This document shows positions 1 through 64,000 of a DNA stretch of 64,000 nt, piece by piece (the stretch's first letter is position 1; the number at the start of each line of letters is the position of its first letter). The position numbers and the translations under genes are program-made. The notes under the pieces are model-generated. The model was not told the origin of the DNA. It did not search any database and worked only from the letters and a program-made list of their open reading frames with translations. This DNA is from Taxawa tesnikishii (nom. ined.) (Eukaryota > Ascomycota > Dothideomycetes > Dothideales): contig JAPDRO010000012.1 in NCBI GenBank assembly GCA_030247885.1, forward strand, positions 868,001 through 932,000. Direction: 5' to 3'.

Positions 1-326
1 TCAACCTCTGCTGCAACGTCGGTCATGCGGGACAAGCGCGGCAGAGACACCGCAGAGGATCAGTACACGTAGGGGACAGGCTATTGGCATCGTGATGCGT
101 GTTGTCTGGCAGATAGACCGCTCTTGACAAGGCATATCCGGGCAATTATCTACTGGAAGCCCCGGGGTGTATTGCTTTGAACATGGTATGAATTTTCTTC
201 CGGATATGGAGCGCAACACCGCAGTCGATAGATACGCTAACGATCTGCAAAATTTCTAAGACCCCACGTTCTTCTCTTCCACGTGCCGCTCAACAACCTC
301 TTTACTCAAGTTCGAAGTAAGGCCCG
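1..326. other. Left edge, no gene supported
   Basis: I see nothing convincing here. A minus-strand open frame of 72 codons (1-219) lacks domain features and a clear context, so it is not called. The stretch is probably the 3' flank of the minus-strand gene that ends at 327. Confidence 0.4.
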
Positions 327-944
327 CTAGGTCAAGCAGGGCGTCCCATCTGTCAGATGAGGGGCTGATTTGTCTGGACCAGTCTTCCTCTTCCTTGATC
401 CGCACATGCGTACGGTCGTCCAGTCGTTCTCCGTCCCACCGGATTGACGAAGCATCCCCGTCTCATCCGGTCGCTTTATTATGTTACTACTGTATCCGGC
501 GCCGGACGAGGTCGTTCCATGAACATGGCTGAGCCCTTCCACCTTCTCCTCCAGGGTGTCCAGCTCTTCGTACAGGGCTGCCTGAACTTCTGCAACAGAG
601 GCTGCCGGTAAACGAGGGGCCACGTCGGCCCGGAGATGGTCGACACTAGCGCCAAGCCGGATAAGACACTCGGCGATCGTCCGATACAACTGCTTGACAT
701 CGACGCCGATCGTTTGGTAAGGTGGAGGTGCTTGCTCGGCAGGCCCGCTGCGGACGTCGCACATACTGGTGTCGCACACATTCTCTTTAGGTAAACTCGG
801 GCCAAATCCCAGCATCATGTTGAGGAAGAAGTTGCTAAAGCTGGGCTGGGAGGAGAGGTGGCGTTCGGTTATCGCCAGATAGTTGCTCACTTGCTCCAGG
901 ATCTGTTGGTCCGTAAAGGCTGATGTAGCAGGTCGCCCGCCCAT
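327..944 (-). CDS. Hypothetical protein, 205 aa
   Basis: An uninterrupted 205-codon frame starts at an ATG (942-944). I do not recognise the family. The central part (about residues 85-140) is rich in Leu, Glu and Ala and could form helices or a short coiled coil; the C-terminal third is Gly/Ser/Thr-rich and basic, so probably disordered. No signal peptide or membrane segment is visible. Codon use is GC-rich like the neighbouring genes. A +1-frame shadow ORF overlaps it. It may be lineage-specific. Intact as one exon; I see no need for an intron. Confidence 0.5.
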   Translation of the reverse strand: MGGRPATSAFTDQQILEQVSNYLAITERHLSSQPSFSNFFLNMMLGFGPSLPKENVCDTSMCDVRSGPAEQAPPPYQTIGVDVKQLYRTIAECLIRLGASVDHLRADVAPRLPAASVAEVQAALYEELDTLEEKVEGLSHVHGTTSSGAGYSSNIIKRPDETGMLRQSGGTENDWTTVRMCGSRKRKTGPDKSAPHLTDGTPCLT

Positions 945-1318
945 TTTCGCTGGGTTTCGTGGCGGCTGTGGTATTGAGGAGTTGAGCTGGATTGGTTCTG
1001 CAGTGGTTGGAAGGAACAGATTGCCTGGGACAAGGACGTTGTATTTATATTTTGAGAGCAGGCATCAAATTTGAGAGAGTTATGGGACAAGGAAAGCTAC
1101 CTTGGAACCGGAAAAATCCAAAGGACGGCACAGAAACTTTACAGATGCTGCTGGAAATCAGTAGGTTCATGGCTTCCGCTATTATATAATTTCCAAGCCC
1201 CTTCTATTGTGGGTTTGTCCTATTCTTCGTTTTCTCCTGCTGACGTGTTCTCTGGATTTTCATCCAATGTAGCGTGTGATTGTTCAACCTGTCCCCTTAA
1301 CGCTCGAGTGGATCCGTC
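945..1318. other. Intergenic spacer
   Basis: About 370 bases between two minus-strand open frames. It would hold the promoter of the 327-944 gene. Short plus-strand open frames here have no supporting features. Confidence 0.4.
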
Positions 1319-1753
1319 CTAGTGCAACCGGACGAGAGCATCAGCCATGCTTTGTTGAATGTCATGCGCTGCATCTTGAACACCGGTGATATCCTCTTGG
1401 ATGGTTTCCAAAGTCTCTATATTCCTCTCGATGTTGCCTAATCTATCGAGGATGTCGAAAATGGCTGGACTCGGTTGGGAGAGTTTATCTTCCCATCGAA
1501 AAGTGTCTTGAGGTCGAGATGAAGTAATTTTATGAGAAGCCATGTGTGCAGTGTGAGATGATGACACCTCAGGTCCGGAAGTGGTGCCCGTGAGCTCAGG
1601 ACACTCGTTATCATCAGTCTCGGCAGGAAGTTCGGCGGCGGCCCCGGTGAAAAGGACCTTGTGTGTCGAGTCCTTGTGCAAGTGAGAAAGATGTTTCTGA
1701 GCACGATAATTGTGAAAGTGTAGACATAGTAGAAGCAGAACTGATATCGCCAC
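1319..1753 (-). CDS. Possible hypothetical protein (C-terminal part)
   Basis: A minus-strand frame of 144 codons ends at 1319. Its upstream end starts at a GTG, so the real start is either an internal ATG (about 1543) or lies in an unseen upstream exon. The last 50 residues (after DTFRWEDKLSQ) are a clean amphipathic, Glu/Asp-rich helix with heptad-like spacing that looks like real coding sequence; the N-terminal part is less convincing. No family recognised. It shares with the neighbour at 327-944 only a general helical character. Confidence 0.3.
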   Translation of the reverse strand: MAISVLLLLCLHFHNYRAQKHLSHLHKDSTHKVLFTGAAAELPAETDDNECPELTGTTSGPEVSSSHTAHMASHKITSSRPQDTFRWEDKLSQPSPAIFDILDRLGNIERNIETLETIQEDITGVQDAAHDIQQSMADALVRLH

Positions 1754-2410
1754 AAATATTCATCCTGGGATTTCCTGCATCTATGAGCAGTGCTAAGCTT
1801 AGAGAATCTGCTCTGAGAAGACACTGCTGAGGGTGTTACACACAGACCTCAATAAGGCTCTGACCGGGACGTGCTGTGCTTAGAGCGATCTGATCTCCAT
1901 CTCGATGGAAGTTGTTTGACAATGGTATTCTTGGCATTTTTGGAGCCGCATGCGGGGACGTGTCTAAAATTATATGGTGGTATAATAGTGGATTACTATC
2001 ATTATAGACGCTACCGCATGCGGCGTCTTCGCCGAGCATTGCGGCTGGAACAAAGCAGCGTATCGACAACTTTTCTCTTTCGTCTCTCCTCTGCAACAAC
2101 GCGGTTCTCGTATGCTGTGCCGCGTCGGAATAGGCACAATGAGGGTTGGGACGGTGGATAAATCCGCCCGCGGAGGGGTTTTTGGTTCATTTCAACGGAG
2201 CCAGTGACGTCTAGAAGTCAACAGACGTCACTATGAACAGCTCTTACATACAGCCATCTAGGTGTGCAGGAAAGCCATACAAAAGCGACATCTCATCCTT
2301 CAAAACTGCTGCTGCCGCAATGCTCAGACTCTTCTCAAGAAACGCACCAGCAACCATCAGAAGTGCAATCAGACCACTCAGACCGCTAACAATCGTACCA
2401 AAAGCAACAA
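1754..2410. other. Intergenic spacer upstream of the SDR gene
   Basis: No gene supported. 1960-2000 is a short AT-rich patch; 2330-2400 should contain the promoter and 5' leader of the downstream dehydrogenase gene. Confidence 0.4.
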
Positions 2411-3435
2411 TGGCAACCGGTATGTCTCCATCATTGACGGTCCCTGCACGTGATATAGGTACCTGACAACCGAAACAGGAAAGAAGGAGAACCACGAGCT
2501 CACCACCAGTGCTCTCTTCGATGTCTCCCACATCACCGCCGTCGTTACTGGCGGTGGCACTGGCATCGGCCTCATGATCACCCAGGCCCTCCAGTCCAAC
2601 GGAGCCAAGGTCTACATCACCGGAAGAAGAGAGGAGGCTTTGGAGTCGACCATCAAGCAGTACTCTACTGGCCCTGGTTCGATCCACGCTCTGCCAGGTG
2701 ACGTGAGCGAGAAGGACGATGCCATCAGACTAGCTAAAGAGCTGGAGCAGAAGGAGCCTAAGGGTATTCACTTGCTGGTCAACAACGCTGGTATTGCTAG
2801 GGATGACAATACCAAGTTCTGTATGTTGATGGCTATGATACACAAATCCATATATGGAACTGGATGGCTAACGTCCTGTCATAGCTAGCAACGGCCAGCC
2901 CGACATGTCCGACCCGAAGGCCATCTCTGAACACTTCCTCAAGTCCACTCCTGAGCAGTGGGCCGACACCATGAAGACGAACGTTGGCGGTGGATACTGG
3001 ATGTCCATGGCTCTTCTGCCGCTCCTCGCCAAGGGCCGTGAGGCCACTCCTGGCTACACCTCGCAAGTCATCAACGTCACCTCCATCTCCGGTTTTATGA
3101 AGGGTTCCAGCAACGGTCAGTTCGCCTACGCCGCATCCAAGGCCGCCGCAGCCCACATCAGCCGTATGCTCGCCACCACCTTCGCCGACACCAAGGTCCG
3201 CGTCAACAACATCGCCCCCGGTATCTTCCCAAGTGAGATGACCGCTGGAGACTCTGGCGAAGACAACAAGAGCACGCTTGACATGCAGCCATCCAACCCA
3301 GCTAAGAGGACTGGTCACGACAGCGACATGGCTGCTACCGTGCTCTTCTTGGCCGGTCCAGGTGGACTCTTCTACAACGAGCAGACTCTGTTCCCTGACG
3401 GAGGAAACACTCTCGTCCAGCCAGCTTACTGCTAA
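2411..3435 (+). CDS. Short-chain dehydrogenase/reductase (SDR), three exons, ~300 aa
   Basis: Classical SDR fold: NAD(P)-binding TGGGTGIG at residues 27-34, NNAG in mid-domain, and the catalytic Tyr-x-x-x-Lys as YAASK preceded by the serine-containing VTSISG strand. Exons read 2411-2420, 2479-2820 and 2885-3435; the introns (2421-2478 and 2821-2884) have GTATGT donors and CAG or TAG acceptors and restore one frame. The first exon is only 10 nt (MAT plus one base), which is why simple ORF calling starts downstream. The substrate is unknown; the family resembles fungal proteins annotated as rhamnolipid or 3-oxoacyl reductases, but that is only family resemblance. No targeting signal is seen. 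It stands alone, with no clear operon-like partner. Confidence 0.88.
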
Positions 3436-4079
3436 GGGAAGGCGCACGACCGAACGACCCAACATGAATGATGATGCTGTACAATAGCTACTATGACAAA
3501 AGTCGAACAAAGAATTCTTTCTCTATGCCTTGATATGTCACACAAGTGCAGACACGCGAGAACCACAAGCTGAGTTGTGATAGTCATCTATCGTGGTGTG
3601 ATCAGATGCTGTGAGAACATTATTCAGAGAGTACTTTGGCTGCCTAGAGCGCGAGCCGGCAAATCCCGCCCTCACCGCCCACCTCACCTCGCTTCCGGAC
3701 ACTGAACCAACATCAGACTCCATTGCAATTCATGTTGGTATTATTGCAACTATTGACAGTGATATTCCACTGTCAGTGCAGGCTCTTCTCACCTGCCGCG
3801 AAGGTAAGTGGTCCCTCTATCATTTATTCAGCTCGACAATCGCTGCATCCAACTGAACACCAAATGAACATTATGACTTCGGACAATAGCAATCAGACAG
3901 ATAAAAGTACCTCGTTCGCCGTTGAAATTCTCCTTCCTTCTTCTCAGCTATCGTCCTCTTCACTGCTGGTCAGTCTGTTTGCTTTCGTATACCCTTGTCT
4001 CAAGAATCTCTTTGTTCTTGCTTTCAACACCCATACAAATCCACGAACTGCAGCGGCTACTCAAGACACTGGGTAAGAC
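3436..4079. other. Intergenic spacer
   Basis: No gene supported. Contains the 3' flank of the SDR gene and the promoter of the gene starting at 4080; CT-rich tracts at 3930-4010 are typical of fungal 5' leaders. Confidence 0.4.
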
Positions 4080-5521
4080 ATGGCTGTCTCGCGCTTCGGT
4101 ATGGCCGCCCGCACTGCGGTGCACCACGCTCTGTTCTTTTTGGTTCTCTTCTGCTACCTAAGCTCTCCTCTCATCCCACAGACGAAGGCTCAGGACATCT
4201 ACCTTGCTGGCTATTCACGCGTCTTGACCGAACCCAACGCCTTTGGTTACGGTCCGGATCCGGCGACCACCACAAAGACAAACATCCGCAAGCACACAAT
4301 GACTCCTGCCGATCCCGACTACAATGAAGAGGAATCCATCTACGACACCAGACCTCACAAGTGGATCTTCCCTCAGGTTCCAAAACCCCACAACGAACCG
4401 CTGCTCAGACCCAAGAAGGCCAAGAAAGAAGGAGAGGAAACCATGGACCCAGCAGCCCTCAATGCCGCCTACCGCGCCGGCTACTCCGCCACGCGACCAT
4501 GCCCCGGCGACTGGATCCGCGACGAGGCGACCGGCCACTGCTATCCTCCAGATGCCAACGCCGCCACCGACTCCACCGGCGCGACAGCAGCCGACTGGTC
4601 TCTCCTGGCTCTCTGGGCCGCCATCATCGCATCAGCCATCTACGCCTCCTCCATCCTCCTCCGCAGCCCCCAGAACCAACCGGCCGGTCTCCCACCCACG
4701 CCCTATCCAGGCTATCGGCGTCCGAGCTCCGAACCCGAAGACCCTCCCTCCCTGCCCAACCGCTTCCTGCAATGGCTCTGGGCTCTGATCTGCGGCCTCC
4801 TGCTCTCCCCATTCCGGTTCGTCGGGTTCTCGATCCGTGTCGCGCGCGACACCGCTCTCGCCGTCATCGACGCGATCAGGGCATGGTTCCACCCGTACGT
4901 CGAAGTCGCGCGCTACCATCCCCTCCGCGACTCCCTGGCGCGCTTCACGTGGCGTTTCCGGCGCGCGCTCGTCGGTTGGAAACTCTGGTCCGTGATCATG
5001 GGGCTCGCGTACGTGCTTTTGCTTCTGGATCAGAGGAAAGGGGCCAAGCATGTCGTTGCCGTGCGTCGTTCTGCTACTACGAGCGGCACCTGGCACTACT
5101 GGCCCGGAAGCGCGCTCAATCGCAAGTGGGACGGCAGTAATTCCCACTACGACAAGTCGAAGTGGGAGCGCGATGACTCGTCGCTCGATGCTTTGGGCCG
5201 CGTCGAGAGGATTGTTGGGGGTCGTCAGACCAGGAGGATCGCGAGACGGTGGTGGAGACCGTCTTCGTCACTGTCCCTGCGGGCACGGTCACCGAGACTG
5301 TGACTGCGGATAGGATCACGGTTGCTGTCACGGAGGAGGCGGAGAGAACGGTCACGGTGACGGTTGAGGCACCATCGCCGGTGACGGTCACGAAGGAGGT
5401 GAGACGGGAGTCGGGCATCGTGGGCGGTGAGGCCCCGAGGGAGCGAGTCAAGACTTCGGTTGAGGGTATGGTGTATTGTGCTCAGTGCAGACAGATGCAT
5501 TGTTGCGAGATCTGTTCTTGA
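4080..5521 (+). CDS. Signal-peptide membrane protein with VT-rich and Cys-rich tail, unknown function
   Basis: The frame from ATG 4080 opens with a signal peptide (hydrophobic core LFFLVLFCYL, cleavage plausible after TKAQ), then a Pro-rich luminal part, a CPGDW...GHCYPP motif, and three hydrophobic stretches (about residues 173-190, 230-252 and 302-318). At the G5 run 5217-5221 the frame breaks. One extra G would continue into a frame with repeated TVT/VTV units and a C-terminal YCAQCRQMHCCEIC cysteine cluster, ending at 5521; without it the first frame stops at 5303. The VTV-rich tail and codon use argue that the second frame is real. Function unknown; I do not recognise a Pfam-type domain. 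Confidence 0.6.
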
Positions 5522-5589
5522 CCGGAGGAGTGGAGGTCCCTTCTAACGATGGTGGTTGTTTGTTCTCCAAGAGCTCACCGTATTTGAAA

Positions 5590-6139
5590 TGATGTTATCA
5601 TGATGCTGCAAATGAATCTCAGTGTTTGCGCCAGAAGCTAGGCGAGCGCCAGAGCACGCGGAAAGAATTGCGACCGGACACCCGTAAAGAGACGACGCTT
5701 TCCAGAATCCTAGCGGACCGTCTGCAAGCGAGGCCAACAGCAGCCCAGCAACAACAAGCCGCGGAGGTGGAGGAGGACGTCCGGAACGCATATATGGATA
5801 TCTTGAAGGTTCCTCGTTTCTTGCAGCCAGCTGAACGGATCGCGGAAGTGGAGGGGATGTTCAGACAGAGGAAACTTCGTACACGCGTGACAAACGTAAG
5901 AGTTGACTCTTAAGGAAGCGGTCGGCCGGATCCAAGCGCTCGTAGCTGAAGGCGTGAGCTACTGCTCTCATTGTAAGCCAATGAAGTGCTGTGCGTCTGT
6001 GCATAGGCGAGGAATGTATGAAAGATCTGATTCCCCTCGTCTCCACAAACCAATCCGTGACGCTTTCTGGCGCCGGGTCATGAGCGGTCGAAAGAAGAGA
6101 ATGCACACCGGTGTCCCCGACCCTCATTCTGGTTGCTGA
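5590..6139 (+). pseudogene. Possible gene remnant with a second YCxxCxxMxCC motif
   Basis: Two overlapping plus-strand frames (about 5605-5913 and 5903-6139) carry a helical, Arg/Glu/Gln-rich segment and then the motif YCSHCKPMKCC, which closely mirrors the YCAQCRQMHCC end of the gene just upstream. No start ATG is seen and the two frames are offset by one base near 5900, with no intron of workable size between them. It may be a decayed tandem copy, an extra exon of the upstream gene, or a separate small gene with an unseen first exon. Confidence is low because no homologue is recognised. Confidence 0.25.
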
Positions 6140-6791
6140 TGTTGTATTATTGCAAAGCGACTGCGTGAACATGCAGTGCACTCTAAGCATCCGGCGGTCC
6201 TCCTGCATTTAGACTAAGAGGTCCGCGGAAGGTGGACCACAGCAGAAACCTCCTTACATGGGCTTTCTGATGACGGAAGATGGAATGAGCGTAATCTTTT
6301 GTTCATAGTCAAATAATCAATCTCGGTACTGATATGGTCAAAAATTGGGTTGAGACTGAGGCCTGCTTTGCGGTCCGGAATCCGGAGGGCCGTACGGAAC
6401 ACCAGCCCCGTGGAAGTTTCACAACAGCCACCACAAGATGTGGGTAGGTTGCTATACGGACTCAAATACCCAATCACGATGTTAGCTGCTTGAAGCTTTC
6501 CCATAAGTTTGAAGGTCTGTTTGCGGTCCAGAATGCGGACGGGCGTCTTACGTGGCGCCCTTTGTCTTTTTCAACCGATGTTCTTCCCTACCTTTCCTTT
6601 ATCTCCTATGAGAACCCGGTCGCACTTTCCCCTCCTTTGTCTATACCCAAGCGGAAACACAACCGGAAGCGGATACGCCGGACGTACTTGCTGACGGTGA
6701 AGAATCGCACCTGCCTCGAGAGTCGCAATGTCTCCTCCCACATTCCTCTGACAAACCTGGGGATCGAGGATAACACAACCGTGCCGGAACA
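6140..6791. other. Intergenic spacer
   Basis: No gene firmly supported. A 174-codon plus-strand frame (6490-7014) overlaps the start of the next gene in another frame and shows no domain features; I treat it as a shadow plus leader sequence. Confidence 0.35.
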
Positions 6792-9007
6792 ATGTCTACT
6801 CACCCGTTCAAACAAACAGAGGGAGAGCAAGACTGCATCTTTGGCTCTTCTCTACAAGCTCGCACTGCAAGTCCCGTTTGCACGTATTCGCCTTATCCTA
6901 TCCGGCGGCCTGGCAGTGCACAATCTGGGCGATCCCAGGGCTCCGATCACAGCGCCAGGAGGCACATTGGAAGCGGCAGCAGTGCTGACCCCGATGCTTC
7001 GCCATCACCATTGAAGACAGCCGATCACCCCACTCGTCGCTCAGTCGCCGACCGCAATGCCTCTCCGTCGCCACTGAGGACCACGGGGCTGCGCAAATCA
7101 GCCCGCAGACCCCCGAGCGAGCTCTTTCTGCCTTCGCCTGAGGACACGGCGAGACGACCCTTCCAATTCTCGTTGCAGCCCATCGCCAACCGCCCGAGCG
7201 ATGTTTTTCTTGACACGGATGCGGTAGCCGATGGTGTTGCTAGAATGAAGATCCAGGATGATCCGTACATCAACTCCGTTCAGACACCGCCGGCGCCTCA
7301 ACCACTGCATCGCGCCATGACCGCACCGGCAGGTGTGCACACCGAGAACACGAACACCGCCTCCGCCTACTTGCCCGTGTCGGCGAAGCTGAGGCGCAAG
7401 CGTCTGTATACGCAGGATTTGAGCAACGGGTTAAACTCTACCCGCTCTCCCACCGCGTTGTCGCCGAACAGCAGGAGACGCACTGTGCTGTTCTCCGGCG
7501 TCGATAAGGACAAGCGGGCGAGCCTATCTGCGTCGCAGAGACGTAGCGCGCCAGTTAAGGCGCTGGGAAAAGTCGGGTCCCGAACTGGACGGACGAGCGT
7601 TTCGCAAGCGGAGGGTATGGCACGAGGGGTGTCGACTGAGCAGGGTGGGGAAGATCGAGGACGGCAGAGTTCAATCGTGATGCCGTGGCGACGGCGCCAG
7701 GTTGGCGAAACAATGAGTATGTTGCTCGACTCGGGCTTCTTCGACCAGGGCAGAGACGGTAGCCCAGTCGAGAAGCTGGAGAAGATGATGATTGATGTCA
7801 CGCTCGAGGATCTCCCACCGACGCCCCCAGCGCTGCGAGCACGCGGTCGAGTTTCGGAGGGACGCCGGTGCAGACACCCGTTGAGATCTACCATCCAGAC
7901 TCCCCGGAGACACCCAGGAGGAGACCGATCAGTTATAAAGGTTCAGCGAAGAAGAGACAGAGGAGTCCCCTCGCGGCGGTCAGGGAGGTGAATGGGAAGA
8001 TGAACGCTCTGCCGCCCGTCATCGAAGACGAGAGCGATACCACGCAGTTGGCTCCGCCACCGGAGGGTGGTGTTGCGCAGGAGGATAGACGCCCATCGCA
8101 GGTCGCAGAACAACCCGCCCCGCTAGAGATACACCTCAGTACGGGCGCGGTCGTGACGGTGAAGCCGCCCGAATTGACGGCGTGGCAACTGTCCATATAC
8201 CTGCAGGGTCCCGTCAGGTTACCGAAACCGGCAGTAGTGCCGAGGAATGGGTCGATAGCCAGTCTGGAGCCGTTCCAGGAGGCCGTAGAGCGCGTCTACC
8301 AAGATGCACTGATCATACCACGGCGGAAGAGCGACGACGCGGTTGTGGATGACGTTTGCGAATGGTTCGAGGAGTTCGGATTCGGGTATGGAAGCTTCGG
8401 GCACGAACACTTCAAGATCTTCGAGGACGAAATCCTCACGGAAACCGAGACGGAAACGGTGTCCAAGCCGCTCCCGGCCGTGGCAAGTGGAGGCCAGTTT
8501 GGATCTCTTCCAGGGTCCCGTCCTGCATCCTTGGTCCTTCCAGACAACGCCGAGGTTGCGCAAGAGAACCAAGGGCCGCGGCGCACGTCGGTTCCCATCA
8601 CAGTTCAGGACCCGACACCAGAGGAGGAAAACCCGCCAAGTCCGACGACGGCAACGCCCAATATAGCTCACCCTCCCCTTCCACACTCGCATATCTCTCC
8701 GTCAGCATCTCCGCATACCCCCTCCACCTCCGTCCTCCCGCTTCCGGAGAACACGACGCCACCGCCGCGCACCCCGCCCCTTAGGTCTCCCAGTCTGGCA
8801 TCGAGCTTCCTCTCCAACAGGGGCAGCAAATCGAGCTTCGAATGGGACGTGGAAGAAACGAGCGCGAGGCCACCGTGGCTCATGACGGGCCGTGATTCGA
8901 ACAAGAGGAGATCGGTGTTCAAAGTGCCGCCGCCGCCGAAGCGGGCGAGTCAGAATCCGGTGGCGAAGATGAGGAATCTGGTCAGGACCGCGAGTGCGAT
9001 CTTATGA
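6792..9007 (+). CDS. Large disordered Pro/Ser/Arg-rich protein, unknown function
   Basis: Begins at ATG 6792 (MSTHPF). The first 350 residues are low-complexity, rich in Ser, Pro and Arg with repeated ASPSPL units. The frame breaks at the C5 run 7824-7828: one extra C would read on from DLPPTPP into SAASTRSSFGG and a second frame open to 9007. The C-terminal half has one ordered-looking stretch (about residues 440-560 of the joined reading) with a YLQGPVRLPKP segment, an amphipathic VDDVCEWFEEFGFGYGSFG segment and a PPP/SPS-rich tail. No enzyme motif, signal peptide or membrane segment. Possibly a nuclear or cortical scaffold, but nothing in the sequence proves it. Confidence 0.6.
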
Positions 9008-9656
9008 TAAACGGAAGAGGAAGGGAATAGCGATAGGAATTTACATTACATAGCTTGATCTATGCATGTTACAGGTCAGCCAACGCACTGCATAGTCGTC
9101 GGGTGTGGCGGTATCTAGAATGGTGCGCCCGGAGCTATGATCGAAATTTGGCGAATGGTGACCTTTGAAGCATACCGCAACCAAGTCGGTCGATATGGGC
9201 GAGGGTAGTAAATCCGTCAATGCAACAGAGCTCCCACAGATGAAAGATTGGGTTGAAAAGGAAGTAGATGATGATGAGTTGAGCTTTCGTATAAAGAGAG
9301 GTATACGCATGATTTGAATATCGTTGTCTGCGGGGAATGACGTTCAGGCGATGCTCTGCTTTCCGGTGTCCACGCATCGCAGGATTGCTCGATTGAGTTA
9401 GGGCTTGGTGAAACCTGTCAGAGGTAGGCAAGACTGCTGGTTTAGTCATAGCGCCCCAATTTCGCTTTGATGAAAGTGAGAGAAGCATCGTGAAAGACCA
9501 CCTCCATCGTGGCAGACTCAATTGTACCAAAAACTAGAAAAGCTGCCGCAAGACTCTGGTATAGACAGATGAATGCAGGAAAAAAAGTACAGAGACAGAA
9601 GATTCCACCACACCTTACAGTCGTCCCATGCGAAGCCTCACCAACCCTTGGTTACT
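9008..9656. other. Convergent intergenic spacer
   Basis: Lies between the 3' ends of two convergent genes. Minus-strand frames of 89 and 131 codons here lack ATG context, domains and conserved character; I see no gene. Confidence 0.4.
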
Positions 9657-10766
9657 CTAGATCATGTCACGCTTCACGAACTCGCCGTACAGGGTCTTAC
9701 CCAGCGCGGCAGGACTCCTCTCCACGATGACACCGGCGGCCTCGAGGGCGGAGATCTTGGAGTCGGCACCGCCCTTGCCTCCACTGACGATGGCACCTTA
9801 TGCACGTGTTAGCCTGCAACTTCCAATACTATCTCTCATGTTCAGGGGCATACTCACCAGCGTGACCCATTCTCCTTCCTGGCGGGGCAGAGATACCGGC
9901 GATGAAGCTGACAACAGGCTTTCCGGCGGTGTTGTTGCTCTTCAAGAACTCGGCAGCATCCTCCTCGGCGCTGCCACCAATCTCACCAATCAAGATGATA
10001 CCGTCTGTCTCCTCATCCTCGAGGAAGATCTTCAGGCAGTCAATGAAGTTGGTACCGGAGAAGGGGTCACCACCGATACCAACGACGAGGGACTGGCCGA
10101 GACCGGCCTGGGTGGTCTGGTTGACAGCCTCGTATGTCAGGGTTCCGGACCGAGACACAATACCGACACGACCACGCTTGTGGATGAATCCAGGCATGAT
10201 ACCAATCTTGCACTGACCCTGTGGTAATATATCAGTGTGCGATGTCCCATCCGTTGGCCGCCAATGCTGTATCATACAGGAGCGATGATGCCTGGGCAGT
10301 TTGGTCCCACTAGCCTAGTCTTTCCCTGCGTCTTGAGGATGTCGGTGATGCGAACCATGTCGTGTTGCGGGATACCCTCGGTGATGCAGACAACGAGCGG
10401 GATCTCAGCCTCAATGGCCTCCTCGATACCGGCAGCGGCGACGGGAGGGGGCACGAAGATGGCAGAGGCGGTAGCGCCAGTCTCCTTCACGGCGTCGGCA
10501 ACACTCTTGAACACAGGCTTGCCAAGGTGTGTCTCTCCGGCCTTCTTTGGGTTAGTACCGCCGACGACGTTGGTGCCGTAGTCGATGGCCTGCTGCGCGT
10601 GGAAGGTGCCCTGACGACCGGTGAAACCCTGGTATATCACCTTGGTGGCATCGCTGATCCGGAGGTTCTGGTTCGTGGATGCATAGGCGGATGTCGAGGT
10701 CGCGTAAGTCTGCTTCCGCAGAACGGTGCGCAGGGCGGAGCTGGCTGGTTTCCGGAAGCTCTGCAT
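9657..10766 (-). CDS. LSC1: Succinyl-CoA ligase (ADP-forming) alpha subunit, mitochondrial
   Basis: Converts succinyl-CoA, ADP and phosphate to succinate, CoA and ATP in the TCA cycle, with the beta subunit, in the mitochondrial matrix. Exons on the minus strand: 10766-10278, 10218-9858 and 9796-9657; introns of 59 and 61 nt restore one frame of 329 codons, the same length as the yeast protein. The N-terminus [19 protein letters not shown] is an Arg-rich matrix-targeting peptide. The CoA-binding domain carries [12 protein letters not shown] and the [10 protein letters not shown] loop; the phospho-histidine lies in MGHAGAIVSGG, whose codons span the second intron. The ATG is chosen because an in-frame upstream extension has no targeting or family character. 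Divergent from ELP3. Confidence 0.96.
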
Positions 10767-11235
10767 GGTTGTGCAGAGGGTTGGGAGAATGCGGAAGGAG
10801 GAGGGTACGGGCCGGTGAGAAAGTGAGAGTGAGTTGTGGTGGTAACAAAGCTGTGTGGAAGCTGTGTTGAAGCTGTCTGTCTGTGCCGGCGAGGAGGTCG
10901 CAAACACTGAACTTCCAGCTCGGCCGATCTTTTTGCCAAGCCCTAGCTGACCCTGCCTCTCCCGACGGAAGGAACAAGGAAGCAGGGAGCTGCGGAGATC
11001 ATCTTGCCGACCGCAAGCGAGATGCCGAGTCATCTAACCGAGCACGCCTGCTCCTTCCGAGATCGCCGGAGTTGCCCCTCCAGATTTATCGAACAAATCA
11101 GACCCTCTAGCGAACATCCAGCTGTTCCCAGCTCGCAGCAACCTTCCTTTTTTTGTCTCTCTCTCTTTCGAACTACAGCGTGCCAACAGACCGGGCATAT
11201 TGCGGAAGCCAGGAGCTGCCGATTTGCTGCCCGCC
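10767..11235. promoter_or_regulatory. Bidirectional promoter region between LSC1 and ELP3
   Basis: The 469 bases between the two start codons must contain both promoters. The ELP3 side has a pyrimidine-rich run (TTTTTTTGTCTCTCTCTC region, about 11148-11168), common upstream of fungal start codons. No TATA box or specific factor site can be named with confidence. Confidence 0.5.
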
Positions 11236-12984
11236 ATGGCGACCATGACAATGACAGAGCCGGCGCGAACCAAGAGGACGCTGCCAAAGAACGTGAAGCT
11301 GCCGCCAGAGAACGAGCGCTATGCGAGGGCTTGCGCCGACATTGCCAGTGCGCTCGTTGAGGACTACGAGAGCGCCCTGGATATCTCGAAGCCAAAGAAG
11401 GACATCAATCTGAACTCGTTACGAGGACAAATGTCGAAGAAGCACTACTTGAGCACACAACCACCTCTTACTGCCATCATCGCTGCCGTACCGGAGCACT
11501 ACAAGAAATACATCCTGCCTAAGCTAGTCGCAAAGCCCATTCGCAGCGCATCTGGCATTGCCGTAGTCGCAGTCATGTGCAAGCCGCACAGGTGCCCGCA
11601 CATTGCCTACACCGGAAACATCTGCGTATACTGTCCTGGAGGTCCAGATTCTGATTTCGAATACTCTACACAATCATACACGGGCTACGAACCCACATCC
11701 ATGCGTGCCATTCGAGCGCGCTACGATCCCTTCGAGCAAGCACGCGGGCGGGTGGACCAGATAAAATCGCTAGGCCACAGTGTGGACAAGGTTGAATACA
11801 TCATAATGGGCGGCACGTTTATGTCGCTGCCGGAGAGTTACAGGGAAGATTTTATTTCGCAGCTGCACAATGCATTGAGCGGGTACCAGACAAGCAACGT
11901 TGATGAAGCAGTCATGGCGGGCGAAATGAGCAATATAAAATGCGTGGGTATTACGATCGAGACGCGGCCGGATTACTGTCTGGATCAACACCTGAGCAGC
12001 ATGCTACGCTACGGCTGCACACGTCTCGAAATCGGTGTCCAGTCGCTGTACGAGGACGTGGCAAGAGACACCAACCGGGGCCACACCGTCAAAGCCGTCG
12101 CAGAGACATTCAAGCTCGCCAAGGACGCTGGGTTTAAAGTCGTTAGTCACATGATGCCAGATCTACCGAATGTCGGCATGGAACGGGATCTTTTCCAGTT
12201 TCAGGAATATTTTGAAAACCCAGCCTTCCGTACGGACGGTCTGAAGATTTATCCGACACTGGTCATTCGGGGTACAGGTCTGTATGAGCTTTGGAGAACG
12301 GGTCGCTACAAGAACTACACTCCCAACGCGCTGGTAGATCTTGTCGCTCGAATCCTTGCGCTCGTACCGCCGTGGACGCGTATCTACCGGGTGCAGCGAG
12401 ATATTCCCATGCCCCTGGTCACTTCCGGCGTGGAGAATGGTAACCTTCGAGAACTGGCTTTGGCACGCATGAAAGACTTTGGTACAACATGTCGTGATGT
12501 GCGCACTCGCGAAGTTGGTATTAACGAAGTAAAAAACAAAATCCGCCCCTCGCAAGTGGAGCTCATCCGCCGAGACTATACTGCCAACGGTGGTTGGGAA
12601 ACATTCCTCGCGTACGAGGACCCGAAACAGGATATCCTGATCGCCCTCCTCCGCCTCCGGAAGTGTTCCACCACGCACACCTTCCGCCCGGAACTGACAG
12701 GTCAACCAACCAGTCTTGTGCGCGAGCTGCACGTCTATGGATCCGCGGTTCCCGTGCACGCGAGAGATCCGAGGAAGTTCCAGCATCAGGGGTATGGTGC
12801 ACTGCTGATGGAAGAGGCGGAGAGGATCGCGAGGGATGAGCACGGGAGTCAGAAGATCAGCGTCATTTCGGGCGTGGGAGTGAGGAGTTATTATGCTAAA
12901 TTGGGGTATTGGCTCGACGGGCCGTATATGAGCAAATGGCTCTCCCCGAAGGATGGCGAGTCGGATAGTGAAGAAGACTTCTGA
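11236..12984 (+). CDS. ELP3: Elongator complex catalytic subunit Elp3 (tRNA U34 modification)
   Basis: Radical-SAM and acetyltransferase subunit of Elongator, which forms the cm5 side chain on wobble uridine of tRNAs. A single intronless frame of 582 codons from ATG 11236, the usual family length. The radical-SAM cluster is C-x9-C-x2-C (Cys120, Cys130, Cys133 within [14 protein letters not shown]). Hallmarks follow: [26 protein letters not shown] and RLEIGVQS. The C-terminal GNAT domain has [16 protein letters not shown] and a YYAKLGYW end, followed by an acidic SDSEEDF tail. A more upstream in-frame start would be TTG (11200) and is not favoured. Cytosolic and probably constitutive; it shares its upstream region with LSC1. 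Confidence 0.97.
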
Positions 12985-13944
12985 TTGGCGTGAAAACGGA
13001 TTGGGGAATGAGATTGGGTAAAGGAATGGGAAAAGGGCAGAGTTGGGGCATTGGATGCATTGGGCGGCGTTAGGAGGTCGGGTTGGGTGCTGCTGAAGGC
13101 TGGATGTATATACAGGAGTTGCAACACGCATATGGGCGGAGGATCAGGAACGATCTCACGAGGCAAAACTACACGGGTCCTAAGACTGGATGGTCGATCG
13201 GGTCGACGACAACGCTTGAGAATCTCACTTCCTTTGCCAATTAGTGTGGATCTGATGCTACCAGCGGGGCTCACACCACCCTCCCATCTCCTGGTTGCGT
13301 TCGCATGTTCGATGGCAGAGCGCGTCGAATGTGCAGGGAACATCTGGTAGGAAAACCCATACGTCCAAAGCTATAGAGCTAGTAAAGGCGGTGAGTGCCA
13401 GCGTGACAGATCGTACTCGACGATTGCATGGCAACTGCCACACTACTACATCTGTACACCTATGCTATGTTCGGCCTTTGTGCCCGGCCGTAGGTTTCGG
13501 CATGGCGGAAGACGTTTCTGGTTGACGGCGGGCACGGTGTCATGTGTAGTATTTCCGACGGGCCGTTGGAGATTGAACTTCTGTGCTTCGTTGCACCTAT
13601 AGATAGCTGCGGCTGAATATCGCGTTTGGCATAGCGTAGCTCATACCCGTATGTACAGTCTGTATGAAAGACAAGGGCATTCCCTTGACTTTGTGGTAGC
13701 CCTCAGAATGCTGCATTACGCAGTAACAAAACCAAGTTCAAAGTGCTTATAGACACACCTTCGGGGGATATGACAAGTATGGACAGCCCCAAAACCTCCC
13801 TACGCCTCAAAGATCTAGTCCATCACGGCAAAAAAGAAAAGCATTCAACGCCGGGTTTCCCATCGTGATAGCACCACTGCTGGTGCATTATGTCGCTAGT
13901 TCTTCCACTTCTACTTGAACCTCAACCCCCACCACGCATAGAAC
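12985..13944. other. Convergent intergenic spacer, no gene seen
   Basis: About 960 bases between the ELP3 stop and the stop of the V-ATPase subunit f gene. I found no tRNA-like cloverleaf, repeat array or convincing ORF; a minus-strand 150-codon frame (12891-13343) is a shadow overlapping ELP3. Confidence 0.4.
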
Positions 13945-14346
13945 CTAAGACAGAGAGATGGCTCCGTTCCTCCGTTCCCGTTGGTGTAGCCAGGCCTGGC
14001 TGGCGCAGAATACGAGGAAGATCTGTAGGCCCAAACATCAGCAAGCTAACTCTTTTCCCCATCCCTCTCTCCCTATGAGGGACGGAACGTATGGAGACTT
14101 ACGCCGTATATTCCAACCGCACCGAAGACTGCTGCGGCGACTGCGGGTCCGTCTTCCGGGTCTTCATCTGAGCCCATCATCGAGTGGTGGTTCTTGTTGA
14201 ATAGCGCGCCGAGGAAGGAGAGGATAACGATTGCGAAGACGGAGATGACGATGCTGGAGGTATTGTCAGTGATTTGTATGGTACAAGGAGGCCGAGGTGA
14301 TGAGGTACCATGTCCATGCATTGAAGGCTGAGACGACGGGCTTCAT
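13945..14346 (-). CDS. V-type ATPase small membrane subunit f (YPR170W-B-like), 88 aa
   Basis: Small two-helix protein of the V-ATPase membrane sector, related to yeast YPR170W-B and metazoan RNASEK. Exons on the minus strand: 14346-14309 (38 nt), 14253-14103 (151 nt) and 14022-13945 (78 nt); introns of 55 and 80 nt have GTACCT/CAG and GTAAGT/CAG ends. The joined 88-aa reading begins MKPVVSAFNAWT, has a first helix (VISVFAIVILSFLGALF), the highly conserved loop SMMGSDEDPEDGPAVA, and a second helix ending in FLVFCASQAW. Yeast has the same DPEDGPAVA loop and is 85 aa. The gene is missed by simple ORF scans because no exon exceeds 51 codons. It is divergent from AP-2 mu. Confidence 0.93.
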
Positions 14347-14656
14347 GGTGGCTGGTTGTTGGTGGGTAGCTTGTGAGCCGTGTGCTATAGATGAAGAGGA
14401 GGTCTCGGTGTACGGGCGTCTTTCGGTTGTTTGTGTTGAAGAGGAGCAGAAGTCGAGTTGGGTGGTGTCTTGTCGGGTGGGATGGGGCTGTCTTCAAGGC
14501 GGCGGCTGAACAGTCGAGATGGATGCACCCATGGATGGCTGTGACGCGAATCGGCCATTGCAGATCCGGAACTTGCCGAATTACACGTCCTTCCCCTGAG
14601 GGGCAGCATTCATTGCACGAGCACACCTTAAACACGCCCATTCACTCGCCGGCAAG
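14347..14656. promoter_or_regulatory. Divergent promoter: V-ATPase f / AP-2 mu
   Basis: The 310 bases between two divergent start codons, so both promoters must lie here. Two membrane-traffic genes share it. No specific factor site is named. Confidence 0.45.
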
Positions 14657-16088
14657 ATGCTCTCCGGAATCCTGATATTCAACCAGAAGGGCGAGAACCT
14701 CATCTTCCGCGCTTTTCGCAATGACTGCAGACCCCGGTTGGCAGATGTGTTCCGCATCCAAGGTAGTCTCTCCCGCTGTGCCTCCTACTCTCTTTCTCTT
14801 GCTCAGAGCTAAACGATCGCAGTCATCAGCAACCCACTCGTCCGCTCACCCATCCTGACACTCGGAAGCACGACGTTCTCCCATATCCGCTGCGAAAACA
14901 TATTCCTGGTCGCAGTCACAAAAGGCAATGCCAACGCCGCTCTGGTGTTCGAATTCCTATACCGGCTCGCGAGCTTGGGAAAGGCGTACTTTGGCAAATT
15001 CGACGAGGAAGCCGTCAAGAACAACTTCGTCCTGATCTACGAGCTCTTGGACGAGATTTTGGACTTTGGATACCCGCAGAACACCGAGACGGATACCCTG
15101 AAGATGTACATCACCACCGAGGGCGTCAAGTCTGAGCGCATGATCGAGGACTCGTCGAGGATTACTATGCAAGCTACGGGTGCCATGTCTTGGCGGAGGG
15201 ACAACATCAAGTACAGGAAGAACGAGGCGTTTGTGGATGTCATTGAGGACGTCAACTTGCTCATGTCTGCTACGGGTACAGTGCTTCGTGCGGACGTCAA
15301 CGGTCAGATCGAGATGCGCGCCTACCTATCCGGAACCCCCGAATGCAAGTTCGGACTCAACGATCGCCTGACGCTCGGCGAAGACAACCTTACCGCACCC
15401 ACAGGCAACATGGCGGGGACCAAGGCGACCAAAGCCGCAGCAGGAAGCGTCACCCTCGAGGACTGCCAGTTCCACCAATGCGTCAAACTTGGCAAATTCG
15501 ACACGGACCGCACAATCTCCTTCATCCCGCCCGACGGCTCCTTCGAACTGATGCGCTACCGTGCAACCGAGAACATCAACCTGCCCTTCAAAGTGCACGC
15601 CATCGTCAACGAAGTCGGAAAGACGAAAGTCGAGTACAGCATCGCGATCAAAGCGAACTACGGCAGCAAGCTCTTCGCCACGAACGTCGTCGTGCGCATC
15701 CCTACGCCCCTGAACACGGCCAAGATCACCGAGCGCACGTCTCAAGGAAAAGCGAAATACGAGCCCGAGCACAACAACATCGTGTGGAAGATTGCGCGGT
15801 TCACGGGGCAGAGCGAGTACGTGCTGAGTGCGGAGGCGACACTGACCAGCATGACGAACCAGAAGGCGTGGAGTCGGCCGCCGCTGAGCCTGAACTTTTC
15901 CCTGTTGATGTTTACGAGTTCGGGGTTGTTGGTGAGGTATCTGAAGGTTTTCGAAAAGGGTAACTATAGCAGCGTCAAGTGGGTGAGATATATGACCCGC
16001 GCGGGCAGCTATGAGATACGGTACGTTTGTTCCACGATTTCGAAGCTTTGGGCTACCGGGAGACGTTCGATTCGCTGACTACAGATAG
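14657..16088 (+). CDS. APM4: AP-2 clathrin adaptor complex, mu (medium) subunit
   Basis: Cargo-binding subunit of the endocytic AP-2 adaptor at the plasma membrane. Exons: 14657-14762, 14823-16020 and a final 4-nt exon 16085-16088; introns of 60 and 64 nt. The 435-aa product has the N-terminal longin-like domain (MLSGILIFNQKGENLIFRAF), the IRCENIFLVAVTKGNANA region diagnostic of AP-2 rather than AP-1, a linker, and the C-terminal mu-homology domain from about residue 170 (SWRRDNIKYRKNEAFVDVIE) ending GSYEIR. The last intron interrupts the final Arg codon, so the last exon holds one base plus TAG. If unspliced, a 19-residue tail ending at 16078 would be added, which the family lacks. Confidence 0.95.
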
Positions 16089-16788
16089 CTTCTGATGGCG
16101 GATGGCTGATGGCTGATGTTGAAGCATTGCATACTGAAGCATGGCGATGGCGTTTGTGTTTGATGTTTGTTTATGATACCCCGGGCTGCTACCGAGCAAG
16201 AAGTTGTGATACAGGCTGAGTGCTCGTGAGGTTGACATGTGTATATCAGAACGAAGGCTTGGGGATTGTTTTTTTGGACATGACAGTGTCCCTTTTGTGC
16301 CGTTTGCATGCAGATGTCGTGCTGTTCTAGCTGCATTGGGATGACGGCCGGTAAGACAGTACAACTGACTCTTGGGAATACTGGATGCAAGATCTTTCAT
16401 TCTGGCAACTTCAACGAAGGAAGAGTGAGTTTAGGGAAACGTACCCGAGCGCAACCCTGCAGCCAATCTTGGTACGAGCGGCGCTTGAACAGCTTCAACG
16501 GTCGTTCACCACTTACTTCACTGCTGAGTCCCTCCGGCTTCAGCCCTTTTCTTAAGATCTTCGAACCCTGCGCTCGATTCGTCTATACATGCACCTCCTC
16601 CACATGTACAGACAAGAACTCTCCCTCCTTCATTCGACATAACTTTCTCTCACGAACAACATCGAGGTCTGTTCCAATACATCAACACTGTCAGGCCGAT
16701 CAAAGCTGCCGAAGCCATAACCAAGACATAGCATTCAGACAACACCTCGGCAACGCCTGTCGAGACCAGCGACGACGAAGTCATTGAG
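16089..16788. other. Intergenic spacer and promoter
   Basis: 700 bases between two plus-strand genes. Pyrimidine-rich segments near 16560-16650 suggest the leader of the next gene. No gene seen; a plus-strand 159-codon frame (16308-16787) runs directly into the next ATG region but has no coding character. Confidence 0.4.
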
Positions 16789-18379
16789 ATGGCTGCAGGG
16801 ACTCGCACCGAGTGCCTTGGAATGACATCCCCGCCGAAGGTCACCCGTCAGCACGACGAAGACGCCCAGACCGTTCATCGCGATGCTCTGGATGAATTGC
16901 AGACAGGGAACAGCGTTCCAGCAGTAGACGAAGAAATGGCGGATGCGGGCGTATCCGAGCAGGACGCCGAGGCGTCACCACCCTCAAATGTCAAGCCGGT
17001 CACGCTTCTGGAGTCGGTCACGGAGAAGTGCGGTCCAGCGAAGGTTCGTTCTTCGATTGCTTAACAAGAACTAGCCCACGGACTTCTCTCTAACCGACAC
17101 GCAGGGCGATGTCGCCATCCTCTTGGATCTTGACATGATGCCGGGGTCTGCTCAGTTCTTTCGCTCGGAGACCCTGTCTTCCAGGTCCACCTGGTTCAAG
17201 GAACAGCTTGCCGAGGCGGACATGCACGATTCTCACCAGCAACTGCGGACCATTCTGGGCGGTATCCGATACTTCTTCGTCCTCGGCAAGGATGCTGTGG
17301 CTGCTCATACGACTGGCGAAAGTAAGCGGTGGCCAATGTTGGGACGGGTATCGTTGGACTATGCTGTAGTGTCCCATGGGCGTGACCGACAGCGTAGGCA
17401 CGAAGACGCTGCTCCGCGCAAGCCGCACACTCGCTCGACCGGCGACGGTCCCGTCAAGCAGGAGGCCGTGCCCGACAGAGAGCAAGCGAGTGTGCCGGTC
17501 AAGACGGTCAAAGACGTGGCTGATGCTCACATTGCCTTCTTCCAGACCTTACGAGGCCAACGGAAGTTTGTGGAGTTCATCGCTCCTGCGCCATCCGGCT
17601 TTGACGCACGGAACATCGAAAGTCTCGCCGCGTTGGGTGTGGATTACGGTGCTATGCCCGCAGTGAAAGCCAGCCTGAGAGACGTCTTTTACTCCAGGAT
17701 GCAGGAGCTGATGACCGCAGTGGGCAAATCTCCAGTAGCGTGGCTCCGTCTCTCCTTGACTCTCCGGGATGCAATCATCTACAAGGAGGCTGCAATCCAC
17801 GTAGTCGGCGCCTTGCGTCCCGGAGCTCTTGACGCACCGTCCAACACTCGTACGTCCGGCGAGAGGATGTTCTGGCGCAACAACAAGACCGTAGCAAAGG
17901 CGCTCGAGGTCAAGGGCTTGGAGCTGCGCGAGCGTCGATGGATAGTCGACCACGCACTCTTCCAGAACACCTTCCTCGACGACGAAGACAAGCCCATCAC
18001 AATCGAGAGTAACCACGAAGGCTTCGTCATGATCAGCCTGTGGCGCGATTGGTTCTCCAGCCAGCTCTCCGCTAACGACAGTCACGGCCTCTACAACCCC
18101 AACGTCGCAAACCTCTACCGCACCATCGAGAGAGGCGGAGACGCTTATCTGCCCGTCGGAGAAGTGATCAAACGCTTCACTGAGCAGGAAATCGATACAG
18201 ACGACGTCATCAACGATCTCGCGATGTTGAAGAAGTACGCAAGCGAACAGGTCGCGCCGCTGCTGCAGACGGGATTGCAGTACAAGGATGCGGCGAAGCT
18301 GAGTTACCTCACTGCTGTGGAGTTGACGGACGAGGATGTTCCATGGGAGAAGGAGGCGGATCTTGAGAGGGAGGAATAG
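16789..18379 (+). CDS. Hypothetical fungal protein, possibly BTB/POZ-like, 509 aa
   Basis: Two exons, 16789-17043 and 17105-18379, joined by a 61-nt intron (GTTCGT donor, CAG acceptor) that keeps the frame (GPAK to GDVAILLDLD). Residues 70-190 look like the degenerate BTB-type domain common in large Pezizomycotina families: GDVAILLD strand, an RSTWFKEQL segment, then IRYFFVLG and LDYAVVSH. A charged linker rich in Arg and Pro follows, then a long helical region to the end (FWRNNKTVAKALEVKGL, HGLYNPNVANLYRTI, an acidic C-terminus). No catalytic motif, signal peptide or membrane helix. Function unknown; the BTB label is a resemblance only. Confidence 0.7.
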
Positions 18380-19111
18380 CGACGAGTGAGCGGGTTGGTC
18401 TTCAAACGGGTGTTAGGGCTGGCGGAAAGGGTTGCCAGATCTGGATCGAGCGTGGGTGGGAATGGTGGCTTTTCTTGCTCGTTACCTGAGAGTTGAAACC
18501 CTACCGGCAAGGATGGCTGCAGGCTGCAGGCTGCACTCCATTGGGGTTGATGAGCAGCGGAGATGATATGGTGCAGCAGAGACGACATGGTGCAGCACCA
18601 TCACCGTGAGTGAGAGGTTTGCGTCTGGCATCAATGCAGAATCCAGTCATACCGGGTACAAGTGACTGGTGACAACAGATCCATGTTCCATGCAGTTCTC
18701 GTCATGGCCTATCTAGTTCTGGAAAAGGATTGAAGAGGATGTGTGTCAGACTGACATACCATCAAAGGAAATGGGGTTTGCTCAAGAAATGAATGTGAAA
18801 CGTGAGACCCCCGCGAACGTGTCCGTGCGTCATAATCAGTCTTGGCGCGTTTTGCACTTTACGGAACGCGTGAATGCCTGTAGCAGCTACAAGCAAACGC
18901 ACGGAGACAATCCGTCCCATGCATACGGGCGGCGTTACCGAGATAAACCACATCAAGGCCATGGGGCGTATGCCATGTTCCGTAACCCCGAGAAAACGCA
19001 ACAGGCGCCCGAGTCCCACCTTCCGTAGGCCGTCCACCATCGCCACCAACGACCACGAACAAGAAACCGATCAACCTGCCCGCGAACATACCCTCGCCTG
19101 CACCAGCGAAC
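18380..19111. other. Intergenic spacer; may hold a 5' exon of PSO2
   Basis: No independent gene seen. The frame of the downstream PSO2 gene is open without an ATG from about 18987 (text such as KKPINLPANIPSPAPAN just before Met 19112 looks coding), so a short upstream exon is possible. A CTGCAGGCTGCAGGCTGCA repeat lies near 18520. Confidence 0.4.
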
Positions 19112-21765
19112 ATGGTGACGAAGACCATTGGCCCGAAGACACCCAGCGGTAGCAAACGTACACCCCTGCCGACTATAGGACGCGGGAGCACCAATCCGAA
19201 GCGCAGCAGTGCGAACAACAACGCCAAACCCAAGGGCAAACCGAACGCGAGCATCCTATCCTTCTTCAAGAAGACGGATGGGCCGGCTGACGAATTGTTT
19301 GTGCAAGGGAGGGGCGGCCTTGGGCCGGCGGGCAAGGATGGGCCGTCACCGGATGCTCTCGAGGAATTAGAAGATGAGATGGATCTAGGCTTTGGTGATG
19401 AGCAGGGACGGCAAGAGGAAGAAGAGAGATACCACGAGAATGGAGGACCGGTCAAGAGAAGGAGGCTGAGTGGCTCGGAAGATGGTGTGCAGGCGAATGG
19501 GGACGGCACGACTGCTAACAAGGAGCCCGTGGTTAACCCTGGACCCTGTTCACCACCTCCGCCGGATGCGCCAGGACAGATACCGGCACAGACGACGAGC
19601 AATGCAGCACCGAAGAGGTCAGGGCCGTTCTTTGAGGAATCGGATAGCGAGGATGACGATACCGAGTTGGATTCTGTCGATCATGTGCGACAAGTGCAAT
19701 CACCTCCATTGCAAGAAGAGCAAAAGAAGGAAGATGTGAGTTTAGCAATCAAACAGGAGACACGGGCTGTCGAGGACGACCCACCCGGACCGCCTCTTCT
19801 TAGCCGTGCCGGTACCAATTACGGCGAAGTTGATGGATTTGCAGACTTTGAAGGTTTAGAAGATTTCGAAGATGACGTTTACGAAGAGGGCGATGAGTTC
19901 GTCGAAAGACGGTATATGGAAGAACAAGCAAGGCTGGAAGCGAACGAGGCCGGTGTTGAGTGTGATCTTGAGGAGAGGGACGAGTCACCGGATGCAGCAG
20001 TCAACATTGAAGAACCGACGCCTAAAGATGCTCCGGATGGTCCATCGTGTCCAATATGCAGCATCGGTCTCGGAGGCATATCCGACCAGGATGCGGCCAT
20101 ACACGTCAACAACTGTCTAGACGGAAATCCATCGCCTTTACCCACCTCGAAGAAGCCTGCAAAAGAAGAGCCCAAACCACCTGGAGCAGGACAGCCATCC
20201 GCTGGACGTTTCAAAAGCCCGCAAGACCCGCCAAACCGGGACAAGAGAATCCCTTCACTCTTGGCGCACCCGGCGCCCCAAATGGAGGCTCCGCGTTTTC
20301 CAAACTCATGTCCGGCCACGCCGAAGATGCAGCCTGGGCCGCAGCGGCAGCAGCAGAACACGCCGCTCGCGGGAAGCCAGCCTATACACGCACCTGTCCA
20401 TTCTACAAGATCCTGCCCGGCTTCTTCATCTGCGTGGACGCGTTCCGCTACGGTGCCGTTGAGGGCTGCAAAGCCTACTTTCTCAGTCATTTTCACAGCG
20501 ACCACTACGTCGGACTGACATCGACTTGGTGCCACGGTCCCATCTACTGCAGCCGTGTGACCGCAAATCTAGTCCGCCAACAACTGCGTGTAGATCCGAA
20601 ATGGGTCATACCACTCGAGTTTGAGCAGGTAATCGAAGTTCCAGGCACGCAAGGCGTCAGCGTGACCATGATCCCCGCAAACCACTGTCCCGGCAGCTCA
20701 CTTTACCTCTTCGAGAAGACAATTGGCAAAGGCGCGAACCCCAAAGTGCAGCGCGTGCTGCACTGCGGCGACTTCCGCGCTTGCAGAGCGCATATCGAGC
20801 ATCCGTTGCTCCGTCCGGACGTCATGGACGCCGTGAGCGGAAGGACCCGTCAGCAGAAGATCGACGTCTGCTACCTCGATACCACATACCTGAACCCCAA
20901 ATACGCATTCCCGAGCCAGGAGGAGGTCATCCAGGCGTGCGCGGACATGTGCGTGAGTCTGAACAAAGTCCGCGCAGACGAGAACGACGGATGGGAGCAG
21001 ATGAAGCGAGAACGCGCGGGCGCCGGCATGGCGAAATTCGTACGCAAGGACTCCGACGTCGCCATCAAGCAGGAGGACCAGGAAGGCGAGGACGCGGACC
21101 CCGCCGCCGCGACCACGGAGGACTCGAAGGAGCGAAAAAGAACCCGCGGCCGCCTCCTCGTCGTCGTCGGCACCTACAGCATCGGCAAGGAGCGCGTCTG
21201 CCTGGGCATCGCGCGCGCCCTCGGCAGCAAAATCTACGCCCCGCCCGCCAAACAGCGCATCTGCGCCTGCCTCGAGGACCGCGAACTCTCCTCCCTGCTG
21301 ACCGACGACCCGCGCGAGGCGCAGGTGCACATGACGCCGCTCTTCGAGATCCGCGCCGACACCCTGGACGACTACCTCAAAGACTACCGCGACGCCTTCG
21401 CCCGCTGCGTCGGCTTCCGCCCCAGCGGCTGGAACTACCGGCCCCCGAATACTCGCTTCGTCGAGTCGCCGTCCGTGCAGACGGTGCTGCGCTCGAGCAA
21501 TTGGAGGAGCGCGTACGGGATGAAGGACCTGGTGCCCCAGCGCGGGAGCACCACTCGCGCGAGCTGTTTCGGCGTGCCGTACAGTGAGCACAGCAGCTTT
21601 AGGGAGTTGACCATGTTCTGTTGCGCGTTGAGGATCGAGAAGGTCATCCCGACGGTTAATGTGGGGAACGCGAAGTCTAGAGAGAGGATGAAGGGGTGGG
21701 CTGAGAAGTGGGCGATGGAGAGGAAGAAGAATGGGTTGTTCAAGGTTGAGGAAGGGAATTGGTAG
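19112..21765 (+). CDS. PSO2: DNA interstrand cross-link repair nuclease PSO2/SNM1
   Basis: Nuclear 5' exonuclease of the metallo-beta-lactamase/beta-CASP group that processes interstrand cross-links. From ATG 19112: basic N-terminus with a SILSFFKK segment resembling a PCNA-binding box, a long acidic region, a UBZ4-like zinc finger (CPICSIGLGGIS...HVNNC), then the nuclease: CPFYKILPGFFICVDAFRYG, metal-binding HFHSDHYVGL, NHCPGSS, HCGDFRA, and the DRMBL end with GVPYSEHSSF. The frame changes once, near the TTT at 20209-20211; one extra T would join GRF to QKPARPAKPGQENPF. Both halves are conserved, so I treat it as one gene. The true start may be further upstream. Total about 885 aa, long for yeast but usual for filamentous fungi. 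Confidence 0.9.
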
Positions 21766-22141
21766 GGCGAGGTGGATTTCGAACGGATGGTTTTTTAGTA
21801 TTGCAGGTGAGCGAGATGATGGGTATGAAGTTAGATGACAGAGACGAAGTAGGATTCAGGATCTTCCACATTGCCATTCTTTGTCCGCCCAGAGCTGAGA
21901 ATCGCATCTCCCATAGCAACTCAAGGCCACGCACCCACGTCTGGTCCCTCGTCCAAGGAGGAACGCGTTTGCTGAAACATGCGTTCCAGGGAGCGTTCCA
22001 GCGAGCGTTCCAGCGAGCGTAGCCCTTTCTGCCATGTAGCAACTCAATGAGTCCGCCGATCTGTTCTTTAATCGCTGCGTCGACCCCTATCGAATGTCCG
22101 CGCCAGGTTCCTGCAAATCGCCGGTACTACGGGAGTATGAC
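21766..22141. repeat. Convergent spacer with a short tandem repeat
   Basis: The 376 bases between convergent PSO2 and F-box genes hold three to four imperfect copies of a 12-base unit (GAGCGTTCCAGC-type) at about 21982-22019. A minus-strand frame reads this as repeated WNARWNAP; I do not call it a gene. Confidence 0.5.
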
Positions 22142-23159
22142 TCAAGGTCTGTGGCGAGTCTTCTGCTTCTTGTTTGGTTGTGCATCTGCCTCGCCGCCGC
22201 CCGAGACCTCTGTAGCTTGCATGTGGTCTCCAAGCCAGGCATAAACGTCCCCGTCAGGTCGTCTGAAATCACAATCCGGGTCGGAACAACTTGCAAGGTG
22301 ACGGTTGCTGAACTTCTCCATCCCTTGGAAGAGAAAACCAAGGGTGATGCCGCTATCACAGTGAAGGTGATATCTTTCGCTATGATACAAGACGCGGGCG
22401 CTACGAGACGGCGGCTGCGTGGAGAACACCCTGCTCCACGTGGTGTCTTGCATGAACAAAGAAAGCCGTAACCATCGGACACGGAGACAGATCACAGTGA
22501 AGTACCCTCCTAATTCAAAGTGTTTGTCGGCTATGGTGAATCCACCGGGAAAACGTCCCATGGGCGTTATCTCGATGCGCAGATCCGGAAGAAGGTGTAT
22601 CGAACGTTGGAGTTTTGGTCTCTTAGCCACAAACTCCCGGAAGGCTTTGCTGATTTGGCTGATCGTAACGAGCTGAACCGGCTCCAGTGGCTGTAAGATG
22701 GTCTCCAGCAAGAGAGGCTGCGCGAAAACCTCTTGCGCCTTCATTTGTGCTGCATGTGACAAGGGCTCGACGTAGCGCCATTTTGGAACAGTGGTCTTGT
22801 GCATTGAGCCAGGTTCAAAGAGCAATTGGTCCTTGATCTCCTCCACCCGGTTGGCTGTTTTCTTGAATCCAGCATAGACCTCGCCTCTGGAGACTCCTGT
22901 TGCCGCGGCTGGTAATTTCACGCATCTCACTGGCGCCCTTCTCGGCATCCTGCAAGCGATTCTTGACCAGCTCCAGCTCGATTTTGGCTTGTCGTAGTTC
23001 CTCGTTCGTCTGCTCTAGTTCCCCTTTCAGCCCATCCCTCGTCTGCTCGAATTTCTCTTTAAGCTCATCCCTCGTCTGTTTGGATTCCTCTTTGAGCTCC
23101 TTCACACCAGACAGCACAAGCATGAACATCTCTCTTAAAGAGAGATTTGTGGGATCCAT
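22142..23159 (-). CDS. F-box-like protein with N-terminal coiled coil
   Basis: Minus strand from ATG 23159 (MDPTNLSLREMF). Residues 20-80 form a clear heptad coiled coil (ESKQTRDELKEKFEQTRDGL and on). After a frame change the downstream frame ending at 22142 carries an F-box-like segment typical of Dothideomycete proteins: VFAQPLLLETILQPLEP, then ISQISKAFREFV and PKLQRSIHLLPD. The two frames overlap between 22815 and 22948; the junction needs either one base fewer, two more, or an unusually short intron (a GTGAGA donor and an ACAG acceptor only 34 nt apart). If real it would be a substrate adaptor for an SCF ubiquitin ligase; that is inference. The tail is Gly/Lys-rich. Confidence 0.55.
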
Positions 23160-24838
23160 CGCACTCGTCGTGTCGGACCTTCGATAGAGTGGCGGGGGCA
23201 AGACGGACAGAGTGACCGAGTCCTCGGAGCAGAAGTATGGGAATGATCAACGCATGGTGCTTAAACAGTGAGCAGTGATTGTTTGGTAACCGGTGTGGCC
23301 GATGGATGGAGGTGGACGAAGGAAAGATGAATATTGGGCGAAGCTGGCTTATAACTCGACGCGCGCTCTCTACTTCAGGAAGCTGCCACCTTGACGCCCC
23401 AAGGCATCCGCCGGCTCGTGCCGAAGATTTCAGCCGGACAGCGGACCACGCTGATACGTCTGCGTGCATCACGAGTCAGTCGTCTTGCAATATAGTTTGG
23501 ATGAAAAGTAACATGGTGGATGGACAAGCTGGATGAGTACCTCAGTTACAATGCTTAGCCGGGACTGGCTGGTTAGAATGCGCGCTTGTAGGTGATGCTG
23601 ACATGACCCAATCATGCCTGAAACGCAGCGAAAAGGCAGTGAGCTGACCACGGTTACGCATCAGCAGATGTCGCTCTCCGTGGAGCTCAACAACAATATA
23701 CCCTGAGGCGGGGCTGCGACTCGGTTCGGCTGAATCCCTGATGGATGTCAGCTATGAAGATACCTGAACCGGCCGCGCAAAGTACAGGAGAGATTTCGCA
23801 ACTTCCAATAGCGGGACTATTTGACATGACCTCTCCATCACCTCCCGAGCTGTCGGGCTGTACAGGCGGTGCATGGACTAGTGTTCTTCGTACACAGGTC
23901 CATAGCGACGGCGCCAGTGTGACGTTTAGAGTGAAAGTTTGTGGCGGCTGCTAGAAGAGAAGCGATTTGCGAGCAGCCATGCGTTCTTGTTGGCTGTCAG
24001 GTATCCTTGTACCAGCGAAGGCTCGGTAATAGGCATTACTCGGCTCAAGTGATGCTTTGTGTGAAGTGGAGAGTAACGATAAAGAGGTTTGGCCTGTTCC
24101 AGTCGATTGTGGATGCGACTGGTCTACAGTATTGGCCTCAGTACACTCGATGGCGCAGGGATCGGGAACGTCTGCAAATCACCCCCGTAAGCCAAGTCAT
24201 ACGCTAGGAGTGGAAGCTTGCTGTTGGGTTCTCAAATCTCCTTTGAAGACCCACTCATGGCCGGTTGCTGTCAATTGAATCACCGTGTAGTGGTGGATTC
24301 CGCGATGGTCGCTGAGTCGTTCTGGTGTGAGCGTCTCCCATGTCCCGCCACTTGCAGGAAGTACGGAACCAGGACTGGCGACGATGCAACATAATCTGCA
24401 ATCCAGCATTGGTAAAGGTTAGACTACCGCTATTGCAAGGCAGCAAAGGTACCGCTACCTCTGCATCTACACAGATGTCGAGCCTCGAGCAGTGTGATGC
24501 TCAATGCCAGCGCTTCACTGTAGCTGCAACGAGGGGACATGGTAACGAACAATTTTCCGTGTTGCCCGGACGTGACAGCAGCCGCGGAATGACCCTGTTG
24601 AGGTCGTTGAGAAGATATTGCATGCTTTCACTGTACAAGCGGCCGAGCGAAGTTGTGTCAACATCCATCTCGATTAGGGGTTTTGGGCACGGAGCGCTTT
24701 CGTGTTTGTGCAGAACGGAGATCGTCTTCTCTCCCGCATCTCCAAGAAATTGTTCGCCTGCCAGAAACATTGTCTTTGCCATTAACCACCCCGTCACCGT
24801 CTTCCGTAATTTACAACCCTCCTATATCAATCGCCATC
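23160..24838. other. 1.7-kb spacer without a supported gene
   Basis: Several short open frames occur on both strands, the best on the minus strand at 24501-24797 (98 codons, ending in a Leu-rich segment) and 24197-24409. Neither has a recognisable domain, start context or splice partners that I can defend. The right edge contains the promoter of the RRM gene. Confidence 0.35.
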
Positions 24839-25986
24839 ATGTAAGGTGTCATTGCCTCATCGGACGACTCATTCGCTGACAAAATAGGTATCTTCTTCGC
24901 CGCGCAGCTCTACGTGCTGCTTCTTCCCAACCCTCCGCCCTTGTCTCCTCTCCTCGTACCTTCGTCACAAGAGCCCCATCCGCACTCCGACCTCGCCCAC
25001 AATGGCAACTTTCCCACTTCCAGCGGAGGTTCGCTAGTGAAGAGGCATCGCCCGCCCAAGCGACCACAACAGACGAGACCGTCACGACCGAGCCCTCTCA
25101 ACCCGAGAAGGAAGCACAGGAGATTGGAAGGGAAAGCGAGGTGGTCGAGAAGTCGGTCGCGACCCCAGATGTGGCAGACGCCGCATCCTCTCAAACACCA
25201 TCGGCCATTCAATCCGCCGCCAAGACCGTGAAGGAGACCGCGAAGAACACTGTCCAAAAGGCAGCAGAGGCAGCGCCCGCGGCTGTTTCACGTTTCACTG
25301 GTGGACCAAGCCGGGATCAGAGGAGTCGCGGTACCGGAGATGCTGGCACATTCCAAGAGCCCAAACCCAGCAAGATCCTCTACGTCGGAAACCTCTTCTT
25401 CGAGGTCAAGGCACCGCAACTTCAGGAGCATTTCTCGCGCTTCGGCAACATAGTGAATGTCAAGATCGCCGAGGACGCAAAGGGTCTCAGCAAGGGGTAC
25501 GCTGTAATCTCCTGAAACGCTCTCGTTGAGTAACAAAGCCTGCTTACACGCCGTTATAGATTCGGTTACGTTGAATTCGACAGCATCGAGTCCGCCGCCG
25601 CCGCCATCCAAGGCCTCGACCAGAAGGTCCTCGCCGGTCGCCGCATGGCCGTGCAATACCACGTCCGCCGCGAGCCCCGCAACTTGGTCCAAACAACCGA
25701 GTCCAACCCACCCTCCACAACCCTCTTCATTGGCAACATGTCCTTCCAGATGTCCGACAAAGACCTGAACGACCTCTTCCGCCAAGTCAGGAACGTGCTG
25801 GACGTTAGAGTCGCCATTGACAGGCGGAGCGGCCAGCCGAGAGGGTTCGCACACGCCGATTTCATCGACGTTGCGAGCGCGCAGAAGGCAAAGGAGTTCT
25901 TCGAGGCTCAGGAGATCTACGGACGCAGGTTGAGGGTGGATTTCTCTAGCTCTTCCGCCCAGCGACGGACGGCCGGCTCGGACTAA
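24839..25986 (+). CDS. Mitochondrial RNA-binding protein with two RRMs; start codon split by an intron
   Basis: Exons: 24839-24840 (AT), 24888-25496 and 25560-25986. The first intron (24841-24887, 47 nt, GTAAGG donor, CTGAC branch, TAG acceptor) splits the ATG between its second and third bases; without splicing the ATG runs straight into TAA. The 345-aa product begins MYLLRRAALRAASSQ, an Arg-rich mitochondrial presequence with a probable cleavage site after QRRFA. A charged linker leads to RRM1 (RNP2 ILYVGNLFF, RNP1 KGFGYVEF, completed across the second intron) and RRM2 (LFIGNMSF, PRGFAHADF). Probably acts in mitochondrial RNA metabolism; the specific target is unknown. Confidence 0.9.
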
Positions 25987-26487
25987 AGAGGATGCGTTGC
26001 GTAGTGTGCGAAGCACAAGAGTCAAGCCGTGGGCACGAAATGGGGTCCGTGTACGATGAAAGGAAGAAAACATAACCGGAAGCACATTGCTGTTTTCTAC
26101 GAAAAAGCAGAGAGGTGGCCGTCTTTTCGGTACGCTGGGCTTCAGCGTCGCTGGGTTTCTCGGGGTACCTTTGCCCTTCCTAGCGCTGTATAATTTTTCA
26201 CCTTTGAACAATGTATATGCGGGGCATCAGGCGGGTTGAGGGTGTAGCATATGGAGTTTTGGTATTCACTACAAGGGTTTGACTTCACTCTCAAAGACAA
26301 TGCTTTCGTCCGGCAATTCCTGCTCTGAAGTCTTGTACAATATGGGGTTGGTTGTGTATGTGACGATGTCAGGCGAGCAATGTTGCCAGAACTACAAGGC
26401 AGGGTTAGGAGGGTTCGGGGTCCCAGTCATGTTCTCTGCAGGTATGTTCAGTCACGCAGCAACAAAGAATGTAGGGCTAGAAGGGGG
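25987..26487. other. Convergent spacer: RRM gene / SSU1
   Basis: 500 bases between two stop codons on opposite strands. No gene seen. Confidence 0.4.
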
Positions 26488-28214
26488 TCAGGAGTCCGAG
26501 CTCACCTGCACGAGGGATTTAGGTCGCAAGTCGGAGAGACAAGGAGCGTAAAACATCTTGCCGGTCGCCGCGCCCTGCATCGTCAGGAGGAACACTGCAA
26601 GCCACAGTAGGGTTACAGTCACGGCCAGAATCTACCTCGAAGGATCAGCTAAGCGGAATTTTTCTCTACTCCCCCGAAAGATCGGAAAACGAAGGCATAC
26701 CTCGCCCAGCACCAGGAAGAAGCTGGAGTTGAGCTCGTGGCCAAGCTGGATCGTCGAGAGCACAACGGTGCCTGTGACACGTCGGTTGTCAGTAACCGCA
26801 AACCCGAATTTTTCAAGTCCGAGATGCTTGGACGGTAGGGGAGAAAGAAGCATACCGATCGGAAAGGTAAAACCCCACCAGCCCATGTTGAACGGGAACT
26901 TGGATTGCGAGATGGACCCCACTGCGAAACACGCCCACGGGATGATCATCGCCCACATGACGAGTCCGACCAGCAGCCCTTGCACATACAGGACGGTGCC
27001 TGCGCTCTCAGGGAGAACGTTGAACTGCTCTCTCACGTCAGCAACCGCTTGCAACTTTCTAGAACCCATCTGAACCCTTCTGACTCGAGCACGGTGCTCC
27101 CAGACATATACACACACACACACACCTTGGGCAATATCTCCACGGCCGCCTTCCCCATCTGCATAATCCCGAATCCGCCCTGTCCCAGCGGTCCCAAAGG
27201 CAGGAAGACGCTCACAATGACCTCGCGTGGCGGCAGCTTATGGTGCAGCAAACGATGAAAGTAAATGACCAACATCACCATCGCGAGGGGCACGCCGATG
27301 CCCCAGAGCACGTACGAGGTTACGAGGGTGAGCAGCGCGTGCGACGGATCGGGTAGGATTTGAGAGATGAGGGCGCCCGTGGCGCTGGCTACGATGCACG
27401 AGACGATCGGGAGGAGGTAGACGGCTGTCATTGTCTGCAGAGTGCCTTCGTGCACTGCGACCCTGTGCCAGGGGGTTAGGACTTGCATGGAATGAGGGCC
27501 TTCTGAGGGTTTCGAGGCCGTTGTGGGGCCAGAGAGCATCGATAAGTGCGGTGTAGGTGGGGAGGGGAGGGGGATGGAGTCAGCGTACATGAACCAAGCC
27601 AGTCCGCAGCAGATACCCACAGACACCGCCGCGTCGATCCACCACAACGTCCATGCCAGCGTGATGGCCCAGTCTCCCCATGCGGGTACGCAGGCCAGGA
27701 CGAGCATGTTGATCAGGGTCGCGAAGCCCATGGGCAGTGTACCGAGGAAGAGCGACTGCGTTGGGTGGCGGATCATGACGGTCCAGATCTCGGGATATAG
27801 AATATAGCGCGCCAAGGAGACGAGGAAGGCGAGAGTGAAGAGCACTGTGTTGAGCCCGAACACGATGTAGGAGAGAATGAGGAGGGACGGGTGCGTGTAC
27901 GGTAGTTGGTGGAGGAGGATGGAGACGATGCCCGTGCCCATGATCACGGAGAACCATCTTGACGCATAGCAGCGTTGTCAGCACGGCCATGAGGGTTCGT
28001 GTGGAAGGCATTGCCGGCGTGTCGGTGTTAGGGGGTACTCGGGCACTTACGAGGGAGTGAAGTTGCGGACGATGCGCCGCCAGCCGTGCTCTTCTTTTCT
28101 CAATGTCCCTCGTTCTGCTGCTGTGACGCCGCCCTCGGGCACCAGCTCAATGCCATGTCGATTCGATTCAGTGTTCCTGCCCACGGTATGTCTGGCGTTG
28201 TCCACCGGATCCAT
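26488..28214 (-). CDS. SSU1: Sulfite efflux pump, SSU1-type (TDT family)
   Basis: Plasma-membrane transporter of the tellurite-resistance/dicarboxylate (TDT) family; SSU1 proteins export sulfite. Five exons on the minus strand: 28214-28051, 27957-27127 region ending 27126, 27069-26856, 26771-26701 and 26631-26488, giving 474 codons. The first intron joins RNFTPS to WFSVIMGTGIVSILL, the family signature. About ten hydrophobic helices follow, with LGQGGFGIMQ and PFNMGWWGFTFPIG motifs typical of SSU1, and the C-terminal FYAPCL. The second intron opens with a (GT)n run, GTGTGTGTGTGTGT, directly after the AAG codon; its acceptor (CAG before 27069) is my best choice, with another in-frame AG 15 nt further on. 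The C-terminus after SLVQ could continue through another intron. Confidence 0.88.
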
Positions 28215-28632
28215 GCCGTCGTAACGACTTTCCGAACCTGCTTGTAACGTGGTATTGTTGGAACGAAACGGTATACCGTTCGCTTGCGAACTTCTACGGT
28301 TTTATGTTCTCTGGCTCTCGATATCTCCGACTCAAACTCGGGTTCGGGAGCATGTCTGTTAGCATCATGTAACGGGTAGGTCGCCGAACAAGTCGCCGAG
28401 TGCTTCCGAATCAGGTCTAGGATCGTCTTCAGTGGGGAAAGAACAGGAGATGACGGTTGGAATAGATTACATCAAATCTCACAGATTGTTTTGGCAGTTA
28501 ACCGTTTGTTGCAGGCTGCAGTAGATCCGCTCTCCGAGACTCGAACACCCTTCATGATACTACCATCTCATGTCCCAGGTGCTCTGACCCATCTGAGAAG
28601 CATGTCTAAAGGAAAGCATATACAACACACGA
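28215..28632. promoter_or_regulatory. Promoter region of SSU1
   Basis: 418 bases between the SSU1 start and the stop of the MBOAT gene on the same strand. Contains the SSU1 promoter; no regulator site can be named. Confidence 0.4.
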
Positions 28633-30284
28633 CTACAGAGCAATGCCTGTATCCCGCCAACCTTTCCCTTGATGCCATCTCAGAACGCCTCCATACCACT
28701 GCCACCACCCATCCTCATTGTCTCCAAACCCCAATCCCCTAAGCAAACTCAACGGCACCGGCTCGAACAACCAAATGCCGCCCCTCGCAAAATCATCGCA
28801 AAGCAGCGGCGCCGTGTGATAGAACCACACATGCACATAAACAAAATTACCCGTCCTGCGCACCCAGCTGGGCAGCCGCTGCGTAACGCCGATCTTCTTC
28901 ATGCCCTGCGAGATCAGAATCTGCGCCATTACACCCACGATTTGCAAAAGGAAGAAGCGCATCGGCCCCTTCAGTGGATTCGTGTCGCCGATTTGCGTAT
29001 AACTCCCACAAGCATGCAGACACCCACTCAACGTGAACGCGACAATTAACTGCAACAGCTTGGCCGGCGAACTCTTCGGATTCATGCCCAGAGCTTCGCA
29101 CAATCGCGTCGCGGGCGCCTCGAACGCGAACCGGAAGGATTGGTGCCACCATCCGCCCCACCAGCCTCCGAGGCCTTTGTCCAAAACGCAGGAAAAGGAG
29201 CCGTAGCTGTCGGGGTACATCCAGGGTTCGCCGCGCGCACCGATGATGTCGGGGCCGAGGAGGCCGACGAAAAGAGCGGGCCGAGACTGAAGATTGTTTG
29301 CAGAGCTGTGAACATGGCGAAGAGGCTGAGGAGGAGACGGCAGGTTTTGACGATTGCGGGAATGGCCGCAAGGGAAGCGGGCAGGTAGGCCGGTGGTGGG
29401 CTATCTAGCATTCCTCCGGGACCCATGACGCCCCACATGTAGGGATCGTGCACTGCCATCGTCTTGAGTAGGTCCAGGATCAGATACCCGCGTATGGCGA
29501 CGATGAGATTGGATCTGAGGAGCGAGGGAGTATCGTGATAGCGGCGCGCGCCGGTGCGGCTGACGTGGGTGTCCGCGTCCGAAGGCTGCGTGCCGGCGTT
29601 CTCGTACAGTTGTTCTTGAACAGCGCGTGGTGGCGGTGGGAGTCCGTTGATCCGCCAGTTCCAGCCCATGCCGCGGAAGTTGCAGAAGATGTCTGCCACC
29701 CAGTCGAGGCGCTCGATGAAGGGGCTCCTGGGGTAAAACTGCCAGGTGAAGGAGCCTGTGCGCTGGGCGGGGCGAAGCGTGGTTCCAGGTTCGCCATTTG
29801 GTGTCCCAGTAGTAGAACGTGGATTGCGTTTGCGCAAAGTGGTACCATTGGCTTCCTTGGGGATATGATCGCCGTGACCGTTGGCTACCGGTGGAGAAGA
29901 GGCAGCTTCAGAAACCCTTTCCTTTCGTTCGATCCTTTTAAAGTCCGTTTGTGCATCATGAAAGACCAGCATAACGGCGCACCAGAGGATCGACCATGCG
30001 GAAATCAACCCAACTCCGAATGCCGCGGCTGGATTGCGCGCTCGTGTCCATCTTATGCAGTAGATGGCGAATCTGAAGATAAACGCAAAGGCAAGGAACC
30101 TACACCGTCGTAGTATTGGACTTTGTCGGTGGTCGATGAGGAGGTACGCGATCACGACAGCCGCGCCGATGGTGCCCCATGGGTAGAGAAATGGCTCATA
30201 GGAGCCGGAAGCGATCATGGCATCATAGCGGGTAGCGAGATTACGCGTAACATCGTGTGCTGATAATGGTTGCTTTGAGAACAT
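28633..30284 (-). CDS. Membrane-bound O-acyltransferase, wax-synthase-like (MBOAT_2)
   Basis: Minus strand from ATG 30284. Multi-helix membrane protein; residues about 20-110 contain three hydrophobic segments, then a disordered basic stretch with NGTTLRKRNPRSTTG, then the wax-synthase-like domain: WVADIFCNFRGMGWNWRI, several helices, and WWHQSFRFAFEAPATRL carrying the catalytic-type His, followed by LLQLIVAFTLSGCLHACGSY. The frame breaks at four A (plus strand 29270-29273); one more would continue LGPLFFVGLLGPDIIGARGEPW into the second frame, which ends at 28633. Family members transfer acyl or acetyl groups to hydrophobic alcohols in the ER, including fungal terpenoid acetyltransferases; the substrate here is unknown. 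Confidence 0.8.
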
Positions 30285-30764
30285 TACTCAGAGCATACGA
30301 TGGTGTGGCGAAACAAACAAACAAGAAAGAGTATGCGGGAAAGTGATGAAGGGCTTCAAGGGAAGACGGCTTGCATGTTCTGAGAGGAGAAGAAGAAATA
30401 GAAAGGAGATAGGGATAGAGGACGACTAGTCAGACCTACTGGAGTCCGTCTTAGATCATGACAGTTGGGTTCTGTAGCCTTCTTTCCAACTGTGGCTGGT
30501 TCGTGTGTTTGGTGCAAAGTGTCTCATGACGTACTACTCAGCCAGTACAGCCGCGAAAGAGCTCGAGCTCGGTCCCAAGTCTTTTGACAAGCGAGTCTAT
30601 ACGAAGTTTGTACAGTGAAGGCAGCCAGCGCCGATCGGCGAACGGCGGACGGGCACACTCATTATCGTCGTTGCTGTAGAGCTCTTTTTGCTAAACGTAC
30701 GCCGCTACTTGTCTACTTCTCTACCTGTCTTCTCAACAGAGGCGAGACCTCACCCGCCGCCAAG
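30285..30764. promoter_or_regulatory. Divergent promoter: MBOAT / RBG2
   Basis: 480 bases between divergent start codons. No specific sites recognised. Confidence 0.45.
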
Positions 30765-32431
30765 ATGGTGAACATTACGGAGAAGATCAAAGAGTCAGCA
30801 TCCAACACGCTTCCGGCTAACGTACAAGTGGCTGATATTTGTTCAGAATCGAGGCCGAGATGGCGAGGACGCAGAGTAAAGATGTCTTGTATCTGCTTGT
30901 TTGAACGAGAACTGACAGCTCCAAAGAGAACAAGGCAACAGGTGCAGTATGTTGAGCCAAGGTTCAGCACTCGGGATTGACCAAGCGCAGAATATCACTT
31001 GGGTTTATTGAAAGGGTGAGAGATGTCTCCTTTTTTTTACGTGCAGGCCGAAGAATGACCCGCTGTACTCTAGAAAGCTAGCGCGTCTGCGAGCGCAATT
31101 ACTGGAACCCGGCCCTGGTGCTGGTGCTGGTGGTGGCTCGGGCTTCGATGTCAGTAAGAGCGGTGATGCCAGAATAGCCTTAGTTGGCTTTCCTTCGTAA
31201 GTTACATCTCTCAGCCAGGATCTTGTCACTGTACTCATACATGGTACAGAGTGGGAAAGTCAACGTTTCTTTCCAAGATTACGAAAACGAAGAGTGAGGT
31301 CGCCTCGTACGCATTCACAACTTTGACGGCTATTCCCGGAGTCCTGGAGTATGGAGGTGCAGAAATCCAGATTTTGGATCTTCCAGGTATCATCGAAGGT
31401 GCTGCGGAGGGTAAGGGTAGGGGTCGACAGGTCATCAGTGCCGCAAAGGTAAGAACCTTTTAGAACAACATGCTGTTGTGAAAAACTAACCCACAGCAGA
31501 CAAGTGACATGATAGTCATGATTCTGGATGCGACGAAGAGAGCCGAGCAGAGAGCTCTCCTAGAAACCGAGCTTGAAGCGGTCGGCATACGGTTAAACAA
31601 AGAGCCACCGTAAATCCTTGTAAAACGCCAGCCAGAATAAGAGTTGACCGTCTACACAGGAACCTTTACTTGAAGCAAAAGAAGGCCGGTGGCATGAAAA
31701 TCACATTTCAAAATCCCCGAAAAACGTCGATGAGAAGATGCTTTACAACATCCTGCGTGACTACAAGATGCTGAATTGCGAAGTGCTCATCAGAGACGAG
31801 AACAGTGAGTACGCAGGATAGTCTTCAGACAGAGCACCCGGTTTACCATGTCTACAGTCACCGTTGACGATTTCATCGATGTGATCATGAAGGAGCACCG
31901 GACTTACATCAAATGGTAGGCGACCAGCGTCGGCGCTTGACATACCGCACTAACAGAGGTACAGCTTATACGTCTACAACAAGATCGACAGTATAGGTCT
32001 CGAGCATCTGGATAAGCTAGCCCGTGAGCCAAACACCGCCGTCATGAGCTGCGAACTCGATCTAGGTGTCCAGGATGTAGTAGATCGATGTTGGGAGGAG
32101 CTTCGCCTGATACGTGTTTACACGAAAAGGTACGTCTTAATCCACTCTACCCTATATTACTCCATTGCTGTTGTATGATGGGGAGACTTACAAACGTTGC
32201 AGGAAAGGTGTAGACCCTGATTTCAGTGAGGCCCTTATCGTGCGTCACAACTCGACGATAGAGGACGTCTGTGACGCGCTTCATCGGTCGATGAAAGAGA
32301 GTTTCAAGTATGCTTTGGTGTGGGGTGCGAGTGCAAGACATATCCCGCAGCGGGTGGGACTGGGTCATGTTGTGGCGGATGAGGATGTTGTCAGCATCGT
32401 TGGATCTAAGAGTGGTCTAGCAACGAGGTAA
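30765..32431 (+). CDS. RBG2: Developmentally regulated GTPase RBG2/DRG2, eleven exons
   Basis: Obg-type ribosome-associated GTPase. Exons: 30765-30793, 30847-30875, 30927-30941, 30991-31015, 31074-31196, 31250-31448, 31500-31609, 31660-31804, 31858-31915, 31965-32129 and 32203-32431. The spliced reading gives [21 protein letters not shown] at the N-terminus, then G1 GFPSVGKST (split by an intron), G3 [10 protein letters not shown]4 NKID, and the TGS domain ending [34 protein letters not shown] and the SGDAR start of the G domain fit RBG2/DRG2 better than RBG1. Exon 8 breaks frame at C4 31715-31718 or the neighbouring A5; one extra base restores [18 protein letters not shown] or a near variant. 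Very small exons (15, 25, 29 nt) make the gene hard to detect. Confidence 0.92.
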
Positions 32432-32881
32432 TGACGGCGAGAGGTCGGTGACAGCTGGAAGGACTAGCAATCCGTCAGACTGCGTAATATCGAAATTGAG
32501 TTTACCAGATATGGTATAGGGGTAGCAGTATAGTGACGATAATCCACGCAAGTCGGAGAAGTCCGCAAAATTGCTATACTTCCCTTCCCTCCCCTCCCCG
32601 CCCCTTTAGATGTATTAAATAGCACAGATGCAAAAAGGCTCATCTTCGCATTCGTGATACGTATCAAGGTTTGGTTTCGTCCTTCCCGCATTTGTAATAC
32701 ATGTAGCATTGTTCGAACGGGAGCGTGGATTATTATCATTTCAGACGGGTTCCTCCGCAGACCGCCCTGCGTCACTGTCTCACATGCCAGCTGCCACTCC
32801 AATCCATATCCAACTCACTCGTCACTACTCACCACTAATCGACAACAGGCGAACATCGTCACTTTGAGAGCTATCATCAAC
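32432..32881. other. Intergenic promoter region with CT-rich tract
   Basis: 450 bases between RBG2 and GID9, same strand. A CCCTTCCCTCCCCTCCCC-type pyrimidine run at about 32580-32606 probably belongs to the GID9 promoter. Confidence 0.45.
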
Positions 32882-34301
32882 ATGGCAGAACACACAACCA
32901 CCACTTTAAACGCTCAGCAGCACCTACTGCTCGTAAGTACCCGACGAACCTCATCACCAACTCCAACCTTCAAGCTAACAGTCTAGGATCAACCACTCCT
33001 CCGTCTACCTCACGAACTCACCCGCAAAAACTTCAAGAATGCCCAACGCCTCTTCGAACGCACAAGAGACGACACCCTCGCCTCACTGGACAGCGCCGCC
33101 AAAGCCTCCGTCTCCAGTCCACCCGATACCACCCTCGCCTCCCTCGACGCCATGATCGCCAAAGCCCAAACCCTCAAACGCAAACTCGAATCCTTGCATA
33201 ATGAGGAATTGCAACTGCACCGCTCGCAACGAGCACGATTACAGCATCTACGTGATCTCCACGAGATCCCCAGCCTAGCGGATGTCAAGTACGACGAGTG
33301 GAGCAAGGTACGGCTGGATCGGATGCTGATTGACTATCTACTGCGGATGGGATATTCTGAAAGCGCGAAGCAGTTGGCGAGAGAGAAGGGGTGGAAGAGT
33401 TGGTTGATGTGAGCGCGTTCGAGGTGTGTGGGGCGGTGGAGATGAGTTTGAGGAGGGACAAGAGGACGCAGGATGCGCTGCAGTGGTGTGGGGAGAACAA
33501 GCAGGCTTTGAAGAAGATCAATGTAGGTGTGGGATGCGTGATGTTTTCGTACGCTCTGGATGGAAAGGATTGGGACGGTAGATGGGATCGATGGATTGAT
33601 GCTGATGTGACACGACAGAGCAACTTGGAGCTGGAACTACGGTTGCAGCAATTCATCGAGCTGGCCAGGAGCGATGATACGGCCAAGCGCGGCGAGGCTA
33701 CGTTACATGCACGGAAACTTTTGGGTGCGCAACAAGACCCGGACTACGGACTTCGCGCGGGTGGTCTGCTTGCCCATCCCGCCAACACCATGACCGAGCC
33801 ATACAAGGTACGCATTGCCAGTCGAGTTTTACAACGCTCACACGATATTGAAATCTGATTGTTTTCACAGAGCATGTACGCCCCAAGCCGCTGGGACTTC
33901 CTCGCCGACCTCTTCGTAAAAACCCACCACGAGATCTTCTCCCTGCCACCCAAGCCCCTCCTGCACATCGCGCTCTCCGCCGGTCTCTCGGCTCTCAAGA
34001 CGCCCTCATGCCACTCCGCCTTCGCGTCGTCGTCTGCAAACGCCGCATCCTCCACCACCTCCGTCTGTCCCATTTGCTCCACGGAGCTCAACGAATTGGC
34101 CAGAAGCGTGCCGTATGCACACCACTCCAAGAGCTATGCGGAACCGGATACCGTGGTATTGCCAAATGGAAGGATATATGGGCGCGAACGTTTGTTTTCC
34201 ATGAACGAGAAGATCGGGACGAAGGATGGCAAGATCCGGGATCCGACGAATTTAGGGAGGAGTACGACCAGAGCGAGATCAAAAAGGTATTCATCTTGTA
34301 A
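32882..34301 (+). CDS. GID9: GID/CTLH ubiquitin ligase RING-type subunit GID9/FYV10 (MAEA-like)
   Basis: Subunit of the GID ligase that degrades gluconeogenic enzymes. Exons: 32882-32932, 32987-33522, 33619-33807 and 33871-34301. Domain order: N-terminal helices, LisH (LDRMLIDYLLRMGYSESAKQ), CTLH (VEELVDVSAFEVCGAV on), CRA region, and a RING-Gid finger starting CPICSTEL. Two frame breaks: at G4 33388-33391, where one more G joins REKG to VEELVDV, and at TTT 34251-34253, where one more T gives DPTNFREEYDQSEIKKVFIL, the usual family ending. Without these the frame stops shortly after LisH. The intron 33523-33618 is 96 nt and in phase, so it could be retained without a frame effect. Confidence 0.88.
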
Positions 34302-34405
34302 GAATCCCCGTTTGGCGATGGTTCGGTCGTTTCTGGTCTTCGAGCGTGGCGTTTGGCGTGTTGGATATTCTTATCCGGTATTGATACTGTCGCCTTCTTC
34401 CGTTT

Positions 34406-35303
34406 TCAATCATAATCATCAGACGACTCATCACCTCCTCTCTTCCTCTTCTTGGGCGTAGCCGTATCCTGCTTCTTCGACCGCTCTTGCTCCTGCTGCT
34501 TGGCCCTAAACACATATGACCTCGCCGCCCTGGATTCCCCTTCCACCCCCACCTCCTTCAATGTTCCCCAGAGTCCGCGCATGCGAATACCCCGGATACG
34601 CATCCGCTTGGAACTTGAAACTCCGCACTACCTCGAGTCCCGTATGCCGCGCCAAATCGCGAATGTTCCAAAGCGTGTACGGCTCCCCTCGAACAAGGTA
34701 ACCACAAGGTTTCCGTCCGGGGAAAGGAGCGGAGAGGCGGCGAGGAAGAATCCGACGACGAGTTCCTGATTATACCGCACTTGGCGGTTCACGTCGGTTG
34801 ATTTCCCACCCACGTGCGGGAAATTGAAGAGGATCCGGTCCCAGCGTGCGCCTTTCCGGAGCTCTTTCTGCGTCATTTTCGTCGCGTCTACGCCGTATAG
34901 GACATGTTGGTCCTCGGAAAGGATGTATTCTATGGTCTCTTTGCTCTGTGGGTATTTGGATAGGAGGGAGGATTCGGAGTCGTAGCATGTTGCGGTTAGC
35001 TCGGCGCAGCCGTGGTGTTCGACGAGAGAGCGCGAGAAGGAGAAGTCGCCTGGGTGACTGGCTGTCAGAGAGGGGAGGAGAAGGAGAAAAGGCAAGATGG
35101 GGAAGGTTCTGACCTTCTCCTATTAAGAGGATGCGGTCATTGGGGTCGAAGGGGATTGTCGGCTGCGCGTGCGCTGCTTGTTGCTGCTGGGGCTTCTTCG
35201 CTTCCGTAGCCTTTGCTCGATCGGGTCTTGCAGCTGCTCTTTGTTCCCCACCAGCTTTCTTAGGCGGTTGGTTTTGCAATTTGCGCCGCTTGCTTTTGCC
35301 CAT
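34406..35303 (-). CDS. BMT5: 25S rRNA uridine-N3 methyltransferase BMT5-like
   Basis: Nucleolar Rossmann-like methyltransferase (DUF2431) acting on large-subunit rRNA. Exon 1 (35303-35114) encodes a basic, Gln-rich N-terminus MGKSKRRKLQNQPPKKAGG, consistent with nucleolar targeting; a 64-nt intron (35113-35050) splits the SAM-site motif LLIGEGDFSFSRSL. Then CYDSE, GVDATKM, and RILFNFPHVGGKSTD. At C4 34685-34688 (plus strand) the frame breaks; one more base continues as LFEGEPYTLWNIRDLARHTGL. Near 34546-34550 a shift in the opposite sense is needed to reach the conserved RAARSYVFRAK end and the acidic DESSDDYD tail. Convergent with GID9, whose stop lies only 104 bases away. Confidence 0.85.
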
Positions 35304-35615
35304 TGTACTAGTTGGTACGAGTTCTTAAGTTCGTGGGGAGCTCGAGATCTTTCTTCGAGGTCGAGTGGAGCGGGCTATATCTGACTGTTTATACATTATA
35401 TACTACTTCCGCTAATTGGACCCTTGCGCAGTCGTCCCGCGGCTTTTCCCCGGTTGTCTCCGCTTCCGCTATCATTTAGCGATCTATGGCTCTGACATCT
35501 AGTGGTAGCTTCTGCCCCTCGAAACGTGGCAGTGACTGATAACGTGAGGTAGCTGGAAATTGAGGGCGTGCTCGTGGTGGCACGTAGTGCGCCTGGGGAT
35601 GTGGTGTTCGCTGTG
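35304..35615. other. BMT5 upstream region
   Basis: 312 bases between BMT5 and the target-site TA of the TIR element. Contains the BMT5 promoter; normal GC content, unlike the next kilobase. Confidence 0.4.
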
Positions 35616-35617
35616 TA

Positions 35618-36702
35618 TTCTCTATTTCAAAAGTGACCGGCCGCCAAGCGTCGAGTGATCGACACTTGTGTGTCTCCCCAAGCTTCGAATCTATGTCATT
35701 TTACGAGTTATTTTCGATGCTTTAGATGCGTAAAATACGTTATATAAGTTATGATATATATTGTTCGAAAGCTCTTAATATAAGGAATCTTTATATACTA
35801 ACTATAATACTTTATCTATAATATTTATTGCGTAAAGCTTAGAAATACTAATAACTTAATCTAATTCTACGTATAATTCTATAGATATTATAGTTATAAC
35901 TATAAAGCTTATACTAAAAGAAGCGTTTTATAAGAACTTTTTAATACTTTTCTTAAATTTAAAATAACTATACTATTTATAAAGTTATATAGAAATGTTT
36001 ATTATATTATAAAAGTTTATTTAGTAATAACTTTATAAATATTATAGTTATTAATAAAAAGAAGATAATATTAAAAAGTACTTATTAAATATATCTTTAA
36101 CTAGTAATAATATAAGTATGTAGCTTATATATAATGTATAAAATATATAAGTCTTATATCTTTAAAAAGAAAACTATATATAACTTTACGGATATTATAG
36201 TTATAACTATAAACTTTATATAAAAGAGGCATTTTAGTAAGAGCTTTTTAATACTATATTTCACTTTATAGTAATTATAATATTTATAAAGTTATTGTTA
36301 AATAAAGTGTTTTAGCCTTATAAATATTCTTTAATAACTTTATAAATATTATAATTATTATAAAGTTTAATATAGTATTAGAAAGGCCTCGTAAAACGCT
36401 TCTTTTTATATAAAATTTATAGCTATAACTAGTATAGTCGTAAAATTATCTTTAATTTTCTTTTAAAAAATAGAAACTATTCGTTTTATATATTATATAT
36501 ATGTTATATACTTATATTATTACTAGTAGAAGATGCGCTTTAACGAGAGCTTCTTAATACTATCTTCGATGTATTAATAGCTATAATATTCGTAAAGTTA
36601 TTATCAAAATAACTCGTAAAATGACATAGAATCGAAGCTTGGGGAGACATACAAGTGTCGATCACTCGACGCTTGGCGGCCGGTCACTTTTGAAATAGAG
36701 AA
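35618..36702. mobile_element. Element D: 1.09-kb palindromic TIR element (MITE-like), interior RIP-degraded
   Basis: Terminal inverted repeats of about 97 bp (35618-35714 and 36606-36702) differ at only two positions and start TTCTCTATTTCAAAAGTGAC. TA dinucleotides at 35616-35617 and 36703-36704 fit a TA target duplication, as in Tc1/mariner and many fungal MITEs. The interior is almost pure AT with no open frame. It contains several degraded copies of one unit (around 35870-35950, 36180-36255 and inverted at 36370-36440), so most of the element can fold on itself. The TIRs keep normal GC content while the inside is RIP-like, an unusual contrast. Non-autonomous; the family is unknown. Confidence 0.85.
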
Positions 36703-36819
36703 TAATTCTGAATCTGGATGCTCACGTGTTGCCGGCTCGGCGTGGTGTTCGCAAACGCGCCGGCGAGGTCGCAACTGGCTTCTTCGTTTTTTCGTAGTTC
36801 GTGTCCCCCAGGTCGCTCG

Positions 36820-38400
36820 TTATGCCAAAGTGAACCGTCTCAGCTCAGTCTCAGGCAAATAAGATGCATGATCTTCCTTAACGTTGAGCATCCATGAATC
36901 GCCGAGTAAACGGAACTGACCATCGCACCTTTTGCGAAGCACAAATGGCCTAGGGCAACCCAGAAAGCAGCAGACGGTATCGCCCGGACGGGCAGTATGT
37001 GGTATCCAGCCGAAATGTTGCCCTGAACAGCCTGAAAGCGATGCCAGTAGGAGCTCACGGTCTACAGAGCTGCGTCGCCAGCTATTCGCCGATTCGTTCT
37101 GGCACGCCAGATAGTCGATCACAGGGTCATGAACCTCATCGTCCGCCCCCAGCGACAGCTGCTGTCTCAATCCATCGTCGAAATCGTGCAGCTGGCGCAA
37201 ATTTTGAGCATACATCTTCTCCGATGCCTCTGTATGCCGGTGTTGGACACCATGGTGGCAAGAAGTCATTTCAAAGGTCGTTCCAAAGTTGTGGCGATGT
37301 AGCAGTTCTTTGCACTGCTGCAAAGACAACCTGTTCGCCATATGACGCCAAATAAACTTTGTGCAACGCGCTACCCACTCCAATCGAAAGTGGTTCCAGT
37401 GAGCTAGGCCGTCCTTTGGACATGCTGAAGTATCCAAAATGTGCGAGACCGTGGCGAGTTGAGCGCCTTTCAGCGCAATCTCTTGCGGACGAAGCGGATC
37501 CAGCCTGTATTCCGGCTTTCTTGCATGCGCCATCTCGCGATATTGCCGGACTCCCGATACGAAAGGCTCGCCCAACCCCAACGCATATTCTTCGGCCTTC
37601 CTTTGGGCCCTCTTCGTCAAACGATGGAATCGAGGAGTCCAAGAACACCATAGCTCAGCCTCCTCTTCATTGTCTGGCTGGTTGTCAGTCCCAGCTAGCG
37701 CAAGGAGGAGTGAGATGTGAGGCACGGATTGCATCGTGCGAATATGTTTCGAACTCGTCGTCCCATGGATACTCGTCCGCACCGTTATAAAACAAGATTC
37801 GGGAACCACAGACCGGTTCCTGTACGACCCATAGGCGGGAGAACCATGGTTTGTTTGCCAGCTTTTGAATTGCAGTCTGAAGGTGACTTGTTGCTTTCGC
37901 CCAACGTTCGTACCCTGTCTGCTCTCGCATAGCCTCCATTTCTTTTGTCGATCTGGGATGGTCTCTAGGTAGACCGAAAGCGCAATCGCGCACCGGACTT
38001 GGCTCGAGCTACCAAGTCGGTCCCTCACTTTTGCCTAACTATACAAGTACTTGAGATGCTTCTTGGTAGACGTCCGCCATCCTTGCCACTTGTGCTGCGC
38101 GTTCTTGGTCATCGAGCTGGTTGATGCAGATTGCATCCGCCCACAAAATGCGCTCTTTGTTCTTGAGCCTTAGGTACTGTATGGCGCAGAAAAGCGAGCT
38201 TGTTACGCCGAGTTGAGATCCACCGGAGATGGACACCGTATGGGTGAGCTTTGAGCTTCCCCAAGCATAAGACAGAGCCTCACAGGGTTGGCTCAGAAGT
38301 CGTGTGGCAACCCTTGGCGACTGTAGCCTGTTACTCAATGTATTGTTGAGTGAATGGATCTCAAGGACAACAGGATAGTCTAATGTGAGGGGTAGGTTTG
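36820..38400 (-). pseudogene. HET-domain (heterokaryon incompatibility) gene, decayed
   Basis: On the minus strand the HET signature runs from EALSYAWGSS through RILWADAICINQLDDQERAAQVARMADVYQEASQVLV, followed in another frame by a KPWFSRLWVVQEPV motif and, to 36820, a C-terminal GDTVCCFLGCPRPFVLRK segment. These are the three conserved parts of HET proteins, in order, but they lie in more than one frame and the first is closed by a stop of RIP type. No normal start is seen; the frame upstream of 38338 is open only briefly. HET proteins trigger programmed death on contact between unlike strains. Between two AT-rich islands, this copy looks broken; about three interruptions. Confidence 0.7.
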
Positions 38401-39040
38401 TTAATCAACAGCAGATACACCCTCTCGGATCTTCTACCGTATGTTGATAAGCGACTGCTTTGTGCGTACATCGCCTCCAGAAGATTCCCCGAACGCGCAG
38501 AGAGATTACCGTCTTAATTTTCCGTCCACCTTCCACTCTGAGAGGGGAAACGCTCATCAGCTTTCCTGCATGTCTCCAAGCTGCCACCTGGTTGCCTTCA
38601 GGCGCATTCTCAACATTGTACCGTGCATATACTTCTTCATGCACTTAGAAGGTTTCACACCGGTCAGCGTGGTCACCGGATGTCTACAGCCTGATTTTGC
38701 GTCATGCGCGCGGTACAACACCCCTCGCTGCAAGAGCGGGACGAGGTATCGCAGTATATCTGCAAGCTCCACAAATATAGAGCACAATTGGTGGGTTAAA
38801 CCCGCGATACATTGGGGACTTGCTCGAATGCTAGGGGCGGCTCTAGATGTCACAGCCGGATGTCTTGCTCCTGACCGGTACTAGCATACCAAGAACCGTA
38901 GTGTTAGCATACGCCGAGGCAGACGCCTCCACGCGTACCAGGTCCCCAAAGACAGGCTGGATCAAAAACTCTTTGTCATCGTGAGCTATCAGGTCAAAAT
39001 CGATCCTGAAACCGAAAAACGCTAGAAGCAAGTAATAGAC
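38401..39040. other. Spacer with unassigned short frames
   Basis: Normal GC content; minus-strand frames of 60-98 codons occur (38405-38644, 38557-38853, 38843-39031) without recognisable domains. May be the 5' remnant of the HET gene or another relic. Not called. Confidence 0.3.
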
Positions 39041-39548
39041 AACCTAAAGTAACTATTACGTATATATCGGCTTAACCCTAATCTCGGCATAAATATCCCA
39101 GTGATAAAAAATATTAATTACTATAAAGCCTAAAAAACTCGACTATGTTATTCTTACTACTAGTAAAACTATTTATTTTAAGTCTATAATTAGGGTATAT
39201 AAACGCTTTATAAAGAGTAAAAGATATATACTTTACTTAATATATAGTATTATCTTTTAAATTTTCTATTACTCTTACTTTATACATTATATTATAGAAA
39301 AAGAAAATACTAGTTATAAAGAAAGAAAGATATTTTCTATAAGTATATAGCTTAGTATAATTATATAATAAGTAACTATAAGCTTAATATAAAAGAAAGC
39401 TAACTAATCTAAAAAATAAAGTTATATTTAGAATCTTAATTAACTTTCCTAATTATTTAACTTTCCTATTAAGTATATTATACTTCTACTACTACTTATA
39501 TAGTAACTTTCTACTATCTCTAAGTTATTTCCTCTAAAGCTTACTCTA
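39041..39548. repeat. Small AT-rich RIP-like block
   Basis: About 500 bases made almost only of A and T with few CA or TG dinucleotides, no open frame, running up to the last exon of the histidine kinase gene. I cannot match it confidently to the transposon families seen elsewhere in the window. Confidence 0.55.
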
Positions 39549-42500
39549 TTATAGTAGTAGTTCTCTTTCCCGCCGATTCAAATTATTTATAAGCGCTAGT
39601 ATACGTTTAATAAGCTCGGGTATACGGAAGGGCTTTGTCTATAACGTGTTAGTAGAACGTCTATATATATGTTAAGTAGTCATTACTTACTACGACCTCG
39701 TCCATTCCCGCCTCGATGCATAAAGCAATCTGATCAGTGCGGGCATTTGCCGTTGTCCCGATAATAGGTACATGCCGTAGGATTTTACTAGTCCTTTCGA
39801 GCTCGCGAATTCGTCGTGCGCAGGTCAATCCGTCCATGATTGGCATTTCCACATCGAGAAGGACGACGGACAGGGGTATTCTGTCTGCTTCGGCAGAGCC
39901 AAAGAAGGTCGTGGTTGCCAGTACACTCAGCGCGTCTAGACCGTGATCCGCGACATGGACTTTGGCGCAACCCATTTGGCGAAGCGATCGTGCCGTAACT
40001 TTTTGGTTGATCGCATTGTCTTCAACGACTGGAGTTTTCGTTAGTGACGTTGTCTTGTGAGGAGTTATGTACTCACCCAGGACATGCAGGTCCTGCGTCT
40101 TTGTTGCGGATGTGATTGAACTAGCTGTCGCATCTGTTTGGTCGACGCCCGAGCGTACTGGATGATCGAGCCCAACGGAAGATTGCAGGGCTTCTGGCGG
40201 TGACGCTACACGAGTAGCCTTGACGTAGAAGGCAAAGGTACTCCCTTCGCCTGATTCGCTGTGTACCCCGATTTGACCCCCTTGTAGCTCCACTAACTCC
40301 CTGCTGATGAACAGGCCCAGGCCACTACCACCATACTTGCGATCCATACGTCAGCTACCTCTCATGATACTACTCGAACTTTGATGCTTACTTGTTTGTA
40401 GGTCTTTGGCGAAGCTTGACTGAATCGATGGAACAGATGCTCCTTCTCGTTCTCACTGAGTCCGCAGCCTGTATCCTGGACACTAAAGATCAAGAAGAGC
40501 TCCTCACCAATCGGACCTTGACCCGTCGCCGCAGACTGCGCTGGGTCGTCGGGTGCTTTTTGCGAGGCTTGATGAGCGTGACCTGGCAGTCATTAGCGGT
40601 AGGTCTTAGTCGTGATGCGGCAAGACCAATGGTGATGTGACGTTTGTTCGATTCTTGGGTGAATTTGATGGCGTTTGTCATTAGGTTGATAATAACTTGC
40701 GAAAGCCTGCCAGGGTCAAGAAGGACATAGTCGACGGCGAGGTCCTTGTAGCTTTGTCGAATGGTCATGGAACCATGGATGTCTGCATGATTCAGCTCTG
40801 CCTTAACCATCCTAAGTACTGATTCGATGATCGTCGGCGGTTGTACTCGCTCCGGAGCAAGCACTAGAAGCTTAGCATCTAGTTTCGAAAAAGTCAAGAC
40901 CTCATCAATGATACTCTTTTGGTGTTTGGCACAAATTGTAATGGTCTGTGCAGTGTCGACCAGCATGTGTCGCGCATCTGCTGTTAAAACGCTGGCTTGG
41001 TCATCTCGTACAACAGGAGGCAGCGATGATAGAATGACATCTGCGAGTTGCAAGATGGAGCTTAACGGATTCCGCATCTCATGTGATACCTGGAAGTGTC
41101 AGACCTGATCTCTTCTTGTGATAGCGAAACAAAGGGCAGCAGCCATGCGAGATTCGTGTTGGTCCTCTGCACAGCTCTCGTCTGCGACGAATCTATAGTC
41201 TCGTACCATGTCAATGAAGTTTTCCGAACTCCTCTTGGTTTCTAGCGCATCCGCAAGTCTTTGTTCAACCAGCGACTCTGTGAGCTTTCTCGAGGAAACA
41301 TCCATAAGCCAACCATACAAGAACTCCAGGTTGCCGTTTTCATCATAGCGTTGTTGAATAGCAGTTTCAAGCCAGCGAAATCCAGTCGAAGAAGAATCCG
41401 ACTTGACACGGAACTCGGCATACACAGGTTCTCTAGTCTCGATCACCGCCTTCCAAGTTAGACCAAGCTTTTCGACGTCTTCATCGAACACAGTATCCCG
41501 CCAACCAGACCCTATTTCGGCTTGGAAAAATCTTTCTCTGCTCATACCAAGAAGCTCGAGGCACGTGTCATTAACGTATGCAGGATAACCGTCACTCTTG
41601 TGCACACACATCCCTATTGGAGCATCGTGAAGCATTCTTGTAAAGTTTTGCTCACTCTTCTCCGCTTTCACAGTCACTATTTCCAGCTGCTGAGAAAGCG
41701 CTGTGACAATTTCCTGAGCTTTCCGCTGCTCGTCAGGTAGTGACAAAAGCAAGGTTGATTTGAACAGCAAACCGCGAAGTGATTCAGCAAACTGGCGACT
41801 GCTGGAGTTGGACAGCCGCATCGGATTCAATCCTAAGACCACGATGCCGGACAGCTGATGACCATCGAGACCGACAATTGATAAAACATATGCAGTGGTG
41901 ACGACACCAACATTCGGAACAGATGACGCCAGCTCCGGAGGTAGTGTGTTTTTCCCTTGCTGTAGTACAACAACTTCGTTGGTAGAGTGCTCCAAAGCTT
42001 CGTTGATTGCGAGCGGCACATCAGGACCAAGACCTTCGATGCCATAGGAGGTCTGAAGTTGAAGTGGTTCCGCATCGGAAGATAGGGACACAGACGGGGA
42101 TCGGGAATAAACGATGGCATATGACACGTCAATGGACTTTTCCCTTAGCGTGCGCAAAAGTGCCGTCCAAAGGTCTTGCATGTCGGCTGCCCTTGGGACG
42201 TTTTCCAAGAAGGTCTTGGAAATCTCATGTCGGTTCTCTTGTAGGACCGTCTCGGTAGTTTCGGTGAATTCGGCTAGAACGCCCAAGAATCGGCCGTCAA
42301 GTGAAGGAATTGGGAGAAAGACAAAGTCGAAAAACGTACTCTCCGGAAAGCCGTACCGCATCATAACGAGTTCGCGCTTTTTGTTTTGCACGGGGTTTCC
42401 TCGCTTTATGCCAGTGTTGATAACCTCAAGGATTTCTTCTAGCATGGTGGCACCCCACACATCATTGAGTGAGTTTCCAAGGGAACGAGGATGCATTTCA

Positions 42501-43362
42501 CCCACAACAAATCTAGCCGCCGCATTGTAGAGCATACACAGATCTTTGCCCCAGTACAGAACGCGAGGCTCGCTAGAGGCAAGGATTGTAGTATACATTT
42601 GACGGAGGATTGGAGGCCAGTCTCGCAGAGGACCAAGGGCCGTCTGCTCCCACTTATGGTTCACGAGGAAATTGATCCATGAATCGGAAGTGGGATGAGG
42701 GAACAGGAACCAATCCACAGCTAAATCCTCGAGCGGGATATCGGCGTCCCCAACCCGAGGGTCAGGATCGGTAGCGGCGTGGGAATAGAGCGTGCTGGAC
42801 CCTGGTGACAATGCATTGTCCAGCACCTGCCGCTTGACGGGAACCATATCCTGTCGGAGCCTTTCTTGAGTTTCCGGCTCTTCAACTGAACGAGTGCCTC
42901 GTAATTCGATGGTCCTAATCTCTGACTGAGTCTCCGGTTCAGTCTCCAGCAGACTCTCCACTTGGCCATTATAGCGACGGTCTTGCCTACAAAAGACTGC
43001 CGTCCATGCGCCTCCAATCCTCTTACTCGACCAGACCCGCGAGGCGAATGTTCCCAAGTTCTCGATTCTTTGTTGATGCTGCGTTGTGCGACTACCCGCG
43101 ACATCGGACAGCGTGTGGATCCATTCACTGACTGTGACTTCTGCGAAGTCTCTGTGACAAGCGCATCGAGGGCGGCATTGCGAAAGATTATTCGAGGAGT
43201 TGTCAATTGCTCGAGCACAAACGTGGGGCGATCGTCGTCAGAAATGAAGTCGAGAAAGATGTTAAGCTCTAGTGGCAGACCTGCAGCCGACGCGTGCGAT
43301 GCTCCGGACGAGTCGAGCGCCGATGTCATGTCTATCTGACATCTGTTAGCTAATGTTTCCAT
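39549..43362 (-). CDS. Hybrid histidine kinase with PAS and receiver domains
   Basis: Phosphorelay sensor kinase. Exons on the minus strand: 43362-41207, 41089-40392, 40335-39691 and 39638-39549. Domains in order: long N-terminal sensor region with FASRVWSSKRIGGAWTAV, a PAS domain (MLHDAPIGMCVHKSDGYPAY on), H-box VSHEMRNPLSSI (joined by intron 41090-41206), N-box INLMTNAIKFT, G1 QDTGCGLS, G2 YGGSGLGLFISREL (intron 40336-40391) and a receiver with VVEDNAINQKV, phospho-acceptor VVLLDVEMPIMDG and the invariant Lys in TKPFRIPELI, supplied by the last 90-nt exon after a perfect TACTAAC branch site. Two frame breaks: C3 43095-43097 and T5 40557-40561 (plus strand), each needing one base more. The start could also be 43329. 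Cytosolic; the ligand is unknown. Confidence 0.88.
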
Positions 43363-43712
43363 CGCGACGCATGACTCATTTATGTGGAAAGATTTCTTGT
43401 CGTTAAGCCTTAGGTGTCTGTCCAGGGTTGAGGTGGACGGATAATCTATAGGACTTTGCGCGGTAGTCTCCAAATTGTTCTCGTATCTACAATACCTCGG
43501 CGGAAGTCTCGGAAGTCTTCCGCGGTAGATCGTTGCAACGCGTCAACTAGAATCTACTCTATTAATTTGACTACTACTATAGAGCCTTAAACGCGTACTG
43601 TTGCTATAATCTCGCGTAATCAATGTTACCGTCGTACGAAGCTCTTACTAGCTATAAGAAATTAGATAATTAAAGTTATTATTATTAAGATATAATAATA
43701 TTTAATATATTA

Positions 43713-45556
43713 ACGTGTTTTATTACTAAGTAACTACCCTCTACTAAGTAGCTACCCCTTACTAATATCGCGACTATTATAGACTATTACCTTTATATTA
43801 TAATACTATATAAAGATATACTTTAACTTATAATATTATTTAAAAGTATTACTATCGTTTATATTTATTATTTCTATAGTATAAGTACGTATATTATAGC
43901 TAGTCTTATTATAACGTTTATAGTACCTTTACGCGCGTACTTTCTTTATAAGTTATTTAGTACCTTTCTTACTATTATTATTCTTTTTAATTATTAAATC
44001 TTATACGTTACTTACTATTAGGCTTTCCTCTATTTAAATATACTTTCTTTTACAACTACGCTACTTTATTAACGCCTTAATTAACTTCTAAAGACTTGCG
44101 ATTTCCCTTATTTATAACTCTAATTTATAACTTATAATAGCTACGCCTTTAGTAAGCAAATTTATAACTTATAAGAGAGGCGAAATAAGTAATTCTTTAT
44201 ACTATTATATTCGCTTATAAACTAGCGTTATCTACGCCTTTATTTCCTTTAAGTTAGCTAGTATTTTAGACTCCTATAAAGTAACTTTTAATAGTACAAA
44301 TATTAGTATATAAAGTACTACGTTAAGCTTTAATAGTATTTACTTTAAGTCGTAAGGAACTAAACTAGTACTTTTAAAGCTTACTAGGATATTTTCCTTT
44401 ATAATTGCCTTATTAAAAGTAATATAAAAGGCTAGTAAGAAGGCTTCTTTTTAACTTATATAGTAAAGTACTATAACTAGCTATTAATCTTCGCGTTATA
44501 TACTTACTTTAAGGGGTAAAATAGCTTACATTAAGCGACTATAATAAGTATAATAAGTATAAGAATATATAAAGAATAATAATCTTTTATTCTTTATAGT
44601 AGTTATAGAAATTATAACTACTATAACTCTCGTAACTATCTATAATTAGTAGGTAATATATACTTACTTAACGCGCCTTTATATATACGTTAAAGTACTT
44701 TAACTACTTTAAAGTAAGCTTATTTATCGTCTAGCTATTAGCGCTAGTCTTAATTACTTAATCGCGAGGTAGGCCGACGTACTAGCTCGATATAAGGACT
44801 TTACTATTAAAGATAATAAAGAGTAAGATAGTTTACTTAGTAGTATAAATACCTTAGATAATTATAACTTACTCCTAGTTACTTAGCTATATCTTTTAAG
44901 ATTACTTTATTTCTTAGAGCTTATAAAGACTATTTAAGCGTTAATTATACCTATTATAAACCTAGACTTATTAAAGTTATATATATCTTTATTTAGGATA
45001 TTATACTTTTCTTTATCTTTTAACTAGTTCGAACTAGAGTATTATAATACGTACGTCTTCGTTTAAGGCTTACTAACAATTATATAGATAACTATATTAA
45101 AGCTTAACTTCCTTAATATACGTCTTAAACTTATTTACTTAGTACTTACTAATAAGTCCTTTACTATATATAGTAAGTAAATCGTTAGCTATTTCTTTTA
45201 CTATAGTCTTTATAGTACTTATTTCTCGTAAGTCTAGCTTAAGTATACGTACTATTATCGCCTCCTCCTTTATTTTCTTTAGCTTCTTTAAGTTAAGCTT
45301 ATAGTTGCGTTATATAAGCTTTTTATCGCGTTATTATCTTAGTATCGTTCGGGAGATATTATATACCTTAGACGCATATTTTATACTATTAAAAGGAGTT
45401 ACTTAAGTAGCCTTAATAGTAAGGTATAATATACCTTTATTATAAGTAAATTATACGTTACGTCGTAGTAGTATTATTATAATAGTTTATAATAGTTACG
45501 ATATTAGTAAGGAGTAACTACTTAGTAGAAAGTAGCTACTTAGTAATAAAATACAT
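43713..45556 (-). mobile_element. Element A1: pogo/Fot1-like DNA transposon, RIP-destroyed (1.84 kb)
   Basis: Bounded by TA (43711-43712, 45557-45558) and by inverted repeats of about 75 bp beginning ACGTRTTTTATTACTAAGTA. A second copy (A2, 61452-63299) in the same orientation has nearly the same length and ends. The coding direction is minus: around 45190-45240 the reverse strand reads LDLREISTIKTIVKEI and then SKY-VNKF, which matches the CENP-B-type DNA-binding domain of Fot1/pogo transposases (LDLRGFPP..., VGKxWVxRF). Stops in all frames. 1.84 kb with TA duplications is the usual Fot1 size class. Confidence 0.85.
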
Positions 45557-46089
45557 TATAATAATTTCTATTATTAATAAGATAATTAAGTATTATAGTT
45601 AAGTAACTTAAGTAAAATACTTAAGTTTTACTAGTTACTACTTTATTAAGTTTATAAAAATAAGAAATACTTAAGTAATTAACTTTCTTTTTATAGTAAG
45701 AATTAATATAAGTATAATTATAATAACTAAGTTACTAAGTTAGTAAAGCTTATATATTATTATTGTTTCTATTAGAACTTAAAGCTTTTAATAAGGAATA
45801 AACTTAAAAGAAATATTTAACTTATAATTAAAGAAATTTAATTAAGGTTAAATTATATAGTATTATAAAAAGGAAAATTAACTTTAAAGTATAATAGTAT
45901 TTCTTTTTAACTTGTAATAAAAGTAACGTTACGTAAGTATCTTCTCTTATATACCTTAGGTAAAGTTATATATATTAACATTTCTCTTTAATATATAAAT
46001 AAAGGATCTTATTATAGTAATTATTTCTATATAAGTTTTACCTTAAGTACTTTTAAAGACCTTTTAATTAGTTTTCTAAAATACTTATA

Positions 46090-47934
46090 ACATAAACTAC
46101 GAGGAAGTAAGATAAGTAAAGAAGTAAGATATAATAATATTAATATTTATATTTGATAGTTACTTACGTACTATAATAATAATATAGTTAAAATCTAAGT
46201 TACTATATATATTTTTAAGTACTTTATCTTCCTTATCTTTTAGTACTTCTTTAATTGTACGCTTACGTAAGCGTCCGCGTAGTTTTTAGTTAATAACTTT
46301 ACTTTAGTTACTTTAGTTATCTTAAGTACTTCTTACGTACTAAATATAAACTTACTCTTTAATATAACTTACTTTCTCTTCTTTTAAACTTTTCGTATAT
46401 TAAGAAACTTTTCTTATTTTTAAAGTTACTTACGTAAAGTAACGTTCTTATTATACGTTACTTTAAAAGCGCGAGTTATTTACTTTATATATTACTTTAC
46501 TAGGGATAAAGCTTCTTAAATTACTTTAATTATAAAGTTAAATAGTATATTTACTTTACGTAACTTAGTATTATTTAGAGGAAAGTTATTAAGTAGCAAA
46601 AGGTCTAGATTAAGTTATTATAAAGGTATATAAAGTTATAAATCTACTATAGTCGATTTTATAAGTAACTTATTAAGTATTATTATAAGGCTTAGTAGTA
46701 TTAAACTAGTAGCTTTCTATTTACTTAAAATATTCCTTATTATAATAACTTTAGCTCTTACGTATATATATATCTTTATTTACTTTACGCGCGATATATA
46801 GTTAAACTCGACTTATAAAGTAGTACTAGTTTCTAAAGTTAGCGCGTACTTAAGTAATATAAATACGCTAATATTAAGTAGTTAGAATATATATAAATAG
46901 TAAGGTAATAAGATAAGTAAGTCGATCGTATTTTCTATATAAAAGGTAATTACTTTTACTATTATATAGCTATTATAGCTATTTATAATTAGTATTCTTT
47001 ATATTATAAAGTTATTAGGCTATATTAAGAGCTCGAAAACTATAGTTAACTATTAAAAACTATAACTATTAAATGTCTAACTATTACTACTAGTTAAGAA
47101 CCTTTAGTTTAAAGGTATATATAAGGGTACCTAGGTAGTATTAATATATTTAGCTTTAAAGATAATTAAGGGAAGTATAATAGCCTTAGTAGTACTTATA
47201 TACTCGATTATAATTATTTACTCTTAATAACTTATAACTACCTTTTAACTAAATATCTTACGTATATTAATTAAAGCTCTTAATATTTAACTTACTTTAA
47301 TAGTAAAGTTAAACTCGTCTATATTATATACGCGCTCTAAAGGATAGTTATATTCTATAAAAAGTTTCGTTATTACGTTAAATTACTTCTTTATAATATT
47401 ATAACTTATTATATTAAAGCGCGTACTCTTAATTTAATAAGTCTAAATACTTATAATCTTAAGATAGTAAGTCTTAAAGTAGTTAAGCTACTTCTTACTA
47501 ATTAGCCGAGGAGATAGTAGTAGTTTCTTTAATAATTATATATATACGCGTCAAATTTCCTCGACTATTTATATAACTAATATAAGTAAAGTAAAAAGTT
47601 AGTATATATAAGACGTATAATCTATTTAACTAACGTCTTCTCTTTTGCGTTTAAAAGGATTTAATTCGATTTATACGCTATAGCGCGTAAAGGTTATTTA
47701 GCTATATAATAGTATATAGTAATAAGAGAAATATTAAATACGTAAGTAGCGTCTTAAACTAATTTATAGTCTTTGTTTTTACAAGTAGAAATATACTTCT
47801 AGATATTAGCTTTAATATAAACTTACTTATCTAGTATAGAAGTACTTATTATTAGTAGTAGTAAGTTTAAAAGTCGAGAAGACGAGTTTTAGTATCTTAC
47901 TTCCTTACTTATTTTACTTCCTCGCGATTTACGT
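46090..47934 (-). mobile_element. Element B1: pogo/Fot1-like DNA transposon, RIP-destroyed (1.85 kb)
   Basis: TA duplications at 46088-46089 and 47935-47936; TIRs of about 42 bp starting ACRTAAACYRCGAGGAAG. The transposase lies on the minus strand: near 46890-47010 the decayed DDE region reads RILIINSYNSYI and IDLLILLPYYLYIF, then LLNISVFILLKYAL. These are RIP-shifted versions of LLILDGHxSHxT, LLILPPHxSHxLQ and PLDxxVFxPLKRAL. A second copy, B2, lies inverted at the right end of the window. Confidence 0.85.
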
Positions 47935-48399
47935 TAGCTTTCGCTTCTAATATTACATTTATAAAGATAAAAACTATTATTTAGTATATAAGCTAATAGT
48001 AGCTATAAGCTATCCTAATTACTAATATGAAAATTTAAAGAGTATAATACGTAGTTATAATATATATTAGGTAGAGTAGACGTTTTGGGATAGAGAGGCG
48101 CGGACATAAGTGCGATATGTTCTACGTTTTATACGTACCGGTTTTCCTACTTCGCTCGCGTTAGTGCTACAGATCGCCGAGACTACACCGTATATAGGGT
48201 TACGTATGTGTTCGTTTAAAGAAGCGGTCAGGGATTAGGAAGACGAACTGCTCGAATATGTATGTAATAATTTATATTCCAACTGTTCCGTTGTTACAGT
48301 GCACAAAAAGCACTTGAAAGTAGAAAAAGGGCAATGGAATGATTGGTCAACGCGTGTGAGCGGTTTCTTCGTCCACCAGTTATAGGGGCAAAGAAGGGT

Positions 48400-49855
48400 T
48401 CAGAGTAGAGCAGCAAGAGACACAAAACCCATAGCCATCATGACTTGTATGGATGCACTTGACGTAGCCCTCACTCCTGCATTGGTCGTCTGGACTTGAA
48501 CACTGGGAGTAGCCACCGCTGTAGCACTGCTAGCAGCGGTGACTGTTACGGTCTTTGGAGATGCCGAAGATGAGCCGCCGGAAAGCGTAGACGAGCCATT
48601 TTTGCCGCCCGTCTGGGAGACGTTGCCGGTGCTCGTCAGTGAGCTTCCAGTGATGTTGCCGCTGAACGTCCACGCAGTACCGGTTGTAGCATTGCGGTAC
48701 CAGTTCTCCTTAGGGTCTCCAAGACACTCTCCGATTGTGACCAACTTCAAGCCTTTCTCATTAACCGTCTGGATCATAAACGCTGTGAGGTTGTTGACTG
48801 TTGTCTCGTGTGTGTCATGAGCGTAAACAATATACGATGAGGATGTATTGCTGCCCTGAAGGCCTGCAGTAACGTTGTTCTTCGCGAGCTGGACATCGTC
48901 CGCATCGTAGTCCACGTAATCGTACGTGTCGATATTGTATTCGATCTGCTACCACTCAGCTAGGTCGTGTTGGGAAAAACATTCCTTCACTCACAATGTG
49001 GTAGCCAAGGGCAGACATATCGTCGCGGCAGCCTGTATCTTCCTTGCAGCTGTCAAAGGGCGGACGCATGTACGTGGGGAAGAGGCCTAAGATGTTCCGG
49101 AAAGCCATTTCGTTTTTGATCATCTGATCCATGCGTTCGTCATGAGTGATGGTGTCGAGGTCCTGGTGGCTCCAGGTGTGCGATCCAATCTGGTGGCCCT
49201 CGTTGTACATCCTCCTAACAACATCCGGGTATGGAGTACTAGTGTTATCGATGCCGCGCTTGCCGTAATTGTTCCCAGTGACGAAGAAAGTTGCTTTGGC
49301 GTCGTTGGCCTTCAGCACATCCAACAGCTCATCTGTGTACAAGTATGGACCATCGTCGTAAGTCAGAGCTACTGTTCCCGGCACAGTGCACTGGAAGATG
49401 CCGGTAGAGCTGTATGAAATTGAACCGAGCGCTGGTCGCGGTACGCTTGAGGTGTTGCTGCCCGCTGGCATGGCATTTGCATCGCACCCAGGACCATACT
49501 CGAAGAGACAGTATGGCGCGTCGCAGAACGCCCTACCGGTACCGCATATGCCCTGCAGTTGTTGGTCAGTAACGTTACTTGCGCGGCTTGATCATCTTCC
49601 TACGTCGGCAGAACAGCACAATCCTGGTCCACAAGAAGCCCCCGACGCTGAAGGCCCACAACTGTCTCCCACTGCTGCCTGACGCGTCTTGAGGGACGGC
49701 GAATCGTGAGGTGGATAGCCTTCGGGGGTGCGTGTACCGACGTCTATATACGTATTGGTCCCGAATATTCGAGCTCTGAGCGGCACGTGTGCAGTTGTTG
49801 GTAGAACAAGCAACGCAGCAGCGGTCAACGCATCGAGAGGAAGTTGTTTATGCAT
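48400..49855 (-). CDS. GPI-type chitin/polysaccharide deacetylase (CE4, NodB) with chitin-binding module
   Basis: Removes acetyl groups from chitin-like chains outside the cell. Exons on the minus strand: 49855-49604, 49552-48995 and 48945-48400; introns of 51 and 49 nt; 451 aa. After a signal peptide (LTAAALLVLPTTA) comes a Cys-rich CBM18-like module (CGPGLCCSADGICGTGRAFC, across the first intron). The NodB domain has motif 1 TYDDGP, motif 2 HTWSHQDL, motif 3 RPPFDS and motif 5 YAHDTHE. The tail is Ser/Thr/Gly-rich and ends in a hydrophobic segment VMMAMGFVSLAALL, typical of a GPI-anchor signal. An in-frame extension beyond 49855 lacks ATG. First gene of the polysaccharide set; divergent from the UDP-glucose dehydrogenase gene. 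Confidence 0.92.
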
Positions 49856-51256
49856 ACTGTATGGAGATATCAAGGTCTGGAGAAGGAGTAGGGTTGAAGC
49901 AAGGACAGTGAGAAACACAAAAGCAATGACGGGCGATCGACTGCTGGTAGTGCTGCTGCTGCTGGGCAGAGCTGCAACATAAGTCTTGGCTTGATATCAG
50001 GCTTCGTGCTTGCCCGAAGGCTTGTGAAGCCCAGAACCGTCGCTTAGAATGGAACAGCCCATGCTTACAGACCGGTGGTGTTGCTACAACAGTCATTCCC
50101 TGGCAAGGTGGCTGAGACAAGTTTTTTTTTTTTTGGTGGCTTGCGCTCGTATCGAAGTTTCCGCACTGTTCGGTGCCGTTTGGGCAGGATCTGCGGGGTC
50201 AACCTACTGCCGGGTCGATCATGGCATGCATCTTTCCTGGAACGAGTAGTGACCACGGCGGGCGGTGCACGGATTCGGCGAGTCCTGGAGGTGGCGCTTC
50301 TCGGACCAGCTGAGCCGGAAGAAAGAGCTACTCCGCAGAATTGGGGGCCCCGTTAGCAAGCTGGCTCCACGTGCAAGAAACGCTTAGTCAGTCTTAGTTC
50401 GAAAGCTTAAAGTCACATCTTTTCTAGAACAGTATACCATGCTTGCATTAAGCAACTCTTTCGCTAAAACGAAAGCCACCTCAACCATCACCAGACTTAC
50501 AAATCAGCATTCAAAGAGATAGTGCACCTAGATTATTCTTCTGAATGACTTGACTTACCCATGGCTAGGCTAGCTTAGAGTCACATCTCTACCGAAGCTA
50601 ACTAGGATGTGCGTAGTACACAGGAACGTCGGTGTAAGTGTGCTATGGGTAATGTCTTAGTTCTATTGTTCGTGTCCGATGTGCTCGCAATGCCCGTTCA
50701 TACTGGACTTGGTGGTGGACTTGGAGAGATGCATTTTGGCTCGATGTTGCGAGCTACGTCGTGTTATGTCACATCGACACTCCGTAAACGCTCAGGTACA
50801 GACCTCCTTGTGAGTTGCAGCATCAATGTCTACTTAGTTTCCTTCAGACTAATGTCGGCACTGGGTTCATCACACCTCGTATCCGCATATCCTTTCCCGA
50901 ACGCTCCTGTCGCCTTCCAATGCGGACAGCCAAAGAGTGGCTTGAGGGTGCAGGGACACTGCTTGTGCGGGTACCAGGGCCGGAAGAATCCTGGTTCCAA
51001 ACTTCGTTATACATGGTCTCGAACCGGCGCCACCGCTATGCAAGGATTGAGCTCGTTAGCATACTGCAGTAAAGCCGATCAGTCTCTGAATGGTGTGCGC
51101 TCCATCCTTGGCCTGGACGCTAGATCAATGCACACCGCGCCTAAACCCGCCTAATTTGACAATCCAATCGCTCTTGTCCGACAAGATGCTCTTGGCAAAC
51201 GTGTTTGTGAACGGTTGGGATCTATAAGCCGTGGTCGTGAACTTCGGGACGTGAGA
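49856..51256. promoter_or_regulatory. 1.4-kb divergent intergenic region: deacetylase / UDP-glucose dehydrogenase
   Basis: Must carry the promoters of two divergent genes. A T-run of about a dozen bases sits near 50126. A plus-strand frame of 181 codons (50609-51154) begins at an ATG-less region, has no domain, and a competing frame (50815-51072) looks equally plausible; I call neither, although a small or decayed gene here cannot be excluded. Confidence 0.4.
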
Positions 51257-52742
51257 ATGGATACTTTTGGGAAACACCAAGGCCTGAGCAGATCTTGTTC
51301 ATCAATCAAAGCTGACAGCCGTAAAATCATGTACAACACACAATTGCCTCTCTCGCCGCCATTGACACCCTTGGGAACGGATCCTCCAATTCTCAAGGGC
51401 CAGATAAGACACAATGCCACCGGTTTCTTTCCAGCACTCAAGACGGTCTCCGCAAAGCCCTTGGCCAACGCGTCAGATTGTATTCGTCCAAACGACATTA
51501 CGGTAGCCGTGATCGGGGTTGGCTACGTCGGGATGCATCTCGTCACAGCCTTCGCGTCGAGGTTTAAAGTGATTGCGTACGATATCAATCCAACGCGGGT
51601 TGCCGAGGTGGAGGGACAGCTGCAAGGGCTACCGGTCTACTGCACTGCCGACATCACTCAGCTTTCCAGCGCAACCCACTTCCTCGTCGCCGTCACCACT
51701 GTACTACATCCGGACAAGAGCGTGGATGGACGCTGGCTGCAGAAGGCCATTGATGCCCTCGGTAGCTACGCCCGTCCTGGGTCGACCGTAGTGATCGAAA
51801 GCTCGGTCGCTGTGGGCATGAGTCGGCAACTTCTCGGACCGATCATGCGAGCGAAATCCCTCAAGGGAGGGTTTTCCCCAGAGGTAAGAAAGAGAGGCCC
51901 TAGCGAATGCGCTTACCAAGACTGACTGAGATCAATCACAGCGCGTTGACCCGGGTCGGAAGGGTTCCTACGAGGCCATTCCGAAGATCATCGCAGGCCT
52001 GGACGACATCTGTCCCGGCTCCCTCGACCAGATCCATGCTTTGTACTCCGAAGTCTTCCCGCATCTGGTTCCTGTATCGAGCGTCGAGGTTGCCGAGATG
52101 ACTAAGCTGTACGAGAACTGCCAACGCATGATGTGCATCGCCTACGCCAACGAGATGGCTGATGCGTGCAACGATCTGGGTATAGACGCTCGCGAAGTGG
52201 CTTCCGCTGCCGCGAGCAAGCCGTTTGGCTACATGCCTTACGACGCGGGTCTGGGGGTAGGCGGCCACTGCATTCCCGTCAACCCTTACTACCTGTTCTC
52301 CACATCAGAATTCCCACTCCTACGTGCGGCTACAGAAACCATGTGGGCCAGACCGGCTAGTATAGGCGGCCGCATCATGAAACGGTTGATGGAAACGAGG
52401 AACAATAGCAGCGTTCTGCCCAGAGTCCTTGTCGTCGGGGTCGGTTTCAAACGCGGTCAGAGCGTCATCAGCAATTCTCCTGGAATTTCGTTGATGAAGC
52501 ATCTGCTAGCGGAGTGGACGGTCCACGTCGAGTACGTGGATCCTCTCGTGGCCGAGGACCAGGTACCGTTTGCCCCTCGTCTGAATCATAAGACTGCGTG
52601 GAATAAGCAGACTTTAGAGACTTTTGACGCCATTGTCGTCGCTATGGCGCAGGAAGGTTTGGCAATGGAGGTCATTGACGGGCTTGAGGGCGTCATCGTC
52701 GAGGACTTTAGTGCCAGCAAACGACGTGCATATATCGGATAG
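51257..52742 (+). CDS. UDP-glucose 6-dehydrogenase (UDP-glucose/GDP-mannose dehydrogenase family)
   Basis: Oxidises UDP-glucose to UDP-glucuronate with two NAD+. Exons 51257-51883 and 51942-52742, 58-nt intron (GTAAGA donor, CTGAC branch, CAG acceptor) joining GFSPE to RVDPGRKG; 475 aa. N-terminal NAD site VAVIGVGYVGMHL, the FSPERVDPG motif, the central helix LYENCQRMMCIAYANEMAD, active-site Cys in GVGGHCIPVNPYYL, and the C-terminal UDP-binding domain with VLVVGVGFKRG. It resembles the short bacterial or cluster-type enzymes (family Asp after CIP is Asn here) more than the animal enzyme. First ATG of the frame chosen; MYNT (about 51329) is an alternative start. Convergent with the chitinase gene, 142 bases away. 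Confidence 0.93.
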
Positions 52743-52884
52743 TAGAGCTCTTTATACAAGCGTTTTCAGCCCGGTACGATACCAGTTCTAGCGTAGCGAT
52801 CTGTTGTCCATCAATTTGTTGTGCTTGTTCTGTTTCCAATGCACTGCAATCCAATGCTTCACGAGTACATGAGTGCCCAGAGAT

Positions 52885-54143
52885 CTACTTACTTTCCAGA
52901 GACCGGTGCCCTGCGACGATCAAACTGCGATCACCCTGAGCGTCGGCCGTTGCAGTCCAGTAAAACAAGCCGCCCAAACCCTCTCTCTTCGCATAATCTC
53001 CTTTGATCATCACAGTAACGGGGTTATCGTACGTGACAAAGCCGCCGTCACCACCGACGCAGTATGCTGCACACACGTTACGATCCACTTTCTCCACCGT
53101 TCCTGGCCGAGGCAGATCCCTGTACTCGAACACGCCTTGTTCTCCGCCGCCACCGCTGAACTTTGCCCCGGCCCTGTGGCTCCCAGGAACGAGCGTCCGT
53201 ATACGGGAACCCCCAACACGACTTTGTGCCGGGGGACACCTCTGGAAAGCACGTACGCGATACCTGAATCACAGGACCGCCTGCCATACGCATCGTGAGG
53301 CTCAGTAGGGGCCCGAAGCTGCGATTGATGCCCTGACAAGGGCGTCCAAGGTCCGGAGAAATCGTAGCACATCAGATTGAGGTAGTCTATCAGCACGCCC
53401 GCGCGCTCCAGGGGAATATGCCGCAGGCACCATTCGCCGGTTGGAAGCGCGGTCGTAAGCAGGTAGCGAGGCGCAGGTAGCCCCGCTCGGAGAGTTTCAA
53501 GTAACTCGAGAAATGAGCTCCCTTCCGACGCGTTGCTCGGATGCTCCCAGTCAACTCGAATGCGTGTCAGCAAGCAGCGCCCATGCCAACAACACGTGCA
53601 GAGCCTGGAAACGTACCGTCGACACCATCTAGCCCGTGTCTATCGACAAACTCGCGAGCGGAGCGGGCGAAGACGACGCGAGCCTTCGCGTCGGCGGCGA
53701 TTGCAGGAAACGGTTTGCTACCGCTCGCGCCGCCGATCGATATGAGGACCTTCAGGTGAGGGTGCTGCCGTCTGAGCAAGGCCAAGGCAGCGAAACATCC
53801 GCGTGCCCCGTCGACGGGGAGTTGCAGGTCCGCCTTCTCGTCCAGGTACTCGAACAGGAAACCCTGTAAGCGAATGGGGCCAGTCTGGGCATACAACTCA
53901 GCTGCAGACTTACATACAGGGTTCCATCGTGTCGCGCCCTGTGAGCGAGGCGTCAGGATGGGCTAGTAGGACGGCGGATGCGGTGGCTTTTCTGTCTTAC
54001 CTGACGAAGGCGTAGAAGACGTGATTGAGCAGATCCAGATTCATGGATGAGGGCACTGCGCCGCGGTAGACCCTCCAGCTAGGATAGTAGGCTCCGAGCA
54101 TCGGTTGGCGAGAGGAAGGAGCACAGGAGGCGTATAGAGACAT
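52885..54143 (-). CDS. GH18 chitinase, five-part gene with a 25-nt exon
   Basis: Minus-strand exons: 54143-54001, 53938-53914, 53863-53617 and 53554-52885. Glycoside hydrolase family 18: YYPSWRVY at the first strand, LKVLISIGGASGSKPF, the catalytic DGVDVDWE motif (split by the third intron, Glu present), LNLMCYDFSGPW, VVLGVPVYGRSF, GLGGLFYWTATAD. In the last exon the frame breaks at C4 53166-53169 (plus strand); one more base joins GPGAKFSGGGGEQGVFEY. No signal peptide is visible from ATG 54143 (MSLYASC), so either the protein is intracellular, it leaves by another route, or the true start is upstream. It would cleave beta-1,4-linked GlcNAc-containing polymer; role in the set is probably trimming or turnover. 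Confidence 0.88.
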
Positions 54144-55206
54144 GCTTGGCAGGCTGAGGTTGGAGCTTAGCAGAGTCGAGATGACTATAGCACAGCGCGC
54201 GAGGGGAACTGAATGGCCTGATCAACCCGAGCTCAGCTCGAGACCCTATGGCGCGTCTGTACGCCTCCCGTACTGGAGAAGACCAAGAGACCTGGTAAGC
54301 TAGACGCTTTTGGCGGGCCAAGACTGGGAAAGGGAAAAGCGTGCTCTTATACTTCCGGGACTCGCGTAAGTTACATGGTCGGATTGGGGTTATCGCTAGA
54401 TCAGATCTTCGGTCCCTGTGCAGGTCCGAAGCCTGGGTGGGGTGCCCCGTGCCCCTGGGTCCGGCGAAAAGAAGGTTTAGCGTCGACCGAGCTTACCCCG
54501 CCCGGCCCTGAGCCAAGTCATCAAGCCCAACGACAGCAAGCCTTGCAAAGTCTGTCCCTGTCCGGTGCCAAGCCTGGCTGGCCCTATCGCTTGAGAAGGA
54601 GGCGTCGTAAACGCACCTGCAGGCCCGTCCAAGTGCCTGTTCGAGTGCCCCGTTCGCGGGCACCCGGAAACCTGGGTGCGAAACGGCCTCTGTGTGGCTT
54701 GCGCTCCTAACTGCATGACTCGTCAACACTTTCTCTCGAAACGTTTGTCAGGATCCCTGGAACATGCCTACGCTTACTGTCGATAGCGCCATGCGTTGTG
54801 CAAAGATAGCTGATGTGCCTGACGGGTCCACAGCTTGTCAACACTTTCTGATATCACTCGTGGCCTGACTGCATCCGGGGTTCGCTGCCTACACGCCAGG
54901 TCCAGGTTCAATGGACTACTGCATGCTCGGGGTGTCTGGAACGGCGATGCTGCCTCGCTTGACGGCACGTCTCCTAACTGGATTTGCGACTACGACTAGG
55001 CTACACAGAAAGACAAGCCTCGGATGCGCCGCTGTGAGCGCTGCCGAAGATGGTCTGTACGTCGTTGCAGTCCACGATGAGGGCCGTCCATCGTCGAGGC
55101 AGACAAAGTTGGCCTGCAGGCCTGATGTATAGGGTTCCGCAGCTGCTCTTTCACTCAAGCCAGTGCTCCAGCCCGGCCGTTCTTGCTGGTTTTCCTGACA
55201 CTTATC
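54144..55206. promoter_or_regulatory. 1.06-kb divergent region: chitinase / chitin-synthase-like gene
   Basis: Holds the promoters of both genes. No gene seen: open frames at 54375-54729 on both strands are GC-rich shadows of each other, and 54911-55132 has no domain. Confidence 0.4.
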
Positions 55207-58104
55207 ATGGTCCCTCTCCAAGACGATAGAGAGATTCTGCCTGGTGGCAACTCGCCGACCAACGAGATGTACAGCGAGCAGACTTATGCAGGACCTCCTA
55301 CGAACCAGCTCTCACATCTAAATCTTCCTTCCAAGTCGCCACACGAAACACGCCACTTCCATCTTCCGCAACACGGAAATTTTTGGTCAAAGATCCGACT
55401 GATCAGAGACCAGAAGGAGGCAGCGTCTTATCGCACCGCAGCAGTTCCAAAGGACCAAAACTGTCCGAAAGACGAGTGTTCCCTGGAAGACGTCCGAGCA
55501 TCGGCCAGTGTGCCTACGCTGACGCATGCGACATCCCGGTCGGCGTCCTTTGACCGAACACGATCCCCTCTGTCCAGTCATGGATGGGATTCACCGCGTA
55601 CCCCAGCTTCTGTCTACGTTAGGAAAGAGCGCAAGTCATATTTTCCAAGCGAGGACGAGGAAGACTGGCCTTTGCCAGATGCGAACCAGCATCTCGAGAG
55701 ATGGCTTCGGAACATGAGACCTGCATCTCGCCTGGCGAACGATACCTCAACGCCTACGTACGCATCGCATGACTCCTCGCGATTGGCGTTGACGCGTGAC
55801 TTATCCGCTAGCGAGCCAGACGTTGCAGCATTTCCTGACTATCGGAGCCGCTCGCTGCCGGATATCGCGCTGGGATTAGAGCATCTACCGGTCCCTAGAA
55901 CCCGTCGCCTCTCGCTTCCCACATATCTGTTGCCTGAGGATCGCGACGGTCGCGCTGAAGTGGCAAGGCTTCTGCGTACACAGAGTCCCCGCCTGCGCGA
56001 GATGCGCTTCTCTCGAGATACCGCCCGCAGGGTAGCCCTGATGGGCAGCGCGGAAGCAGAGATAGCAGAAGCCACAGCATCGAAGATGCCGACCTCGCTG
56101 CTGTCGCCCAACAGCATGCTTGTGTGGCAATTGAAGACCCTGACAGGATATCGATAGAACCTCGTCCTGCGTTCCAAGATACTTCAAAACGCCCCGCTTC
56201 GGAGGCCCGGCAGAACTCCCTGACCGCGCTGGAGCAGCTCGTCACTTGTAGAGTGGCGAATCCTCAGCCTGAAGATGTTGGTGGGTCCATGAGAAGGAGA
56301 GGCCGTCGAAATATCGTCCTGCAGAAGCACTGCGTGCAAGCCGCGCAAGTCACCATCAAGTAAGTCTGCTTAGGCGACAAAGCGTTTCGAACAACGCTAA
56401 TGGCCGCAGTGGTCTGTTCATATTCTCCACATGGTGGTGGACGCAATACTGGTATATCCTACTTGTCTTCATATCGGCGACAGTGGCCCTAAACATCATC
56501 ATGATCGGATCCATCGCCGTCCACAAACTGTGGTTCGCCTTTTTCCTGAGAGGACCATATCACCAGAGAAACCGGAGTCGTTGGTTTTACTCATGCCGTG
56601 CTACAACGAGACATCGGAGGAGTGCACAAAATCCCTTGACTCCCTAGTCAATCAGACTGGCATTGATGAGCACCCACGCTCCATCATGATCATCTGTGAC
56701 GGCAAGGTTCGCGGCCCCGGGATGGACAAAACGACAGCTGACTATCTGCTCGAGGATATACTCGTTGAGAAGACAGAAAGACGTCACATTCGGCACGCTT
56801 ACACCGCATGGGATCAGCAGTACATGGATGTGGTCATCCAACGGGGCAAATACAAGGGCGTTCCGTATTTTTGCATCATCAAGCAACAGAATCAAGGAAA
56901 GCGTGATGGACTCATCGTCGTACGCTCTTTCCTGTACAACTTCAACATCCGCGATCAGAAGCCCGCAGTTATCTTCTCTCAGGCCTTTTTCGCGCAGATG
57001 GCATCCTTCCTTATCAACGATGCTGGCCAGGACAGAGTAGACCACCTCGTCGGTATGGACGCGGACACCGTGTTCGACAAGCAGTGCATCGCAGAGCTGC
57101 TCAAGCAGAGCAGGTACCCATGCACTGTGGGAGTCTGTGGCTACGTCGCAGTGGATTTCCATGGTGGCGGGTGGGACCCCTGGCGGCTATATCAATCTTC
57201 CGAATATACTATCGCACAGGCACTGCGACGTCTGCATCAATCCATCGTCACAAACAAGGTCTCGTGCTTGCCCGGGTGTTGCCAACTTCTGAAAGTCTGC
57301 GAGGAAACTTGCGGTGACGATGTATTGCTCCGACTCTTCGGCTACTCTCCGCGCTTGACGGACAACATCTTGAAGCAGATCCGTGCGACCGCTTCCGAGG
57401 ATCGAAACCATGTCTGCCACATGCTTTCCGCCCGGCCCAAGGTCAAGACGCGGCAAGCGCTCGCGGCAAAGGCCTTCACCGACGTTCCGCACAGCTGGTC
57501 GGTGTTCCTGTCTCAGCGTCGCAGGTGGACGCTGGGCGCCACTTCGAACGATCTCCTGCTGGTCACTGCGCCTGGCGTGCAGTGGTTCGAGAGGATTTTG
57601 GCCACCGTCAACGTCATTACATGGACGCTGAACCCATTCATCTTCGCGAGCATTGCCAGCTTCATTTACGCCATCACCAAGGTTCCAGGGTGGATCGTCG
57701 GCGTCTTCGTCGCCGTGATGTTCGTTCCCAGTAGGTGATCCCCCTTTCTGATAATTTCCCTCCACGTCCCAACGTTTCAAACGCCCAAAACGCAGAGTGC
57801 GAAGCTGACGAACCACGCTCCAGTCTTGTATTACATCGCTATCCCGACTTGGTTGTACGCGTCCTGGAAGCCTCGGTTCCAATTCTGGGCCGGCATGTGT
57901 ATGTACGTAGCGGGCGGACCTTTCATTGGCATCGCAGTACTGCTTTATGCTTCGTGGAACATGGATTCGTTTGGATGGGGTAAGACTAGAAAGGTCGTGT
58001 CGGAAGATAACAATACATCAGAAGAATCGGAGGATTCAGATTCGCTGCAGGCGCAGCTAGAGCCGCGGAGTATCATGGACGAGGAAAAGCGTGTCGGTCT
58101 ATAA
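55207..58104 (+). CDS. Chitin-synthase-like GT2 glycosyltransferase
   Basis: Processive membrane glycosyltransferase. Exons 55207-56359, 56410-57730 and 57824-58104, introns of 50 and 93 nt. About 390 N-terminal residues are disordered and basic, ending NIVLQKHCVQAAQVTI; then two membrane helices (GLFIFSTWWWTQYWYILL...), the catalytic domain with LMPCYNE, VKQ-type QQNQGKRDG, the DxD-like VGMDADTVFD, ASEDRNH and the product-binding SQRRRWTLGAT, and a C-terminal membrane bundle with an acidic tail. These are chitin-synthase family hallmarks; there is no myosin head. Two breaks: C3 56107-56109 and T5 56540-56544, each needing one base more (the second gives FAFFPERTISPEKPESL). Its polymer may be chitin or a mixed glycan; neighbours suggest the latter. 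Confidence 0.9.
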
Positions 58105-59122
58105 GGGTATCTCTAGTAGAGAGATTACCGCCCTGGAAAATCCATCTAACCTAACGTATCCTATCTTGTGTAGAGTTAGTAGATTCAATCACGTCTTTAA
58201 TTACTTTGAATACTTTATATAGCTTACTAGGGATATACTAGTATATCTTATTGATTTTATACCCAATATTCGCGTCTATTTTTTCTTTCTTATAAGTATC
58301 TTCTTATATTAATTAATAGAGTCAAATTCTAGTATAAAATTATATTATTTATTTTCGAACTTTAGTCTTATTATTATACTAATAGTAACGTAAACCGCGA
58401 AGAAGCGAAATAAGTAAGGAAGCGAAATACTAAAACTTATCTTCTTAACTTCTAAACTTACTACTACTAATAATAAGTACTTTTATATTAAATAAGTAAG
58501 TTTATACTAAAGCTAATATTTAGAAGTATATTTCTACTTATAAAAATAAAGACTATAAATTAGTTTAAGACGTTACTTATATATTTAATATTCCTCCTAC
58601 TACTATATACTATTATATAACTAGATAACCTTTATATACTATAGCGTATAAATCGGATTAAATTCTTTTAAACGCGAAAGAAGAGATACTAATTAAATAA
58701 ATTATATATCTTATATATACTAGCTTTTCTACTTTACTTATATTAGTTATATAAATAGCCGAGGAAATTCGACGCGTATATATATAATTATTAAAGAAAC
58801 TACTACTATCTCCTCGGCTAATTAGTAAGAAGTAGCTTAACTACTTTAAGACTTACTATCTTAAGATTATAAGTATTTAGACTTATTAAATTAAGAGCGC
58901 GCGCTTTAATATAATAAGTTATAATATTATAAAGAAGTAATTTAACGTAATAACGAAGCTTTTTATAAAATATAACTATTCTCTAGAGCGCGTTTATAAT
59001 ATAAATAAGTTTAACTTCGCTATTAAAGCGAGCTAAATATTAAGAGTTTTAGTTAATATACGTAAGATATTTAGCTAGAAGGTAGTTATAAACTATTAGG
59101 AATAAATAACTATAATTAAGTA

Positions 59123-61142
59123 TAATATAAACTATAAGGAAGCTAACTAAGTAGGGAAGTTAACTACTAAACTACTACCTCTTTTACGTTAATTATTATC
59201 TACGTATTATAATAAGAATATAATCTAAATTTAAATTACTATATATATTTTTAAGTATTTTATCTTACTCCTCCTTAACTACTTCTTCGATTAGATACTT
59301 ATATAGCTACTTATACGGCTTTTTCTTTACTATATTTACTTCCGCTTTCCTTACTATTTTAAGTACTTCTTACGTACTAAATATAAACTTTCCTTTTAAT
59401 ACGACTTACTTACTCTTCTTTTTAGACTTTCGGGAATTAAGAAGTTTTTACTACTCTTTAACTTACTTTTATAAAGTTATATTCTCGTTATATATTACTT
59501 TAAAAGTAACGTTAACTACGAGGAAGCGAAACAAGTAAGGAAGCGAAATAGTTAACTTAATATAACTTAGTTTATCTTCCTTTAAGTTAAAGTTTCTCTT
59601 TTACTAGACTCTTAATTACGTAGATAAGCTTAGTATCTCGCTTCCCTACCTATCTTACTTCCCCGTAGTTTACGTTACGAGTTATTTATTTTATATAGCG
59701 CTTAACTAAAAAGGAAGATCTTATATAGCTTAAATTACTAAGTTAAGTACTATATTTACTTTATAAAGTTTAGTACTATTTAAAGGAAAACTATATAGTA
59801 GTAAAAGGTCTAAATTAGCTTATTATAAAGGTATATAAGGTTATAAGTTTACTATAGTCGACTTTGTAAGTAACTTATTAAGTATTATTATAAGGCTTAG
59901 TAGTATAAGGCTTATATTATACTATTTACTAATAATATTATAAGTAATAAGGGCTCTAGTTCTTACGTAAATATATATCTCCGTCTACTTTATATATAAT
60001 ATACGGCTAGAATCGACTTATAAAGTAGTATTAGTCTCCGAAGTTAGCGCGTACTTTAGTAGTATAAATACCTTAATATCGAGTAGTTAAAGTATATATA
60101 AATAGTAAGGTAATAAGATAAGTAAGTCGATTATATTCTCTATATAAAAGGCTATTACTTTTGCTATTATATAGCTATTATAGCTATTTATAATTAGTAT
60201 TCTTTATATTATAAGGTTATTAGGCTATATTAAGAGCTTAAAAACTATAGTTAATTACTATAAACTATAACTATTAAACGTCTAGCTACTACTACTAGTT
60301 AAGAACTTCTAATTTAAAGGTATATATATAAGTACTTATATTATATTAATATATTTAGCCTTAAAGATAATTAAGGGTAATATAACTTTTTAGTAGTACT
60401 TATATACTTAATTACTATTATTTACTCCTAATAGCTTATAACTATCTTTTAGCTAAATACCTCGTATATATTAATTAATACTCTTAATATTTAACTTACT
60501 TTAATAGTAAAGCTAAACTTGTTTATATTATAAACGCGCTCTAGAGAGTAGTTATATTTTATAAAAAGCTTTATTATTACGTTAAACTACCTCTTTATAG
60601 TATTATAACTTATTATATTAAAGTACGCGCTCTTAATTTAACGAGTCTAAATACTTAAGATCTTAAGATAATAAGTCTTAAAGTAGTCGAGTTACTTCTT
60701 ACTAATTAGTTAAGGGAATAATTATAAAGTCTTTAATAGTTATATATATTTACGTTAAACTTCTTTAACTATTTATATAATTAACGTAAGTAAAGTAAGG
60801 AATCTAGTATATATAAAACATATAATTTATTATACTAATATCTTCTCTTTTATATTTAAGAGGATCTACTCTATTTTATACGCTATAGCGCGTAATTTAT
60901 ATCTTACTATTTAATTATATAAAGTATTATAAGGAATCTTAGATATACTAACTACTTATTAAATCGAGGTATATTTCTTTTCTTTAAGAGTAGTAATAGT
61001 ATCCTAGATATTAGCTTTAAAATAAGCTAGCTTACTAAGTATAAAAGCGCTTATAGTTAATAATAAGAACATTTAAAGATAAAAGGGTTATATTTAAGTA
61101 GTTAACTTCCCTACCTAGTTAGTTTCCTTACGGTTTATATTA
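59123..61142 (-). mobile_element. Element C: third pogo/Fot1-like family, inserted in B2
   Basis: TA at 59121-59122 and 61143-61144; TIRs of about 44 bp ending in ATAAACYRTAAGGAARCTAA. Its interior aligns with B1 in the same orientation (for example 59800-60400 with 46600-47200), so B and C are related families with different termini. Without the MITE it carries, its length is 1.85 kb. Coding direction minus; no open frame left. Confidence 0.82.
59509..59675. mobile_element. 167-bp MITE with B-type termini inside element C
   Basis: TA flanks at 59507-59508 and 59676-59677. Ends ACGTTAACTACGAGGAAGCG and, inverted, ACGTAAACTACGGGGAAG match the B-family TIRs. The flanking text is contiguous in B1 (46455-46470), which lacks the insert, so the boundaries are well fixed. 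Probably a deletion derivative mobilised by a B-type transposase. Confidence 0.8.
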
Positions 61143-61451
61143 TAAGTACTACTAAAGCTATTATATTTCCCTTAATTATCTTTAAAGCTAAATATACTAA
61201 TACTATTTAGGTACCTTTATATATGCCTTTAGACTAAAAGTTCTTAACTAGTAGTAGTAGTTAAACGTTTAATAATTATAGTTTTTAATAGTTAACTATA
61301 ATTTTCGAGCCTTTAATATAGTCTAATAACTTTATAATATAAAAAATATTAATTATAAATAGCTATAGTAACTATATAATAGTAAAAGTAATTACCTTTT
61401 ATATAGAGAATATAATCGACTTACTTATCTTATTACCTTACTATTTATATA

Positions 61452-63299
61452 ACGTATTTTATTACTAAGTAGTTACCTCCTACTAAGTAGCTACCCCTTA
61501 CTAATATCGCGACTATTATAAACTATTACCTTCGCACTATAATACTATATAAAGATATACTTTAGCTTATAATACTATTTAGAAGTATCGCTATTATTTA
61601 CATCTATTATTTCTATAGTATAAGTATACGTATTATAGTTAGTCTTACTATAATATTTATAGTACCTCTACGCGCGTACTCTCTTTATAAGCTATTTATT
61701 ATTCTCCTTACTATTACTATCCTTTTTAGCTATTAAATCCTATATATTATTTACTATAAGACTTTCTTCTATATAAATATACTTTCTTTTATAACTACGC
61801 TACTTTATTAACGCTTTAATTAACTTTTAAAGACTTATAATTTTCCTTATTTATAACTCTAATTTATAACTTATAATAGCTATACCTTTAGTAAGTAAAT
61901 CTATAGTCTATAAAAGAAGCGAAATAAGCGAATTCTTATATAATTATATACGCTTGTAAACTAGCGTTATTTATACCTTTATTTCCTTTAGATTAGCTAG
62001 TATTTTAGACTCCTATAAGGTAACTTTTAATAGTACGAGTATTAGCGTATAAAGTACTACGTTAAGCTTTAATAGTACTTACTCTAAGTTATAAGGAACT
62101 AATCTAGTACTTTTAAAGCTTACTTAGATATTATCCTTTATAATTACCTTATCGAAAGTAATATAAAAGGCTAGTAAGAAGGCCTCTTTCTTAACTTATA
62201 TAATAGAGTACTATAATTAGCTATTAATCTTCGCGTTATATACTTACTTTAAGGGAGTAAAATAGCCTATATTAAGTAGTTATAATAAGTACGATAAGTA
62301 TAAGGGTATATAAAGAATAATAATCTTTTATTCTTTATAGTAGTTATAAAAGTCGTAACTACTATAACTCTCGTAACTATCTATAATTAGTAAGTAATAT
62401 ATACTTACTTAATATGCCTTTATATATACGTTAAAGTACTTTAACTACTTTAAAGTAAGCTTATTTATCGTCTAGTTATTAGCGCTAGTCTTAATTACTT
62501 AATCGCGAGGTAAGCCGACATACTAGCTTAATATAAAGACCTTACTACTAAAGATAATAAAAAGTAAGATAACTTACTTAGTAGTATAAATACCTTAGAT
62601 AATTATAACTTACTCCTAGTTACTTAGCTATATCTTTTAAGATTACTTTATTTCTTAGAGCCTATAAAGACTATTTAAGCGTTAATTATACCTATTATAA
62701 ACCTAGACTTATTAAAGTTATATATATCTTTATTTAAGATACTATACTTTTCCTTTGTCTTCTTAACTAGTTTAAACTAAAGTATTATAACGCGTACGTC
62801 TTCGTTTAAGGCTTACTAACAATTATATAAATAACTACGTCGAAGCTTAACTTCCTTAGTACGCGTCTTAAACTTATTTACTTAGTACTTACTAATAGGT
62901 TCTTTACTACGCGTAGTAAGTAAATTGTTAGTTATTTCTTTTACTATAGTTCTTATAACGCTTATTTCTCGTAAGTCTAACTCGAGTATATATACTACTA
63001 TTACTTTCTCCTTTATTTTCTTTAGCTTCTTTAAGTTAAGCTTATAGTCGTATTATATAAGCTTTTTATTACGTCGTTATTTTAGCGTTATTTAGAGGAT
63101 ATTATATACCTTAAACGTATATTTTATATTATTAAGAGAAGTTACTTAAGTAGCCTTAATAGTAAAGTATAATATACCTTTATTATAAGTAAATTACGTA
63201 TTACGTTATAGTAGTATTATTATAATAGTCTATAATAGTTGCAATATTAGTAAGGAGTAACTACTTAGTAAGAAGTAGCTACTTAGTAATAAAATACGT
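61452..63299 (-). mobile_element. Element A2: second copy of A, inserted in B2
   Basis: TA at 61450-61451 and 63300-63301; 1848 bp; same orientation as A1. Ends ACGTATTTTATTACTAAGTA and its inverse. Host sequence on both sides is continuous B2, which proves a later insertion. Differences from A1 are mostly C/T and G/A, as RIP would leave. Confidence 0.85.
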
Positions 63300-64000
63300 T
63301 ATATTTTAACTACTTAATATTAATATATTTATACTACTTAAGCGCGCGTTAACTTTAAAAACTAACGCTACTTTACGAGTTAACTTTAACTATATATTAC
63401 GCGTAAAGTAAATAGAAATATATATACGCGTAAAAGTTAAAGTTATTATAATAAGGAATATCCTAAGTAAATAAAGAGTTACTAGTCTAGTACTACTAAG
63501 CCTTATAATAGTACTTAATAAGTTACTTATAAAATTAACTATAGTAGATTTATAACTTTATATACCTTTATAATAACTCGATTTAAACCTTTTACTACTC
63601 GATAATTTTCCTTTAAATAGTACTAAATTACGCGAAGTAAACGTACTATTTAACTTTATAATTAAGGTAATTTAGGAGGCTCTATTTCTAGTAAAATAAT
63701 ATACGAAGTAAATAACTCGTACTTTTAAAGTAATATATAATAATAATGTTACTTTACGTAAGTAGTTATAAAAATAAAAAAGCTTTTTAATATATAAAAG
63801 GTCTAAAAGAAAGAAAAGTAAGTCGTATTAAAGAGTAAGTTTATATTTAGTACGTAGAAAGTACTTAAGATAGTTAAGGTAATTAAAGTAGAGTTATTAA
63901 CTAAAAAACTACGCGGATACTTACGTAAGCGTACAATTAAAGAAGTACTAAAGGATAAGGAAAATAAAGTACTTAAAAATATATATAGTAACTTAGATTT

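Follow-up and report, generated by a model that had tools for sequence, protein, structure and literature searches.

Four neighbouring genes lie in the window, which is the whole 64,000-nucleotide stretch of Taxawa tesnikishii (nom. ined.) DNA analysed here, and they raise the question of which polymer a deacetylase, a nucleotide-sugar dehydrogenase, a chitinase and a glycosyltransferase would make together. Gene content, order, families and a second cassette in the same genome were obtained directly from the analysis, as was, by profile score, the class of substrate that the dehydrogenase uses; the coordinates are listed in Table 1.

Table 1 Features of the four-gene island and of its flanks, in positions of the window
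Feature	Position	Strand	Basis and remarks
Left flank, RIP-type block rich in AT (GC 0.24)	43600..47936	.	Largely copies of two repeats, about 1.85-1.88 kb
CE4 chitin/polysaccharide deacetylase	48400..49855	-	3 exons, 451 aa, Pfam
UDP-HexNAc (UDP-GlcNAc-type) 6-dehydrogenase, UNGD (predicted)	51257..52742	+	2 exons, 475 aa, profile scores
GH18 chitinase (predicted)	about 52885..54143	-	Pfam, DGVDVDWE stretch
GT2 chitin-synthase-like protein (CHSL)	about 55207..58104	+	Pfam Chitin_synth_2, motifs
Right flank, left flank's repeats again, nested	58386..64000	.	Repeat comparison

The first-pass annotation described four adjacent genes of alternating orientation, and Pfam matches and spliced readings confirmed this arrangement at the coordinates given there, in the order deacetylase, dehydrogenase, GH18 and GT2 (-,+,-,+). 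The genes form an island of about 10 kb between AT-rich RIP-type repeat blocks, with the telomere 48-58 kb away; positions 58386-59124 are an inverted copy of 47199-47936 (blastn, 90%). In line with the statement that no unrelated gene separates the members, seven further open frames (102-182 codons) in the gaps of the island had no Pfam match. The cassette itself has no RIP signature (index -0.43), and introns occur in all four genes. The GC3 values of the UNGD (0.645), the GT2 core (0.667) and the CHSL of the second cassette (0.683) were inside the range of four other genes (0.63-0.81), and that of the deacetylase (0.584) was below it. Given introns in all genes and GC3 mostly in the host range, a recent foreign origin of the present copy found no support.

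The family labels CE4, GH18 and GT2 were upheld, whereas the label "UDP-glucose dehydrogenase" named the wrong substrate class according to profile scores. The dehydrogenase, with exons at 51257-51883 and 51942-52742 and an open frame, scored 112.9 bits against TviB (UDP-GlcNAc C-6 dehydrogenase) versus 64.9, 56.4 and 34.5 bits against the UDP-glucose dehydrogenase (UGD) models AglM, TuaD and PRK15057, respectively. The other family member of the genome, an ordinary UGD located separately on contig C30, served as a control and presented the reverse pattern (TuaD 284, AglM 233, TviB 34.8). The UDP-ManNAc dehydrogenase model did not separate the two proteins (106.6 for the cassette enzyme and 101.1 for the control). 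The best match of the cassette enzyme was therefore not to UGD models, and by profile scores it is predicted to be a UDP-HexNAc enzyme of the UDP-GlcNAc type (UNGD) rather than a UDP-glucose dehydrogenase. Since it scores as UNGD and not as UGD, the precursor supplied by the cassette is more likely UDP-GlcNAcA than the UDP-glucuronate first proposed, with the proviso that profile scores alone cannot give donor specificity. The broader proposal of neighbouring genes that together serve a deacetylated amino-sugar polymer, with the dehydrogenase as the most informative of them, is supported.

The GT2 protein comprises an N-terminal part without a Pfam match, a hydrophobic stretch, a catalytic core with the motifs CDG, DADT, SCLPGC, EDR and QRRRW, and a C-terminal hydrophobic part; its introns were placed at 56360-56409 and, by eye, at 57735-57797. 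The protein matched Chitin_synth_2 in Pfam (103 bits), a domain that also matches other GT2s, and NodC in NCBIfam (29 bits). Identity was 49% to the CHSL of the second cassette (contig C5) and 25% to the synthase on C23, and the C4 and C5 CHSLs paired (92/94) in a tree of eight rows, seven of them different, which were drawn from this genome only and in which no branch reached the star level of the tool. The domain, the identities and this tree place the protein outside the ordinary chitin synthase classes. Its solved relatives up to E 1 numbered seven, namely five chitin synthases and two unrelated proteins, and were weak (best E 0.067); with a two-row profile, four of four solved matches were chitin synthases (best E 0.0044). 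No hyaluronan synthase occurred among the solved relatives up to E 1, which is a weak test at best E values of 0.067 and 0.0044. The designation "chitin-synthase-like" was upheld, and this weak comparison gave no link to hyaluronan synthases. Both CHSLs carry QRRRW, which agrees with the general QXXRW pattern and differs from the QRKRW of Trichoderma CHS8. QRKRW is ascribed to the CHS8 group in excerpts of Kappel 2020 (PMC7053769); the available part of Goncalves 2016 (PMC5122149) does not make it the class definition. Structure models of the CHSL core and of a lone UNGD exon were too poor for use (mean pLDDT 39.8 and 38.6, respectively). Viral relatives of CHSL or UNGD were not recovered by single-protein and alignment scans, a degenerate motif, phage tblastn or prokaryote contigs; because chloroviral relatives are published, this result reflects the collections and patterns more than the genes.

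The deacetylase is encoded by exons 49855-49604, 49552-48995 and 48945-48400 with a frame open throughout, and it matched Polysacc_deac_1 (112 bits) and Chitin_bind_1 (32 bits), the latter as an N-terminal chitin-binding domain of the CBM18 type. By eye, its start resembles a signal peptide and its end a GPI signal. The closest solved chain was 2iw0, "chitin deacetylase" (226 bits), presumably from Colletotrichum lindemuthianum. The GH18 gene (exons 54143-54001, 53938-53914, 53863-53617 and 53554-) matched Pfam in a main piece (174 bits) and in a C-terminal piece in another frame (39 bits). Its spliced reading contains DGVDVDWE, in agreement with the DxxDxDxE pattern, and a chitinase with a broken frame is predicted; the best solved chain was 5gzu "Chitinase", followed by 3g6l, Endochitinase 42 and CHITINASE 1.

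A second, smaller UNGD-GH18-CHSL cassette is present on C5, in which a deacetylase was not found. Owing to this second set, chance adjacency of the four genes was rejected. A GH18 gene stands between UNGD and CHSL in two of two cassettes, for which random placement of 6 to 15 GH18 loci gives a probability of about 7e-7 to 4e-6. The two GH18 proteins are only 26% identical, and 5gzu is the best solved chain for both.

Clusters of UNGD, CHSL and a polysaccharide deacetylase are described for fungi and chloroviruses in available portions of Chen et al. 2014 (PMC4059230) and Goncalves 2016 (PMC5122149, CV class). The present locus resembles them, as far as those portions go, in the UNGD-type dehydrogenase, the Chitin_synth_2 GT2 and the adjacent deacetylase, which is co-located with UNGD and CHSL on C4, and in being a patchy accessory locus with several unlinked copies per genome; it differs in the GH18 gene between UNGD and CHSL and in its RIP-type subtelomere. 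Excerpts of PMC7053769 report a chs8-cda1-UNGD cluster in Trichoderma atroviride, in which confronting host fungi strongly induces chs8 and cda1. The same three families occur together there, but chs8 lies head to tail with cda1, the motif is QRKRW instead of QRRRW, and no chitinase is named in the text available. Nor is GH18 mentioned in the accessible text on these clusters in PMC4059230, PMC5122149 or PMC7053769. The C5 set, in which no deacetylase was found, resembles the deacetylase-free UNGD-CHSL pair (ESV-type; that of Wangiella/Exophiala dermatitidis) and adds a GH18 gene; partial accounts of Wangiella give both genes as down under low pH and radiation. A 2025 review regards ESV-type synthases as thought to be silent, and such silence would bear on the C5 set. 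The Aspergillus cell-wall cluster mentioned in the first-pass annotation proved not to be a counterpart. The cluster of Pacheco-Arjona 2014 (PMC4141765), in the part of the paper available, also has a chitin synthase near wall-related genes, but the synthase is of class IV and head-to-head with its activator, the other members are a glucanase, a kinase and a phosphatase, and that text names neither a UDP-glucose dehydrogenase nor a deacetylase. A search of PMC5353729 by term gave nothing on the UNGD-CHSL synthase class.

We consider it an even prospect that the locus belongs to the published UNGD-CHSL-deacetylase type (chlorovirus-like, "CV / CHS8") as an accessory cassette in a subtelomere that also carries GH18, and that it serves a partly deacetylated chitin-type surface polymer possibly containing GlcNAcA. 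This reading draws on the domain matches, the UNGD scores with the same-genome UGD control, the pairing of the C4 and C5 CHSLs, the closeness of the deacetylase to a solved chitin deacetylase and the GH18 slot in two of two cassettes, and also on the published clusters, the induction in Trichoderma and the Fgchs8 disruption described below; the polymer is deduced from these genes. Against it stand the frame breaks treated below, published products that are chitin, the lowered expression of the Wangiella pair, the presumed silence of ESV-type synthases and QRRRW in place of QRKRW. UNGD would convert UDP-GlcNAc to UDP-GlcNAcA in the cytosol, and the membrane CHSL would polymerise GlcNAc, probably with some GlcNAcA built in, and extrude the chain. 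After export, the deacetylase would be tethered to chitin via its binding domain, perhaps with a GPI anchor as well, and would turn part of the GlcNAc into GlcN, while GH18 would cut or trim the chains. At the cell surface, this would result in a chitin-type layer that is partly charged and that may serve under particular conditions, such as an encounter with another organism, rather than as the basic scaffold of the wall. Excerpts of Chen et al. 2014 (PMC4059230) call it unclear what UDP-GlcNAcA does in fungi, and the two cassettes provide a concrete hypothesis, namely the uptake of GlcNAcA into a chitin-type polymer of the surface. In a Trichoderma wall analysis (PMC11302013), the accessible part lists GlcA and GalA as standards for acid sugars, not GlcNAcA, which is a reason why such GlcNAcA could be missed.

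An ordinary product of chitin and chitosan only, with a contact- or stress-induced CHSL, a deacetylase forming chitosan, GH18 in remodelling and UDP-GlcNAcA passed to another acceptor, is a serious though less probable alternative. The published product evidence, as available in part, is for chitin and not for an acidic polymer: disruption of Fgchs8 reduces both chitin and synthase activity, fibres form in Escherichia coli from the chs of chlorovirus CVK2 (both as told in PMC5122149), and chitin fibres arise from cells infected by chs-bearing chloroviruses (PMC5408694). The solved relatives of the GT2 point weakly in the same direction, as does a deacetylase of the chitin deacetylase kind. However, UNGD adjoins CHSL in both cassettes and, according to excerpts of PMC4059230, in fungi and viruses, which would be odd if CHSL ignored its product. 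The hyaluronan- or glucuronyl-GlcNAc-like polymer from UDP-glucuronate originally suggested could draw on the GT2 family common to hyaluronan synthases, which Chitin_synth_2 also matches (Goncalves 2016, PMC5122149), on the homology of CHS8 to these enzymes with speculated UDP-GlcA use (Kappel 2020, PMC7053769), on small amounts of GlcA in Trichoderma walls (PMC11302013), all as found in partial texts, and on the separate ordinary UGD of the genome. The position of the cassette dehydrogenase outside the UGD class is the chief reason why this polymer was rejected as the main reading and is judged very improbable; the lack of hyaluronan synthases among the solved relatives up to E 1 lends this weak support.

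Frame breaks bear on whether the cassette is intact. On C4, the GH18 frame breaks near 53160 and its C-terminal piece is read in a different frame as far as 52885, and the GT2 has a clear frame change between about 56540 and 56590 and a less certain one between about 56040 and 56160, which an unusual intron may explain. Formal splice options numbered 30 across the GT2 change at about 56040-56160 and 13 across that at about 56540-56590, and a GTRNGT donor was present in none of them. The change at 56040-56160 might nevertheless reflect an intron, because some accepted cassette introns also lack this donor. An intron was rejected as the cause of the other, since each of the 13 options would cut into a hydrophobic stretch or linker present in the C5 CHSL (by eye). 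On C5, the UNGD has one stop and one frame change, and the GH18 a less certain break at its start; the CHSL frame there is open. Both cassettes together contain four clear and two less certain disruptions in about 12.2 kb, versus two clear and one ambiguous among 29 housekeeping loci. The Poisson P, for control rates set roughly by hand, was 0.018-0.10 for four breaks and 0.0005-0.009 for six. These counts favour a decaying remnant: a RIP-affected subtelomere would be losing the cassette, GH18 and CHSL would have become pseudogenes, and open frames would be left only in the deacetylase and UNGD. This is nevertheless unlikely: catalytic motifs are retained in the pieces, the RIP signature is absent from the cassette, GC3 of UNGD and the GT2 core is in the range of other genes (the deacetylase being below), and breaks in CCT and HSP70-like genes indicate that the assembly contains errors. 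Because housekeeping genes also carry some frame breaks, decay and assembly error cannot be told apart as their source.

A bolder extension of the cassette reading is rather improbable. GH18 might be a regular fourth part of virus-like cassettes, and acidic GlcNAcA introduced before polymerisation, basic GlcN formed after it and on-site cutting might yield a short-chain zwitterionic chitin-like coat, encoded on a repeat-bracketed, possibly mobile island. If true, such a coat would be a fungal polymer without description in the available portions of the literature examined, and the shared GH18 slot provides a marker to seek in other fungal genomes.

The cassette dehydrogenase, judged from its sequence, is of the UDP-HexNAc type, and its substrate is predicted accordingly within that class. 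Among NCBIfam models, TviB (UDP-GlcNAc C-6 dehydrogenase) scored 112.9, and a pair of models for UDP-ManNAc dehydrogenases both scored 106.6, versus 64.9, 56.4 and 34.5 for the UDP-glucose dehydrogenase models AglM, TuaD and PRK15057; the general model TIGR03026 alone passed its cut-off, and none of the others reached the equivalog threshold. The ranking was reversed in the other family member of the genome (contig C30), used as a control (TuaD, 284.4; AglM, 233.0; PRK15057, 75.6; TviB, 34.8), and on these profile scores the reading as a UDP-glucose dehydrogenase in the first-pass annotation is not supported. The UDP-ManNAc models scored 102.8 and 101.1 on the control and thus did not separate the two enzymes. 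The catalytic-cysteine stretch reads GVGGHCIPVNP in the cassette enzyme versus GFGGSCFRKD on C30, and motifs of this sort part the UDP-HexNAc and UDP-glucose dehydrogenase classes. Among solved structures, Cap5O and a protein listed as a hypothetical UDP-ManNAcA dehydrogenase were the best relatives, and UDP-glucose dehydrogenases ranked below them.

The assembly comprises 29.4 Mb in 34 contigs and, judged from the genes it contains, is fungal; the window covers bases 868001–932000 of contig C4. All four genes that had been proposed in alternating orientation were present, in the order −, +, −, +. The start of the deacetylase was signal-peptide-like and its end GPI-like, both judged by eye; no obvious signal peptide was seen by eye in the GH18. 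The first frame change of the GT2 might be an unusual intron, and no acceptable intron was found for the second.

Genes and flanking features of the two cassettes (C4, window positions; C5, contig positions)
Contig	Feature	Position	Structure	Reading frame
C4	Four-gene cassette	48400-58104	GC 0.549; composite RIP index -0.43	
C4	Deacetylase		3 exons, 451 aa; chitin-binding domain and CE4	Open throughout
C4	Dehydrogenase (UNGD)		2 exons, 475 aa	Open throughout
C4	GH18		At least 4 exons	Frame change near 53160
C4	GT2 (CHSL)		Chitin_synth_2 domain	Two frame changes
C4	AT-rich flanks	44000-48200; 58200-64000	GC 0.24; composite RIP index 1.8	
C4	Flank repeats	43600-47936; 58386-64000	Largely RIP-type copies of two repeats	
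C4	PAS/histidine kinase pieces	39661-43542 (-)	Pfam matches; receiver-like stretch by eye	
C4	Open frame	36820-38034 (-)	404 codons; no Pfam match	Open
C5	GT2 (CHSL)	174869-177970	1034 codons	Open
C5	GH18	about 179837-181000		Probable frame change near start (by eye)
C5	UNGD	about 181651-182900		Premature stop codon and frame change

By sequence, the C4 GT2 is a chitin-synthase-like protein (CHSL). It shares 49% identity with a CHSL on contig C5, against 25% with the synthase of C23. A small tree of the genome's own synthases had 8 rows, of which 7 were distinct and some were short; two of its branches were very long, and none was starred. Two further Chitin_synth_2 matches, on C15 and C13, lie outside this tree. 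In it the two CHSLs paired with support of 92/94 and adjoined the synthase at C4:266 kb, apart from those on C34, C23 and C17. The solved relatives of the C4 protein were chitin synthases at weak scores (E 0.067 for the single sequence, 0.0044 with a two-row profile), and no hyaluronan synthase appeared up to E 1, scores being weak overall. Chitin_synth_2 also matches hyaluronan synthases (Goncalves et al. 2016, PMC5122149), so the domain and the solved relatives do not settle chitin versus hyaluronan.

The C5 genes share one orientation within 8 kb, and none of the eight matches to the deacetylase profile PF01522 in the genome lies on contig C5. Each of the two UNGDs found has a CHSL, with a GH18 between them. 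The chance of a GH18 in both slots was about 7e-7 with 6 GH18 loci (a lower bound, one under the family cut-off) and 4e-6 with 15, assuming random placement, for a question that was framed once the pattern had been seen. The two GH18s are 26% identical and share 5gzu as best solved chain; they may have been recruited separately or have diverged long ago.

In text passages of published reports, fungi and algal viruses both carry the UNGD-CHSL pair, which one clade combines with a deacetylase (Chen et al. 2014, PMC4059230); chlorovirus-like (CV) and ESV-like synthase classes are named and the Fgchs8 phenotype is told by Goncalves et al.; and a chs8-cda1-UNGD set is described, along with joint induction in mycoparasitism (Kappel et al. 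2020, PMC7053769). The Aspergillus cell-wall cluster mentioned in the first-pass annotation proved, in the passages of Pacheco-Arjona 2014 (PMC4141765), to be a class IV cluster. Unlike both cassettes here, the published UNGD-CHSL clusters have no GH18 named as a part in the text passages of these open-licence papers. Since the published CV type has a deacetylase and the other type does not, the C4 cassette would by this pattern be CV-type and the C5 cassette ESV-type.

Families and adjacency being observed and the steps predicted, the most likely scheme is that UNGD would produce UDP-GlcNAcA, CHSL would polymerise GlcNAc plus some GlcNAcA and export the chain, the deacetylase would form GlcN residues outside, and GH18 would trim the chains. 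A plain chitin or chitosan product follows close behind, because the product evidence in the published passages (Fgchs8, chlorovirus chs) is for chitin.

Breaks in C4 comprised one in the GH18 and one clear plus one less certain in the GT2; with those on C5, the cassettes carry 4 clear and 2 less certain breaks in about 12.2 kb. Control loci showed clear breaks in 1/10 Cpn60/TCP1, 1/10 HSP70-type, 0/6 tRNA synthetase (1 ambiguous) and 0/3 RNA polymerase genes, read by eye from match coordinates; because several internal stops were taken as introns, the true number of control breaks is at least this high. Control rates set roughly by hand put P at 0.018-0.10 if the 4 clear breaks are counted and at 0.0005-0.009 if all 6 are. 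Frame changes in a CCT gene (C1:528261) and an HSP70-like gene (C3:494622) point to base errors; the assembly contains errors, and the breaks in the cassettes may be such errors or signs of decay.

Seven further open frames in the cassette gaps had no Pfam match. Given the AT-rich, RIP-type flanks, the earlier statement that no unrelated gene intervenes describes a gene island set among the repeats of a subtelomere. The flank repeats are about 1.85-1.88 kb and, by length, possible Fot1/pogo-type DNA transposons. In the right flank their copies are nested one inside another, and the copies adjoining the cassette (ending at 47936, beginning at 58386) are mutually inverted. The two repeats recur on C4 at 938-959 kb and had no match at C5 160-196 kb. 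The kinase pieces lie left of the AT-rich block, and the 404-codon frame lies between two AT-rich dips. Some 48 kb past the cassette, contig C4 terminates in telomeric TTAGGG repeats, which follow a GAGT-type simple repeat; a GC-rich stretch lies at about 968-973 kb.
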